Part shown: one piece after another, positions 1-64,000 of the stretch
Numbering within the stretch: position 1 is the stretch's first letter
How the letters are laid out: every line of letters starts with the position of its first letter
NCBI GenBank assembly: GCA_024867545.1
Contig: JANFNE010000027.1
Location: 496,001 to 560,000 of the forward strand
Reading direction: 5' to 3'
From: Phytopythium helicoides
Lineage: Eukaryota > Oomycota > Peronosporomycetes > Pythiales > Pythiaceae
DNA length: 64,000 nt
The notes under the pieces: generated by a model
What the model saw: the letters and a program-made list of their open reading frames with translations, nothing else
The model's database searches: none
Told to the model about the DNA's origin: nothing
Program-made: the position numbers and the translations under genes

Positions 1-2221
1 TGAGCGATGAAAGAAAAGGCGAGCGTGATTGCTGCTTGGCGCGAACAGCAAGCACTTGGGTTGGTGCGAGAGAGCTTGGTGAGCATTTGCTCGGCGCCTG
101 GTAATCCCGCCGGCCAACAGGGAGAAAAAGGTTCACATGTTTTGTTGTGTTTCATTGTCGGCGGACTGGTCTGCCGGAAACTGCGCTCCAAACTCGACAA
201 TTCGACACAACGCAGAAAGCTCCAATTCGAACAAACTAGCCTCGTTTACTTCAACGACCGCCGGTCCACTGTGTGCAGTTCCAATCGGCGGGCGGCGGCA
301 TTCCCCTCCTTACGGCTCTTCCAGCGACTCTGGGGTCCACGTCCAGCGCGGCTCAAACCCTGCGGCCAGCGTGCGTTCGCAGCTCTTGTGGTATGATATT
401 GCTCCATGGCGAGATCACACTGGCCTTCTCCCCGACCTCGCGGTCCAGCGACGTCATCGTGGCGCCATTGCTTGACCCTGCGGCTAATGCGGCGATGTAT
501 GGGCGGCACAGCCCGCGGTCACCGCGTCCAGAGGCTTCTATCGTTCTAGTTTGGGCTCTTTTGCCGCTCGCTGGACACTTTTGGCCGCGCACTCACTTCG
601 GCCCTCTTCGTGCGCGTTCTGCGCCGCCCTGACGCAAGTCACCAAGAGAGAGGAGAGCGGTCGAGAGTGTCCATGAATGCCAGGATCGAGGAGCCAGTCC
701 CCACGTGTATGCCGCTTGGACGAGCCCTTCAACATGGACGTTGAAGTGGGCTTGGACAGCGCCACGAGCGACTTGATCGGCCGTGCACACCGCAGCAAAC
801 GGCACAGTGTACTCATAGTCCCACCGTACGTGTTGGCACTGCGCTACGCTTTGGTCGCGAGCGGTCCAGCCGCGCGCCTTCATGAGCCCAACGCAGCGCG
901 CTCGGTCGGTCGGTTGCGACCACAGGAGGCGTCTTCGGGTGCGAGATTCGTGGGGTTTTGATGTCCGCACCCTTGCGTGCCCAATCGTGCCCCTGTCAGG
1001 AGCGGCCCATGCTGACTGAGGCTCGGTGCCAGAGATCCCCACGGACGCCTCAGCCTCGCACCCACCCACAGCGTCAGCAACAGCTTCCAAATTGTCATCT
1101 TCCCCATACGCTAGAGCACGAATGGGATGTACACTGCGTCGATCGAGGGATAACGGCTTAACACTGGCGCATCCGATGCATGAGCAGCGTCGGGAAAGCA
1201 CGACAGCTAGTTTGGAACGTTCCGTCCGCGGGCTTCAATCACTTCAACGTCCAGCACTGTCTGACTGGATGAACGTAAAGGGTGCTTCCGTCGTCAGTCG
1301 GGCATGCGCGAGGCTTGGTACCTAAAGCGACTGGTGAAGTGTCCTGTTGGTCGACACTAACACGTCATGCTGAGGCCGCCTGGCAGCCTCGCGTGCTCGG
1401 AGAGACCAACAAGTCGCCGCCCTCGACAGTACTATTGGCTGCGACTTTGTGTGGTATTCGGCGGATCGGTGGCTGCACAACCCGAAGAAGTGAAGCTCGA
1501 TCGGTTTTCTCGATCGAGGTGTCGACTGTGCTTGCCTCACCCCCGCCGAGAAAATGCGATCGCGTGGGTCGACGATCCTCGCTGGGTTGTCGTCTGAGCA
1601 GCTCGAATACGACTGTGATCTGCGGCCTCGTGACGCGAGTACTGCAGCTGGAGAGCGAGGGATAAGAGCAAGAAGGGGACTGCGCTGTGTGCATGAAGCC
1701 GGGCTGGTTGGCTGTATGTGCGTGCAGGACACCAATGATCAGAGATGGCTCGAGGGAAAACTCAACTTTGAGGGTTGCGACTTGTGGGATTACCGTCTAC
1801 CGCGTTGGAGATCAGCCTGGATCTGCGGGCACGAGTGTGCGCGAGCCAGGAGATGTACGCAAGCGATGCAAGGGTTTCTTAGGATTGGTCGTTGTGCGTA
1901 TGCATCATGGACGGCACCGCTGGCAACCCGACCTGCGTAGCCACGGAGGTGCGTTCTTCGATGGGCTGGCTGAGGATAAACCGCACTAGGCCACACGCGA
2001 TCTTGTGGCGCTCTTGTCGAGCCATTCAGCTATCTCCTCACCGACTCCATGGCCCGCACATGCCTGCAGCCTCGTTGCATTCCTCGCCTTCAACATGTCC
2101 GTCTAAAGTACCTTTCGTACCCATCCCAACTCCCCATCCTCAGCTTCCGCAACCTAAGCGGCCCGCGGCGGTAGGCAAGATATTCTCCTCTTCCTGCTTT
2201 CTCAGTGTCGGTCGAGTCGCC
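1..2221. other. No supportable gene; upstream region
   Basis: I see no recognisable gene here. Open frames of 60-200 codons occur on both strands (for example 593-1201 on the minus strand), but they overlap each other, lack family motifs and have the composition expected by chance in GC-rich DNA. The frame of the next gene is open back to 1892, but residues from 1892 to 2221 look like translated non-coding sequence, so I start that gene at 2222. The last few hundred bases probably hold its promoter and 5' UTR. Confidence 0.5.
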
Positions 2222-5200
2222 ATGGCGCTGGGCTTCGGCGCGCTGCAAAGCGTGCAGCTCCTGGGCTTCTACGAGGCGCGGCACGCGTCTTCCGGCCGCG
2301 CGTTCCTCGCGTACGTGCTGCAGGTGTCGGCGGCGGGCGGCGCGTTCCTCGTGTACCGGCGCTACTCGCAGGTGGCGACGCTCGCGGCCAAGCTGCACTT
2401 CCACCCGGCCGTGGGGCTGCCGCCAAAGTACGCGCTGCAGGTCTTCCCGCTCTCGGACGAGCAGCTGCGCGCGCGCTTTGAGGGGCTGCGCGCATTCGTC
2501 GCCGACGTCTTCGCGCACCTATCGCGGCAGTTCGAGGCAGGAGCGCACCACGACGAGCGCTCCCCCGCGGGGCTCGACATGCAGCTCTTCCTCGACTTCT
2601 GCAGCTTCCAGCGCAACCGACCGCCGCCGCCTGCCAAGGACGCCCCGCTGCCGGACTGGGCGCGCCCGGCCGTAGCCGCATCACCAGCGTCGTCCACGTC
2701 GCGCAGACGCAGCTCATGGCAGGACGCAGACAGCGCCACCGACAGCGAGGACGTGGGGCTGGCGGAGAGCGACGCCAACAGCAACGAGGACGACGCGCAG
2801 ACAGGAGAGCAGCAGAGCGCGGACGCGGACGCCGTGGACTTCCGCAACGAGGTGCTGCAGGCCGAGGGAAACCTCAACGCGCTGTGGAACTGCGTGCGCG
2901 CGTACGTGCAAGCCACTGACGCCTGGTGGAGCGCTGCGGCCGCGGTTGCAGACGAGTACCAGCGTATCGGTGACATGGCGTTGTTCAAGGCTCGAGCAGG
3001 AGATGATGCCTCACCTTTGGCACCGCCATCCGACCACCACGCTCGCGTTGCTCGAGCCGTGAACAGCATGGTCGCGAGTCTTCAGCCAGATTTCGAGCGC
3101 CGATGTGAGGACGATGTGCTCGCACCGATCGAGGAGCTCACGCGGCGACACCTAGCCGAGGTCAAGCAGGCGTACTGGTCGCGGCATGAAGGCCGGTCTG
3201 CGATTGCAACTTCGGCGTTCGTGCCGAGCATTAATCCAAAGCGGCTGAAGCAGGAGCGCGGCGCGTTGCATGACAGGATATGTGAGGACGTACAGCAGAG
3301 CATCACATCTTTGCTGAAGATTCAAAACGAGCTGTTACGCACGATGGAAGAGCAGCTCCGACCTCTAGAGACGTTAAGCTTGGCAAGCGAACAAGTTCTC
3401 GAACACGAAGTGAGTCAGAAGATTGATCCTTCAAGCGAATTGGTAGCAGCACAGCCAACCGAGTTGGAGAAGTGTGAAGGTACAGTATCTCCAAACGAGG
3501 AAGTTTCGGCACCTAGTGAGCGTACTGGAACTTCTAACGAGACAAATGGCATCGAAGAGAGCGAAGAAGAAGTTACCCAGACAATTGTGCAGCACAACGA
3601 TGTGATTGCTAAATTGGAGGCAGAGGAAGAGCCTTCTCGCATGTGGATATGGGGTCGTGCGCCAAACCCTGAAAGTGGCACCCCGCTCTTCTTACGTCCA
3701 AAGCGCGTGTCTCCGCTAAACGGTCAGCCGATCGTTCAGGTTGCATGTGGGGGTGAACACATTTTGTACTTGACAGCAACAGGTGATGTATACAGCTACG
3801 GTGACAACGAAGAAAATAAGTTTCTTTCTCGAGGACACCACAGCGACACTTTTTTGACGCCGCATTTGGTGGAAGAGTTGGCACTTGAGAAGGCATTGCA
3901 CCGGACTCGAATCGTGAAGGTCACTTGTGGTGCGCAGCACTCTGTGGGGATCACAAGCGGCGGCGAATTGTTCACGTGGGGAAGTGGAGAAGACGGCCGG
4001 CTCGGTCATGGAGACATGCGTGATCGCGCATTGCCTCGGAAAGTGATGAGTTTGCTCAAGGAGCGAGTAATCCATGCAAGCTGTGGGGGTGCACACACAG
4101 CAGTGCTGACTGATCGAGGATCAGTATTCACTTTTGGCCGTGGACGCAACGGACGACTGGGTTTGGGGGACAACAAGTGGCGCGATACTCCCCATGAGAT
4201 CACAGCTTTTCCTGCGAGCGAGAAAATGGCGCTGGTAACTTGCGGCTGGAATTTTACTGTAGCGCTAGCGCGCAGTGGCGACGTTTACTCGTGGGGCAAG
4301 CAGGGAGAAGGACAGTGCGGTCTCGGATACCTCGACAAAGATCAGCTTGTTCCACGACGGGTGGAAAAGCTCGTATCCGATAATGTCCGAGTGATTGACA
4401 TTGCTTGCGGATACACGCATACTATCGCGCTTTCTAGTGCTGGCGATGTTTATTCGTGGGGACTTGGAGAATACGGCCAGCTTGGTCGAGGTATGGTGTA
4501 CCAGCCTGTTCCTGAGCGCGTGGATTTCGGTGACGTCTTGTGTGAACCGGATCGGATCGCGAATGTGTATTGTGGTGCGTTTCACTCGGTCGTGACAACT
4601 GACAGGAGAGTATTGTTTGCGTGGGGACTGAATGCGTACGGTGCCTGTGGACTTGGACATACGAGCAACAAAGATACGCCGGAGCGAATCGATTGTTTCT
4701 CTTCTGACAGGAGATTGGTGATCGCGTGTGGACACAAGTATACGGTCGCGCTGGAACTAGACCCAGAAGTTGATGGGGGCTCGATGACGTTGCTGGATCA
4801 GAGGCGCTTCAGCAGCACGAGTATGCTTAGCGGAAGTGGTCTTCATCCTCCTGTGACGCTATCAGTTGTGACAAATGGGGCTGAGGGAGACGGAATCGGC
4901 GAAACGATTGGCTCGATGACTTCTCCTGGCGTAGTTTCTCCTGCTACTCTTCATCAACACCAACATCTCCGAGACTCTGGGATGCATGACCGATCTGATG
5001 GCCGTCGGTCTCCCCAATCCACTCTCTTCCCTGGTTTTGGCAGTGTAAATGACGTATCGGATGCTGACCGGCGAGCAATCCGAGAGAAGGAAGAAGAGCT
5101 GCGACGAGCTAAAAAGCTGTGGCGAACGCGTATTCTGCGCAACTGGGAAGAAAGCAAGGACACTCCGCTCGCACACTCGCTGTGGCGGCAGGGTATTCCG

Positions 5201-6178
5201 CCATCGATTCGTGCTCGTGTCTGGCCACTGGCGATCGGAAACAAGCTCAAGATTACACCCGACATGTATCAAATCTACCGGAAGCGAGCCCTTGCGTACA
5301 AACGGGAGCAATCCAGCGCCATTGGACGTGAGCACACGCTGTCCCTGATTGACACGGATTTACCTCGCACGTTCCCATCGTTGAGACTGTTCGATGCGGC
5401 AAGCGGTGGACCGTACTACGCTTTTCTCTTGGAAGTGCTGGAGACCTACGCGTGCTATCGACCCGACTTGGGGTACATCCAGGGCATGTCGTACTTGGCT
5501 GCCATGCTCTGTCTACACATGCCACAAGATCGATATTTGGCATTTCAGTGCCTCGCAAACCTCATGGTGCATGAGCACTTGTTCACATTCTACCTGCTGG
5601 ATGCAGATCTCTCTGCAGTGTACTACGTGCTGTTTGAGGCATTCTTGGAGTCACGGCTACCGGAGCTACATGCGCATTTGAAGGAGCTGGGCATCTCGAG
5701 TTCCATGTACTTGATGAACTGGCTCCAGACGCTGTTCCTCCAAGTGCTACCACTGGAGCTCGCGACCCGAGTGTTTGACAACTTCCTCCTGGACGGAACC
5801 GTGTTCCTCTTCCGTGCGGCCATGGCGATCCACGAGTTATTGGCTCCCGAGCTGCTCCGCGCCGAGATTGACGAGGCGCTACCGATCCTGCAGCGAAGTA
5901 CGGTATTTCAGGACTTGTGGCTGACACGACTCGGCGAGGATGCGCTGTTCCAATGTGTTGCCAACATTGCCGTCCCATCACATGTGTACGCGGCGCTGGA
6001 TCGAGTGGTGAACGACGCGTTCTTCTACGAGAAGCGCAACTCTGTTGGCGAGGATGCAGCAACGGTCATGCGGCGTTCAAGCGGCGGTCAGAGTGTCGGT
6101 ATCGGTCGTGTCAAGCACGAGCGGCGGCGCATGTACTCGATCAGCGATACGCTCAATGGGGTTCTGGGCGGGTTTTGA
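2222..6178 (+). CDS. PX-RCC1-TBC domain protein, putative Rab GTPase-activating protein
   Basis: An intronless 1318-aa protein. The ATG at 2222 begins the PX-like domain (residues about 5-125, with the RRYSQ signature at 46-50), a phosphoinositide-binding membrane-targeting fold. An acidic, low-complexity and helical section follows. RCC1-type repeats span roughly 473-843, with recurring 'CGxxHT' and 'WGxGExGQLG' motifs. A TBC domain spans about 985-1240. Both TBC catalytic fingers are visible: Arg1049 in 'IDTDLPRTFP' and Gln1087 in 'GYIQGMSY', so GAP activity on a Rab GTPase is likely. TBC proteins supply these two residues to Rab GTP hydrolysis; the role here is inferred. The PX plus RCC1 plus TBC combination is unusual. 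No lesion is seen. An alternative start lies upstream in the same frame but has no domain support. Confidence 0.92.
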   Translation: MALGFGALQSVQLLGFYEARHASSGRAFLAYVLQVSAAGGAFLVYRRYSQVATLAAKLHFHPAVGLPPKYALQVFPLSDEQLRARFEGLRAFVADVFAHLSRQFEAGAHHDERSPAGLDMQLFLDFCSFQRNRPPPPAKDAPLPDWARPAVAASPASSTSRRRSSWQDADSATDSEDVGLAESDANSNEDDAQTGEQQSADADAVDFRNEVLQAEGNLNALWNCVRAYVQATDAWWSAAAAVADEYQRIGDMALFKARAGDDASPLAPPSDHHARVARAVNSMVASLQPDFERRCEDDVLAPIEELTRRHLAEVKQAYWSRHEGRSAIATSAFVPSINPKRLKQERGALHDRICEDVQQSITSLLKIQNELLRTMEEQLRPLETLSLASEQVLEHEVSQKIDPSSELVAAQPTELEKCEGTVSPNEEVSAPSERTGTSNETNGIEESEEEVTQTIVQHNDVIAKLEAEEEPSRMWIWGRAPNPESGTPLFLRPKRVSPLNGQPIVQVACGGEHILYLTATGDVYSYGDNEENKFLSRGHHSDTFLTPHLVEELALEKALHRTRIVKVTCGAQHSVGITSGGELFTWGSGEDGRLGHGDMRDRALPRKVMSLLKERVIHASCGGAHTAVLTDRGSVFTFGRGRNGRLGLGDNKWRDTPHEITAFPASEKMALVTCGWNFTVALARSGDVYSWGKQGEGQCGLGYLDKDQLVPRRVEKLVSDNVRVIDIACGYTHTIALSSAGDVYSWGLGEYGQLGRGMVYQPVPERVDFGDVLCEPDRIANVYCGAFHSVVTTDRRVLFAWGLNAYGACGLGHTSNKDTPERIDCFSSDRRLVIACGHKYTVALELDPEVDGGSMTLLDQRRFSSTSMLSGSGLHPPVTLSVVTNGAEGDGIGETIGSMTSPGVVSPATLHQHQHLRDSGMHDRSDGRRSPQSTLFPGFGSVNDVSDADRRAIREKEEELRRAKKLWRTRILRNWEESKDTPLAHSLWRQGIPPSIRARVWPLAIGNKLKITPDMYQIYRKRALAYKREQSSAIGREHTLSLIDTDLPRTFPSLRLFDAASGGPYYAFLLEVLETYACYRPDLGYIQGMSYLAAMLCLHMPQDRYLAFQCLANLMVHEHLFTFYLLDADLSAVYYVLFEAFLESRLPELHAHLKELGISSSMYLMNWLQTLFLQVLPLELATRVFDNFLLDGTVFLFRAAMAIHELLAPELLRAEIDEALPILQRSTVFQDLWLTRLGEDALFQCVANIAVPSHVYAALDRVVNDAFFYEKRNSVGEDAATVMRRSSGGQSVGIGRVKHERRRMYSISDTLNGVLGGF

Positions 6179-6523
6179 AGACAAGCAAGAAGTCGTGTTT
6201 TGTATGTTTCTGTGTTGGTCATGAACAATTTCTGCCAAGGACGCCTTGCGGTCTGGTTCCCAGATTCTGGTGAGCTGCAAGCGTACAGTAGCTTCGAGCC
6301 ATCCTATCGGTTCATGGTAGCGAGCTTGCTACAGAAAGCAGCAGCATTTAGTCCCAGCTCTTCGACGAAAGCATTCGCGATGGAGAGCCAAGTCGTCATG
6401 TGCATTGCGAGCTTCAACCAGTCGCCCTCGTGATAGTGACCTTCTCGCCACCTCCCGCTTGACACGCATGCTGGCTGCCTGACGCGTCAGTGCCTTCACA
6501 AGATCTTCACCTTCGAGAACGTC
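6179..6523. other. Intergenic spacer
   Basis: 345 bases between two plus-strand genes. Short frames only. It presumably holds the terminator of the Rab-GAP-like gene and the promoter of the next gene; no specific motif is convincing. Confidence 0.5.
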
Positions 6524-7561
6524 ATGGCCTCTTCCTCGCCTTCCGCGTCCCGTCGCCTGCTCCAAGTGCCGCTGGAGCTACTTGTCGAGCTGTTGGAGCT
6601 GGTGGATGCCGTGAGCCTGCTGAGCTGCACGCGCGCGCTGCGAGTCGACGTCAGACTCGCGCTGCACGTTGCGCGCTCGTCGCCCCGGCTCACTCGCCAT
6701 CTCCGCTCTGGCTGCGCGAGCGATTGGGCCGACGTCGAGCCGACCTCGCGCTTCTTCGTTGGAGGAAAGTGGCAGTTCTGCCGAGGCGAGAGCCACGACG
6801 AGAGTCAAGAGGTGTGGAACGCGGGGCTGCTGTCGGCACTGGCGCTTGTGGACCACCGTCTAACGCCGTGGTGCTACTCGCCCGTGTCGCTCATGAGCGT
6901 GGTGGACGATCTGGTCGAAGGTCGGCGGCGCCAGGACACGCGCTTCGTGTGTCGCCCGGTGTTCGTCCGCCTCCCAGGTCTTCCCGCAACCCCTACTTCG
7001 CGGTGGACGCCACAACAGGTCGCGGAGTCCCTCAACCGCGTGCGCAATGGTCTCGGCGACGCCTTCGTGCTCAAGCGCCGCGGAATCCGCGCGGATGATC
7101 TGCTGGGACTGCACTGGGACGGCATCTCCGACGACACTTGCTCGCTGTGCGAGTGGAGGGAGCGCGTGCTGCTCGAGTACGCCAAGCTGCGGCCGGAGAT
7201 GCTGTCGCTGGCATCAGGCGACCGCCACCAGCGCCAGGCCGAGGAGGACGCAATTCTGCGCTTCATGCTGACCGAGGGGGCCACGCAGCTCCCCGCCCAT
7301 CTCCAGACCTCTGGCAACGACTGGGAGCTGCGCCGCGCCGCATACTGCGCGCTCAGCTGGTACCACCGGCGCCAGTGCGCGGCGTTCTACCGTCCGCTGA
7401 GGCGCCTGCTGGAGCGCAGCGGGCTGCGCTTCGTGGCGCTGGCCGACGCCTCGTGGGGCTCACATGGCAGCAACGGCGTCAAGGCGCAGCTACTCGGCGG
7501 CGTGGCGGCATCGGGGGCGCTGGTGGGCGTGCTGCGGCTGGCGGCGGCCGTGAACCCATGA
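6524..7561 (+). CDS. Hypothetical protein, possible N-terminal F-box-like helix bundle
   Basis: An intronless 345-aa protein that I do not recognise as a whole. The start at 6524 follows an upstream region with stops in this frame. Residues about 13-50 (leucine-rich, 'VPLELLVELLELVDAVSLLSC') resemble the helix pattern of an F-box, which would dock the protein to Skp1 in an SCF ubiquitin ligase; this is weak. The body is rich in Arg, Trp and Cys ('CSLCEWRERVLLEY', 'YCALSWYHRRQCAAFYR') and could be a small globular domain. The C-terminal about 25 residues are Gly/Ala/Val-rich and hydrophobic, possibly a membrane-associating tail. GC-rich codon use matches the neighbours. No break is visible. 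Confidence 0.72.
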   Translation: MASSSPSASRRLLQVPLELLVELLELVDAVSLLSCTRALRVDVRLALHVARSSPRLTRHLRSGCASDWADVEPTSRFFVGGKWQFCRGESHDESQEVWNAGLLSALALVDHRLTPWCYSPVSLMSVVDDLVEGRRRQDTRFVCRPVFVRLPGLPATPTSRWTPQQVAESLNRVRNGLGDAFVLKRRGIRADDLLGLHWDGISDDTCSLCEWRERVLLEYAKLRPEMLSLASGDRHQRQAEEDAILRFMLTEGATQLPAHLQTSGNDWELRRAAYCALSWYHRRQCAAFYRPLRRLLERSGLRFVALADASWGSHGSNGVKAQLLGGVAASGALVGVLRLAAAVNP

Positions 7562-8242
7562 GTCGTCACCAACGGCGCCACAATGCGGCGACGCGCGTGA
7601 CTCGTGACCCAGCCGCTCGCCACAGCCGCGCGCGGGTGAGCTAACGACCGCCGCGCTGTCGCAGCGTCCACCGCCGCGCGCCTGGAGCGATATGAAAGCC
7701 GCGCGGCATGAGCAGCGAGCAGCGAGCAGCTGGCGACGGGATTTCCGCCCAAGTGGCGCGGCCAATTTTTGCGGCGGTTGGGTGCTTCCATCGGCGTAAC
7801 CTCTGTAACCCTTTTTCTGATTAATGTTGTCGTTTGTATACAACATGGCTTCAACATGGGGGTACGCCACCTCCCTCCCTTCTGATGGTGGTGACGTCGG
7901 ACCAACGAGGGGAAACCGCCGGCGACCGAGGAAAGGCAACCACCGCGTTCACGGCGCGGGGCTCTGTGGCAAAGTATGCGGCGGGTGTTTCCCCCGCGCG
8001 TCATGGCGGCCGAGCGCCGAAACCTCTGGCGCGGCGGCCCCCACAGCCGCAGTTGCCGCGCCGAGGCCACCCGCGGCAGAGAGTCCGACCGGTCCGGTTA
8101 GGGCAGCGCCAGGTGTTCCGGCTGGCGCGCGGGTTTCCCCGAGAAAGTGCAACGCACCCGAGCGCGCGGCCGCCCCGAGACGTTCTCGGCCAGTTCCTCT
8201 CCCTCCGCCGCGAAGCGAGGCGCCCGCCGCGACACCAGCAGC
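7562..8242. other. Intergenic region and probable 5' UTR of the PDZ gene
   Basis: 681 bases with no convincing gene. Around 7709-7735 there is a short 'GAGCAGC' repetition. The frame of the following gene is open from 8147, but the 32 codons before 8243 are Arg/Ala/Ser-rich and look non-coding. Confidence 0.45.
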
Positions 8243-10696
8243 ATGCAGAGCCGCCGCGGACCGCCGGCCGAGGCCGCGGGCGAGCCGCCGCTCACCAACG
8301 AGCGCGTCATGATGGAGCAGATCCGCGCCAAGCTCGAGCGCGCGCAGCTACGCCTCGCCAGGTCTGGCGCGGGCGGAGCGGTGCCCGGCAGCGCCGTCGG
8401 GTCGCGCTACATCCCGTCGTCCGAGTACGCGAGCCTCGCGCACAAGCCGCCGGTGCGCAGCGTCAGGCTGGAGGACATGCCGGCCACCGCCGCCAAGGGA
8501 TACCCGCCCTCGACGGGCTACGGCTTGGCGCCGCCCTCGACGCGCAGGACCCACGCGCCGCCGCCCACAACGAGCTCCAGGTCTAGGTACTACAGCGGCG
8601 CCAAGCAGTACCAGAGCCGCTCCAAGTACGCCGGACTCAAGCAGGAAGACCCGCTCAACGGCGGCCCGCCGCCCATGTCCACGCCCTACCTCGTCTACTC
8701 AAGCTCCAAGCCCATCTCGTACTCGACTGCAACCTCTAGCCGCCGCCCTGGATCCTCTGGCCAGTATGCGCGTCCGCAGCTCGACAAGTACGCCAGCAAC
8801 GTGCGCGCGCCGCCTCCATCGGCGCTCAAGGACCCTGCTAGAGACAGAGGGGATAGAGGAGCGCCGCCGTCGTCCATGATGGGTTTCCACCATACCGTCG
8901 CGCCGCCGAGCTCGCGTGTCCGCTTCGAGACAGATTTCAATAAGGCAAAGCGGAAGGAAGCCGAGTATTACCTGGACAAAGCACCAGGTACTAAGCTTCG
9001 CGATGCGCGGGAGCTAGCAGAGCAGGAGCGCCGGCGACACATGCTGCGTCGACAGGATGCGCGTGAAACGCAGTCCAACATCAAGGATGTGAAGACGCCG
9101 AAAGCTGCTCCATCCAAAACGGCGGAGGTCGAAGTGGAACGTCCGCGACGAAACTCTCTCGTTGCAAACCCGCCCAAGTCGGCCATCAAGATCTCTGCAT
9201 TTACCGAGGGTCTTAGCAACCTACCAGGATCGCCAGTTGCGCGTCCACGTCGTGGGTCTGCCGCTGCTGTTCCACCAAAGTCGGACATCAAGGTGTCTGC
9301 CTTCGATGACATTCTACCTTCTCGACGTAGCTCAGCTCCTGAACCTCCCGTGTCGGTTGGACGCGATGAGCCAGTAAACCTTTTCCAGGATTCACAGCCC
9401 GCTAATGAACCTGAGCAAGCTGCAGTTGTTGCAGCACACCTTCCTGAAGTCGTCAAGAGCGCAGAGCGTGAGGAATCAGTGAAGTCTGCTGAACGACCTG
9501 TGGACAGCAACTCGGATGCTGATTCAGAGACGCAAACCGAGGGTAGCGAGGATCATTTTGTCCTCGTCACGGACAATCAAGCCGTTTCACCTCCTGCTGA
9601 TGTTTCTGCCATTGCCGCGACTCTATCCGTCGATGATGACGAAGAGGAGGAAGAGGAGGAGGAAGAGGAGTTTAATGACGATGAGGACGAGGGTGCCACC
9701 ACGAGCGGTAGCGAGGCTCCTGACTTTAGCGACTTTGACGTCGATTCGCAACGAACAGACAACCAATTCAGCGACAGCGACGTGTTCTCTGAGGAGTCCG
9801 AGGACGACGAGGATGATGGATCTCCTGAGTTCGAGACGATTGCTGAAGAAGATGAGGATATTCCATCCTCAAACAACCAGGATGACGTAGATGAACCAGC
9901 GTCTGCCTTTGAGGAAGACCAGCAGGCATCACCAGCTCCTTCAAGCAAACTGACTCCTCACCAGATCGCTCTCCAGGCACTCGGTCGAGACATTACGAAG
10001 ATCGATTCTGCGGGATCGAGGAGTTCCGCTCGACTCTCTTTTATTGGTCGTTCTCGTACTTCTCCAGCACGCTCGTCGTTTCTCCTCGCCAACGGTGCTA
10101 CATCCTCGAACCCCACTCCCGCACGAGCTGTTGATCCATCGCCTGCACCTGCACCTCCAGCAACAGTCGCAGCTCCACGTGTGCCGACTGTGAGCCGACC
10201 TAAACCCTCTAGCGTCGTTCCGCCAGCTCCTCAAACTGCGGGCTACGTCCGCAGAGCACGCGCACGCTTGCCTTTGGATCTCAAGCGACAGCTGCCGCCA
10301 CCGATCGGCGTGCTGTCTGGACTTTCGGACGGACCAACAACGTTCTCGCTGGACGAGTCGGCTTTTTACGAGGTAGAGTGGAAGACTGGCGAGTTTGGCT
10401 TCTCGATGCAGCGCGTCTACTACTGCGAGCGCAACTACCGTGATGGGACGGAAACCGAGCAGCTCTGCTTGCGGATGCTGCTCAACACAGATCGGTCGAT
10501 CTGCAAGAGTTTCCGGCACGTGCGCGTTGGCGACATTTTGATCCGCATCGGCAAAAACAAGGTCGCAGATCTTGGACTAGAGGGCTCGCCGACCGTCCTG
10601 ACCAAGTTCTTTGAGCGTCTCCAGACACAGACGCCAATCCGACTCACCTTCCAGCGCATGCACCCGAGCGAGTGGGAGGGCGGTGTAGAGCTGTGA
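8243..10696 (+). CDS. Disordered protein with C-terminal PDZ-like domain
   Basis: An intronless protein of about 817 aa starting at 8243 (an in-frame ATG at 8147 would add 32 low-quality residues). The first two thirds are disordered: Arg/Ser/Pro/Tyr-rich, with two repeats of the type 'RPRRNSLVANPPKS-IKISAF' and 'RPRRGSAAAVPPKS-IKVSAF' near 9145-9310, which may be short binding motifs or phosphosites. An almost uninterrupted acidic run lies at about 9630-9690, followed by a Ser/Asp/Glu-rich section. The C terminus (about 10360-10660) has a PDZ-like pattern: 'EFGFSM' for the carboxylate loop and 'VRVGDILIRIGKNKV' for the central strand. This suggests a scaffold protein binding peptide C termini. 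Partner and location are unknown. The gene ends 104 bp from the convergent CFAP97-like gene. Confidence 0.82.
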   Translation: MQSRRGPPAEAAGEPPLTNERVMMEQIRAKLERAQLRLARSGAGGAVPGSAVGSRYIPSSEYASLAHKPPVRSVRLEDMPATAAKGYPPSTGYGLAPPSTRRTHAPPPTTSSRSRYYSGAKQYQSRSKYAGLKQEDPLNGGPPPMSTPYLVYSSSKPISYSTATSSRRPGSSGQYARPQLDKYASNVRAPPPSALKDPARDRGDRGAPPSSMMGFHHTVAPPSSRVRFETDFNKAKRKEAEYYLDKAPGTKLRDARELAEQERRRHMLRRQDARETQSNIKDVKTPKAAPSKTAEVEVERPRRNSLVANPPKSAIKISAFTEGLSNLPGSPVARPRRGSAAAVPPKSDIKVSAFDDILPSRRSSAPEPPVSVGRDEPVNLFQDSQPANEPEQAAVVAAHLPEVVKSAEREESVKSAERPVDSNSDADSETQTEGSEDHFVLVTDNQAVSPPADVSAIAATLSVDDDEEEEEEEEEEFNDDEDEGATTSGSEAPDFSDFDVDSQRTDNQFSDSDVFSEESEDDEDDGSPEFETIAEEDEDIPSSNNQDDVDEPASAFEEDQQASPAPSSKLTPHQIALQALGRDITKIDSAGSRSSARLSFIGRSRTSPARSSFLLANGATSSNPTPARAVDPSPAPAPPATVAAPRVPTVSRPKPSSVVPPAPQTAGYVRRARARLPLDLKRQLPPPIGVLSGLSDGPTTFSLDESAFYEVEWKTGEFGFSMQRVYYCERNYRDGTETEQLCLRMLLNTDRSICKSFRHVRVGDILIRIGKNKVADLGLEGSPTVLTKFFERLQTQTPIRLTFQRMHPSEWEGGVEL

Positions 10697-10800
10697 GCCC
10701 GTCCAGACCACCTAGGCAGTGCTTGTTGGATGAAAAAGTGAGTCGTGCACCGGCAGTGGCCAACAAGGCTCGCCCATGCCAGAATAAATGGAATGCGATT

Positions 10801-11799
10801 TTATTGGTCTTGCTGTTCGTCTGCATTGTCATTGTCGGCTTGCTCAATGACCATCCGTCGCATGCGTGTCACGACCGAGTCGCTTGACCTCGCCGAGTGA
10901 ATGGGTAAGGTGGGAGTAGAGCAGGACGCCGATAGCGGTCGCGACTGCCGCCTACCGCGTGCTGTAGACGCGTATGGATCACCGCCAATGGTCACTACAT
11001 CGTCAACGCCACACATCATGCTGCTCGAGCGCGCCAACCGCTCGCTCTGGTGGTCCTCCTGTCGAGGCACTCGGTGGCGCGAAATGTTGTTCAGTAGCTT
11101 GTTATGCTCCTCCTCGTGTCGCTGCCACGCCGCACGACTCACGCTCGTCCTCGCCGTCATGATGCGCTCCAGCAGCTTTTTATTCTCGTCGAGGATTTTC
11201 TTCTGCGCCAGCGAGCGCCTCCTAGCAGTGCCAGCCTCGCGGTCCATCCTTGGCGCATTCTGGTCGCTGAAGCCCACGTGCGCTCCCACGGACCGCCGCT
11301 TGTACAGCGCGTGGCTCGCAGCTGACCGGGGCGCGTCCGGCATGGGCACGCACTTATGGTCGCGAGCCGCGATTCCCATGGCACTGTGGATATCAATGAG
11401 GTCTTCATCGCCTTCAACGTCTCGCGTCGGTCTGATATTGTGAGCCGAGGCGGGGCGGGGCTTGGCGCCGTCGGGCTTGCGGCTGCGGGCGTCCAGCGCC
11501 AGGATCTTGTTGATGAGCACGAGGTTGTCGCGCTCGATCTGCCTCTGGCGCGACTTGGCCGCCGGCGACTTGGAGCGCGCCACGAGCGCCGGCGGCGTCG
11601 ACGCCGTGGCGCGCGCCGAGCCCTTGCGCCGCGCCACATGCACGCGCTCTGGACTCGCGCCGCCCGCCAGCGCGGCGCTCAGCGCGCGCGTCGACGTGCT
11701 GGCGGCGCTGGCGATGGCCTCGAGGCGCCCGCGGTGCGCCTGCAGCTGCGCGCCGTGCCAGCGCTGCTCCAGCACGGGGTTGCACGCGCTCCACGGCAT
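10801..11799 (-). CDS. CFAP97/Hemingway family protein (cilia and flagella associated)
   Basis: A 332-aa intronless protein. It shows the three conserved blocks of the CFAP97 (KIAA1430/Hemingway) family in order. The first is an N-terminal 'W-x7-HR-x2-L' block (Trp14 to Leu26). The second is 'QRQIERDNLVLINKILAL' at about 85-102. The third is a long helix at 198-243, beginning 'QKKILDENKKLLERI' and containing 'W-x(15)-NIS'. Family members act in axoneme assembly or stability in motile cilia. This fits a zoospore-forming oomycete with flagellated spores. Stretches between the blocks are basic and disordered. It is transcribed divergently from the CHIP gene 159 bp away and converges on the PDZ gene. 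No damage is visible. Confidence 0.85.
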   Translation of the reverse strand: MPWSACNPVLEQRWHGAQLQAHRGRLEAIASAASTSTRALSAALAGGASPERVHVARRKGSARATASTPPALVARSKSPAAKSRQRQIERDNLVLINKILALDARSRKPDGAKPRPASAHNIRPTRDVEGDEDLIDIHSAMGIAARDHKCVPMPDAPRSAASHALYKRRSVGAHVGFSDQNAPRMDREAGTARRRSLAQKKILDENKKLLERIMTARTSVSRAAWQRHEEEHNKLLNNISRHRVPRQEDHQSERLARSSSMMCGVDDVVTIGGDPYASTARGRRQSRPLSASCSTPTLPIHSARSSDSVVTRMRRMVIEQADNDNADEQQDQ

Positions 11800-11958
11800 G
11801 GCGGCGGGGTATTGCGGGCTCAGCCATGACCAGCAGCCTCCAGCATGGGTACACTACTATTGATAGCGATTCGCGTACCTAAGCGATTACGTAATGAGCA
11901 GGAGTGTTGTTTCCCTGCCGAGAACGCGAGACCCCAGTCATTCGACAAAGCGACCGGC
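11800..11958. promoter_or_regulatory. Divergent promoter between CFAP97-like and CHIP genes
   Basis: Only 159 bp separate the two divergent start codons, so the promoter must be shared or overlapping. A 'TCATTC' element at 11938-11943, about 16 bp before the CHIP ATG, resembles the core of the oomycete initiator (TCATTY), but the downstream T-rich half is poor. Weak evidence for the motif; good evidence for the layout. Confidence 0.4.
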
Positions 11959-12992
11959 ATGGCGGCCGAGGAGCGCGCCGAGCAGCTCAAGCTGCGCGGC
12001 AACCAGTGCTTCCAGAAGGGCAAGCTCCTCGCCGCGATCGACATGTACACCGAGGCCATCGTACGCGCGCTTTTCCGGCTCCGCGGCGTTCCCTGGAGCC
12101 CTAGTAACCTCGCTGGGATGCGTGCCGTGTTGCCAGGTGCTGTGCCCCACCGTCACGACCTACTACTCGAACCGCGCGCTCTGCTACTCCAAGGTGCGGT
12201 GCGGTGGCTGTGGAGAGCGCGGGGGGGAGCAGTGGCTGACGCCTGTTGCCAGCTGGAGAACTGGGCGGCGTGCCGCGACGACTGCGAGCGCGCGCTCGCG
12301 CAGGACCCGCTCAACGCCAAGGCGAGCTACCTGCTGGGCACGAGCCTGACGCGGCTGCTGGCGTTCGACGCGGCTGTCGAAGCGCTGCAGCAGGCGCTCA
12401 CCAGCGCGCAGAAGACGCGCAAGTCCACGGCTTTCCAGAGCGAGATCACGCTCGAGCTGCGCCGCGTCAAGAAGCAGCGCTGGATGCACGAGCAGCAGCG
12501 CCGCGTGGCGCGCCACGACAAGGTGCGCGTGCAGCTCGCGCAGCTGCTCGGCTCTCGCCGCGTTGCCGAGGTGTTCGAGGCCTCGGTGGGTGCCGAGAGC
12601 GGTCAGCGTCAGGCGGCAGAGGAGCTTGACGCCATGGTCGCGTACGTGGAGCACCTGTTCGCGAGCGCCGAGGATCGCATGCACCCGGGCGAGGTCCCCG
12701 AGTACTTTGTGTGCCCTGTCAGCATGGAGATCATGCATGATCCGGTCACCACGCCCAACGGCGTCTCGTACGTGCTGCATCCTTCTTGTTGACTTTGATG
12801 AGCGCTGGCTGACGAAGGATGATGGCGAGCAGCTACGAGCGCAGCTGTCTGGAGGAGCACATCCGCACGAACGGCCCTATCGATCCGCTGACGCGCAAGC
12901 GGCTGACGCTCGACATGATCCGTCCCAACGCGTCGCTGCGCGAGGCGATCCAGGACTTCCTCGACAAGAACGCGTGGGCCTTCGAGTACTAG
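11959..12992 (+). CDS. STUB1: CHIP-type TPR/U-box E3 ubiquitin ligase (STUB1 orthologue), four exons
   Basis: Exons read 11959-12060, 12137-12193, 12253-12767 and 12833-12992, giving 277 aa; introns are 76, 59 and 65 bp with GT-AG ends. The N terminus has three TPR motifs. The Hsp70/Hsp90 C-terminal carboxylate clamp is intact: Lys11, Asn15, Asn46 and Lys76, with the same spacing as human CHIP Lys30, Asn34, Asn65 and Lys95. A charged helical linker follows ('ELRRVKKQRWMHEQQRR'). The C-terminal U-box runs from 'PEYFVCPVSMEIMHDPV' through 'CLEEHIRTNGPIDPLTRKRL' and recruits an E2 enzyme. CHIP ubiquitinates chaperone-bound clients. The third intron splits the U-box; the joined frame restores the Ser-Tyr pair expected there. 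Human CHIP is 303 aa, so the length fits. The exon joins are my reading and need transcript support. Confidence 0.9.
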
Positions 12993-13206
12993 AAGAAGAC
13001 GCTCGGGGCTGCGCTAGGTGCGTGTAAGTTATAGGAGCCGCCAACTGCACAGGCGAGAGCGATGGCCTTCAACCAGAGCTGTAAAGTTTACAACAGGGAA
13101 CGAGCCGTTCATGGCACGTGCATGTATGTCACGAATACTCGGTTGTGGAGCTGTCAATTTGCCACGTCACGAGGTTTGCGAGTCCTAGAGTCAATGCACG
13201 ACTCAC

Positions 13207-13725
13207 TTACGCATTGGCGCTGGCAAGCTCAGCCACCTCGTCGCTCGCAGTCTCGTCGTCCGTGGCGCCAATCTCAACGAACTCTGCCTCGGTTTCCTTG
13301 TGCTCTCTCGCGCTCTCCGCCAGCTGTCCAGCCAGCGAAACCACGAAATGCACGATGATGTCGTGGCCGTTCGTTGCGACGATGTCGGGCTGGCACTCGG
13401 GGTTCCTAGCCAGATCAGCGAGCGTGATGAGCGCCAGGCGCTGGTGCGTCGCGGTCGCGTGACTGTCGCTGAGCACGCTGACCAGTGCCTTGATCCCTTC
13501 GGCGCGCACGATGTCCGCATGGGTGCGTCGGTTCTCTGCGAGTTTGCGCAGCGCGCCAATCGCCAGCGCCTTCTCCGCGTCGCTGCCGTTCTCGACTGTG
13601 GCCACGAGCGCTCTCGCGGCGCTTCTCTTCGCCATCGAGTCTTGCGTCGCCTCAATGTCCGCCAGGCTGTAGAGCGCTCCAAGCGAGATTTCGAGCATGC
13701 TGGCGCGGCGAGGCACTGCCTTCAT
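13207..13725 (-). CDS. Armadillo-like repeat protein (tandem copy 1)
   Basis: 172 aa, with the ATG at 13725 chosen because 'RRASMLEISLGALYSLADIEATQD' then aligns with the start of the neighbouring copy; the frame is open 32 codons further upstream. Helical repeats of armadillo type are visible: 'AARALVATVENGSDAEKALAIGALRKLAEN' and 'EGIKALVSVLSDSHATATHQRLALITLADLARN'. The C terminus is acidic. Such folds bind peptides; no enzyme motif is present. It is followed on the same strand by a paralogue (13927-14535), a tandem duplication. It converges on the CHIP gene with 214 bp between stop codons. Function unknown. Confidence 0.72.
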   Translation of the reverse strand: MKAVPRRASMLEISLGALYSLADIEATQDSMAKRSAARALVATVENGSDAEKALAIGALRKLAENRRTHADIVRAEGIKALVSVLSDSHATATHQRLALITLADLARNPECQPDIVATNGHDIIVHFVVSLAGQLAESAREHKETEAEFVEIGATDDETASDEVAELASANA

Positions 13726-13926
13726 GGTCTGAGGGCGAAGAGTGAGGCGAGCAGTGAGTGCGTGACAAGAGCTGTTGCTAGGGAGGGCGAGATGAAGACT
13801 AAACCTTTGCGGCAACCTCAAAGGAAATGTGGAAGTGGATCTTCTCGGATTCGTACTACACGCACCACTGGCTAACGAGAGAGAAAGAAGTCTCAGTAGG
13901 AATGCACTCGGCTACGAGAACGCGCC

Positions 13927-14535
13927 TCAAACCAACTCGAGTGTCTTGAGGTAGGGGCAAACTTCTTCCGGTTCCTCGATCGACGTAGCACTACCGCTCT
14001 CGTCAGCAAGCTCAACGAACTCGTCGCTTTCCGGCTGTGAAGCTGCAATGCCATCCGAGTCTTCAACCTCCGAGTCCTTGCCCACTTCTGTAGTGGAAGC
14101 ACCTTTCGAGGTGATCGCAACACTCTCTTTGACTACCGATTTTGCATACCGCAGCACCATCGAAACAGCAGCTTCATGTCCGCCTGCTGCGATGACCGCA
14201 GACTGGCAGCCCTTATTCTTGGCGAGCTCTGTGAGGACGTCAATTGTCACGATCGTCTCTGCGTTATTGCGCGTCGACTGGAGGAGGCCGACCAGCGTGC
14301 GGATGCCGTCACCGTCTGCGATCTTCTCGTGCGTGGCCTGGTTCTTCACCATCCACCACAGGATTTCGAGCGCCAGCGTCGTCTCCGCTTGCGTTCCGAG
14401 CTTGGTGACTGCCACGAGCGCAGCCACGCACTCGCCCTCGACTATGGCGCTCTGCGTCGCCTCGGCGCTCGCCAGGTGACGCAGCAGGTCCAGCGACGCC
14501 TCGAGCATCGAGCGGGTCTTGCTGCGGCGCTCCAT
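13927..14535 (-). CDS. Armadillo-like repeat protein (tandem copy 2)
   Basis: 202 aa, start 'MERRSKTRSMLEASLDLLRH'. It shares with the downstream copy the opening Arg/Ser-Met-Leu-Glu block, 'EATQ', two armadillo-like helical units ('CVAALVAVTKLGTQAETTLALEIL', 'DGIRTLVGLLQSTRNNAETIVTIDVLTELAKN') and an acidic tail. The 'CQ' plus 'GGH' or 'NGH' block is also shared ('GCQSAVIAAGGHEAAVSMV' versus 'CQPDIVATNGHDIIVHFVV'). The two are clearly paralogues in tandem. The body is about 60 aa shorter than a typical multi-repeat armadillo protein, so either these are small family members or fragments of an older, larger gene. No stop or frameshift is seen. Function unknown. Confidence 0.72.
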   Translation of the reverse strand: MERRSKTRSMLEASLDLLRHLASAEATQSAIVEGECVAALVAVTKLGTQAETTLALEILWWMVKNQATHEKIADGDGIRTLVGLLQSTRNNAETIVTIDVLTELAKNKGCQSAVIAAGGHEAAVSMVLRYAKSVVKESVAITSKGASTTEVGKDSEVEDSDGIAASQPESDEFVELADESGSATSIEEPEEVCPYLKTLELV

Positions 14536-14690
14536 GCTGTGAAGCTGACGAGACAGGCGGTTGGGACTTGTGGACTTGCTAGCGAGTTGGGAAATGAGCC
14601 TGGCTCGGAGAAAGGCAAGTTGAAGTGACCTTCACTCTTGTTATCAGGTCCAACGGCAACTCGACCACCAAGGCTCTATCCTATGATCTA

Positions 14691-16856
14691 CTAGTCCATC
14701 TTAGAAGTCGTCGGCAAACGAGTGTTCCGGTCGCCCGGGCCTGCTGTGAGTCCAAGCAGCAAAGTCTTCATCGTCTGCCGCAGCTTGTTCCGAAGCATGT
14801 TGAACTGCAGCCCCTCAGCGCGTCCCCGATCCTCATCATGCGTCTTGTTGGTCTCTTCTCCTTGATCGCCTGAGTTCTTGGCTTCAACACTCATAGCCTC
14901 TGGCGCAGGATACTCGAATGCACTCGGAAAGACAGTCGCGTATACCCTCTGGACGTGTTGCTGGAGCTCTGCACGCACTGGAGGTCGCATTGCTGGGATT
15001 GCGGTCGCCAATGAGTCCAGAACGAAGATTGCGCCTTGAAGCTGTGCAGTCAGGTACAAAATATGAGCGATTCATTCGACGACGCCCCGATCCAGCATAT
15101 TTTTTGCCAAACGTACCTTATCCATTGCCTCGAGATAGTTGTCGCAGCGGCGAGGAAACAGAGCCGGAGATGAAAACAGATCCCACACATTGCTTGGGGC
15201 GCTCACCTGGTGCTGATGGAAAGAGAAGGCAAGCACAACCGCTTCGGGAGGAAGCAATTCAGGAAGTCTTGGAAGCAGTGCAGCAGCCCGAGGTACCCGG
15301 GAGACGTATGTTGCGATCCCTTCATGCCACAGTGCGCACTCCCCAATCAGCCGGAAAAACGGGCGGAACCAGATACTCGGTTCGACCGACGCATCTGAAG
15401 CTGGTGCCGCTGACGGCAGCAAAGACAAAAGCGTCCGAAGAACGCCGCTTTCATGAAGTCTCTCTGCCATTGTTCGAACGTTTGCAGCTGTAAGCATGAG
15501 AAAATGGAGTAGCTGCAGGAAAATGACAATCCGGTCGTCGTCGTGAGAGCTGTGAGCTGAACTGCGGCTGAGGAGCTGCAACTCGTCGACAATTAGCGGC
15601 AGGAGGTCATATATAGCTGAAGCAAGGCTCTCCTGGGCACGCTGCGAGCTTCGTTGTTGAAATTCCTTGGACACGACGAGCTCTGCGAGTACTCGATATA
15701 CAACGTGATGGGGCTGCTGGCGCTCATCAGACTCTTCTTGATCGACTTTAGACGTCGAGCGGTGCAAAGAGAACTGCGGTCGATGAGTCGTCTGAAAATG
15801 CTTCACCAAGTCTTTCAGATTCCGAATTCCTCGCTGGCTCGAGGCTGGGAACTGTAGCAGGCGATCCCGCAAGATGAAGAGATATCTTGTCCACTCACCT
15901 TCCACTCCAAAATATGCGACGTCACTCTCATCAGAAGCGCTCTCTGAAGCCAGAAGCATCTTGATGATGGAGCTCATGGTATCGTCAAGCCCCCAGTCTT
16001 GCCATCTCTCAACTGATAATGCCGCAAAGGATGATGAGAACGTGTGGGACGCCAGGAATCGCAGCTTTTCACCAAAGCCCTGGATTGCTCCACCAATTTG
16101 GTCGTTAAACTGCGAACTGGAGTGTTTGTGGATATAACGATTCACCGGTTCGGCGGCTCCTTCGTACACCTCACTGAGATCATCCGGATCCTCTTGCGCA
16201 GCAAACTTCTCCTCAAGCCCATCTTCGGCGATCTGTTGCATCGCTGGCTGCAAGATAGCTTGTTCCGGGTCGTAAACTGTCTGCGTAGGCTTGTCACTCG
16301 GTGGAACAACCAGGTCGGCTAGCAGCGCGCGGACCTTGGGCGTGCCGCGCTTCCCCACCATGAACTTGACGAGCTCGAGCAGCACGGCAGCCGCGAGCAT
16401 GCCACTCGCCTCTGACCGTCTTCCTTGTCCGCCTCCAGCGCCATCTCCGTGTTCGTTCAGGTACGCGATGCCCTCCACGAGCGTGCGCGAGAGCGCGAAC
16501 TCTCCGACACTGGCCCCGTCCGCGATGGTGCTGGACGCGAACGAGCGGTAAATCTCGGCCAGCGCCTTGATCTGCTGCTCCTGCACCTGCGGGAAGTCGA
16601 ACTGCAGCTGCTCATAGGCCTCGGCCGCGAGGTCCGCGCGCGACGACTGCCCCTGCGCAGGAGCCTGAACCGGAGCGAAGAGCCCCGTGAAGAGCGCCGC
16701 GCGCGCGTCTGCAGCGCTCTCTGCGCCTTCGGAAGCCTCGGGAGCCGCGGCCGAGGCGTCAACGGCAGACGGAGCGCCCTGCGCGAGCGCGTCCTGCGCC
16801 TGCAGCGCCGCGATGAGCTCCCGCACGAACCACTCGCGCTCCGGGTCGCCGCTCAT
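14691..16856 (-). CDS. Conserved-looking hypothetical protein, two exons
   Basis: Exon 1 is 16856-15117 and exon 2 is 15041-14691, with a 75-bp intron (15116-15042) bounded by GTACGT and GCACAG; both exons meet in phase 0 and give 696 aa. Without splicing the first frame stops at 15072 in a much less protein-like tail. The start at 16856 ('MSGDPEREWFV') begins the well-structured part. The N terminus is Ala/Glu-rich and the body is almost entirely helical ('LAAAVLLELVKFMVGKRG', 'YRVLAELVVSKEF', 'DLLPLIVDELQLLSR'), suggestive of a HEAT/ARM-like helical repeat scaffold. I recognise no family and see no catalytic motif. It is transcribed divergently from the PH-VPS9 gene, 707 bp away. Confidence 0.75.
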
Positions 16857-17563
16857 GCTTGTCAGAGTGTGACGTGTCGGGGTGTGGGTTGAGTCTGTCC
16901 ATTGGTCAAAAATGGACGGAGCGTCGGTTGATTGGTAGAAAATGCAGTACGGCGCCTTCGAGGCGGCGCTCATGGCGACGCTCATGGCGCCGTCATGGCG
17001 TTGTGGCCGCGCGGCTTGGCCGGTTTGTCGGTCCACAGAGGCCGATTCTGCGGCGCAATCCTTCCCATCTCGCCCTGTGCGCAGTCACGCGGCCTGGCTG
17101 CGAGTCGGCTCGCCGCTCACCCGCTTGTTGGTAACGCAGCGTCTTCCTTGGATATCGCCGGCCCATCGACGAGGCGCTGCGTGGCGAGCCTCGCTTCTTC
17201 CACCGTTCCATTCCCGTCGTCCGTACTCTCCTTGCGGCGGTCTCCCCCTCCGAGCCCTTCTCTCTCTCTAACGCTTCGGGAAGAACCCGGCGTCGAGCCC
17301 ACTGGGGCCGCCAGCACAAGGCGCCACCGCCTGTACGTGGGGTGGCCGCAGCCAGCGCCCACAGCCAACGCCAACCCCACGAGCGCTTCAGCCAAGCGCC
17401 AACGCCACGGCTGCCGATCTTTCGCGCTTCCCGCCACACGGTGCCACATTGCCCCTCACCTGCAGAAAAAAGCCAGCGCTATTCCCGGATCGCCGCCGAC
17501 ACCTTCAGAAGGGAAAGTGCAAGGCAGCCACCACCTACCTGCAGGCCGCGCTCCTCGAGCGCC
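16857..17563. promoter_or_regulatory. Divergent intergenic region
   Basis: 707 bp between two divergent start codons. The frame of the right-hand gene is open from 17342, but residues before 17564 look non-coding. A pyrimidine-rich part (17195-17275) may belong to the 5' UTR of the plus-strand gene. No TATA or clear initiator was found. Confidence 0.4.
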
Positions 17564-20350
17564 ATGGACGCCGAGCGCCGCCGGCCGCCGCTGGCGCGCG
17601 GCGACTCGGCCGTCAGCGCGCGCGACTCGAGCTACTGGCTGGCGGTGGCGTCGGCGCGCTCGCTCGCGTCCGCGGGCTCCTCGGCTGGCGACTCGGCGCG
17701 CCGCGCGCTCTGGGAGCTGCGCGGCCAGGCCATCCTGCCCGCCGCCCCCGCGCCGCCAGCAGACGAGCTGGACGAACTGGCGGACGCGCTCGTGGTGCCC
17801 ACGCGCCATGCGGTGCCGCGGTCCTCGCGCGGCGTGCGGGCTCAGCGATCCATGAGCGACGACGAGGCCGCGGAGCGCCGCATGACGCGCTCCATGCCCG
17901 CGGCTTCGAGCGCGGAGCGGCGGCGGAAGGGGAGGCAGAGGCCCCCCGTCGTCGCGGAGGTCGTGTTCGAGCACCAGCGGTACCAGCACGTGCTCGGGTG
18001 GGGCTCCAAGGGACACCTGCTGCCGCTCGACCCCAGCAAGTACACACGCGCCACGCGCAAACTGCCGCTGCCGAATGGGGGCGGCGTGAGGCGGCGATCG
18101 TTCGGAGAGTATCCGTTCCGCAGTCGCTCTGCCAACACCGAGGCGGGCTCACAGAGCGAGAGCGGCGCAGCGGACTTCGAGCTGCAGGACGCCCCGGTCA
18201 AGTGGGTGCACGCAGGCACGTTCCCTGACGTGACGCTCCCCGATGTCGCAGTGCCGGTCACAGAGGAAAAGAAGAAGAAGGGCAAGCAGCGAGCCATCGA
18301 CGAGCGGGAGGAGCGTGCCAAGAAGGCGGCAGCGCTGCGCCGACTGAGTAGCACGAGCCGCTGGGAGTGGGTCAGTCCGTGGCACCTTGAGTACCCGCCA
18401 CAGTTTCCAGCCCACCAACCTCGCGATCCAGATGGTTGGGAGTACACGACGAGCTTTCAGAACTTTTCGACGCCTGAAAAAGCTTCAGAGCTTTCGATCC
18501 AGCTATTGCAAAGACTGCAGCGATCAAGAGACCAAGATGGTGAAGATGGAGAGGAGTCGTCTGAGCCCCGATTGACCAGTACTACACCAACAAGCCCGTT
18601 GGTGTTTTCCTGTTGGCAGCCCAAGTGCAATGTACGGAGGCGAAAGTGGGTAAGATTCCGCCGCCTGCGCTCCGGGCGGTCAACAAGCGAAGTACGTCTT
18701 TCGCACACGAGTGCATTTGACGACTCATTCCTTGACTCGATGAGTGGCTGGCTCAAGAAGCTTGGGCATGTTCGCAAGAACTGGAAGGCTCGCTACTTTG
18801 TGCTTGAGCGCTCTATTTTGCGGTATTACTCAGATGAGAGCCGTTCGCGCCTGAAGGGCGAAGTTCTGCTCTTCCACCCTGCAACGCGGGTCCACTACGT
18901 CGACATTCACTTGGCTGGGGGGCGAGACAACACTTTTGCTATCCAAGTTGGGGCCGAGTATACCCTGTTGCTGCAGGCGGAGCGTGTGAGTGACCGCGAG
19001 AACTGGATGTACTGCATCGAGGATGCTCTACTCTGTCGCGATTCGTATTTTCACGATCCTGACGTCGCATGTGATTTGAGGGAAAGTGTAGCCCAACGCC
19101 GCTTGCTGAGCTCCGAGGCCCTCGCTTTTGACTTGCAAGAGCGGAGCCCCGCTCTGATGTCTGGAGGAACGCGTGGGCGGGCAACGTCAGACCTAGTAAA
19201 CCTTGTCGCTTCACTGCACTCAAAGTCCGATGGGTTATTGAGAGCTGCATCCAAGAGTCCAACACTACTGCGCTTGCTTCGGCTATGTGACTACTTTCTA
19301 GAAAGCGATGAGATGAAGCACCACATTGTAGAGTTCATCACAAGGTTCAAGCACAAGTACAGCAACAGCAGCCGGCCAGTCTCTCCAGTAGCCAAAACGC
19401 CTCCAATGCGGAATTCGGACCCTCTCTTTGGCGGACTTGGGACGCCCGACACGTCTCAGCACTCTTCGCTTGGAGAGTTTCCACCAGAACTACTCAATGT
19501 GACGGTGTTGCAGGATGCTCGATCCCTGCTAGCGCTCAAGAACTATCGATTCTTCCTGGAGCGGTCACTTGAGTGCATTGTTGAACACCTTTCCGATCAG
19601 TCGTTCGCTGAAACAGCAAAGTTGACCAGCCCTCGTGGTAGTCGGCGGCCCTCGGCAACCACGACCAGACAAACTGGACCTGTAGGCGACACAGAAGCAA
19701 CTGATCCGGGCCCAACAGACGACGAGTGGCAAATGGCTCGGCGAGCTGCCTTGTTTAAATTGGAGCGCCTCACTTTTATCCCGCTGCAGGAGACGATATA
19801 TCGTTTGCTGGAATCCACTGTAGCCGAGAGTGACATGGAGCAGTTTGAACGCAATCGGCGCTATCTAGCAAGTCAGCCGCCAAGCTTTTTTGAGATTCCA
19901 AAGGCTCTGACGTCGTCAAGCGAGTGGAAATCGGCGACGCTTCTACTGAACACTATGGATAACTACTCGCTTCCGTCAGAGAAAGCATCGGTTCTCGTGG
20001 AGGTTGCACGCTGCATCTTCGACACGCAAGTACGTGAGCATGGGTACAGCGAAGACGGCGAGACAGTGACCATGATGTCGGCGGATGACTTCCTTCCGAT
20101 TTTCATATTTGTACTAACACGAAGTCGCCTGCGAAGTGTCGTGATCTCGCGGCATTTGATCAGTGAGACAATGATCACGGCGATGATGATCGGCGAGACG
20201 GGCTACTACGCAACGATGCTGGAGGCGGCTATTGGGTATATTGCATCTTTCGATCTTGATGAAGCTGTCACATCAGCGGCGACTCGTGAAAGTTTAGCTG
20301 GCCGTGTATCAACTTCTTCCGTGACAAATACTGCGAGCCTGAGCGAGTAA
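17564..20350 (+). CDS. PH and VPS9 domain protein, putative Rab guanine-nucleotide exchange factor
   Basis: 928 aa, intronless; the start at 17564 ('MDAERRRPPLARGD') is the first Met in the well-supported frame. The N-terminal half is disordered and basic. A PH domain lies at about 392-500 ('SGWLKKLGHVRKNWKARYFVL' through 'ENWMYCIEDAL'), which would bind phosphoinositides. A helical region leads to a C-terminal VPS9 domain (about 725-900). The residues that insert into Rab5-class GTPases are visible: Asp842 in 'SADDFLPIFIFVL' and Tyr881 and Tyr882 in 'GETGYYATML'. VPS9 proteins activate Rab5/Rab21-type GTPases on early endosomes; the exact Rab is unknown. With the TBC protein at 2222-6178 the island holds both a Rab activator and a Rab inactivator. 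Confidence 0.9.
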   Translation: MDAERRRPPLARGDSAVSARDSSYWLAVASARSLASAGSSAGDSARRALWELRGQAILPAAPAPPADELDELADALVVPTRHAVPRSSRGVRAQRSMSDDEAAERRMTRSMPAASSAERRRKGRQRPPVVAEVVFEHQRYQHVLGWGSKGHLLPLDPSKYTRATRKLPLPNGGGVRRRSFGEYPFRSRSANTEAGSQSESGAADFELQDAPVKWVHAGTFPDVTLPDVAVPVTEEKKKKGKQRAIDEREERAKKAAALRRLSSTSRWEWVSPWHLEYPPQFPAHQPRDPDGWEYTTSFQNFSTPEKASELSIQLLQRLQRSRDQDGEDGEESSEPRLTSTTPTSPLVFSCWQPKCNVRRRKWVRFRRLRSGRSTSEVRLSHTSAFDDSFLDSMSGWLKKLGHVRKNWKARYFVLERSILRYYSDESRSRLKGEVLLFHPATRVHYVDIHLAGGRDNTFAIQVGAEYTLLLQAERVSDRENWMYCIEDALLCRDSYFHDPDVACDLRESVAQRRLLSSEALAFDLQERSPALMSGGTRGRATSDLVNLVASLHSKSDGLLRAASKSPTLLRLLRLCDYFLESDEMKHHIVEFITRFKHKYSNSSRPVSPVAKTPPMRNSDPLFGGLGTPDTSQHSSLGEFPPELLNVTVLQDARSLLALKNYRFFLERSLECIVEHLSDQSFAETAKLTSPRGSRRPSATTTRQTGPVGDTEATDPGPTDDEWQMARRAALFKLERLTFIPLQETIYRLLESTVAESDMEQFERNRRYLASQPPSFFEIPKALTSSSEWKSATLLLNTMDNYSLPSEKASVLVEVARCIFDTQVREHGYSEDGETVTMMSADDFLPIFIFVLTRSRLRSVVISRHLISETMITAMMIGETGYYATMLEAAIGYIASFDLDEAVTSAATRESLAGRVSTSSVTNTASLSE

Positions 20351-20585
20351 GGCATGCTTAATATGAATCACGTCGCCTCAACCATCTTCCCGTGGTGAAC
20401 GCCAACGTGTTTCTCCACTCGTAATCAAGTCCGTGTTCGCAAATCGTTTGCTGGTCTTTCTCATATCGATGACGGGGTGCAGAGAACGCATAATCTTCGC
20501 TCAGCCTGCCGCGAAGCTATACTTCTGCGCTAGCTAGCCACTTTCCAATCTCCTCTATCCTCGACCAGCCAAGTATTCAAGAACG

Positions 20586-21704
20586 ATGACTTCTGTCGCC
20601 GACTACACGCTCTTCACGCCGTTTGAGCTCTCCAAGGGGTTGACTCTTGCGAACCGTATCGTGTTCAGCCCATGCACTCGTGGACGCTCGAACATCAAAA
20701 CCCGCGCTCCCACCGAGCACAACGTCAAGTATTACGAAGCTCGCGCCAGCGCCGGCCTCGTCATCACGGAGGCTGTCGCAGTTTCCTCTCTGGGATACGG
20801 CTGGTACGGCGCTCCTGCGCTGTACACGAAGGAGCACGCCGATGCGTGGGCCAAGGTGGTTGACCGTGTTCACGCTCGAGGCGGAAAGATCTTTCTCCAG
20901 CAATGGCACATGGGTCGGCAGTCTCACTCGTCATTCCATCCGGAGAAGCCTGAGGTTGCTTCCGTCTCCGCTACGCGCTATGAAACTGGACACACTCACC
21001 ACGCTGTCACTGGTGAAGCGACTCCTTACGAGACGGCTCGTCCGATGACGATCGCGGAGATCAAGAGTACAGTCGAGGACTACCGAGCCAGCGCCGAACT
21101 CGCGAAGGCCGCAGGGTTCGATGGTATCGAGCTGTGCGGCGCGGGCGGATACTTGATTGACGAGTTTCTTCAGTCAAGCACCAATTTTCGTACGGACGAG
21201 TATGGTGGCTCGTTTGAGAACCGCTATCGATTCCTTCGCGAGCTTGTTGAAGCTGTCACGACTGTGTTTCCGGCTGATCGCGTAGCGGTGCGGCTTTCTC
21301 CGAACGGCGTCTTTGGCGGCATGGGCAGTGTCGACAACTTTGAGATGTTCTCGTACGTTTTTGAGCAGCTGGGGTCCTTTGGCCTCGCGTACATTGCAAC
21401 TCACGACGGCTTTGGCTTCGGCCGGTCGGACAAGTGCCGCTTGTTCACGGTGTTCGACATCAAGACGCTGTTCAAAGGCACGGTGATGACGACGTGCAGC
21501 CACACGCGCGACACGGGAGAGGGTGCCCTCCGCAGCGGCGCAGCTCAGCTCGTGGGCTTTGGACGGCCATTCCTCGTGAACCCGGACCTGGTGGAACGCT
21601 TCAAGAACGACTGGCCGCTGCACGAGCCGCTGGCGTATGAGTTCTACTGGAACGCCAAGAAGGGGCTTGAAGGCTACGCCGAGTTTACGGCGTACAAGCC
21701 CTAG
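20586..21704 (+). CDS. Old Yellow Enzyme/12-oxophytodienoate reductase-like flavoprotein with altered active site
   Basis: 372 aa, full length for the family. FMN-binding features are present: 'SPCTRGRS' near the N terminus, 'LQQWHMGRQSH' around 105-115, 'VAVRLSPNGVFGG' and the phosphate-binding 'LVGFGRPFLVNPDLVERF'. The TIM-barrel active-site strand reads 'GFDGIELCGAGGYLIDEFLQ'. Members of this family carry His-x-x-His or His-x-x-Asn in that strand, which hydrogen-bond the enone oxygen. Here the two positions are Cys184 and Gly187, while the proton-donor-like Tyr189 is kept. So FMN binding is likely, but substrate choice or activity must differ from standard enone reductases. The frame is uninterrupted, arguing against a pseudogene. 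Confidence 0.9.
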   Translation: MTSVADYTLFTPFELSKGLTLANRIVFSPCTRGRSNIKTRAPTEHNVKYYEARASAGLVITEAVAVSSLGYGWYGAPALYTKEHADAWAKVVDRVHARGGKIFLQQWHMGRQSHSSFHPEKPEVASVSATRYETGHTHHAVTGEATPYETARPMTIAEIKSTVEDYRASAELAKAAGFDGIELCGAGGYLIDEFLQSSTNFRTDEYGGSFENRYRFLRELVEAVTTVFPADRVAVRLSPNGVFGGMGSVDNFEMFSYVFEQLGSFGLAYIATHDGFGFGRSDKCRLFTVFDIKTLFKGTVMTTCSHTRDTGEGALRSGAAQLVGFGRPFLVNPDLVERFKNDWPLHEPLAYEFYWNAKKGLEGYAEFTAYKP

Positions 21705-22297
21705 ATGATAGTGTCGAAGAGGCTGTAGGGGCACTGACTGCGTACTTTGAGTTACAATGAACTTGAAGCACAACCTCATTCCTGAATTATGAAGCAGACT
21801 GGTAGAGCGCCAACTCGGGGCCAGTCAGTGCCATGCACCGAGGGCTTCTGGCACTTGGCATCTGCTGTAGATACCAACACCGATGAGCACGTTACGCATA
21901 TCGGCGTTGTGCTGTGGTTGGCGATTCGGTCTCTCCACTGGCGAGACCGAATTACCTGGCAACCGTAGCGTCACTTCCCCCTCCAATAGGCTCCATAGTT
22001 GGCACCCCCTGTTGCTCTGTGCCCCCTTGGTGTTCCACACTCGCTGCGTGGCTCAGTGGGCACATGTACCGTCTCTGCTATCAGGTTCAACCGGGTCAAG
22101 TTGACGCGCGCCTGATCACGTACTTTTATTTGATACTCAGTTCCATGTTCAGTGCTTCACAAAAGGCTTCACTGCCGCCTGCATAACTTGTCGTAGCGTA
22201 GTGATTAGCTCCGTAAATCCTTGATTCATGTCAGCGTACTTCCGGTCCCCTTTTGGATTGTAACGTACTTCAGTCAGATTCTCCACCAGATGACCCT
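21705..22297. other. Intergenic, with a short coding-like remnant on the minus strand
   Basis: No intact gene. Reading the minus strand from 22297 to about 22150 gives roughly 49 uninterrupted codons (around 'RYNPKGDRKYADMNQGF') ending in a TGA. It looks protein-derived but I do not recognise it; it may be a piece of an older mobile element, cut by the LTR at 22298. Confidence 0.35.
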
Positions 22298-22567
22298 TGT
22301 AACGGGGCGTTCCCCGTTACACAAAAGTGGGTGAGTTATCAATCACCTGTGACGCGGTCCCGTCACAGGTGCTGACACTCAAGGGTTGTCAAATCCTGAT
22401 TGACTAATATTCACCCATTTAGGCCAATGGGCGTTGACCACCACGGTTGGTGGTGTGTAGCGCCCCAGGGCTCCCGCCCTGGCTAACAATCAATGCTCAG
22501 GCCCATTTTATACGCTTCCTGCACACCTCGTGCTCGCCCAGCGTAACGTGGGCGCAGTCCCGTTACA
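22298..22567 (-). repeat. 270-bp LTR (3' LTR of a truncated Ty3/gypsy element)
   Basis: Starts TGTAACGGGG and ends CCCGTTACA. On the minus strand it is preceded immediately by a purine run (AATGGGGGAGGGT) typical of a polypurine tract and by gypsy pol tail codons, so I read it as the 3' LTR of a minus-strand element. Both ends form hairpins: a 10-bp stem at 22298-22321 and a GTAACG/CGTTAC stem at the right end. Inside are CACCTGTGACG/CGTCACAGGTG, ACCACCA/TGGTGGT and CCAGGGC/GCCCTGG stems. The five bases ACCCT occur on both sides, which would also suit a solo LTR. Confidence 0.75.
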
Positions 22568-22850
22568 ACCCTCCCCCATTTTGAGCTACATGTAGGAGCA
22601 ACGCTTCGTCGATCTCAAGCGAGCCATCTGGGGAGAATTTAACCGGGTGTGCGTGCATCCCTACCACTCCTTTGTGATCAATGTGATAGGGTTTTCGATT
22701 TTAAGATCCAGTTGGGCACCGTGTCGGTCATTTGTGCCGGATCACACCACCTCACGCGGAGCTTTATGCGTGTGTGCTACCACATATAAGCGTTCAGCAC
22801 GAAGTCACCGACATCGAGCTGGGCCATTGTTGTTCCTGTTTTTGTTATTG
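22568..22850 (-). pseudogene. Ty3/gypsy pol C-terminal remnant
   Basis: Minus-strand frames next to the LTR give two recognisable pieces of the post-integrase region of oomycete gypsy elements. One is 'LRVRWCDPAQMTDTVPNW', resembling the 'W-x-GP-x-Q' (GPY/F) segment; the other, in a shifted frame, is 'HAHPVKFSPDGSLEIDEALL', just before the polypurine tract. Stops and a frameshift separate them. The rest of the element to the right is not recognisable, so this is a 3'-end fragment. Confidence 0.6.
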
Positions 22851-23076
22851 CGCGTACGCGGACCAGCCGTGCTTGGTGCATTAATTTCGCATGTGTTTAT
22901 TTGTTCATGTTACTCGGTGCTTGCTGCATATTGTCAAAGCTTCTAAATGCTTGACTCTGACTTCTTCGACCGTAGTAGTTTCAAGAGGCCCTAGCATAAC
23001 CCGCGTGTCCATTTGGTCATTACTTTTAGTCCCGTCAGGGCTGTGACAGACATCACGGCGCCCAAACTCTCAGTAG
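22851..23076. other. No feature seen
   Basis: AT-richer sequence with only short frames; probably decayed repeat. Confidence 0.4.
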
Positions 23077-23290
23077 AAATGTGATAAAGTGCCTGAAAAA
23101 AATAGTGGGGTATCGATCCCTCCTCACGTTGTGTTCCCTTTTGGCAAGATTCTTTCCCTATAAGCCGGGTTGCGCAGGTATCAACAGAGTTCAACAAGCA
23201 ACACACACACACACAAACACACACACCTCCACTTGCTACGAGCAAGCCAGCGAGCTGCACTCCCACTCTCCGTGCTTGGGCAGTCGCCTC
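23077..23290 (+). repeat. Dispersed repeat, copy A, with CA microsatellite
   Basis: Shares a colinear block with 52430-52620: 'GTGATA', an A-run, 'CACGTTGTG', 'CCCTTTTGGCAAG', 'TTCTTTCCCTATAAGC', 'GGGTTG', a CA-rich stretch and 'GCTACGAGCAAGCCAGCGAG'. The 'CCCTATAAGC' could be a TATA element, so the repeat may be a promoter-bearing piece of an LTR. The CA repeat here (about 23199-23229) is expanded relative to copy B. No termini or target duplications were found. Confidence 0.6.
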
Positions 23291-23416
23291 CTCCCACTAC
23301 AGTAAAGCGCTGTTGACAGCGACACGAAAATTGCGCGAAATGATGAACGGATGGAGAAACTGCTCCAATGTTCCACGACGCTTAGTGATAGTGGGATTGC
23401 GCTGGAACAAGAGCAT

Positions 23417-24700
23417 CTAGTTGAATAAAACAGGGTACTGCTTGAGCAGCTCTTCCACTCGCGTCAAGTCTGGAGTGTTGAATGCCCAGTCAACTAACTG
23501 GTCAACTCTGATATCGCAATTTGTTACGACTTCGGCCGCTGTAGGATGCTTCGAACCTTTTGATGTTTCCTTCGCAGGGCGTGGTAGCCTTTGACTCAAA
23601 ATTGCTCGAAAAGTTGCGATCGTTTACTGGAAGCTTGGGGTGGTATGTAATCCGAGTCGCTGGCAAACGATTCAATTACACTGCCGCTGCCGCTTGACGA
23701 AACAAAAGGAGACAGATTCTGACGCATCTTCTGTTTCATAAGTAACAAACCGCCCTTCCCTCGTTTAACTGACGCTTTGTATGCTCTCTTCGATTGTTCA
23801 ATTGTTGTTGGAGGGATATACTTTTGATGTCATTGTTATGCGGCTCGTCAGCATCGGAGATGCTGTCGATTTGCTGTAACATGGCGTCGGTAACTGATAT
23901 AAGAGTCTGTGACAACTCAGATAGTGTAAGATTCGGAAGCGTCACTTGAGATGATGAAGTAGGGCGAATTTCACAAGACAACGAAATATCTGGTTCTTGC
24001 TCGGACTCTTGAACATCAGATGAGGTGCCCTCTCCATCAATGCTGCATTCCAACGGAACGTCACAATCTGCGTCGTTAGACCGCACTGGCTCCGAGGGAC
24101 GGCTCTCATTTTATCTATTGACGAGAATAGAGCCGCGGTTTCTTCAGTTGCTGAGGAACAATCTTCGGTGGAGTTGTCTGTGCGTTGCGCATGTGTTGCC
24201 AATCGAGACGTTCCATCATAGACTTTCAGAGTCTCTGCTCTATCGTCTTGTATATCTAGCGTTGGTTCCTCGGTGTTGTGCTCAGTTTCGTAGACTCCCA
24301 CGGATTTCCGCAGGAGTTCACCAGCATTAACGTCCTGCACATCCCCATCATCAACGTGGTGTGCGTTTGAGGTTCAAAGGAGTACAATATCGTCTTTGGC
24401 TGGAACTTTCAGAGGGTTTTTCATCCTGCACTCCAACTCAACTCCGACATCTGCACCACTGGAGTCTCGATCAATACTAAGCTGTCAGTTTCAGTGGCAC
24501 ATTCGGGAGGGTGAAAGGTGTCAGAATCGGGGATTATGCTGTTTAAAGCATCAAAACTGGCAAAGTCGAGCACCTCATCTTCCGGTTCGTCAGCAAATGA
24601 GATACCCTGGCGAAGGTCTAAGCTCCACTTCGAGCCGAACGCTGTAGCTCTCAAATCTGCAAACCGTCGATAGAATAGGTGCGTTGGCAAAGCTTGCATG
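23417..24700 (-). pseudogene. Decayed minus-strand gene, unrecognised
   Basis: Several coding-like minus-strand segments lie in a row but in different frames: 24699-24421, 24340-24100, 24086-23740 and 23599-23417. The first ends 'SLVLIETPVVQMSELSW'. The middle ones are acidic, Ser/Thr-rich and helical ('LTLSELSQTLISVTDAMLQQ'). A one-base frame change near 24090 links two of them. The last reads 'LVDWAFNTPDLTRVEELLKQ'. This pattern suggests one broken gene rather than four small ones. No domain is recognisable and introns cannot be excluded for some gaps. Confidence 0.4.
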
Positions 24701-25378
24701 GCTGTGACGAAGCGGCTTTCGCCTTTTCACACAACGGCGCTTGTTCGGGAAGGGAAATTCCCACATTGGCGTATGTAGCCCCGCTGTCGCAGTGTTCCCA
24801 GTAATATTTTGGCTGTGCCCGACTGCCAGTCTGCCACAGCCCATTGTGAAAAAAAAAGCACCAGGCAGCGGCGTCAGTCCGCGCCGTGGGGTACATGCAA
24901 AACATACAAAGGCCCAATCATACAACACATACTCCAATCACACCTCTCCGCTTAGAATACTTCTAAGCGCAAAGGACCTCTTCTCAAACCAGTGTCCATA
25001 GGGAAACCCTGTCAACCATTTCCTGGTAGATACCCTACTCAGAGCCTAACACCAGAGTTGCAGTTTGTCGATATTTGCAAACACCGCGCTTAGTCATGGA
25101 TATAATGATTGACATGACTCTCTGCGCGGAACAGGCTGATATGGTGGTCGAAGCCTGCACCGTCATAGCGGAATCGCTCTTAGCGAAAGCTACCGCACAC
25201 ATGTAGTCATCCTTCGCGTAGATATATTGCGGTCATCTCCGCGAAGGGTCATGTGCGCGACTTAAAACAAAGGTGAACTACTCCACTTGGAGTGCTCTAA
25301 AAGATATCATACAGACACATCTTACACCGGGCACCAATCTTGCTTCTAAGAACTTGTTGACGAGAGGCAACGCCTTCA
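24701..25378. other. No supportable feature
   Basis: Short overlapping frames on both strands up to about 24940 (possibly the 5' part of the decayed gene on the left), then about 400 bases of AT-richer sequence with nothing recognisable. Confidence 0.35.
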
Positions 25379-27340
25379 TCACTTCAGTATCTCACAACAT
25401 GCACTGACCTTCCACCATGAGTCTTCTCTGTCAAGGACTTCATTGCCGGTCGGCGACAGACCAGCCGGCGAGTCCTCATCATCCCTGTCATCAGTTGATA
25501 ACTGCCACCCTGCGTAGACAAGTCTAGTGAGCCTCGGGGGGAGGAGCATGGGAGATGAGCTAACGTACCAGTTTGAACTTGCACCTAAAGCCCTGGGCGT
25601 AGTCCACCGGGCCGAAAGATCACTCGCGGCATCCGGTAGGTACCGGGGAGTCCCGACACGGCTTCGGGCGGCGGGGTCATACGAGCTCGCTTGGCCTAGA
25701 TCGGGACGATACTGTGGGAGGGCGATTCTCGAGTACGCACTCGCACAAGTCAGCGATCTCGCGTGCTGGTGTGTACGTGTCAGCATTCAAGCGGGTTAAA
25801 ACCACAGCCGCTCTCTCTGCAGACATCCGCATTACCTCGTCAAGCTGGTGTAGAGTGTCGACCGGGGACACCGACTTCGTAGATGAGTTTATGTTAGCTT
25901 GCTCTACCAGTGGCACTGCGGACGTCGAAGAAGGGGGACTGGAAGAACCGATGGCCCGAACACTAGGAGGGTCTTCAGTGATTTGGATGTGCCCTTAGCT
26001 ACCGGGAGGCATGGGCTGCGACCCGATCGCTGACGCGAACCAAAGATCTGATAGTTGGCGCTCTGCATCACGATGTCAGACTGCATGGAAGACTCTCAAA
26101 GTCAACCACAGAGGTAGGCACGTACCGAGATCGCGGCACGCTGCCATGGCCATGTCCAGCTCACACAAAACTCGCTCACGATCCTCTTGCACGACCGCAG
26201 ATGTTGTTATCAGATGCTGGTAGAAACGGGCGGACACTTGTTGGAACGTGCGGAGAGTGGATTGCTCAGAGACGCGGACCCCGGAAAACGCACGTCGGAG
26301 CTGGCGCAATGCGTCAGAACGTGCATCGCGCTCGGTTTCAACCTGGGCCAGCGACGTGCGGGATGCGGCAAACTTATCGGCGAGAGCCCCTCAGGATTGG
26401 TTGCGACGGGACAGCTCGGCTGCAGCTGTGACACGAGCCTGGTCTAGCTCAGTGCGCAACTCTCCGATGGGTGTCAAATGACGTCGAGATTGCTGTCGGG
26501 CTCGATCTTGTGATAGCGCGGCTGCGGTGCGAACATGCCCGAGCTCACGCCGAAGATCATCAACGGCGGTTGCATGACGCGGAGAGACTGTTCGGGCGAG
26601 ATCAGCCTCGAGTCCCACAACGGCGGCACGCGAGACCGCATTCTCTTCCTGTCGCTGAGCAGCAATTCGGCCTGTTTATCTCTTTCCATCTCGGCACAAC
26701 ATCGGGCTTGTTCAGCAGCTGAAAGCGAAGCTGCCGAGTTGGGGGCTGCACGTCTCAACGCAAGCACCTCGGTGTGTAACTGGGATTGGGGCTGGAGGTC
26801 GTCATTGAGGTCACTGGAACTACTCACGCTGGTTACCAAGCTAGCACAGATCTCGGCGGTGCCAGGTGACACTTGCAGTTGGGCAAGACGCTCGGTGAGG
26901 TTCCGGATCTCCGTGCGCAATCCAACGCGTTCTTGTGCGTTACCAGTAATAATGTCTTGAAGAACTCCGCCCAGAGCGTCCACCTGAGAACGCAGTCCTG
27001 CGGCTTCTAACCTCGATTCGTCGAGCGCTGTCTGGAGACGCGCAACCTCGGTTGCGAGGTTGTCACGATCGTCGTGGTTTGCTTGCTGGGCTTCTTTGAG
27101 GACATCTTGTAGACGCACCAGCTCATCTATGAGGTGCCGGTGCTCTCTTGGCGTGCGACCAGTTGACGCTACGCCTGAGCATACGGAGTCTCGCAAAAGA
27201 CCAGGAATTCACGCGCTTGGTCTGTAGCCGTGCCGATACCTCGATGTAGATCTCGAGTATGTGCCTGCAGCTCCGTGTTCACCGCCTGCAAGTCTCCATG
27301 AGCTACGTACAAGCGGTCCGCGACTTGAGCATAAGCAGCT
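25379..27340 (-). pseudogene. Broken coiled-coil protein, probably mobile-element Gag-like
   Basis: From 27340 leftward the minus strand reads a long Leu/Arg/Glu/Ala-rich coiled coil in pieces: about 27330-27180, 27196-26474 ('IDELVRLQDVLKEAQQAN', 'LRTEIRNLTERLAQLQ'), 26618-26391 ('LGHVRTAAALSQDRARQQSR'), 26309-26076, 25916-25677 and 25786-25379. Frame changes and stops separate them, so it is not functional. Heptad-like spacing continues across the pieces, which argues for a single ancestral protein. Its position among LTR sequences suggests a retrotransposon Gag-type ORF, but no zinc knuckle was found, so the origin is inference. Confidence 0.45.
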
Positions 27341-27527
27341 ACTCATGACGGAACGTCGTTGGATGAATGGATCGCTTGAGAAGGAGCCGGCGGGTATACC
27401 GGCATGGGCTTATCGCCTGGAAGCCGTGCGCAAAGCGCACAGGTGTCATTACCATCACTGGATCGGCCGAGACCAATGCCATCTTGAGCGTCCGATGGTC
27501 CGGGAGGAGAATGCAACTCAGAGGTGT

Positions 27528-27843
27528 TGTAACGGGGTTACACGGGCATGTACCCATGGGGGTAGCATGGCTGCATTGGGTTGTGAACCCATTGCCCTCC
27601 GGCTAAGTACGGCCGTGAGGTTGAGTGGCTCTCATGAGCCTTGCATACAGTAGTCAAGTAGTTTGCGAACAGTCCTTGTAGGAACCACCCATTTCGAATG
27701 GGCTGTAAAGCATACAAATACACAGTCTCTATTTTACCGACTATCCCTCAGACCTTCAGATCGTCTGGCTACTCAAGCTCGGTACTTCGTACCTACGAGC
27801 TGTAACGCTTCCTCGAAGCATAGTGCTGTGTGACTCCGTCATA
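27528..27843 (+). repeat. Solo LTR of the 317-bp gypsy family, diverged copy
   Basis: Begins TGTAACGGGG and follows the LTR at 32844 along its length with many changes; ends GTCATA rather than GTCACA. It is flanked on both sides by GGTGT (27523-27527 and 27844-27848), a clean 5-bp target duplication, so it is a solo LTR left by recombination between the LTRs of one insertion. The divergence makes it the oldest of the copies of this family in the window. Confidence 0.88.
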
Positions 27844-28488
27844 GGTGTCACCAGCAGCAGTGTGGTGATGTGCCTCGGATTTCGCGCCAACGGGGGGGGG
27901 GAGAGAGAGAATCACGAAGCTAGGTGAATCACACCATCGACCAAGTACTGCTCCGCAGATCGGCCGACAAGCGCCCCGCCGATTACTCTCAGCCGACAAC
28001 TCGACGACGTGGGCGATAGGAGAGCGGATGACCTGACCGGACTCATCAATTATCTCACAAGGGCAGGCGCCTTCGCGCCTCCCGTCCACACGTCCAGCAA
28101 AGGTACAGGGTGATGCCCACACCAGTTGACCTTACATAAAATATACTCTCTCTTTTCCCTTCTCGGACACAAGACTCTCCTTCGTTTCCGACCACCAGGG
28201 GCGCCGGCCCAAGCCATGCTGACGCTGTGTTTCTCTTCACTGGCACACGGCATCGGTGTGCCACATATTGCGCTGGACGGGGGGAGGGTAGCCTGCGCAG
28301 AGGTAATTCCGGTCTCCCCGGCGTACATTTCCCTACATCTAGTAGCTTAGCCCTACATATCTGTCTGTGAGTGCTCAGCCGCTGGATCGACGAGTGTCTA
28401 GCGGCTTGGAGCGTGTATCCCATTAGCTTGTGTATAAGGCTCTGAGCCTGGGCTAATAAAGATAAAGACTATCGGAGTGCGCGCGGCT
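27844..28488. other. No gene; unclassified repeat-like sequence
   Basis: A G-run followed by GA repeats at about 27891-27910 and some minus-strand frames around 28050-28420 without family motifs. Possibly decayed mobile-element sequence. Confidence 0.35.
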
Positions 28489-28855
28489 TGTTGAGGGCAG
28501 CCGGTTTGACCTGGATCGACTAGCCGGAGGCAGTCCAATGCGATCCCACGTTGATTACGCTCGTCGATTATGCCAACTCGTGGGTACGAGATTGTGGGTA
28601 CAAGATGGGATCCACGTGGCGCCCTCTGATCGGCTGCCGTGAATCAGTATCCAAGAAAAGATCAAGTATAGTGCACCCAGAAAAGGACAGGCAGGCTTAG
28701 AGGTAGCAAGTAGTTGCGAACTAAGGACCTCAATCGAATCACTTTCGAATTATCATTCTACCCCTCAAGTGGTCTTCGCTCCGGTCTTCTGCCTAAGTGA
28801 AGAACTCCCTCCGCTCTGCCCAAGCTTCGTGTCCAAGACCTCACTACCTCCAACA
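28489..28855 (+). repeat. Solo LTR of the copia family, plus orientation
   Basis: 367 bp from TGTTGAGGGC to CCTCCAACA. It is the reverse complement of the LTR at 38619-38985, with the same length and the same 'GATCCACGTGGCGCCCTCTG' block that the other nested LTR (43035-43382) lacks. The flanking five bases (CGGCT, GGTGG) do not match and no primer-binding site follows, so this is a solo LTR with altered or rearranged flanks. Confidence 0.85.
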
Positions 28856-29490
28856 GGTGGCTCCACTGACTTTTGATCCGCTGGATGTACTGTTCGTACC
28901 ACTAGTGGCGCTCTACACAAACTTCGTCGGCTCGTGGGTCAAGGCGTTATGGGAGGGAACGCATGGCTGGACGCCGACCTGGCGGTCTACGTGAAGCGGC
29001 GAAAAGACCGACAGTCTCACATGGGAGCTGCGTGGAGGGTGATCCTCGCAGAGATCATCGATCTTATCCATCGAGGTTATTGCGACCTCGACATTCTGCT
29101 GGATCCCTTCTTCTTTCATCTGGCACCGCGCATCAAGGCACGTGAATGGCACCCGGTCGAGGATCCCCGACTGCCCGGGTCACTGGCAGCGTTGGATCGA
29201 GCAGATCCTTGGCGTCTACAGTATCGCGTCGATATCCAGGGTCACCCTGCTTATCAGCTTCCGCGTCTGTGCGACAAGTTCTTGCGCGCGCGACCCCGCG
29301 GCACTGCTTCACCGTGATACCGGTGATCGCTAATCTCCATTGCAGGCACTTGCATAACGCATCAAAACATCTCGGCTTTGACCACTCTTTCAGGTCGCGT
29401 ATATGTCGTCCGCTCTTCATCATAACTGGCATCTTGGGCTCCTTGTCGGTTCTTGTCTTCCGGTGAGCACATGTAAACTATCTCCTCCTT
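28856..29490. other. Coding-like remnant, unrecognised
   Basis: A plus-strand frame at 28934-29317 (127 codons, 'LAEIIDLIHRGYCDLDILL') is longer than expected here but has no recognisable motif and starts next to the solo LTR without a promoter. Probably a mobile-element fragment; treated as non-coding. Confidence 0.3.
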
Positions 29491-29807
29491 TGTGACGGGG
29501 TTACACGGGTATGTACCCATGGGCCGCACCCATGGGTACACTGGGTTGTGTACCCATTGCCCTCCGGCTAAGTACGAGCCGGAGGTTGAGTGGCTCTCAT
29601 GAGCCTTGCATACTTTAGTCAAGTAGTTTTGCATTGTGTGTTTTAGGAACCACCCATTTCGGAAACGCTTTAATGCATACGTAAATACAGTCTCCTTTTT
29701 GCCTTGAACGGCGCAAGTGTATTTGGTTATCTTTTAACCTATACTAAAAGCAAGTCAACTTGCATTGCACGCTTCCTCGTGCCTACAGTGCTGTGTGACC
29801 CGTCACA
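29491..29807 (+). repeat. Solo LTR of the 317-bp gypsy family
   Basis: 317 bp from TGTGACGGGG to CGTCACA, close to the LTRs at 32844 and 45767 with scattered differences. Flanked by TCCTT on both sides (29486-29490 and 29808-29812), a clean target duplication. It sits just beyond the chromodomain end of the old minus-strand gypsy copy. Confidence 0.92.
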
Positions 29808-29889
29808 TCCTTTGCCTTCGGCCGTCTTGCATCCACACCATATTGGGTATCCGCTCAGTACTGTGGACCCCGTGATCAGTGCAGCACTT

Positions 29890-30323
29890 TGTGCTACGCT
29901 TCTTCATGGGTTTGCATGGCGCTTAGGCGGTTCTTGCTGGTTCGATTTCTCAAGAACACGAACAGTAACGCACCGCAACTGAGATCGGCCTCGTCGACCC
30001 AGCTGGGATCGTCGTAGCCCTTCTACTACTAGAAACTCGCGTAAGCTGCATCCATAGCGCGTTCGCCGTCCAGTACACACGTAGAGGATCTTCACCACCT
30101 CATACTCTCTCTCGTTCGACGTACTCGTCCAGCTATCCTCTGGTAGGTGCTCCTCGTCAAAATCGAAGCGGTTGCTTGGGTCGACCTCGAGGGCGATCGC
30201 TGGACGATTGGGATATTCACATATTAACTTCAACTTATATATATATATATATAGTTGGAAATAACCGATACTCAAAACCCTGGATTTCCAGGCGTGCTGC
30301 ATGCTGGTCGACCGTCTCCGCAA
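29890..30323 (-). pseudogene. Gypsy GPY/F-chromodomain tail, frameshifted
   Basis: Minus-strand codons include 'REYEVVKILYVCTGRRTRYG', the opening of a chromodomain, and after a frame change near 30025 'KGYDDPSWVDEADLSCGALL', its end. The chromodomain in such elements binds histone marks and steers integration. An 18-bp TA repeat at 30236-30253 lies between this part and the GPF segment and disrupts the frame. Confidence 0.7.
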
Positions 30324-31810
30324 CGCGGAAGGGACCGTGCCACATGTGCGCTAGCTTGCGAGCGTACCCGGCCATGACGCGATCGATGTAGAGCCACACG
30401 CGCGCACCGGCCTCAATGCCGTGGGCGATTGCCTGTTCGGCCGTGGCCTCGGCGTGCTCGGCTATTGCGGCCTTGAGGAGTTCGTTCACTTGTGCCCTTG
30501 CGTGCTGATAATGGCGCTGGATGTGGTACCTCCACCTTCGGGGCTCCACGTCTTGCCACCGGGTGCATCCGGCGGCGATCGTCGCCTCGAGCGTTGAGCG
30601 GGGATCCCAAGGTAGAATGGTGCCTCCTTCCTCACTCGATCTTCTGCGGTGTTTAACGCGAGCGTCTGCCTCTCTGCGTAGTCGTCCGAGTCTTTCTGCT
30701 GTTCATCCGCGACGAACATCTTGATGGCGCGGGTGATAGTTTGCACCATGCGCTCGGCGGTTCCGTTGGCCTGTTGTCTGTATGCCATGGTGGCTCGCTG
30801 AAGTTGTCCAACGATCCGGTTAAATGCCTTGAAGGAATTGGACATGAATCCAGGCTCCCGGTCGTGGCGAATAGCCTCGCTAGCGCCGAATCGCCTGAAG
30901 ACACTCGACTCATACGCTTCAGCGATGGTTTGGGCCGTCCGTGATGGGCTCGCTTTTGCAATGACGAAACTGGAGAATAAGTCTACCCAGATCAAGAGCT
31001 CTGTATTGCCTCGATAAGACTTGGCAACGAAGGGATGTGGTCCATCGCCACGACTTGGAACGGGTACGTCGATCGTATGTTCCTAGACGAAGATCCTCGT
31101 ACGGTGGGTCTTCCCTTGCCAGTCTCGCAGTCGGTGCACTCGCCGACGTATTGCTGAACGTCGCGGTACATGTCTCGCCAATGGAAATATCGTTTCACCC
31201 GCTGGTACGTGCGATCTATTTCTTGGTGTCCTCCTTCCAAGCTTGCGTGGTAATGGTGCAGTACGTCGCTCTTCAGAGTGTCAGAGATTACAAGCCGCGT
31301 CAACTGTCCGCGATCTTCGGCCGAGTCGCTAGCAGGTGGACAGTTATACAACAAGTCGGAGTCGTCAACCTCGTACTGATCGCTCAGCAGGCTGCAGGTC
31401 TTCACTTCAGCCTCAGTCAGCTCTCCAAACTCGCCTCGCAAGAACGCCTTGAAGTGGAGGATCCATATTTCCTCGTCTTGTGCAGTCTTGATGCGTTCGA
31501 TTCGCATTCTCTTAACGACCTCTTCGTTTACCACCCCTTTCGACTTGTTGGCTGAACGGCGCCCCCAAGTGGCTATTGCCGTGACCTTCGCGGCCTTTTC
31601 TGACTCCATTGGTCTCAAGATCTCTGCCAACCGGTTCAGATCTTTGAGATCCTGCCTCGTAGACTCCGTCTGCACGCGTACACCTTCTCGTCGCAAGGCC
31701 GTCCCTGCGAGAAAATCGGCGCTCCGGTTCCAGTCACGCTTGACATGAAGATACTCTGTGCAGCCCCAAGATTGAAGACGGTCTAATGTCTGTTGACGCA
31801 GGAGCTGCAA
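30254..31810 (-). pseudogene. Gypsy integrase (zinc finger, core, GPF tail), broken
   Basis: Frame 31810-30992 begins with an RNase H tail ('SWGCTEYLHVKRDWNRSADFL') and contains the HHCC zinc finger ('HHYHASLEGGHQEIDRT' and 'CTDCETGKG'), then 'FQVVAMDHIPSLP', a strand holding the first catalytic Asp. Frame 30995-30486 continues with 'RHDREPGFMSN' (second Asp) and 'QQANGTAERMVQTI' (Glu). Frame 30549-30254 has 'GARVWLYIDRVM' and 'KLAHMWHGPFRV', the GPF motif. One-base shifts separate the frames. Confidence 0.85.
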
Positions 31811-32204
31811 GCCTGGTGCCTTACAATCAATTTCGCCTGTTAGCTGCCTGATAACGAGATTGGAGTCTCCGCAGATGACAAGTCGACTTCGACTTCGGGT
31901 TTCCAGGAGATCCAGCGCTAGAAGGAAACCGCGATACTCTGGCTTCGTTGACCGTAAGATCTTGGGGATATTCGGAGGCCGCGTCCAGTACTTCCCACTC
32001 AGGAAGCTGCCAGACTATGGCACTACAAGCTCCACCTCCTCGTCTGGTCCGTGCTGATCTGTCGAAGCTCACCACTAGCAGTCGCTCTTCAGGGAGCACT
32101 GTTGGTACTGGCATTGCGGTTGACTTGAGAGTTTTCTTCCTTGGTGCGATTGCAACCAACGCCTCTTCGACTTAGTCTCGAGGTGTAATGCAAGCTGCCA
32201 ACGT

Positions 32205-32843
32205 TCAAATAATCTCCCCTTCGCCTTTGGAGCGTTTGACGATCTCCAGTGTCCACGGAGAGAGTATCGCCGCCCACTGTGCGAGCCGGCCATGCAGGCC
32301 GTGCGATCTCCACAACCAAGTCATGGTTGTATGCCGCGTTAATACCTTCACCGGCCGTCCTATGAGCATGTTGAAACAGTCGTCTACCGCACTCAGAAGC
32401 GCCAAGATCTCTTCCTCTGCTACACTGTTGTCTAGCTCGTTGAGCTTCAGGGTTCCACTGCAGAACTTCGACGGATGAATCATGATCTTGTACCTAGGCG
32501 GCAGCGACCGCTATTCTCCCGCATAAATTATCAACACTGCTGGTCGATTCTTGTCAAAGTGCTTGAGGAAAGGCATGTTTGAGATCTCCCACTTCAGTGT
32601 CCTCAAAGCGACGACACCCGCCCCCATGTCGGATCTTCGGGTAGGTGATCCTCCGGTGGCATGGCATGGAAGTCGGTCTATCGCAGCTCCTAGAGACCAG
32701 CAACGTAGATAGACCTCGAAGTCTTCGATGAACCTGTGGTAGTAATTTAAACTCCCGAGGAAGGACTGAAGCTCTCTAAGCGTGCGCGGAAACGGCAACT
32801 GCACCAGCTCTTCCAAATTCTTCGGATGCGCTACGAGCCCTTC
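32205..32843 (-). pseudogene. Gypsy reverse transcriptase end and RNase H, broken
   Basis: 32843-32700 reads the RT thumb region ('LPFPRTLRELQSFLGSLNYY'). 32483-32205 reads RNase H ('EEEILALLSAVDDCFNMLIG', 'RPVKVLTRHTTMTWL', 'GRLAQWAAILSPWTLEIV'). Stops and shifts lie between. The right end abuts the younger gypsy LTR at 32844. Confidence 0.8.
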
Positions 32844-33160
32844 TGTAACGGGGTTACACGGGTACGTACCCATGGGTGCGACCCATGGCTACACTGGGTT
32901 GTGTACCCATTGCCCTCCGGCTAAGTACGAGCCGGAGGTTGAGTGGCTCTCATGAGCCTTGCATACTTTAGTCAAGTAGTTTTGCATTGTGTGTTTTAGG
33001 AACCACCCATTTCAGAAACGCCTTAATGCATACGTAAATACAGTCTCCTTTTTGCCTTGAACGGCACACGTGTATTTGGTTATTCCTAACCTATACTAAA
33101 AGCAAGTCAAACTTGCATTGCACGCTTCCTCGTGCCTACAGTGCTGTGTGACCCGTCACA
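32844..33160 (+). repeat. 5' LTR of the nested-host gypsy element
   Basis: 317 bp, TG...CA. It is built from short perfect hairpins: TGTAAC/GTTACA at 32844-32858, GGGTAC/GTACCC at 32860-32871, CCATGGGT/ACCCATGG at 32870-32888, TGGGT/ACCCA at 32895-32909 and CCTCCGGCT/AGCCGGAGG at 32914-32938. Near the end come GCAAGT/ACTTGC at 33102-33116, GCACG/CGTGC at 33120-33135 and TGTGAC/GTCACA at 33147-33160. Both termini are themselves hairpins. Confidence 0.96.
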
Positions 33161-33162
33161 CC

Positions 33163-33180
33163 TGGTAGCACTTTGTAGTC
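33163..33180 (+). other. Primer-binding site of the gypsy element
   Basis: Two bases after the LTR the sequence begins TGGTAGCACTTTGTAGTC. Gypsy primer sites start with TGG, the complement of the tRNA 3' CCA. The matching tRNA cannot be named from the sequence alone. Confidence 0.6.
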
Positions 33181-33240
33181 CGTCCACGACCGCCGCGAGT
33201 CGTCTAGGACTTGAACCTCTGTGGTTCCGATCGACTCACG

Positions 33241-34254
33241 ATGGAGTTCGATCCCGCGCAGTTCCCTCACTTAAGTGAGACTCAGTGGGGAACGCTGCGA
33301 AAGATGCACAGCATCTTGGGCGCCGACGGCGTGCGCCAATTGCTGTCGCAGGATGCGGCGGAGCAGACTAGCCACATCCAGGCGTTCGTCGAGTACGAGA
33401 ACGCCCTCGTCGAGCACATCAAACGTGCGATGCCGACGATGGTGGCGACACCATCGTCCACGCTGCAAGCGAAGCCGCTGCAGCTGAAGGTGAAGCCCTT
33501 CAATGGAGAGGACGGAGAGAATCTCCTCCTCTGGTTCCGCGAAGCGGAAATGGCTATGTCGGCCGCTCTCATTCGAGAGGAAAGCCTGAAGGTGGCTTTC
33601 GCGATCTCCCACCTAGGAGGTCGCGCCAAGAGTTGAGCGCTGACGCGCGACAGCACCGTCGAAGGTGCATTCCCGACATGGGAATATCTCCGCAGGGAGA
33701 TGCAAGTGGCGTTCCTGCCTCCGAACGCGGCGTACCAGGTACGCTCGCAGTTCCTGGCGTCACGCCAAGGCAAGCGAGAGCTTGCGACGTACGTGCAAGA
33801 GCTGCGTACGTTGATCGCTGGTATGATCAGCGATCCGCTCCCCGAGATCGTGAAGGTCACGATCTTCATGGAGTGCCTCCGTGTTGGTCCTGCACGGACG
33901 CAGTTGTTCCGTGCACAGCCGTCCTCTTTCGAGGAGGCTGTCCACATCGCGATGCAGGAGGATTACTGCCATCGCCAAGCGCAGTCCCGCGGAACGGGAG
34001 CTACGCAGATGACGGAGTCATCGGCCGAGCCTATGGAGCTCGGCAGTGCGGAAGGACACGCCAACGTGACGTGCTTCCGATGTGGCAAGGTTGGCCACAT
34101 GCAGCGCAACTGCCCGCAGCGCCTGCGCTACACGCGCGGCGCTGCTGGACGAGATAACACTCGTCCTGCGCGCGGTCGTTTCAATGGACCACCGCGCACG
34201 CCCACCGGTCGCTTTGCGGCTGCCCGTGGGCGGGGAAACTCCAAGTCCCAGTAG
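33241..34254 (+). pseudogene. Gypsy gag with an in-frame TGA
   Basis: Start 'MEFDPAQFPHLSETQWGTL'. The capsid-like part includes 'LKVKPFNGEDGENLLLWFRE', typical of gypsy Gag. A TGA at 33634-33636 interrupts the frame where relatives usually have Trp; the same frame then continues ('AFPTWEYLRREM') to 34254 and carries a CCHC zinc knuckle ('CFRCGKVGHMQRNC') and an Arg/Gly-rich tail that would bind RNA. Apart from the TGA the 337-codon frame is open, so a single base change is enough to explain the break. Confidence 0.88.
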
Positions 34255-34299
34255 GCACGGGGCGCCCTACTGGGGGAACACTAAGTTCCAGTCGTGATC

Positions 34300-35012
34300 G
34301 GGGTGGCGATCATGACAGGGGCTTAGCCCCCGAGAGAGCCGAGCTCTCTCGTGTTGGAGTGGACGCCAACAGCGTGCCCCTGTTGGTGGTCCAGGTAGAC
34401 GTGAAGGGCTACGCGGAGTCGATGAGGGTTCTCATCGACTCGGGCGCGTCGAGCAATTACGCTCGACGCGCCACGTTGGCGAAGGAGCCAAAAGCCTTCG
34501 CCGCGGTGAGAAGCAAGGAGACTTCCACCGACACCGTCGCCGTGAGGTTGGCGACGGGGAAGATCGTGGAGACCCCACTGATCTTGGCGGACCTGCGTGT
34601 CCGCTTTGAAGACTTCGACAGTGTCGAGCGCTTCATGGTGCTCGACCTGGATGAGAGGTATGATCTCATCCTCGGCATGCCATGGCTCGAAAAGCATGAG
34701 CCATGGATCGATTGGAACACCAAATCGATCGGAGCAAGTAAGCCCGCTTACTCGGACAGAGCAGTGGCGACTGGCGTCACCACTCCTGGCCGATGGCCGC
34801 GTCAACAACGACTCGAGCGTCGTGTTGACAAAGAGGAATTCCTCATTGGGGTGTCCGAAGTTGTGGACAGGCCCCTGACAGCTGCAACTGTCGAGCATCG
34901 CGATGATGCTGCTCCCGTGGCCGTGCACGGTGGAGCGCGATCGGCTTTGAGGACAAAGTCGATCTCAAGGAAGTCACATGTGACTTGGGCACCGCTGCCA
35001 ACGGAGTGCTGA
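34300..35012 (+). CDS. Gypsy aspartic protease segment
   Basis: In the frame minus one relative to gag. The active-site motif is 'VLIDSGASSNYARR' (Asp-Ser-Gly), with the flap region after it and 'YDLILGMPWLEKHEPWIDW' downstream, typical of retropepsin-like gypsy proteases. It ends at a TGA at 35010, before the RT frame opens. No in-frame ATG suits the start, so expression would need a frameshift from gag, or the frame offset is a lesion of this copy. Confidence 0.82.
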
Positions 35013-35049
35013 GGACACTCCAGCGGCTGTCAAAGGAGACAGGCCGCGG

Positions 35050-35235
35050 AGCCAAAGTGCGGCTCGGAGCGCGAGAAAGCGCGAGATTGCTCCTGCCAAG
35101 AGGCAGTGTGAGCCAGCGAGTGTTGTCGACGACAACTCGCGGAGCCAACGGGTGGCTCGGGGTGCAAGTGAACGCACCGATGCTCCTGCCAAGAGGCAGT
35201 GTGAGCCTGAGGTGTCCACGATTGGACACGCGCCG
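35050..35235 (+). repeat. 93-bp tandem duplication between protease and RT
   Basis: Two imperfect copies with a 93-bp period, starting GCGGAGCCAA at 35050 and 35143; both contain 'GCTCCTGCCAAGAGGCAGTG'. The period is a multiple of three, so it adds 31 codons without changing the frame. Confidence 0.7.
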
Positions 35236-38200
35236 ACCTATGGGTCGAGTGCCGACGGACCAGAGGGTCCCGCAGAGGTGGTAGAACCTCGTGCTGCACG
35301 GATGCAGCGTGCCGACGATGATGCGTCGAGCGTGGTGTTGCCAAACACCCCAGCACTAACCGCAGTGCAAGACGGTCGCCTGCGAGCGACGCGTCCCGTC
35401 CATCAATGGACAGAGTATAAACTCCTTGACGGAGTTTCGGGCAGAGAGATTGCCCCGGCGGTGCCACTGCACCCGCTCCCAGAAGCGAATGCTCTGGTGG
35501 AGCTGGACGAGATGTCCTTCCAGGACTTCACAGACGCCTTGCAGGGCGGTGAAGTCGCTGAAGTGGTCGTGCTAAGACCAACAGTGGCGACAGCCGAGCT
35601 CAACAGCTCGTCTGTCATGAACGAAGACGTCCTAGCGGAGGTCCGCGGCAAGGTAAATGCCCGCCGCGGCTCCGAGATCCTGAAGGATCCTAAGGATCCC
35701 TTCTACGCGGTACTCAAGGAGTACGAAGACGTGGTGTCGCAAGACCCGCCGTCTGAACTGCCACCGGATCGTGGAGTTCTGCATGAGATTGACCTCATGC
35801 CGGGCACAAAGTATTGTGTCACCAGGCAGTGGCCGCTGCCGAAAGAACAGTGCGATGTCATCGACGCGTTCTTTAAGACCAAGCATGAAGCTGGTCTAGT
35901 GAGGGAGTCGAAATCGCCTCACTCGTCGCCAACGTTTTGCGTTCGCAAACCGAACGGCAAATGGCGCATCGTGCATGCGTTCAACAAGTTGAACGCTGCT
36001 ACGATCCCGGCCCAGACGCCCATACCTCGCAAGGAGGTCATGTTGAACAACATGGCGGGCAGCACTATCCGTAGTGCGATAGACCTGACTGACGGGTACT
36101 ATCAGGTCCTCATGGACCCGGCGTCAGTACCACTGACTGCCGTCAGCACGCCAAGTGGCATGCCGTGGGAGTGGCTTGTGATGCCACAGGGGCTTTCGAA
36201 TGCCCCAGCGACGTTTAACCGTCTGGTCGTGAACTTGTTCCGACCCATGCGTGAGTACGTGCAAACGTACTTCGACGATATCTTCGTCCACAGTCGCGCC
36301 AAGGATGGCAAGACAGACGTCGAGATGCACGTCGAGCACTTGCGAACGGTGTTCGAGTGCATGAGAGCCAATAAGCTCTTCGCCAACATTGACAAGTGTG
36401 TCATTGGCGCGGAAGAGATCCCATTCCTGGGGAGCTTCCTAGGCAAGCACGGCGTGCGTGCGGACCCCGCGAAGGTCCAAGCCATTGTCGAATGGCCGGT
36501 TCCACAGAACCAGAAGGACTTACGCAAGTGGTTGGGCTTGTCCAACTACTTACACAAGCACAGCGAGAACTACGCCGAGATGGCGCGTCCGCTGTCGCTG
36601 CTCCTCAAGAAGGATGCAGAATGGCACTGGTCATCGACCGAGCAGGATGCGTTTGAACGCATCAAGGAGAGTCTTCTCCGAGCGCCAATCTTGGCGCTCC
36701 CGAACGATGAGAAGCCGTTCAGCGTCGTGTGCGACGCTTCCGATTTCGCAATCGGTTGTGCATTGCTGCAGACCGATGAGGACGGTCACGAACGCGTGAT
36801 AGCGTTCGAGTCTCGGCAGCTCAAGGCCGCCGAGAAGAACTATCCAGTTCATGACAAGGAGCTACTCGCGATGAAGTACGCTCTTGTCAAGTTCCGAGTG
36901 CACTTGCTCGGCGAACGTGAGTTCGTGGTCTACACAGACCATGCGTCGCTGAGGACAGCGACGCAGTCGCCACACCTCTCACAGAGGATGGCGCGCTGGC
37001 TGTCGTTCTTCGCGGAATATAACTTCCGCGTCGAGTACAAGCCAGGCAAGCAGAATGTGCTTGCAGACGCTCTGTCGCGTCGGCCAGACTATGAGCTGTC
37101 ACACATCGCGACGCTCACGATCGATCTGATCGATCGAATTCGTGCGGCGTATGCCGACGACGATCAGTGCACAGCACTGATCGAGCACCTGCGCAAGGCA
37201 GGGAAGGACAACTTGTCGCCGCGCCTGCGCGCGAGAGTCCATCGGTACACGTACGCGGATGGACTGCTGTATTACAGCGTGGATCCCTCGGATCCCCCTC
37301 GGATTGTGGTACCATTGGCAGAGGATCTGTGGTACCAAATCCTTTACGAGGCGCATGACGCGCTCGTAAGTGGTCATCTCGGTCGTGAGAAGACCTACGC
37401 TGCGGTAAGCAGCAGGTACTGGTGGCCCCACATGTACAAGTGGGTGGCCACGTACATCAAGACATGTGAAACATGTCAGCGCGTGAAGGCGGCTCCGTCA
37501 GCCGCCGCGCCACTGGCCAGTCTGCCAGTTCCAGCGGATTGCTGGAGGTCCGTTAGTTTGGACTTTGTCTTCGGTTTGCCGAAGGACGGCCACGGCAACA
37601 CAGGCGTGTTGGTGTTCGTGGACCGTCTGAGCAAGATGGTGCATCTGGCACCATGCTCAGAGAACATTGACGGCCCCGAAGCGGCCGCCTTGTTCATCAA
37701 GCACGTGTTCTGTGCTCATGGACTGCCTGAGTCCATCGTCTCGGACCGAGACCCGAGGTTCAATGCCTCGTTCTGGCGAGAGCTGTTCCAGCTGCTCGGC
37801 AGTCGACTGATGATGTCGACTGCAGACCACCCTGAGACGGATGGTCAGACCGAACGCGCAAACCGCGTTCTAGAGGATATCCTCCGCAGCACATGTGCTG
37901 CTGCTCCGAAGTCATGGAGCGCGAAGCTCCCGCTAGTGGAGTTCGCTATGAACAACGCCGTGCATGCCTCAACAGGCTGCACGCCGTTCTTCGTGAACCA
38001 CTTGCGGCACCCGCGAGTGCCGCTGAGCCTCGCACCGGTGGAACCCGGGGGCTCTGGTTCGAGTGGGGGAGAGGCTCGGCTTCTCCACCCACATGCTGAG
38101 GCTGAGGCGGAGTTCGCCTCCCGTTTGGCGGCTGTCAAGCCAGCCGCGTTGCGAAAGCAACTAGACGAGTTCGTCGAGAACCGTCTTGGCGTCATTGGAC

Positions 38201-38598
38201 GCGTTAGAGATGCCATGGCAGCATCGCAAGACCGACAAAAAGAACAAAGCGATAAGTCGGGTCGAAAGAATACACATGTATTCAAAGTCGGTGACTTGGT
38301 TATGCTAAATGCAAAGAACCTACCGATGAACGCGGTCACCGCGGTCACGAAGACGAAGCTGAGACCTCGCTTCATCGGACCATTCACGGTCCAAGCCGTA
38401 CACGGTAACGCGTACAGGCTCAACATCCCATCGAGGATGAAGACCCATCCGGTCTTCTACGTGGGGCTACTCAAGCCGTACCACGATCCTCAGTTGGCTG
38501 AGATGCCGGAGGATTGGAGGCAGCCACAGGCGGCGCCTCCTGCTTCGTCTCCTGCGAAGCATCAACAGGGGTTGCCCTCGCAGCAACCGCCTGTGTAG
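35152..38598 (+). CDS. Gypsy pol: reverse transcriptase, RNase H, integrase
   Basis: 1148 uninterrupted codons. RT motifs include 'FCVRKPNGKWRIVHAFNKLN', 'MPQGLSNAPATFNRLV' and the catalytic YFDD at 36268-36279. RNase H shows 'VCDASDFAIGCALLQ', 'VHDKELLAMKYAL' and 'YTDHASL'. Integrase has the HHCC finger ('SGHLGREKT', 'CETCQRVK') and a DD35E triad: Asp at 37561, Asp at 37744 and Glu at 37852. It is followed by the GPF motif 'RPRFIGPFTVQAV' and 'KTHPVFYVGLLKPY'. The frame ends with TAG at 38596, seven codons before the copia insertion. The chromodomain frame lies beyond, in the same phase once the copia insertion is discounted. Confidence 0.95.
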   Translation: MARGASERTDAPAKRQCEPEVSTIGHAPTYGSSADGPEGPAEVVEPRAARMQRADDDASSVVLPNTPALTAVQDGRLRATRPVHQWTEYKLLDGVSGREIAPAVPLHPLPEANALVELDEMSFQDFTDALQGGEVAEVVVLRPTVATAELNSSSVMNEDVLAEVRGKVNARRGSEILKDPKDPFYAVLKEYEDVVSQDPPSELPPDRGVLHEIDLMPGTKYCVTRQWPLPKEQCDVIDAFFKTKHEAGLVRESKSPHSSPTFCVRKPNGKWRIVHAFNKLNAATIPAQTPIPRKEVMLNNMAGSTIRSAIDLTDGYYQVLMDPASVPLTAVSTPSGMPWEWLVMPQGLSNAPATFNRLVVNLFRPMREYVQTYFDDIFVHSRAKDGKTDVEMHVEHLRTVFECMRANKLFANIDKCVIGAEEIPFLGSFLGKHGVRADPAKVQAIVEWPVPQNQKDLRKWLGLSNYLHKHSENYAEMARPLSLLLKKDAEWHWSSTEQDAFERIKESLLRAPILALPNDEKPFSVVCDASDFAIGCALLQTDEDGHERVIAFESRQLKAAEKNYPVHDKELLAMKYALVKFRVHLLGEREFVVYTDHASLRTATQSPHLSQRMARWLSFFAEYNFRVEYKPGKQNVLADALSRRPDYELSHIATLTIDLIDRIRAAYADDDQCTALIEHLRKAGKDNLSPRLRARVHRYTYADGLLYYSVDPSDPPRIVVPLAEDLWYQILYEAHDALVSGHLGREKTYAAVSSRYWWPHMYKWVATYIKTCETCQRVKAAPSAAAPLASLPVPADCWRSVSLDFVFGLPKDGHGNTGVLVFVDRLSKMVHLAPCSENIDGPEAAALFIKHVFCAHGLPESIVSDRDPRFNASFWRELFQLLGSRLMMSTADHPETDGQTERANRVLEDILRSTCAAAPKSWSAKLPLVEFAMNNAVHASTGCTPFFVNHLRHPRVPLSLAPVEPGGSGSSGGEARLLHPHAEAEAEFASRLAAVKPAALRKQLDEFVENRLGVIGRVRDAMAASQDRQKEQSDKSGRKNTHVFKVGDLVMLNAKNLPMNAVTAVTKTKLRPRFIGPFTVQAVHGNAYRLNIPSRMKTHPVFYVGLLKPYHDPQLAEMPEDWRQPQAAPPASSPAKHQQGLPSQQPPV

Positions 38599-38618
38599 GT
38601 GCAGGTACCTGCGAGTCA

Positions 38619-38985
38619 TGTTGGAGGTAGTGAGGTCTTGGACACGAAGCTTGGACGGAGCGGAGGGAGTTCTTCACTTGGACAGAAGACCGGAGCGAAG
38701 ACCACTTGACGGGTAGAAGGAAGATTCGAAAGTGATTCGATTGAGGTCCTTAGTTCGCAACTACTTGCTACCTCTAAGCCTGCCTGTCCTTTACTGGGTT
38801 CACTCTACTTGATCTTTTCCTGGATACTGATTCACGGCAGCCAATCAGAGGGCGCCACGTGGATCCCATCTTGTACCCACAATCTCGTACCCACGAGTTG
38901 GCGTAATCGACGGGCGTAATCATCGTGGGATCGCATTGGACTGCCTCGGGTTAGTCGGTCCAGGTCAAACCGGCTACCCTCAACA
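38619..38985 (-). repeat. Copia 3' LTR, 367 bp
   Basis: TGTTG...CAACA ends. It has the same length as the solo LTR at 28489-28855. Compared with the 5' LTR it differs by about 20 substitutions and a 19-bp segment around 'GGGCGCCACGTGGATCC'; most differences lie in the part at 38800-38985. Confidence 0.95.
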
Positions 38986-38992
38986 CGCCCCC

Positions 38993-41900
38993 TCAATGCG
39001 AAGTCCCATGGATGCCGAGAGCCGCCGTGAGTTCCGTGTGGCGAGGTCCCGGGAGCCCCTTGGTCATGATGTCGGCCAGCATCGTCGCAGTCTCGCAGTA
39101 CTCGAGCTTGACTTCACCACGCTCGACTTCGTCGCGGATGTGATGGTACTTGATGTCGATGTGCTTGGCGCGACCGTGGTTGACTGGGTTCTTGGTCATC
39201 TTGATACACGACTGGTTGTCTTCGCGGATCATGAGCTCTGGTCCCGACTTGTTCGCAGCCGCAAGGATCTCGCAAACCACGCGATGAATCCACTTGCCTT
39301 CTTGGATGGCCAGGCTGAGCGCGATGTACTCCGCTTCGATTGTCGACAGAGACACGCTTGACTGCTTCTTGCTTCCCCAACTGACCGGCGCGCCCATCAA
39401 CATGAAGGTGTAGCCGGATGTCGACTTGCGATCAGCGAGGTCACCAGCCCAGTCGGCGTCGGAGTAGCCGCGAAAGTCGATGACGTTGCCGGGCTTGAAG
39501 CAGATTCCGTGGTCCTTGGTGCCTTGCAAGTAGCGAAAGATACGCTTGACCGCAACCCAGTGCTCATCTTGCGGGTTCTCCATGAAACGCGATACATAAC
39601 CCACGGCGAACGCGATGTCCGGTCGAGTCGCTGTCATCAGATGCATCAAGGCGCCGACCGCTTCCCGAAACGGAGCGTTCACCTTGGTAGATGCGTTGCT
39701 TGGAACCAGACGTGAACTCATGTCGACTGGACTCACCACAGCCTTGCACTGGAGCATGTTGAAACGCGTGAGGATGTCGTTGATGTAGCGTCGCTGGCAC
39801 AGTGTGATGCTTCCATCGGGTCCATAGACCAACTCGACGCCAAGCACGAACGCACACTTGCCGCTGTCGGTCATCTCGAAGCACATCTTCAGATCATACT
39901 TGGTGTGTGCAATCAGCTCGATCGAGCTTCCCGTCACTAGAATATCGTCGACGTAGACCAAGATGAGCACGCAGTGGTCGTTGACGATCTTGATGTAGTG
40001 AAATGGGTCGAACGCTGACACTTGGAAGCCGATGGAGCACAAAAACTCGTCGAAGGTCTTGTTCCACACACGCGAAGCTTGCTTGAGGCCGTAGATCGCC
40101 TTCACCAGCTCAAGGCAGTCGAAGCCACCGTTCAGCTCGACGCCTTCAGGAACCACACAGTACACGACCTCCTTCATCACGCCGTATAAGAATGCCGTCA
40201 CCACGTCCAGTTGATCGAGTTGCCAACCGAAGAAGACGATGAGCGCGATCACGATGCGCAGCGTCGCGTACTTGACCACGGGCGAGAACGTCTCCGTGTA
40301 GTCGATGCCGTACTTCTGCTTGAATCCCTTGGCCACGAGTCGTGCCTTGTACTTCTCGATGGATCCGTCGGCCTTTCGCTTGATCTTGAATACCCACTTG
40401 GTGCCGATGGCGCGTTGTCCCGTTGGAAGCTTGGCCGCACGAAACACTCCTCGAAGTCGCATCGATTCCAGCTCCGCGCGAATCGCTTTGCGCCAGTGAG
40501 CTTGATCCGGACCGTTCACCGCTTCCTCGAATGTAGTTGGCTCGGAGAGGTCGGAGGCTTCAACAGCGTTGGCGCTTGCTCGCCAAAACACAGGAGGAGT
40601 CGAGGGGTCCGAGTCGTCGTGTTGGCCGCCAGATTTTTCTTCTTCGTCTTCTTGGCGCGAGGGAGAACTACGCGGCGCACTTGCTTCTTCCAATCCAACT
40701 CGGTGTCGAACAGCCCGCGATCTTCCAGCAGTGTCATCTTCAGTCGCCGATCGGCTCTTGCGCTTCCCCGCCTGCGTGTAGTCCGTTTGTCCTGGTCCAT
40801 CTTCGGCAATTTCGAGAGAGTCGAAGGCGAGATCTTCCACGTCTTCATCGGAGGGCGCTGAGAAGAAGCCGAAAGTCGATTCGTCGAAGGTGACATCGCG
40901 ACTGATGACCACCTGCCCCGCCTCGATGTCATAAACCCGATAGGCCTTTGACGCTTCTTCGTATCCGACGAACAACCCGGCACGAGACTTCGGGTCCCAC
41001 TTGAGTCGCTTCTCTTTCGGAGTCAGCACGTAAGCGCGACAACCGAACACACGCATGTGCTTCACACTTGGCTTGGACTTGTACAGAATCTCGAACGGAG
41101 TCTTGTGCTGGAACTTGGGAGACGGGAGACGATTCTTGACGTAGATGGCTGTCATCGCTGCCTCAGCCCAGAAGATCTTGTCCATCTTGGCATGGTGAAG
41201 CATGCTGCGGCCGATCGTGACGATTGTCCGGATGGCTCGCTCTGCCGTGCCGTTGGTCTGGTGCGCGTAGGGAACCGTCGTTTGCTGCTCGATGCCTTCG
41301 TCTTCGTAGAACATCTTGAGCGAGTTGGTCGCGAACTCACGCGCTCCATCATGACGTACAAACTTCACCTTCTTGCCGAACTGGTTCTGGACCTTGGTGA
41401 TGTACGTCTTGATGCAGTCCTCGCTCTCCGACTTGGCACGCAGACAGAATCCCTTCATGCATCCACTCGCTTCGTCGACGATCAACAGCAGGTATTTGCT
41501 TCCACCTAGAGAGTCTTCTTCCATGGGTCCGCAGATGTCGAAGTGGAGCAACTCGAACGTGTCGTAGTGGCGCTTGTCGCGGTTGCTTGGAAATGGCCTT
41601 TGAACCATCTTTCCTTCTTGACAGCCGCGGCACACGCTTGGTCCACTCGAGCTGGAGGGTAGCTTCGCGTCCTTGATCATTCCGTTGTCGACCATCTTGC
41701 GAAGCACCTCGACTGGAGCGTGACCCATACGCGTGTGCAGATCAACAGCTCTTCCACTGGTTGCCGCGTTAGCCGATCGCTGAGGCGTGCGAAGCCAGTA
41801 AAGCCCGTCAACGAGGTCTGCCGTCGCCACCACTTGCTTCGAAACCTTGCGCGCAACATGCATCTTGGTGCCGTCGAAGATCACTTGGAACTGGCCACTC

Positions 41901-43015
41901 TTGTTGATTTGCGGCACCGATAGAAGATTCTTGCTCATGTCAGGAACATACAGCGCGTCCTTGATCTCGATCTCGCGCTCTTCACCGTTGGGCAGAAGCA
42001 CTCGCTCGAAGATGCTTCCCACACCCTTGATTGCCGCCTTGTTGCCGTTGGCCAGCGATAGTTCGCCGTCATCTCGCTCAATCAGGCTGGCGAACTTGGC
42101 CTTGTCGTTGCAGATGTGGTGCGTTGCGCCGCTGTCGACCGCCCACATCCCGGGCATCTTCCCGCCCGTCGAAACTCCGCACTCGAGGGAAACCGCAAAC
42201 GCAACTCGCTGGTTGTCGTAGTCGTAGTCGTCGTTCCTCCATTGCGCGCTGTTGGCCCCGCGTCCACGGCCATTGCCGCCGCGTCTCGGACCTCCTCGGT
42301 TCTCGTCCTTCTGCTTGGTCCAGCACTTGTCAACCAAGTGCCCCATCTTGCCGCAGTAAGTGCACTGTCGAGGCTCTCGGTCGACACTGAACGCCTTGGT
42401 CGCGTCTTCAGTCTTCATCGCCGGAGTCTTCTCGCCTTGCCGCTTGATATGCTCATTCGTGAGCACCTTCACAACGTCTCGCGTTCGTAGCTCTGCGTTG
42501 CTCATCTCCAAGTTGAGCACAACGTTCTCGTAGCTCTTGGGGAGACTGCGCAACAAGCAGATCGCCACATCTTCATCCTCCATCTTGGCGCCGATGCTGC
42601 TGAGCTTGGCGCTGATGTTGAGGACTTCATTGCAATGATGCAACACATTGCCGCCTTCCGCCATCTCCATGCTGAAGAGCTGTCGCTTCAAGTAGATGCG
42701 ACCAGCCTTCTGCGATCCACCGTAGAGGGTCTTCAAGCGCTCCCACGCCACCCAGGCTTCCTCACAGTCGTCGACCACGTGATGGTAGTCCGCGTCCATG
42801 TGGAGCAGCATCAAGCCGAACGCGATGCTGCTTGCCTTGACGTAGTCGTCCTTGGCCCGCGGATCCGTGAAGCTGGGAGTCGTCTCGCGGTTCACGACAT
42901 GCCACGTCGACTTGGTCAGGAACACGCCACGCATGTAGCGGCTCCAAGTCGCGTAGTTGTCCCCGTTGAACTTGTCGATGGAGACCTTGGTCGAGGCGTC
43001 TTGCGCAGAGGACAT
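38993..43015 (-). CDS. Copia gag-pol polyprotein, intact
   Basis: 1340 codons from ATG 43015 without a stop. The N-terminal gag is UBN2-like ('[18 protein letters not shown]') and has a CCHC knuckle ('[14 protein letters not shown]'). The protease has '[12 protein letters not shown]'. Integrase has '[12 protein letters not shown]' and 'CRGCQEGKM' (zinc finger), '[10 protein letters not shown]', '[12 protein letters not shown]' and '[12 protein letters not shown]' (catalytic D, D, E). RT has '[20 protein letters not shown]' and YVDD at 39944-39955. RNase H has '[11 protein letters not shown]', 'EAEYIALS' and '[14 protein letters not shown]'. All key residues are kept, so the proteins could be active. 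An upstream in-frame ATG at 43030 lies inside the primer-binding site and could be an alternative start. Confidence 0.96.
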
Positions 43016-43018
43016 GGT

Positions 43019-43034
43019 GCTTGGGCTCATAACC
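43019..43034 (-). other. Copia primer-binding site, half-tRNA type
   Basis: Directly next to the 5' LTR, the minus strand reads GGTTATGAGCCCAAGC. Its complement is GCTTGGGCTCATAACC, the anticodon arm of a Met tRNA (CAT anticodon), not a tRNA 3' end. Drosophila copia primes from a cut initiator Met tRNA in the same way. The ATG at 43030 lies inside the site. Confidence 0.8.
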
Positions 43035-43382
43035 TGTTGAAGGTAGTGAGGTCTTGGACACGAAGCTTGGGCAGAGCGGAGGGAGTTCTTCACTTGGACA
43101 GAAGACCGGAGCGAAGACCACTTGAGGGGTAGAAGGAAGATTCGAAAGTGATTCGATTGAGGTCCTTAGTTCGCAACTACTTGCTACCTCTAAGCCTGCC
43201 TGTCCTTTTCTGGGTTCACTCTACTTGATTTTTTCCTGGATACTGATTCACGGCAGCCAATCCTATCTTGAACCCACAACTTCCTACCCACTAGTTGGCG
43301 TAATCGATGACCGTGAGCAATGTGGGATCGCATTGGACTGCCTCGGGCTAGTCAGTCCAGGTCAAACCGGCTACCCTCAACA
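43035..43382 (-). repeat. Copia 5' LTR, 348 bp
   Basis: TGTTGAGGG...CTTCAACA on the minus strand; followed by the primer-binding site. Lacks the 19-bp segment present in the 3' LTR and in the solo copy at 28489. Confidence 0.95.
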
Positions 43383-44264
43383 AGTCATAGGGCTCATAGC
43401 GATAGCGAGATCGCTCTGCACCCGAGTCCCGAGAGGGACTTCGATGACGGTCAATCCTGCGACCGAGATCATCGTACGCATAACCGTACTGGTCGTACCA
43501 CGGCCCATGCAGATGGTACTGGCAATACTCGCCAGACGCATCGACGTGACTACGGTACGGTCCGTAGCGATCCTCATGGTGAGGGATCCACTCGTCACGA
43601 GGACGAGTCTCTCGGTACCCAGCGCGGTACCCCGACGCCGAAGCAGCCGGCGCCGTCGAGTAGTACGACGGCGGCGCGGCTGCAGCAGCCTGGTACGGCT
43701 GCGAGACAGCAACGGCTGTCGCTGTCGACTGCGCAGCGCGCAGCAGGTCAACTTGACCGCGGAGGTAGGAGCACTGCTGCTTCAACTCCTCCTTCTCCTT
43801 TCGGAGCTCTCGGAGCTCCTCACGGCGCTCGTGAGCAAGATCGGAAGCACGACGATACTTCTGATCTAGGATATCATAATCCTTTGCCAGATCGAAATAC
43901 CGATCAACGAGATCCTGCGGTGGATCATCGCGGCTCCGAGCAGGAGCAGGTGAACGGGAGTCCCGTGTCACCGGCGCAGAAGGCGAGCGGCGCTCGGCCC
44001 TCGCGCGCGGCGGACTCGCGTCCGCCCCCGCCACTTCTTGACCATCTTGGTCGAACCCACTATGTAGTGGAAGCGCTCCTTCGGAGCCGGATCCGTCGTG
44101 GTCAACGACAGATCCTCGTGAAGTGGCGTGGCTACCCACACTCACAGAACTCCTGGGAGTTCGAGGCACCTCTGCGGGAGGACTGCCCGGACCTCGTGCG
44201 CGCTTTTGACCGCGCCGAGGCTGAGCGTCGCCGCGCGGAGCGGACGCACGCTCATTCCGCCTAG
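43383..44264 (+). CDS. Gypsy chromodomain ORF, cut from pol by the copia insertion
   Basis: An open plus-strand frame from the copia boundary to TAG 44262. Its C-terminal part is a chromodomain: 'HYVVEALLRSRIRRGQRQIL', 'VKWRGYPHSQNSWEFE' and 'DCPDLVRAFDR'. The long preceding part is Asp/Arg/Thr-rich and looks disordered, and may be only a shadow of the antisense ORF. Discounting the copia element and one target duplication (4769 bp) puts this frame in phase with pol, but a TAG at 38596 lies between. So either the chromodomain is read by a separate mechanism or pol lost its C terminus by that stop. Confidence 0.75.
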   Translation, partial: SHRAHSDSEIALHPSPERDFDDGQSCDRDHRTHNRTGRTTAHADGTGNTRQTHRRDYGTVRSDPHGEGSTRHEDESLGTQRGTPTPKQPAPSSSTTAARLQQPGTAARQQRLSLSTAQRAAGQLDRGGRSTAASTPPSPFGALGAPHGAREQDRKHDDTSDLGYHNPLPDRNTDQRDPAVDHRGSEQEQVNGSPVSPAQKASGARPSRAADSRPPPPLLDHLGRTHYVVEALLRSRIRRGQRQILVKWRGYPHSQNSWEFEAPLREDCPDLVRAFDRAEAERRRAERTHAHSA

Positions 44265-45664
44265 AGGCGGGAAGAGCAAGGGGTGCGGGCTTGCGTCGAG
44301 CCACGTAGCCCCGGTCCGCCCGAGTGGGGACCTCGTGGGTTTGCTCCACGACCTTGTTCTCCAAGCGCCTGACGCGCAGCTTGGCGAACTCGAAGGCAAG
44401 TGAGCGCACTGCCTTCGCGTCTTCCTTTCGGAAGCTGAGCATGTATGCTCGAATCGGTCGGTTGTACCGACGACACCAAGCATAGAACTGCTCTATGCCC
44501 ATCCGGAGAGTCTCCTCCGGATGGCAGACCACCACGACCTCGTGGCTGGTCGGCGTGCGCAGGCCGCCAGGCCCGCCCGTACGCTTGCTGAGCATGTAGC
44601 GAAGGTACTTGCCGTACTCTTCGAACGTCCAGCGAGCTGGACTGCCCAGCGCCAGCTGATGGTTCACATCACGCTGGTAGATCTGGTCAGGCGTCACCGC
44701 CGGTGGACCGATCTCAGAGACGTGAGCTCCCGGTGGGTCGCTCTGCTCAGGAATGAAGAAGACGCTAGGCGTCCTAAATTCCTCGGAAGCCTCGAAGAGT
44801 GCTTCCTCTCGACGAGCAAGCGTGTCCTCTTGCTGCTCGTCGAGGTCGTTGGTGACCAACGGAGCCAAGGTGGCAGCGGTCCGTCGCTCGCCACCTGCGT
44901 CGTCGGATGGACGACGCTGAGCACCAATGCTCGCACGACTTGTGTCGTGCGTGAGGTAGCGCTGCTCTGCTACCTCACCCTCCTCGCTCTCCGAGTCGGA
45001 GAACAGAGTCTCGCGACGTGACGGGGTGTCACGTCTGAAGGACGCAGCGTCGTCGTTGACGTCTGCGTCCCGCGACGGCAGCGGAGGCGCGTCGCGCAAG
45101 GGATGGAAGTCCCTTGGGTTCATGAACGAATGAACCGGGCCACCCTCGTGGCCAGAGCCAAGGCTCGCAACTGCTTCCGCCACTGCGGAGCCTTGCGGCA
45201 ACTCGTTGAGAGTCGTCCGCGTGACTGCTGCGCTTTCGCGCGCTGTCCCCACCGACGCGGTGTCGGTGTTGTCCACGTTTGGACTAGGGGAGGCCCTCCC
45301 CTGTGCTCGACGGGCACGTGTGCCCGTCGTCGGAGTCGTCGGCGTGTTGGAGCCGGACTCCCGAGTGGCGTCGCGAGTGCGCGCCGGCCGCTCGTCGACG
45401 TTGGCCGCAGCCGCGGTCGATGTCGCTGTAGAAGCGCCCTCGCTCGCAGGCGAGGCGCGCGCATCACCGGATGCTAGCTAGCGCTGCTGCTCGCGCGGCG
45501 CGCGTGACCATGGAGGTCTGCTTGGCCATTGCTGGCCCAAGCGCGTGCACTGTAAGTGCTGAGCGGAAGCGCTGTCGAAGCGCTCGCTCCCCGCCGCTCC
45601 GTCGTGTATTGACGGGCGGCTCTGGAACGTTCGTTCCCGGCGCCTCTATTTGAAGAGTGCCCAT
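43383..45664 (-). CDS. Antisense ORF in the gypsy 3' region, truncated by copia
   Basis: A minus-strand frame open from about 45471 down to the copia boundary, about 696 codons, in the host gypsy element between the chromodomain and 3' LTR. A structured block lies at about 44675-44320 ('ARWTFEEYGKYLRYMLSKR', 'CHPEETLRMGIEQFYAWCRR') and a coiled coil at about 43920-43740 ('DLAKDYDILDQKY', 'RREELRELRKEKEEL'). The tail is Tyr/Arg/His-rich ('HLHGPWYDQYGYAYDD'). Across the copia insertion the frame continues in phase to a stop at 38471, inside the pol 3' end. Upstream, a 4-bp CTAG duplication (45474-45481) separates it from an ATG-led frame starting at 45664. No homology known to me; function unknown. 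Confidence 0.6.
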
Positions 45665-45753
45665 TTTGGAACGACTGTTCAGGCCTGGCCCAGTTTGGTC
45701 GGGCGGTTCCAAATTGGAACGAGAGTCACTCCTGCGCGGGGTGTCTCTAATTT

Positions 45754-45766
45754 GAGTGGGGGAGAG
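45754..45766 (+). other. Polypurine tract of the gypsy element
   Basis: GAGTGGGGGAGAG directly before the 3' LTR; primes plus-strand DNA synthesis. Confidence 0.9.
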
Positions 45767-46083
45767 TGTAACGGGGTTACACGGGTACGTACCCATGGGT
45801 GCGACCCATGGCTACACTGGGTTGTGTACCCATTGCCCTCCGGCTAAGTACGAGCCGGAGGTTGAGTGGCTCTCATGAGCCTTGCATACTTTAGTCAAGT
45901 AGTTTTGCATTGTGTGTTTTAGGAACCACCCATTTCAGAAACGCCTTAATGCATACGTAAATACAGTCTCCTTTTTGCCTTGAACGGCACACGTGTATTT
46001 GGTTATTCCTAACCTATACTAAAAGCAAGTCAAACTTGCATTGCACGCTTCCTCGTGCCTAAAGTGCTGTGTGACCCGTCACA
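45767..46083 (+). repeat. 3' LTR of the nested-host gypsy element
   Basis: 317 bp, identical to the 5' LTR except CCTAAAGTG for CCTACAGTG near the end. Same hairpin series. Confidence 0.96.
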
Positions 46084-46960
46084 CCTTCATTGGTAGTCTG
46101 GTGTCCCAAGTAGTCTAGCAGACGACGCACCCAGTAGCTCTTGGGAATCCTAATGGATAAGTTCACTTGTCGCAAGCGTCAAGCAGCCTCTTTACCTTTG
46201 CGCACAATTCTTCCTACAATCCATTTGTGACAAGGATATCGTCAATATACGAGCACTTCCTGGGTACCGACAACCTCATGCTTGCGTCCGGCACACCACT
46301 AGTAAAGACGTTTTCAGGGAGCGTGTCTTCAACAGGGGGTTCCCTGTCATGCGTTCAAACTTCGCTAGAGCGATCTTTATGATCCATTCAGTGTGTTGTC
46401 GATAAGCCTCTGGTAAATCTGGGGTGCGTTCTTCAGTCCGAAGGGCATTCAGTTCCATTCGAAAAGCTCGAATGGAGTAATGAAGGCTGATATCTCGCAA
46501 GCTCTTTGTGTCATTCCCACCACCCAGAATCTACTGGCCATATCGAGTGACCAAAACCACAGCCCCTTATATAGATCTTCGAGCAGGTCGTTCACGATTG
46601 GCATTTGGTACACGATAACTTGGGTCAGGCTGTTGACTAGTCGGTAATCAATGCACAGCCTGATATCAACCCCGTTCTTCTTCACGATCTCCTTGACGGG
46701 CGAAGTCCAGGGTGACGTCGACGGCTCGACAAACTTCGCTGAGAGTAACACTTTGTGAAGCTCGGCGATCTTCTTGCAGAACTGTGGCGGGCACGTGTGA
46801 CAACATGCTTCGCATTACCAATATCGATGTCACACACCGCCCCTTTAGCTTTTGGAGGGAGTGCATTCCTTATCCCCATCAGCAAGTGCCGTTTATCCCA
46901 GATGATTGATCACAACTTATCGGTTTTTTGGACCGTATTCACGCTGTGGTCCCCAATCTG
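46084..46960 (-). pseudogene. Old gypsy reverse transcriptase, broken
   Basis: Pieces in several frames: 'LLMGIRNALPPKAKGAVCDI' (46885), then 'EPSTSPWTSPVKEIVKKNGV', 'IRLCIDYRLVNSLTQVIVYQ' and 'FWSLDMASRFWVVGMTQRA' (46751-46449), then a catalytic YIDD at 46238-46249 followed by 'ILVTNGL' and a stop. These are the standard palm motifs of the gypsy RT family. Confidence 0.85.
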
Positions 46961-47603
46961 AGTATCTTCAATCTTGATTCCTCCACTTTGGGCGTCACTT
47001 TTGGCAAGACTGTCATCTGAGCTTCGATATCTTCAGCGAAGAGTTCGCTGCCCTTGTGATGATGGACTGCCTCGTCGATCTCTGGTGACTGCTCTCCGGT
47101 CTGTTCGTTTTGATATTCCTGAGAGGAAACTATGTGTTCTGCACAGCTTCGGACAACTGATGCCACCGCCGGTGATAGTCTCTCAAGTATTATCTCTGGA
47201 GTGGGGATGAAACCTTCTCAGTCTTCGGTACTTTGTCGTCACCCGCATTATTATCGCGCAGCTGCCACTCTGTTCTGGCATTGTAGGCATGAGTCTGCTA
47301 CTCGCGGTATCTATTTGAGTCGATTGACACAATGCCCGGTAATGCCGCGTGTAACTCACAACGCTTACTTGTCTTCCGGCGATGATCAAGTCATGGCCTA
47401 GGGATTACCGACAAAAATGAGTCGGATGCTCACTTCGTCTGGAAGACAAACAAACACGTTGGCCAGGTCGAGTCGGTCGCCGGCGGGTACCATGAAGTCC
47501 ATCCCCAGCATGGTATCTTGCCGGGCAAGATGGCCCACCCACACTTGGCAGTAGTACATCAGAGATCCTGACAGGATGAGCTTGATCTACGTGCATACGT
47601 CCG
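46961..47603 (-). pseudogene. Old gypsy protease-RT linker, decayed
   Basis: Contains 'SELFAEDIEAQMTVLPKV' on the minus strand (about 47060-46990), the linker found in this gypsy lineage before RT. The rest is unreadable. Confidence 0.55.
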
Positions 47604-47999
47604 TCATGTACGTGTTCTCTCTGATCCCGACTCATTCTTGGCGCTGACTCCCGTCGACGTAACGAAATTGATGTCTAGGATTGAGACTTCTGCGACAGAG
47701 TCGAAGAGAATTTGCGCTTTCTCATTGTTGATCCCTGTGGCCTTCGCCTGCTTGAACCACTTACCAGGAGCGTGGTGTTTCCAGTAGCCGCTAGATTCTC
47801 CTGGCAGCAACTTTACGGTCATCGTCGCAGGCTGACGACTGAATTTATCACTCAAGAGTAGACTGGATATTGCAGCCAAGTCGTGGGTCCGTAGTCCACA
47901 TGCATTCCCATCCTTCGAAGTTAGCTCCACGCTAACTGCTACTCGTGATGATCGTTCCACATATGCATTGATGCAAACTTCAGGCCGTTCGTCTCGCAC
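47604..47999 (-). pseudogene. Old gypsy protease, active site altered
   Basis: 'WKHHAPGKWFKQAKATG' leads to 'ILFDSVAEVSILD'. The expected Asp-Ser/Thr-Gly-Ala is Asp-Ser-Val-Ala here, so the conserved Gly is lost. Ends in a non-homologous tail. Confidence 0.72.
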
Positions 48000-48463
48000 T
48001 GGATTCCAACCTAGCGAGCGTCCTAGTTTAACATCTCTCCGAGTTGGCGGGCAACATGTGGCCGTGCTTCGCTGGTTCGTAACATTGACGGACGAGATTG
48101 TATACTCTCTTCCATTGAACGACGGCCAATGTCATGGAGATCACCCCAACCGCGCTTCCCACATTTCTGGCACGTGAGCCTTCTCCAACATCCCAAGTCT
48201 GTGTGCTTTTGGGATCTTCCGTGTGAGCAGCGCTCCAGGTGGAACTGATCAGGTTCCGAGTTGGGCCAGTCTGCTTGTTCGAGGGGCCTGGCTAAATTTG
48301 ATCATCCTCGACCCACCCATTTCGCATCCGATTTTCGTGGGCTGGCGTCAGGCTCTTCGACTCTTATGACTCCTTCTGAGGCTCCTTGGCGGTCATGTAC
48401 AAGCGGCGAAGATCACTGAAGACCCTATATCACTTCTAGAGCTGTCGTTGTTGACGACTACTT

Positions 48464-49935
48464 TCACCGCTTGAACCGGTCGTGACGCAGCTCCCAGTAT
48501 GGATTTGAGGGCGGTGGGACCAGCTTCAGCCGATACTTGGGTCCTGGCTTCTTTAGCCGCTCTTGAGCTCGCTCCAAGGCACGCATAGTTTCTTCCAGTG
48601 CGTCTGCGTCTTCAAGACGCAGAGGTATGAGACAGGCCCCAAGGTACAGATCTTCGAGACTATCGATGAAGTGCTCCACGTGTTCCCAGCGGACTTCCGC
48701 CGTGCCGTCTTTGATCTTGATCTTCACGCAGAGCGCTGCAACATTAAAGCGGAAGATACTCCAACGGTGTCTCGTTAGGGCGGCGACGCGCATGGTAGTA
48801 TTGGCGAGCTACTGGTGTACCGCGTCCACAGTATTGCACCAGGAAATGCTCGTACAAATTCGTCCAGTATTTGCGGGTTAAGTGGCTCAGCTGCCGGTAC
48901 CAGTTTCGCGCAGGGCCAGTAAAGAGATTACCAAATACGAGGAACGCTCGTCTTTATCGGCTTGATCTCGGCTGAAGGCCGATTGTCCTTTGCTTATCCA
49001 CGCTCTCGCCCCATCTTCGTCTCCGTCCCTGCCTGAGAACTCTTTGAGGTCGGAGACCGCTGATGTCCTCATGCGAGGGGCTGTCAATGCCGGCGTGGTC
49101 GCAGTCGCTACTACGCGGGTCGCCATCGGGCTGCCGTCGAGATCGTCAGGATCGCACTCATGGCTTGAGTCAGCGGATTCGATGTCCACGTCTGAGTGAT
49201 TTGCCTTGGGTGTCGTTGCAACCGGATCTTGGCGTCGACATCCCAGGATCGCTGCAAATTGTTTTATTAGGGTAGCGACCTGTGGGACTCCTACACCAAT
49301 GTTCGCGTGTCCGCCAACACCTGTCTGCTGTGCAGCCCGCGGCTGCCTTGTCGGCTCCCAATGTTGGTCAGTGTAGGCCATTGGCGTTGGTCGTGGATGG
49401 AATGTGGATACGACGGTGGGTGCAAGCGATATTCCCATGGGTTCGGACAAGGATCTAGAGCTAGAGCATGAGACCCCCGTTTGGTAAGGCGAAGACTCTG
49501 CTGACACTCTTCCAGCTGACGTCACAGCCAGCGGCCCTTCATTTGACCGACCAACGGTCGCAGCAGATCCTGGAGCTTGTAATAAGCCGTCTTGATCTCC
49601 TCTGTTGTCATCTCGAAGACTTCGTGCGCTTGGAACGGTACCGCAACCAGTCTGGCATCCTTCAGGACGCGCAAGGTTGCTTTGACGAGATCCAGCTTCG
49701 ACGTCCCGGTCGTTGGAGCGGGGATCTGGCCTTTAAGATCACTGAGGAGCCTTAGCTGCAAGAGCTGCATCAACGGATCCTGGTCTAGGAACTCGAACAG
49801 CTCGTGGCGATGAGCGGCGAACTGGAGCTCGACGTCACTTCTGGATCGCCACGTCGATCCTGTGACGAGCTGGGATTCTGGATCCGTTAGGCCCGGGGCC
49901 TGTAGCTTCTTGCGGGTACTGGCACTCCTGGTCAT
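48464..49935 (-). pseudogene. Old gypsy gag, broken
   Basis: 49935-49522 is a helical N-terminal part ('HEVFEMTTEEIKTAYYKLQD'). 49525-48887 holds a linker and the capsid-like start ('SDLKEFSGRDGDEDGARAW', 'ISKGQSAFSRDQADKDE'). 48793-48464 continues with 'HVEHFIDSLEDLYLGACLIP' and 'EETMRALERAQERLKKP'. Order and spacing match Gag of oomycete gypsy elements; frames differ between pieces. Confidence 0.72.
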
Positions 49936-50249
49936 CTTCTTCGACGTCGGCTTAGTCGTCGACTTGGGTGCATCTTGACGAGGCTTTCTCGTTCGGGTCG
50001 ACTTATACCCGATGGTGGATCCTGCAGGGTAGCAGGATCCGCAATTAGCCCTTTTCGGGGCTACAGGGGGGATTGGACTCTTCTATTTGAGTTTGTCCTT
50101 AGTTACGTTGTCAGGAGTCCTCCCGGAGACTTGACCTTCGCAGGGTCTGGTTGATTCTTGATTCACGAGCGTCGACCCAGAATCCGCTGGTGGAGGAGCC
50201 CCTGGCTCAGTCTTGACTGTCGCATCACTCCCAGAGCTGGAAGAACCGG

Positions 50250-50480
50250 GCATGCGCACCATTGTAGCGGGGTGGTCCTCCTGAAAACGGAGAGATCAGT
50301 CACCGGCGCGCCCTACACCGGCTGTCGGAGGGGTTATCCCGGTAGATGTAGGAAAGAGTCACGTTGTGTACCCGCCGGTGGGCGGTTGCGATCTTCACGG
50401 GTTCTGGTGGGTGCGTGGAGGCAAGGCTGAGGGCCTCGAAGCCGCGGCGTGGATGCTCTTCACTCCGCGGGGGTGTGTTG
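50250..50480 (+). repeat. Dispersed repeat, related to 56690-56890
   Basis: Shares with 56690-56890 the colinear motifs 'CCTACACCGG' or 'GTGTGCCGAC', 'CGGAGGGGTT', 'CACGTTGTGTACCCG', a GGTGGGC-type G-rich run, and 'CTTCACTCCGCGG'. Possibly an LTR of the gypsy elements nearby (TGTAGCGGGG at about 50264 is a plausible terminus), but the other end is unclear. Confidence 0.5.
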
Positions 50481-50939
50481 TGCAGCGATCGATAGGTGAT
50501 CGGCGGCTACTGTGCAGGATCCTAGTTCTGGCGCGCCAAAGGATAGATGTGGCTGGCGATCCTCGCCTGGCCACCCAAAGTGTAGTCCAAAGTCCTTTGT
50601 TAATCTTCTAACCCTCTTATCGGGCGTGGAGTTGGGGGAGTTGGTCGAGCAGAACAAGGAAGACGTCTTGATGCCCCAAGGTGAATTCTCGACTGACTGT
50701 TTACCTACGTGTGTGCCTACCCATCCTTGTACCTGCTCCTGCACGCCTATGTACCTGTTGTGTGTGAAGATCATCTGGTCCGAGTCGCATAATCAACGCC
50801 GGTGCCAATACGCGTGCCGTCATCAAGCGATCCACGTATGATGGCTGGATCCTCGGATCCCATCCTGAGGTGGTCCAGACAGATGAGTGTGTACACCTTT
50901 GGACACTCGTTGCCGTTGCCATAGTTGCTGCCGATCTTC

Positions 50940-51642
50940 CCATCAGGAGCGCCCAGATCCTCGCTTTTCCCCAGCGCGCTCCACCAGAAACTAGATATTC
51001 AGTCGATTATTGTCGTAAAAATGCTTTTGCCGTTGTTGAGTCTTGATGAGTTGCTCCTTGGGAAAGTCAATGACCGATTGACGCTGCTTCAGGAACCATA
51101 CGGGTTCTCGGATGCCCAAAGTCTCGGAAGGGAAAGTCTGTTCATATTTACTTCCATTGGCGCCCGCCCTGTAGACATATTCATGGGTGTATTCGATACT
51201 TGGAAGCTGATCCGTCCTGTCATCTTCGTAATGGGAAACTGTGCAGCGTAGCTCGCCTTCTAGAGCTCAGATCTGTCACTCTCTTGGACCATTCCACTTG
51301 GGCACGGTGAGCTAACGTATCCCGGTCGGAAACGATCGATCTTGGAGCACCGTGAAAAACTTCGATCTGGTTGAAGAAGATCAAGGCAATGATCTCCGCC
51401 TTAGCAGTTTTCTAAGTCGGCAGGTATCGTGCTCTCTTGCTGAGTCGACAAACCACAACGCATATGACGTCAAATCCTCGTAAACCCACCAAGCCCGTAA
51501 CGAAATCCATAGCGATATCGAGCCACGGCGCCTCAGAAATGAGTACCAATTGAAGCAAGCACGTTCGCACGTAGTCCTGGATGCTCAACCTCAAACCGAT
51601 CCACACAATGTCTTGAGGTACTGCGAGATATGTACGTAGCAT
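50940..51642 (-). pseudogene. Second gypsy integrase fragment
   Basis: 51642-51412 reads 'APWLDIAMDFVTGLVGLRGF' and 'VCRLSKRARYLPT', the first strand of the integrase core with its Asp; the second Asp of the usual 'VVDRLSKRA' is Cys. Further left, about 51080-50990, another frame gives 'FPKEQLIKTQQRQKHFYDNN', the helix before the GPF region. A separate, older insertion than the split element, in the same orientation. Confidence 0.7.
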
Positions 51643-51734
51643 ATCAGGATGAGTAATTGTGGTGTGGTATTACTGGTCAACGAAAATCCATGGGCGACAG
51701 GGCATCTAAGAATAGCTGAGAAGAGTGACACGCA

Positions 51735-51985
51735 AGATCCCTGATCTCTGGTACCAGGATCCAGATCCCAGATCCCTGCTTGTTGACATCAGATCCCTGA
51801 TCCCCGACATCAGATCCCAGATCACTGACGCCAGACCCCGGATCCCTGACACCAGACCCCAGATCTTTGACACCAGACCCCAGATCCCAGATCCCTGGTG
51901 TTAGATCTCAGATCCCAGATCCTAGAAGCCGGATCTCTGATCTCTGGGTCGGATCCCTGGTCTCTAAGCTGGATCCTCGAATCCA
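51735..51985. repeat. Minisatellite, 21-bp unit built on AGATCCC
   Basis: Clear 21-bp units start at 51789, 51810, 51831, 51852 and 51873, each ending in TGAC (last one degenerate). On both sides AGATCCC/GGATCCCTG words continue with irregular spacing. No coding frame. Confidence 0.85.
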
Positions 51986-52429
51986 AGAGTAGATCCCCGA
52001 GGATAGACAACAGATGTCGAAGTGGTTGTAGTGTCGGTTGACAGATCCTAGATAAAGGAGTGTACAATAGCTAGTAGGTGTGCATGTGTTAGGTAATCAG
52101 TCCGGAATATTCCTTCTACACCTCAAGTCGAGGCCAAGACTAGCCCGTCGAAGAAGCTGGACCGCGGCTCAATCACTCACCCCCGTCGCCAAGAGGAGGC
52201 GACGTAAAACATATCAAGGAATTCCCGGCCTGTTGGGCAACGCTGAATCTCTGATCTGCGTCAAGAGGCAACAGCTGCTTCGCGCAAGGAACGTGCAGAC
52301 ACTCACAGTCGCACCTCTCTCCGCTCCGAATCAACTACATAGGTCTTGTCCGAGCTGCAAAATTTGCCGGTGGGTCTACGACAGTGGCTTGGTCGTGGTA
52401 CTGGACTACAACGTTCAGTGTGATATAGT
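51986..52429. other. No supportable feature
   Basis: A plus-strand frame of 147 codons at 52080-52523 has no motif and ends as a translated C-run; I treat it as chance. Confidence 0.4.
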
Positions 52430-52453
52430 GACTGAAAAAATTCAGGCGTATCG

Positions 52454-52485
<32 letters not shown>

Positions 52486-52620
52486 ACGTTGTGACCCCTT
52501 TTGGCAAGGTTCTTTCCCTATAAGCTGGGTTGCACACAGGGTTCACCAAGCAGCACACACACCGCTCCGCTGGCTACGAGCAAGCCAGCGAGCTGCACTC
52601 GCACTCCGTGCCCTCAGCTA
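52430..52620 (+). repeat. Dispersed repeat, copy B, with a 30-C run
   Basis: Second copy of the repeat at 23077-23290. At 52456-52485 it has 30 consecutive C residues where copy A has only 'CCCTCC'. Carries the same 'TTCTTTCCCTATAAGC' block. Confidence 0.65.
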
Positions 52621-54117
52621 GGAAGCTGACGACGTACACTAGGCACTACACGGCAGCTGACGGACCGATATTCCTCAGCTGAAGGGTCTTTCACCGCACT
52701 AAAGGCGGCTCGGCCCACACACAGGGCCACCAAGCACTCCCAACCTCTTGGCCTGACCTTGGGCGCAACCTCGACACTCAATGTGCGTCGGTGCAGCCGG
52801 CGGTCATATCCAGCCCGCACCTACGACTCACCTTGCGCAGATGCTTGCGTCGGACTTGGAAAATTCCGTTCTGTATTGGTTACTTTATAGCTTCATCATC
52901 TTCCTACTGTCTCCTATACAATGTGCAAGTACAAAAGTCCTACTTCCGCTGAGCAGTCGCGTCCGACCAACAGCGGTGCCTCTTCATCTGTCCCTTGAGC
53001 CGTTTGACTGGCCTTCGTATGGGCAGCTTGGGCGACCTTCTGAACACTGCCCGCTCACCCGGCCAGACTGTCGCCACCGGCCACTTGTCACTGTCGGCTG
53101 TACCCAAGTCTTCCCGGGTCATTCGGACAACTTATAGGTGCTTGGCCAGAATGGTAATTTCTTCTCCACCGACGCTGGAACGCCCACCTGATAGCCCCGC
53201 GCCTGGTTTCATTGTAATTTCTTCTGGGCATATGCCCAGACGGCCGCTAAATAACCAGATATCTTGGTCAAAATTGCAATTAGCTTTACCACAGTTCTCT
53301 TGTGCCGGATGTGGTGACTACTTCGCCCAGATTATCGCTTTGGTGATGGTTGGCTACTTTATCTACTGGATGAACTAGATGTTCGATGTAGGTCTCGTCG
53401 TACAATAATTTCACGCACCCTCAATGACCTTGAACGACTAAAACCACAACTATTAGAACGACTGTGAAGTTGTCGTTCAAACCTATTTTATCTTCCAGTC
53501 GATGGAAATATTTGGTAGTTGTGCTCATCGTAGTAATCATGAGATGTTACGCTAGAGTGTGATCTCGCGAAGCTTGAGCAACCTGATTCATTTTCCGAGG
53601 CAAAACTCGATTGATATCGTTCACTGATCATTTCAATACTCGGGGATGCCTTCCGATAACGCGGGTGTCCACTACTATCGCGCCGGACGCGTCCAGTTGC
53701 ACTAAAACGATAGAGGCATCATAATCACTACCCTCCCCAGTATACAACCCGAACTGATGAGAGAAATCTCCATTCAGTTTTTCACTGCTGCTTTGCACTG
53801 ACCTCGGGGTCATTCGACTCGAAGCAGTCAAAACCGATGAGAACATGTAGTATGCTAAAGCATTCGAGCATTCGAACCTAATCTCACGCTGCGAGAATGT
53901 CTTCGTCACTTTCACTGTCAATAGCACAGGAAAGACAACGATATCGAGACGCAATTGCATTTTTGCTTGATTGGTGTACCTGTTCTGTAGCCTAAATGCC
54001 ATAGCAATAGTTAGCTTCACATAGGGAAGGCAATTCGCGTCTATTCTGGAGTTAATATACACTAACATACTGTTAGTCCTATTTGCTAAACACGGGAGTG
54101 TGCTGACAGCACATCTA
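52621..54117. other. No recognisable gene
   Basis: Frames such as 52995-53378 (plus) and 53628-54122 (minus, 164 codons) occur but show no family motif. The second lies directly beyond the hAT tail and may be decayed flank of that element. Confidence 0.35.
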
Positions 54118-54380
54118 ATCATCGTCTAAATCATCGCCGAGCAGGTCGCCTTGGGTAAGCTGACTAATGTAGTCAGCGAGGTCTTCATCATCTAGCAGAG
54201 CACTATTGGTGTAAAGAAACACCAGTCGCTCCACATTCTCAATACTCAAGCGGTTGCGCCGCTTAGCCCACATGGACGAATACGCACTCCAAGTGCGTTT
54301 AGCTGCAGCTGACGACGCAGGCACAATGAAAAACCAGCGTGCGATTGCTTTACGGAGAAGGTATTTCTCCGGACTGCATC
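54118..54380 (-). pseudogene. hAT transposase C-terminal (dimerisation) remnant
   Basis: Minus strand reads 'ARWFFIVPASSAAAKRTWS', 'AYSSMWAKRRNRLSIENVE' and 'RLVFLYTNSALLDDED', ending in an Asp-rich tail. The PASSAA-x-R-x-WS and KRNRL-x5-V-x2-LV pattern is the hAT dimerisation domain. Upstream codons change frame (54476-54246), so only the tail is readable. No terminal repeats found. Confidence 0.75.
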
Positions 54381-54801
54381 TAATACTCTAGCCCAGTCAT
54401 GTTGGAGTACAGACCGAAATGCTCTGTTGAAGCAGTCATCGAGAGCGTTGAAAATGCTCTGTACTCTTTCAAGCACTTGTTGATCACCTGGTCTCCATAA
54501 AAAAGCTCAAATACTTACGAAAGTGTACTTGCGTGTCTGCTTTGTCACTTGACGCCGTGTGAAAAAATTTCACCGGTACTCGATGGCGTCTTGAATTTCT
54601 TTCTCTGTATCCGCTCCCAACCTGTCGAATACGTCCGAACGCTCTGAAGAAAAGTCATTGGTGAGCCAACAATCAGGACCTGAATAAATTTGAGGCCAGA
54701 CAGCAACGGAGCATTTTCATACCAATATTTAAACCACTGTGTACATGGATTATCCAAAGAAATTGCAGGAATTGAGCGGACGAATTCAAAAGAGAGCTTC
54801 T
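54381..54801. other. No supportable feature
   Basis: Minus-strand frames at 54476-54246 and 54757-54545 may be further decayed parts of the hAT gene but carry no clear motif. Confidence 0.35.
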
Positions 54802-55500
54802 CTACGAGAGGTTGGTGTCGACTCCGAGCCAGCAGTCCAGCCAGATGAGATCTGCGATATGCTGGCGGTGATCCGCAGGTGACGAAAACTGGTGTGGCGT
54901 AGGAAACACGTGCAGATACTCCGTGGTGGCTTCGAGTTGTTGGTCACGGTCACCGAGAAGGAAGTTGTAGAGGCAATACGCTGCGAAAATGGTTTCCTTA
55001 ATGAACGGCAGTGACCCCTCGATCAACTGATTCAGCACACGGAATTGGCGTCTCACAAAAGCCGCTCGACGACATTTCTGGCCCTTGAGTGCACCAAATT
55101 GAAACCGTTCGTGGGAGCCTGTTTGGATCGCTGGACTGCTCGAGGAGCTCATATCGCTGATTGTGATATGGCGTGAGCACGCGCTCGCTAAGAGTGTACC
55201 TTGCATTAGCAAGTACGTAGTAATTGGTTGGGATTTGCAGCTCGGATATGCTGGCGCGAAACACACTTGAGTCGTGAGACGATCCTCCCTCTCCAGCATT
55301 CACATACACCCCACGGGAGTGGTCGTCGCACGCAATAAGCGCATTCGTCGATGCGAACCCTTTGCGAGGGCGTAAAAGTGCTTGGTTTTCGCCGACGACC
55401 CTGACGCGGAACAGCACGCCGTCAACGGCAAAGAGTGCCTGCGAAAAGAATGGGAACTTGGTGACAAAGTTGACTGGGACTTTGGTCGGCAATCGGATGT
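54802..55500 (-). pseudogene. PIF/Harbinger transposase, broken
   Basis: 55492-55160 reads the DDE core: 'ALFAVDGVLFRVRVVG' (first Asp), 'RKGFASTNALIACDDHSRGV', 'GEGGSSHDSSVFRAS' (second Asp) and 'YYVLANARYTLSERVLTPY', where the third acidic residue (usually Asp in a DxGY pattern) is Asn. After a frame change the rest follows at about 55150-54850: 'SHERFQFGALKGQKCRRAAF' and 'IKETIFAAYCLYNFLLGD', the usual C-terminal helices. The frameshift and Asp-to-Asn change imply an inactive copy. Confidence 0.85.
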
Positions 55501-56689
55501 TGCTGAATAGGGCACGGGTGATTATCTGGTGGCGAAATCATGGGCCGGGAAACCGCTGGCGAGCCAGCTCAGCGCGGCCCTGAAGAGCTCGTGGCCGCTT
55601 GCAACACCTTGCTCGATCCTTGGCGCTTAGCAGGTAGAGGATCTCGTACTGGCGTTTTGTCGAGCGTAAGTAGCCCCTGAATTCCGCCTCCGGTCGGATA
55701 AAACCTCATACCAAAAAAAGAATCGGTTTTCCTCGAGCCTCATGTCGGGCCCTGGAATGGAGCGAGTAATGCATTCGACCCCAGCAGCGTTGTCGCGAGT
55801 GATCGCGGCGCGCGCGCTCCCCAAGAATGAATGACCGCTCCGTGATGCACCAACTGCGACGCTCGGCAAGAGGCCGTGGAGTCGAGGAGATACGATGCTG
55901 AGGCGCCGCGTTGACGAAGTCTCGAGTGTTGTCTCGAGTGTTGTTCTCCATGAAGGAGATAACTTTTGTGCGACTCTCACAGGAAAAGCGAAATGATGTG
56001 GATAAGTCGTGTGAGGTGCTGTAGACGGATCCGTATTCATTGCATTGAAGTTCAAATGCGAATCCTGATTCGGTTTTGAATCCGGATTCAGCTGAAATGT
56101 AGTTTTTTAATAGTATCCTGACTCCCGTACCGTACAAGTAAAACCTTAGTATTTTGTATCCAGACTCCCCTACCGTTCTCTCAGCGGAAATTGCTGAGAG
56201 CTACTTAGTTTGACCGATCCAGAAGAAGTGTTTTTACAGCTGTCAGAGGTAGAAAAAGAACTTGGATAAAGTATTGAAGAGAAACATGCACAAGCAGGAC
56301 TCAAGATCTTGGAGAAAGTATGTGATGGCCCTGAACGTGGACTATACAGCAGAAAATGACTTGACGATTGTATTGGAAATCGGGGCACTCTTTGTGTACG
56401 GGAAACCAAAACTCAAATCCCGTTAGGTGTGGACCACAAATATAAGAAATTGGAAAACCACGAATATGTAGCGGGCTGATTATCCTCAACTTAACGAGAG
56501 GCATTCTAGTTCCGGCACCTGAAAGCGTTGACTTCTCATTTCTATGTGGGTTGGTCCCACTCAGCTTGATTTTTTAAAAAATTGAGTCGCCTTTTGGAAT
56601 AGTGAATGTGAACGGGAGATCTCGTAAAAATATACAAATGCTCTCTGATTGGTCACTGCAAACTCGGACGTGTGTGGAGAAGCGCGTGT
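55501..56689. other. Probable Harbinger flank and unclassified sequence
   Basis: Overlapping minus-strand frames at 56137-55627 include Arg-rich segments that may be the decayed N terminus of the Harbinger gene. 56138-56689 is AT-rich with nothing recognisable. Confidence 0.3.
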
Positions 56690-56890
56690 CTGGAGTCACC
56701 AGACTACGTCGCCAATCTCACGCGCGCCCGTGTGCCGACTGACGGAGGGGTTTCTCCGATGTCGAAGTCTTCACGTTGTGTACCCGTCGGCTTGTGGGTG
56801 ACGCTTGGTCACGGTCTCGATGGGCAGTACCCACGCTGGTGAAAGAAGAGTAGGGTTGCGAGGGGTAGCCGCAGTGCGGAAGTCTTCACT
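56690..56890 (+). repeat. Dispersed repeat, related to 50250-50480
   Basis: See the partner copy; shared words include CACGTTGTGTACCCG and CTTCACTCCGCGG in the same order. Diverged. Confidence 0.5.
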
Positions 56891-57250
56891 CCGCGGCTAA
56901 TGTGATTGACTCGGTGGCTCCCTCGTGCGGACCACCGAGTCGCGCTCTGCTAACGTAGCTGAGCAGTACCAATTCAGTCCAATGCCTTTGCGATACCACC
57001 TTGCACTCCCCTTGAGTGCGTTGACTTGATGAGCTAGTGACGAAGTCCAAAGAAGGCGGAGACTTGTGTACTTCACGGGAAATTACCAACTGATTCGCTA
57101 AACCTGCCACGCGTCCTACCCACAGTCCACTGGTCGCCAACCCTTGGCACTGCTTGTTTGCGCAGCGTAGACTGTGCCCATCCCCTGTACTGGCTACCAA
57201 TGACCGTCGATCGTTACCAAGTCTGGCTCTCCCGCGGTGGTTGAATCGTC
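56891..57250. other. No supportable feature
   Basis: A minus-strand frame (57284-56886) without motifs; probably chance. Confidence 0.35.
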
Positions 57251-57660
57251 GAACATCGTCGGCCGAACATCGTCGGCCGAACATCGCGGGCTGGACAACT
57301 CAGACCGAATATCGCCGGGGAACATCGCGACCTGAACATCGTTCCCCGAACATCGTCAGCTGAACATCGCTCATTGAGATATCGTCACGTCTGACTTGAT
57401 GTCCGACCGTTGAACATCGTCGATTAGAGTCTGCTAATCAGGCACTGATGATTGACTGTTGTTGGTGAACATCGTTCGTCACGCACAGTCAATTTTGGAC
57501 ATCGCCGACTGATCACACTTGGCTGGCAATCATTGACGAAAACCACAGGTGACACCGTCTGAATCTGAAGACCTAGTCCGTCGATCTTCGCCAAATTGCA
57601 ATTGTCCGCTGAACATCGTCAGATGAAAATCGTCAGTTGAAAATCGCCACGGTCGGATGT
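57251..57660. repeat. Minisatellite, 14-bp unit GAACATCG plus six bases
   Basis: GAACATCG starts at 57251, 57265 and 57279 with an exact 14-bp period, then again in a second run through about 57375, with isolated and decayed copies (GAACATCG, GAAAATCG, GATATCG) out to about 57660. The six bases after the core vary (TCGGCC, TCAGCT, TTCCCC). It ends about 300 bp before the Fanzor start codon. Confidence 0.85.
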
Positions 57661-57952
57661 CGTTGTGGTCCACATCGGCCTCGCCTCAGCCAAGGTGAGG
57701 TGCCGGGTATCAGCAGTGGTGATCGATATCAATGGTGTCGACCATCAGTGATGGCGGATATCGCTGCGACATTCTCGGTCTGACACGTGTCACACGGGGG
57801 TCCCACCACCGCCTCTCTAAAACGATACCAGCTTCTCCACACGTGTGCAATGAAGTAACGATTTTGATCAAATAAGTCGCTGCGATACGCGCACGTTGAA
57901 CTGCGTCTTGAACTGCGTTACCGTACTCTAATTAGTTATTTCCTGATCTGCC
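57661..57952. other. Upstream region of the Fanzor gene
   Basis: No gene. AT content rises close to the start codon (TAATTAGTTATTTCC at about 57929), compatible with a promoter/5' UTR. Confidence 0.35.
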
Positions 57953-60769
57953 ATGGCGAGGAAGTGTCCCCCGCCAAAGAATCCCCCTGCGGCACCAAGT
58001 GCCGGTGCCGCTCACGAAGCCGTGCACGAGTCGCATGATGCTAAGCCATCTCCCCGAATGAAGAGAGTCAGGCGTGGCCAAGAGGATGAAGCTGATGCCT
58101 GCAATTATCAACCACCAGATGTGCTCCCTACGGCTACATCTGACGAGATCGTTTAGTGGGAGGTTGACGAACAATCAACGCTTTCTGCACTCCCGAGCGA
58201 GCATGGAGGCAGGCGCCCAGATGTCGCCCAGCGCATCACGGACAACAAGAACGTAGACTTCTTCGTGTGCAAGCAGACTCTTCAAGCGTTTGCCCGGCCT
58301 GAGGGACGTGGCCTCGCGCTCGACGAGTGTCTTCTCGAGATGAACCAAGTAGTCGGGGACGCGTATCTGCTCGCCAATCTTTTTGCTTTGCGACAACTGG
58401 AGAGGCATTTGCCACTACCAAAGCTCGACCAACAGTTCTTTCAGACGGTCTTGAGCCTGGTTACGAACTAAGAGCGGCGCTTGCCACTTGAACAACAGGA
58501 CCTGATGGATGCTACAAATGATTTCAACACCATGCGTGCAGACGCTCCAATAGCAAACACATAAATAAAGGGTGGTTTCCATCTACTGCGAGGCAGATGA
58601 CGACAAACGTGAAGAACCACGTCTTCATGAACTTTGGGCGACACACGAGAACCTACATCAAGGACCGCTACAAGCTATCGAAGGTGAATGCGCACGAGGT
58701 GATGAACAGGATCTTTGACACCGAGCCCTTCACATTGACACTTGGTCGTCTGGCAGATCCAGCAGGAGCGGAACTGCGTTCCAAGATTATGCGGACTGAA
58801 ACAGGCAAGATCAGTTGGGCTCCAAAGGATTTGTTGCCTGTGCTCTATGAGATTTTGGTATGGATTGAGCAGTGGAACGCTGAGAACCGAGGCGAGATAG
58901 GGTTTGTTGAGAAGCGTCGATTCTGTATTCTTCCAACTAAGAAAGGCTTCACAGCTAGCCACTTCAAAATCGACTCGACTGCCTTCCGGTCTCTGCTGCT
59001 CCGCAGCCCTGCTGTGTTCCGTGATTTGGTAATCGAGCACGATGGAGAATTCTGGACGCTTGAACAGAGTCTGAAGAGAAGTGCTCCGTGGAACGAGATG
59101 GCGGGAGCTTGGTAGCGCGTCTTTTTTCCGAATTGAGAAGGTTGAGAAGAGAGTGTCTGGTTCTTTTCATCACCAGATCACAACGGATGGATTTAGCGTC
59201 TCTGCTCACATGACTCGACCAACGAGTGGCAAGCCCAAGCAACGGAAAGTCCGCAATAAGACAAGTGAGGGGTCACCAAACGAATCGGATGTGTACGGAA
59301 TCCCGCTCTCTACATCGCCAAAAGGTTGGATTGACGACTACGATGTCGTATGGGGCGTCGATCCTGGACGGACCGATTTCATCTCTTCGGTCAGCCTCGA
59401 CGGGAGGCGTTTGCGATTTCGAACGTCTGACTTTCGCCGCGCGAGTGGCTACAACCGATCCAACCGCAAATCGAAAAACCGAATCGACAGAAATCCTCAC
59501 ATCCGAGAGCAGCTTCGTGCGACGCCATCAAAGAAAACCGCGTCCTCGGCGAGGTTTCGAGTCAGTGTCGAGTTCTGGCTGGCAAATGCGCGGGAACTAC
59601 TGCTGTATTTCATGGACCCATAGTTTCGGAAGCTCCGATTTCAAATATTTTCTCTCAGCAACGCGCAGTTGGACCGAACATGCTCGAAGCTCGCAGGCGG
59701 ACGAGGAACTCGGACACTCATTGATTTTGGTGATCGTGGGATGGCAGGGAATAGGTTTATCAAAAGCTGTGTCGCGGGTCCCGTGACGCATTTGCCAGTT
59801 ATGTGAGGTCGTTGTTGTAGATGAATTTCGAACGAGTAAAGTTCACAACTGTAACGCTTCTTGTTCACGTAAGTGAGTCGGGATCGTTTTCCCGAGTCGT
59901 ATAGCTCGTCGGTCCTTCCGTGCACCGTCGAACCACGTCACACCCACACACTGCTGGCGGTCGGAGCGTCCTCCACGCTAACCGCCGGCTGCCGCCTATT
60001 TGTATTAGCTCTCAGGCCCAGTTCACTCGTTCGTCTACTTCTACTTCACGGCCGACTCTGCTCCAGCGCCTCCTCAGACTATCGTCCGACAGCTCTCCAC
60101 CCACAGTCTGTCTGTGCAGCGGTCCACCTCGGCCTCCCAGTCCTCGCCCACGCCGATCGCAAACCCGTTCGTGCCGCAGCCGTCGCCTCCCTCGTTCTCC
60201 GTGCCTTCCTGCTCCTTCTTGCCTCCTTCCGTTCACTTGCCACCCAGCTGAATCCCCTGCTGTCTGGTCTCGGGGACAATTCGTAAGTGCTGCCGGCAGC
60301 CCACAGCCCTCGCGCTGCCAGCACCAGCCCTTGTGCTCGCCGCTTCACGTCCACAGCTGACACTTGCGGTTCTTCCTGAGTCCTCGCGGTCCCACGCTGA
60401 CGTGCGGGTGCGTCCTCCTTGTCAGCTGCTCGGCCTCGTTTCACCGGCCGGATCTCTTCTGCCTCCTCAACGTTCACATCCTCGTCGATGACGCTGACCT
60501 CACGCCCTGCCGGGTCCTGCGCGATCCACCAGTCGTGCCACTCGTTACACTACGACTGCAACTCACGAGACGACCTGGTGAATCAGTGGGTCCTGCGAAA
60601 GTGTCGCGATAGAATAGTGAGAATGGTTCCTGTCCACAAAGTTCAGCACTGCGTCGGCTGCGGTTTGACGGTGGACCGACATGTGAATGCCGCCAAGAAT
60701 ATCCTAAGTGTGGTCAAGTGCCAGCTTCTGGGTATCCACGGTCGACCGTCACGACTCAAACGCAATTAG
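57953..60769 (+). pseudogene. Fanzor (eukaryotic TnpB-like RNA-guided endonuclease), decayed
   Basis: Plus-strand reading from ATG 57953. The N-terminal part is 'FFVCKQTLQAFARPEGRG', 'LALDECLLEMNQVVGDAYLL' and 'LPLPKLDQQFFQTV'; the middle is 'FGRHTRTYIKDRYKL' and 'RRFCILPTKKGFTASHFKID'. Before the nuclease comes 'FHHQITTDGFSVSAH'. RuvC-I is 'VVWGVDPGRTDFIS' (Asp codon 59360). RuvC-II is 'VVVVDEFRTSKVHNC' (Glu codon 59823). The zinc-finger/RuvC-III block is 'VHKVQHCVGCGLTVDRHVNA' at about 60633-60692, where the usual DRDxNAA is DRHVNAA. Stops at 58154, 58469, 58562 and 59621 and frame changes near 58570, 59110 and 59800 make it non-functional. Fanzors are OMEGA-type nucleases guided by a non-coding RNA; no guide RNA could be identified here. 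Confidence 0.85.
59870..60562. mobile_element. 693-bp insert in the Fanzor gene between TCACG repeats
   Basis: TCACG occurs at 59865-59869 and 60563-60567; treating the stretch between as an insertion brings the RuvC-II and zinc-finger codons into one frame. The left edge also makes a perfect 5' splice site (GTAAGTGAG at 59869), and an AG at 60568-60569 gives an in-frame acceptor, so it could be, or act as, an intron. The insert is pyrimidine-rich (about 60000-60500), has no recognisable ORF and no obvious terminal inverted repeats. Confidence 0.55.
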
Positions 60770-61337
60770 GGAACAAGTAACAACAAGAAATCTCAGCCCA
60801 TCCATTACGTGTTGGAACCAGGACAAGCTCCCTGGACCTGGGTGGACCCGAACTTGTAATAGAGAGCTGCTCGACACATGCATCGGTACAAGGAGAGGCG
60901 TGGCTGACCGCCAATTCTTCTCACAACAAAAAAGAAGAAGTCGGCATTACGAGGACGGTCACACTCTTTTTTCGCGTCAATGGTCGCTCGGGAGGCAGCT
61001 GATCGCACGCGAAGATGGAGCTTGGGTGGTCGAAGAGTTGCTGGGCGCAGTTTTCTGCTGCCTTCGCAGAGCATGACCAGCCACAGAGTTTTCGCAGCGA
61101 GTCGGAAACAGTTATAGTGCAGGTGCATTTGCTTTGCAGTAACTTCTAGTAATAGTTTGTATCGCAGCAAAACACGAAGTGTAGTCACGTGACTATGTGT
61201 TGGTCATAAGTAGAGCATGAACAGCTTCCATAATGACTCAAAACGAGGTTAGAAATCGGGTGAAACGACAAGAGTGGACTTCAGAAGCATGAACAAGGGC
61301 AAACCCTTTCTAAACCGTTATAAAATTATTTAGAATT
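60770..61337. other. 3' flank of the Fanzor gene
   Basis: No gene. A small hairpin CCAGG/CCTGG lies at 60818-60835. AT-rich sequence with 'GTTATAAAATT' at about 61318 could be the promoter of the following gene remnant. Confidence 0.35.
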
Positions 61338-62740
61338 TTGGCACCACCATTTCGATATAAGGAGTTGGGCAAGATGACGAGCCTGGGCTACCACAGCAGT
61401 GGAGCGGGGCGTCGACGGCGAGCGGCGAGCGGCGAGCGGCAGGAGGCTCTCGCACCCACGCACCGCCGCCGGGGTGTCGTGTGGCGGGAGGAACTCGAGA
61501 GGGTTTTGCTGGCGGAGAGAGCCGAAGCGAGGCTGGTAGATACAGGCTCACGCCAGCTTGCCCCGAATGCATGGGACGAAAGTGACCAACGCCGATCGAT
61601 TGTTTCGACAGAACTTCAGCGGTATCTGGATGCGTGTCATTCGTCTGTCTCTAGAATTGCCATTGCTCACTAATATCGTATTAGCCGCAGTATGCGAGAG
61701 CAAGTACAAACGCCTATTGGCGATGTACAAAGCTTTCGAGAGCCTCCGAGAGCGGAGTGGTAACGATATCAACAAACAAGTGACGTTCGATCCAGAAGAA
61801 TGGGACAGCATCATCAAAACAGCTCCTGCGGGATACCAGGAATTCTACAAAGGCTTTCGGAAAGGCAAAAGGTTTCTATATGAAGACCTTTTTCGGCGTA
61901 TCGCGCATGAAGACGACGCAGCAGCTTGCGACCAAGCGAGCGCATTGAACGACCGAGCGCCAGCGCAGCCTCAAGTGAACACAATTGATGCTCGTCACGG
62001 GGATATCAAGGACGAGAAGGAGTTCGATTGGGTCGTCGAAGGTGACGGTCTCCGACTTGCGGACGCTGATGCCGAAGAAGCGTTCAACGAGCCGAATTTC
62101 GTTCGCATCGGAAATCCGCATCCGAGACTGTCATTTCGAGCGCATTGTCCGCGCGACGAAAACTCAGCTGCGGAAATGGCTTGAGGATGAAGCCCGCTTT
62201 CATCATGTCATCCTTCAACACCCAATTGGTTTGGATGAGAGCTCCATTAGCGATCTGTTGTGTCAAGCGGGTCCAGAATGGGCGAAGAGACTTCTCGTGG
62301 AGAGCGCAAATGAATCCATGCGGCCGCATTTCCCGGCTCACGACCCGGGGCCACGCCTCCAGCCTCCAGACCCTCCCGAAGCCTTCGCCGCGGGAAAGTC
62401 GGAGTCTGTCAAGCCAGCGGCAAGGATGATCTGCCACGAAGGATGTCAAGCGCGACGTATCCAAGTCAAGGTAGCCACGCGTGGCTTCACGACGTGCACG
62501 AGTTCGAGAGCGGATGAGGGAGCGCGCGGCGGTCGATGCGCTGCGCGCTGTGCTCCCTCTTGCGCAGTCGTCTTCCGAGACAGAAAGACTGCGGGAGCAC
62601 ACTGCCTTCGTCCTAGAAGCTCTCCTAGTGCGGGATCGTCGCAGCTCAAGATCATCGACGTGCAGCACAACCAGTTGTCGGGCTTTCCAGCGACCACACG
62701 CGTAGCACAAGAGGCGCCGCATTCGTCTTGGAGACCTGTT
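61338..62740 (+). pseudogene. Myb/SANT-like domain protein, probably Harbinger-associated, broken
   Basis: A frame from 61338 ('MAPPFRYKELGKMTSLGY') shifts near 61660 into 61680-62184, which has a Myb/SANT-like DNA-binding helix bundle: 'LAMYKAFESLRERSGNDINK', 'VTFDPEEWDSIIKTAPAGYQ' and 'FRKGKRFLYEDLFRRI'. A further shift leads to 'LRKWLEDEARFHHVIL' and then to a basic helical end ('RRARVRERMRERAAVDALRA') near 62490. Such proteins are the second gene of PIF/Harbinger transposons, where they help the transposase bind DNA, but similar domains also occur in cellular genes. Confidence 0.6.
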
Positions 62741-62878
62741 GGCAGGGACTTTGCAGCTGCTGCAGCAGTAGTAGCTGTAGGTTTCCTTCTGGGGTTACAG
62801 GCCCAAGGGAATTTTGGTTCTTTAGGTGGTCTGCCGACCTCTTTGTTCATTTCAATGGCCTCCATATCAATACACAAC

Positions 62879-64000
62879 TCACTGCTGCTGAGTCTGCTGC
62901 GATGCGTCGCTAGCATCCTTCACCCAGATTCGTAGCGTGTCCAGCTGCACGGCGCCGCCCCCAGCGTCGCTCAAACCCAACGAGTCCCGTATTACGCCAC
63001 TGCTACCGCTGCCGAGCATACTAGCAGCCAAAGGCACGGGCTCCCACTCGGAAATGAGCTCAATGTCGCGTCGGTATCGCTGCAAGAGCTCGCGTAACAG
63101 CCGCACGAATTCGCTGCGCACCTGCGGAGTGATCTGCGAGATCTCAAGCGCGCGGGCGCGCAGATCCTTAGTCTGTTTGCACTGGAGCAGGTCGGCGATC
63201 CATGTCAAACAAAAGCTGAACTTCTTCAGATTGGCCTTGCAGATCCCCACGCGCAGCAGCTTCATCAGCTCGCGCTCGTTTTCAAGGCGCGGGCACTTGT
63301 GGATCACAATCTCCTCGATACGCTCGAATAACGCTTCTTCGTTCTCTTTTCCGTGCACGCCCTGACCGTAGCATTTCTCGCAAAGCTCATACTCGTGGTG
63401 CTCCATTGACCGACACGTACGGCACACCCACTTAGACCCGGTGAGCGGTCCACGCCCACACCCATCGCAAATCGCTTCGTCGTCTTCAAGCGAAGTGTTT
63501 GTGGTCGTGATCTGCGGCTTGTGCCGATTGAGACGATCCATCATACCACCCATGATCTTCTTGATCTTGCTGTCCTTCGATAGTCCCGCCCCACCTATGA
63601 ATGAGGAGGCTCCGCTCCGTCGTTCGCCTTCGATGTCCGAGGAGAAAGTGCTCGAAGCAGTCGTTGGCGTGCTGATCGTGTTGATGGCCGACGGAGATGG
63701 CAGTGCGTTCATCGACTGAAGCCGCGTGCTCTCCACCGCGAACGTGGGCGGGGAGCGGTTCGGAGTCAGCGTGTAGCGTCGACTAGCAGCCTTTGCGCCT
63801 TCAACTGGTGCTGCTGACGCACCCGCGAGCGGCCGCGAGATATACATCGCCTTGGTCGGGTGGAGCTCGCGCGGTCCATGAGGCACGGCCGAGCCGTTGC
63901 GCTTATCGCAGTCGACGCAATCGAACAAGTGGGTCACTGCTGGCGGGCCGTCGCTGGTAGAGGAAGCGTTGGTGTTTGTCTTGGTATCTTCCTCGAACGT
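62879..64000 (-). CDS. ZZ-type zinc-finger protein, 5' end beyond the window
   Basis: The frame is open from the right edge (64000) to a stop at 62879, giving at least 373 residues; no Met occurs before the edge, so the gene starts outside the window. After a disordered Ser/Thr/Pro-rich region there is a ZZ-type zinc finger at about 63469-63350: 'CDGC', 'WVCRTC', 'YELCEKCYGQGVHG'. ZZ fingers bind N-terminal tails or SUMO and occur in adaptors. A helical C-terminal domain follows ('LMKLLRVGICKANLKKF', 'VRLLRELLQRYRRDIELI'). No break is visible and the helical part looks constrained. Function unknown. Confidence 0.8.
   Translation of the reverse strand, partial: TFEEDTKTNTNASSTSDGPPAVTHLFDCVDCDKRNGSAVPHGPRELHPTKAMYISRPLAGASAAPVEGAKAASRRYTLTPNRSPPTFAVESTRLQSMNALPSPSAINTISTPTTASSTFSSDIEGERRSGASSFIGGAGLSKDSKIKKIMGGMMDRLNRHKPQITTTNTSLEDDEAICDGCGRGPLTGSKWVCRTCRSMEHHEYELCEKCYGQGVHGKENEEALFERIEEIVIHKCPRLENERELMKLLRVGICKANLKKFSFCLTWIADLLQCKQTKDLRARALEISQITPQVRSEFVRLLRELLQRYRRDIELISEWEPVPLAASMLGSGSSGVIRDSLGLSDAGGGAVQLDTLRIWVKDASDASQQTQQQ

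Follow-up and report, generated by a model that had tools for sequence, protein, structure and literature searches.

A decayed Fanzor1 element in the oomycete Phytopythium helicoides with a candidate omega RNA behind its gene

Introduction

Fanzors are eukaryotic RNA-guided nucleases carried by transposable elements. The locus described here lies in a window of 64 kb (C21:496001-560000) of the Phytopythium helicoides genome (49.06 Mb in 100 contigs). It raises the question of what a broken Fanzor-like reading frame is the remains of, and of what else has been conserved with it. We conclude that it belongs to a dead Fanzor1 element with a structured RNA directly behind the gene, and that in unbroken relatives this RNA would act as an omega RNA in guided cleavage, a reading to which we give a probability of roughly three in four.

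Fanzor1 in oomycetes was published in 2013 by Bao and Jurka, who described transposons of Pythium ultimum, Phytophthora and Albugo (element prefixes PUl, PSo, PCa, PRa and Ala; PMC3627910); in the parts of that paper available to us a guide RNA is nowhere described, and the termini of PUl-5, PUl-6 and PCa-1 are stated to be undetermined. A later study provides omega RNAs for 20 loci from ten organisms (PMC10432273); its main text contains neither "oomycet" nor "Phytophthora", although an oomycete among the ten could be named in its tables. In the Fanzor literature searched, as far as its text was available, we met no oomycete Fanzor with a described omega RNA. While the presence of Fanzor1 in oomycetes is known, the candidate novelty, as judged from sequence, is a covarying 3' RNA which is found also where no Fanzor ORF lies nearby.

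The element and its copies

The original prediction, made from the letters of the window alone, placed a Fanzor gene at 57953-60769. The gene is indeed there, and it lies inside a longer element, delimited by the stretch shared with a sibling copy on the same contig (Table 1). A Phytophthora citrophthora relative (P0001) and a paralog from contig C12 of the host were used as tblastn queries against positions 57800-61200. They gave five collinear matches (57953-58561, 58543-59127, 59099-59818, 59787-59846 and 60545-60841) in frames 1, 3, 1, 2 and 1 respectively, with a best linked E-value of 1.6e-132, and the pieces are 45-70% identical to the P. citrophthora protein. Sixteen control tiles of 3.4 kb (window positions 1-54400) gave at most 25.4 bits with the same queries. 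The protein can therefore be followed over most of its length, as had been proposed, and the blocks VDPG, DEFRTSK and HCVGCG...DRHVNAAKN are present, collinear and on the plus strand.

Table 1. Features of the window element and positions of its relatives (window coordinates unless a contig is named)
Feature	Position	Strand	Remarks
Whole element copy	57876-61152	+	Homology to sibling copy; flanks unlike on either side
5' end TCGCTGCGA	57877-57885	+	
Fanzor1 ORF remains, N-terminal part	57953-58561	+	Two in-frame stops; tblastn
Fanzor1 ORF remains, second part	58543-59115	+	Different frame, stop at end; tblastn
Fanzor1 ORF remains, RuvC part	59099-59803	+	One in-frame stop; tblastn
RuvC-I VDPG	59357-59368	+	Asp corresponds to SpuFz1 D383
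Fanzor1 ORF remains until insert	59787-59849	+	Third frame; tblastn
RuvC-II DEFRTSK	59820-59840	+	Glu corresponds to SpuFz1 E541; Fanzor-type shifted glutamate
Later insert, about 700 bp	59850-60549	.	TIR of 7 bp, TGTAACG/CGTTACA; missing from sibling Fanzor copy
Fanzor1 ORF remains, zinc ribbon and RuvC-III, through stop codon	60550-60769	+	tblastn
DRHVNAAKN block	from 60674	+	C-terminal motif
RuvC-III position (SpuFz1 D606)	60680-60682	+	His here (DRH); His in sibling too
Conserved structured RNA, candidate omega RNA scaffold	60792-60951	+	Five helices in relatives
CTCAGCCCATCC motif			Near expected start of candidate omega RNA
Subterminal TCGCAGCGA	61092-61100	+	Inverted match to 5' end TCGCTGCGA; 49 bp ahead of 3' end
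3' terminus GTAACTTCTAG	61139-61149	+	Followed by TA
Sibling copy	C21:572955-575555	minus	About 16 kb past window copy; also broken
Unbroken relative, 710 aa	C12:131849-133978		Genome search
Unbroken relative, 753 aa	C24:1977791-1979917		Genome search
662-aa family, example (L038)	C57:1724000-1728000		Genome

The sibling is 94% identical to the window copy over 1992 alignment columns and 96% over a further 618. Since the homology stops at both element ends and the flanks are unlike, the pair fits transposition rather than local duplication. In the right flank of the window copy, outside the element, GTATCGCAGC at 61159-61168 is the exact inverse of the stretch 57879-57888 at the 5' end; the sibling flank differs and the match may be due to chance.

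The last frame change of the window copy coincides with the insert of about 700 bp, which the original prediction did not mention. The insert is found at four places in the genome counting the window, the others being two on C41 and a partial one on C33. It shows a possible 4-bp target duplication with one mismatch.

Better preserved copies, whose existence the original prediction had supposed, do occur: the genome contains stop-free paralog frames, of which those on C12 and C24 are the closest unbroken relatives (48% identical to a sibling fragment of 395 aa). PF07282 has 46 matches genome-wide, many of them within long open frames. The oomycete origin that had been proposed agrees with the protein relatives, found in P. 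citrophthora, P. nicotianae, P. cinnamomi and Nothophytophthora. A local cluster of five Fanzor frames of 713-808 aa, on both strands, occupies 33 kb at C58:205515-238500.

A separate Fanzor1 family of 662 aa has four copies which are 97.9-98.9% identical to a fifth in the main alignments. All 20 ends taken from the best-scoring matches of this family finish in ..GGCGAGTGCTAGCA; among five copies examined earlier three have this terminus and two diverge past GAGTG. A 22-base pattern of the 3' end (up to two mismatches) occurs 121 times in the genome and is absent from the control. The approximately 121 3'-end copies, with five copies about 98-99% identical, suggest a recent burst. A protein labelled as coming from a Thermoplasmata archaeon MAG (P0035) matches the oomycete 662-aa Fanzor1 at 46%, which may be contamination or transfer.

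Element ends and the nature of the carrier

The lineage has a recurrent 3' end. With search patterns written from the ends themselves, 20 ends were found in 24 loci (four loci gave none), 94-245 nt past the start of helix 5 of the RNA described below. The distance is nearly constant within a subfamily (139-141, mostly 147-156, or 233-245 nt). The end is CTAG in 17 of 20 cases, the next base is T in 19 and the next two are TA in 18, while the flanks beyond are unlike. The window element has retained its 3' end, and the terminus proper is probably the CTAG at 61146-61149.

Assignment of the carrier to Helitrons was considered but is not made here. A Helitron would have a hairpin, a CTRR end and a T beyond it at the 3' side; the CTAG and T given above recur in most of the ends found, and as judged by folding a hairpin lies directly before the 3' end in some loci and is absent in others. 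The 5' start expected of a Helitron, TC preceded by A, is not seen, the base ahead of TC being G in each of the two C21 copies. We therefore call the elements rolling-circle-like only. The genome has 33 matches to PF14214, a Helitron-like N-domain. At the 5' end of the 662-aa family a hairpin can be recognized by eye, and an inverted match, an exact 9-mer in two of five copies, lies in subterminal position. The ends of this family resemble those of CRe-1,2,3, Fanzor1 elements within Helitron2 which have a 5' hairpin and a short 3'-subterminal inverted repeat (PMC3627910, as available to us), a likeness of end architecture alone, apart from any RepHel sequence link. A Fanzor2/IS607 carrier was discarded, there being no PF00239 (serine recombinase) match in the genome.

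A conserved structured RNA behind the ORF

The original prediction had alluded to an OMEGA RNA, and a candidate can now be placed 3' of the ORF. We aligned the region from nine loci of four diverged subfamilies, C14 and C28 being counted as one, and obtained a structure of five helices with RNAalifold and adjustment by hand. In these nine rows 89.5% of cells pair, compared to 40.8-48.9% when the partners are slid by 1-3 columns, the structure having been derived from the same sequences. Seventeen cells are changed on both sides, a number reached by none of 500 shuffles, and six pairs have changes on both sides, which 53 of 500 shuffles equalled. In an alignment of 22 rows (21 distinct) fitted to a covariance model, with L082, L099 and L101 left out, 89.8% of cells pair compared to 42.7-52.9% when slid, and ten pairs have both-side changes, reached by two of 500 shuffles; related copies inflate these covariation counts. 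The number of further standard pair types was no better than in shuffles (498 of 500 for nine rows and 445 of 500 for 22). Pairing is 75-77% of cells in helix 3, and the window copy lacks a short stretch in helices 3-4, the rest being largely kept. Comparison of one representative per subfamily shows greater similarity in the RNA than at the end of the coding region for all six pairs of the four (77.9-85.4% against 70.6-75.9%, ungapped columns only).

Across 39 sources the covariance model gave ten matches, all behind ORFs or remnants of this Fanzor lineage; nine are the training rows and the tenth, L082, lies behind another Fanzor remnant. It matched none of the examined loci of the 662-aa family or of other Fanzors in the genome, and Rfam at gathering thresholds found nothing in the window. 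For the 662-aa family, comparison of its RNA with that of a distant relative shows some compensatory pairs and some broken ones, in two families only. The motif may extend to other species: in the P. citrophthora protein, and likewise in one from Nothophytophthora, the frame continues beyond the position of the window's stop and reads QPIH, the peptide of the first bases of the RNA, which suggests from protein sequences alone that the motif is conserved.

The RNA is not confined to sites at which a Fanzor is seen. A pattern of 20 bases taken from helix 5 (up to two mismatches) has 23 occurrences in the genome and three in the control, and eight of the 23 were already in the set. Among the 15 further sites 14 match the covariance model at E<=6.7e-6, partly by construction since they were selected by the helix-5 pattern, and one (L101) does not. 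Two (L090 and L100) have a Fanzor C-terminus just upstream of the RNA by tblastn, and at the other 13, including L101, tblastn found no Fanzor within about 0.65 kb before the motif, where a more distant ORF is possible. Four sites (L091, L092, L093 and L097) share one common non-Fanzor body. At the Fanzor-less L089, homology to a Fanzor element starts 4 nt ahead of the RNA and extends to the 3' end.

These properties recall SpuFz1, the Fanzor1 of Spizellomyces, whose omega RNA lies between the stop codon and the 3' end and reaches 14-15 nt into the flank, and which has "ghost" elements with the same 3' region and no ORF (PMC10432273, in the parts available). The two lineages agree in the positions of the RuvC triad (the third residue being altered in the window copy), in the place of the RNA and in the existence of ORF-less elements; they differ in that SpuFz1 has 30-nt inverted repeats and a 75-nt scaffold (same source, same parts). 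The parallel in position and in ghost elements makes an omega RNA the likeliest reading, and on this analysis 60792-60951 is probably the omega RNA of the lineage, carried also by elements without a Fanzor. As about 230-360 nt separate the start of the RNA from the end of the element, a transcript reaching that end would be far longer than the SpuFz1 scaffold.

Alternatively, the 3' module could be a DNA end recognized by a transposase or replicator, its fold being incidental and no omega RNA being made. The module does occur where the examined upstream sequence holds no Fanzor ORF and does finish at a recurrent terminus, non-autonomous elements require their ends in any case, and some of the covariation measures fail to exceed shuffles. 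However, the distance of its start from the end goes well beyond a terminal hairpin, pairing survives the changes on both sides in both alignments, and the many G-U pairs of its helices are better suited to RNA than to DNA. We consider this explanation unlikely but not negligible.

Proposed activity of unbroken relatives

With the 3' module read as an omega RNA, unbroken relatives would transcribe it with a scaffold starting just past the stop codon. The transcript would extend to the 3' end of the element, and adjoining host sequence would thereby serve as the guide. Bound to this RNA, the Fanzor protein would cut matching DNA through its RuvC centre, and guided cutting would favour retention or copying of the element and may have a role in transposition.

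A further possibility, tentative and in our view somewhat doubtful, is that the RNA module has become uncoupled from the Fanzor gene, the dispersed Fanzor-less elements which share scaffold and 3' end producing trans-acting guides. Each insertion site would then provide a guide of its own for Fanzor proteins produced from other loci, and such genome-wide guides could home or protect rolling-circle-like elements. A Fanzor1 lineage with a covarying 3' RNA and RNA sites lacking a nearby Fanzor ORF provides a direct test system for trans-acting omega RNAs.

Assignment to Fanzor1

The Fanzor identity originally proposed was borne out by a profile of the lineage (11 sequences, one of them a sibling piece) searched against solved structures. 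It matches SpuFz1 at E=1.9e-16, GtFz1 at 4e-5 and the TnpB-like L79 protein at 0.0098, with no further solved structure at E<=1, so that the rival family which would have spoken against the proposal did not appear. A profile is required here, since single-sequence PDB searches returned nothing with the C12 paralog (E<=1) or with one window piece (E<=10). All six Foldseek matches at E<=0.001 obtained with the AlphaFold model of the P. citrophthora relative are Fanzor chains, which is weak support as the mean pLDDT is 54.5 and the RuvC part is mostly below 50. In a Pfam scan of nine window frames the zinc-ribbon piece was the only one to touch any family, reaching 18.1 bits with PF07282 on its own, below the cut-off of 26.3; the sibling piece (33.8) and an unbroken paralog (31.1) exceed it.

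The catalytic residues were mapped onto SpuFz1 by profile alignment, the fusion-protein numbering being converted by hand. The SpuFz1 triad is D383, E541 and D606 (PMC11423790, in the parts available). As the original prediction had it, VDPG is RuvC-I, its Asp aligning with D383, and DEFRTSK is RuvC-II, its Glu aligning with the catalytic E541. D606 corresponds to the second Asp of DRD in the lineage. VDPG is present in both the window and sibling copies, and IDPG or VDPG in those relatives of the lineage that retain the region. A mark of Fanzors is a shifted RuvC-II glutamate, six residues ahead of the zinc ribbon (PMC10711439, in the parts available), and in the sibling DEFRTSK is indeed followed by H-x-x-C.

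The first zinc ligand of the lineage is His and the remaining three are Cys, whereas SpuFz1 has Cys at the first position in the profile alignment. Of 66 listed homologs 44 were readable, with 29 H-x-x-C, seven C-x-x-C and eight other, several of the last being misplaced by the pattern. Strict C4 patterns would overlook this branch of Fanzor1.

PF07282 is common to TnpB and Cas12f, and the ORF might on that account derive from another RuvC-fold family (TnpB, Cas12 or an unrelated transposase). This is very improbable: Fanzor1 proteins are the best matches of both profile and fold, and both the DPG motif and the shifted glutamate are characteristic of Fanzors. A RuvC family unrelated to these is ruled out by the profile search and the Foldseek matches.

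State of the window copy

The sequence confirms 57953-60769 as a decayed Fanzor1 gene within a dead copy of an oomycete transposable element. The in-frame stops end at 58156, 58471, 59115 and 59623, and the tblastn pieces give four frame changes, in line with the at least four stops and at least three frame changes first reported. With the insert and a His at the D606 position in addition, the copy has none of the integrity of a working nuclease and is incapable of making a Fanzor protein.

The altered residue appears particular to the two C21 copies: the RuvC-III Asp is present in L071, another copy of their subfamily, in the C12, C24 and C14 paralogs and in every homolog where the pattern located the motif. 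The third catalytic residue of GtFz1, also a Fanzor1, is likewise not Asp; it is Asn in an active protein, in contrast to the His of the dead window copy (PMC11423790, in the parts available). His alone is therefore no proof of inactivity, which is established by the stops. That the pieces of the window copy make up a functional gene by way of introns or frameshifting, an idea to which the traceability of most of the protein lends itself, is the least credible alternative of all, given that two paralogs are single open frames, that the insert has three further genomic matches, that the third catalytic residue is altered and that the breaks of the sibling partly differ.

Elsewhere in the window are two retroelement frames, one of Gypsy type (34984-38598, 1204 aa) and one of copia type (38993-43165, 1390 aa), and two likely host genes, encoding an RCC1-repeat/TBC protein of 1431 aa (1883-6178) and a PH/VPS9 protein of 1071 aa (17135-20350).
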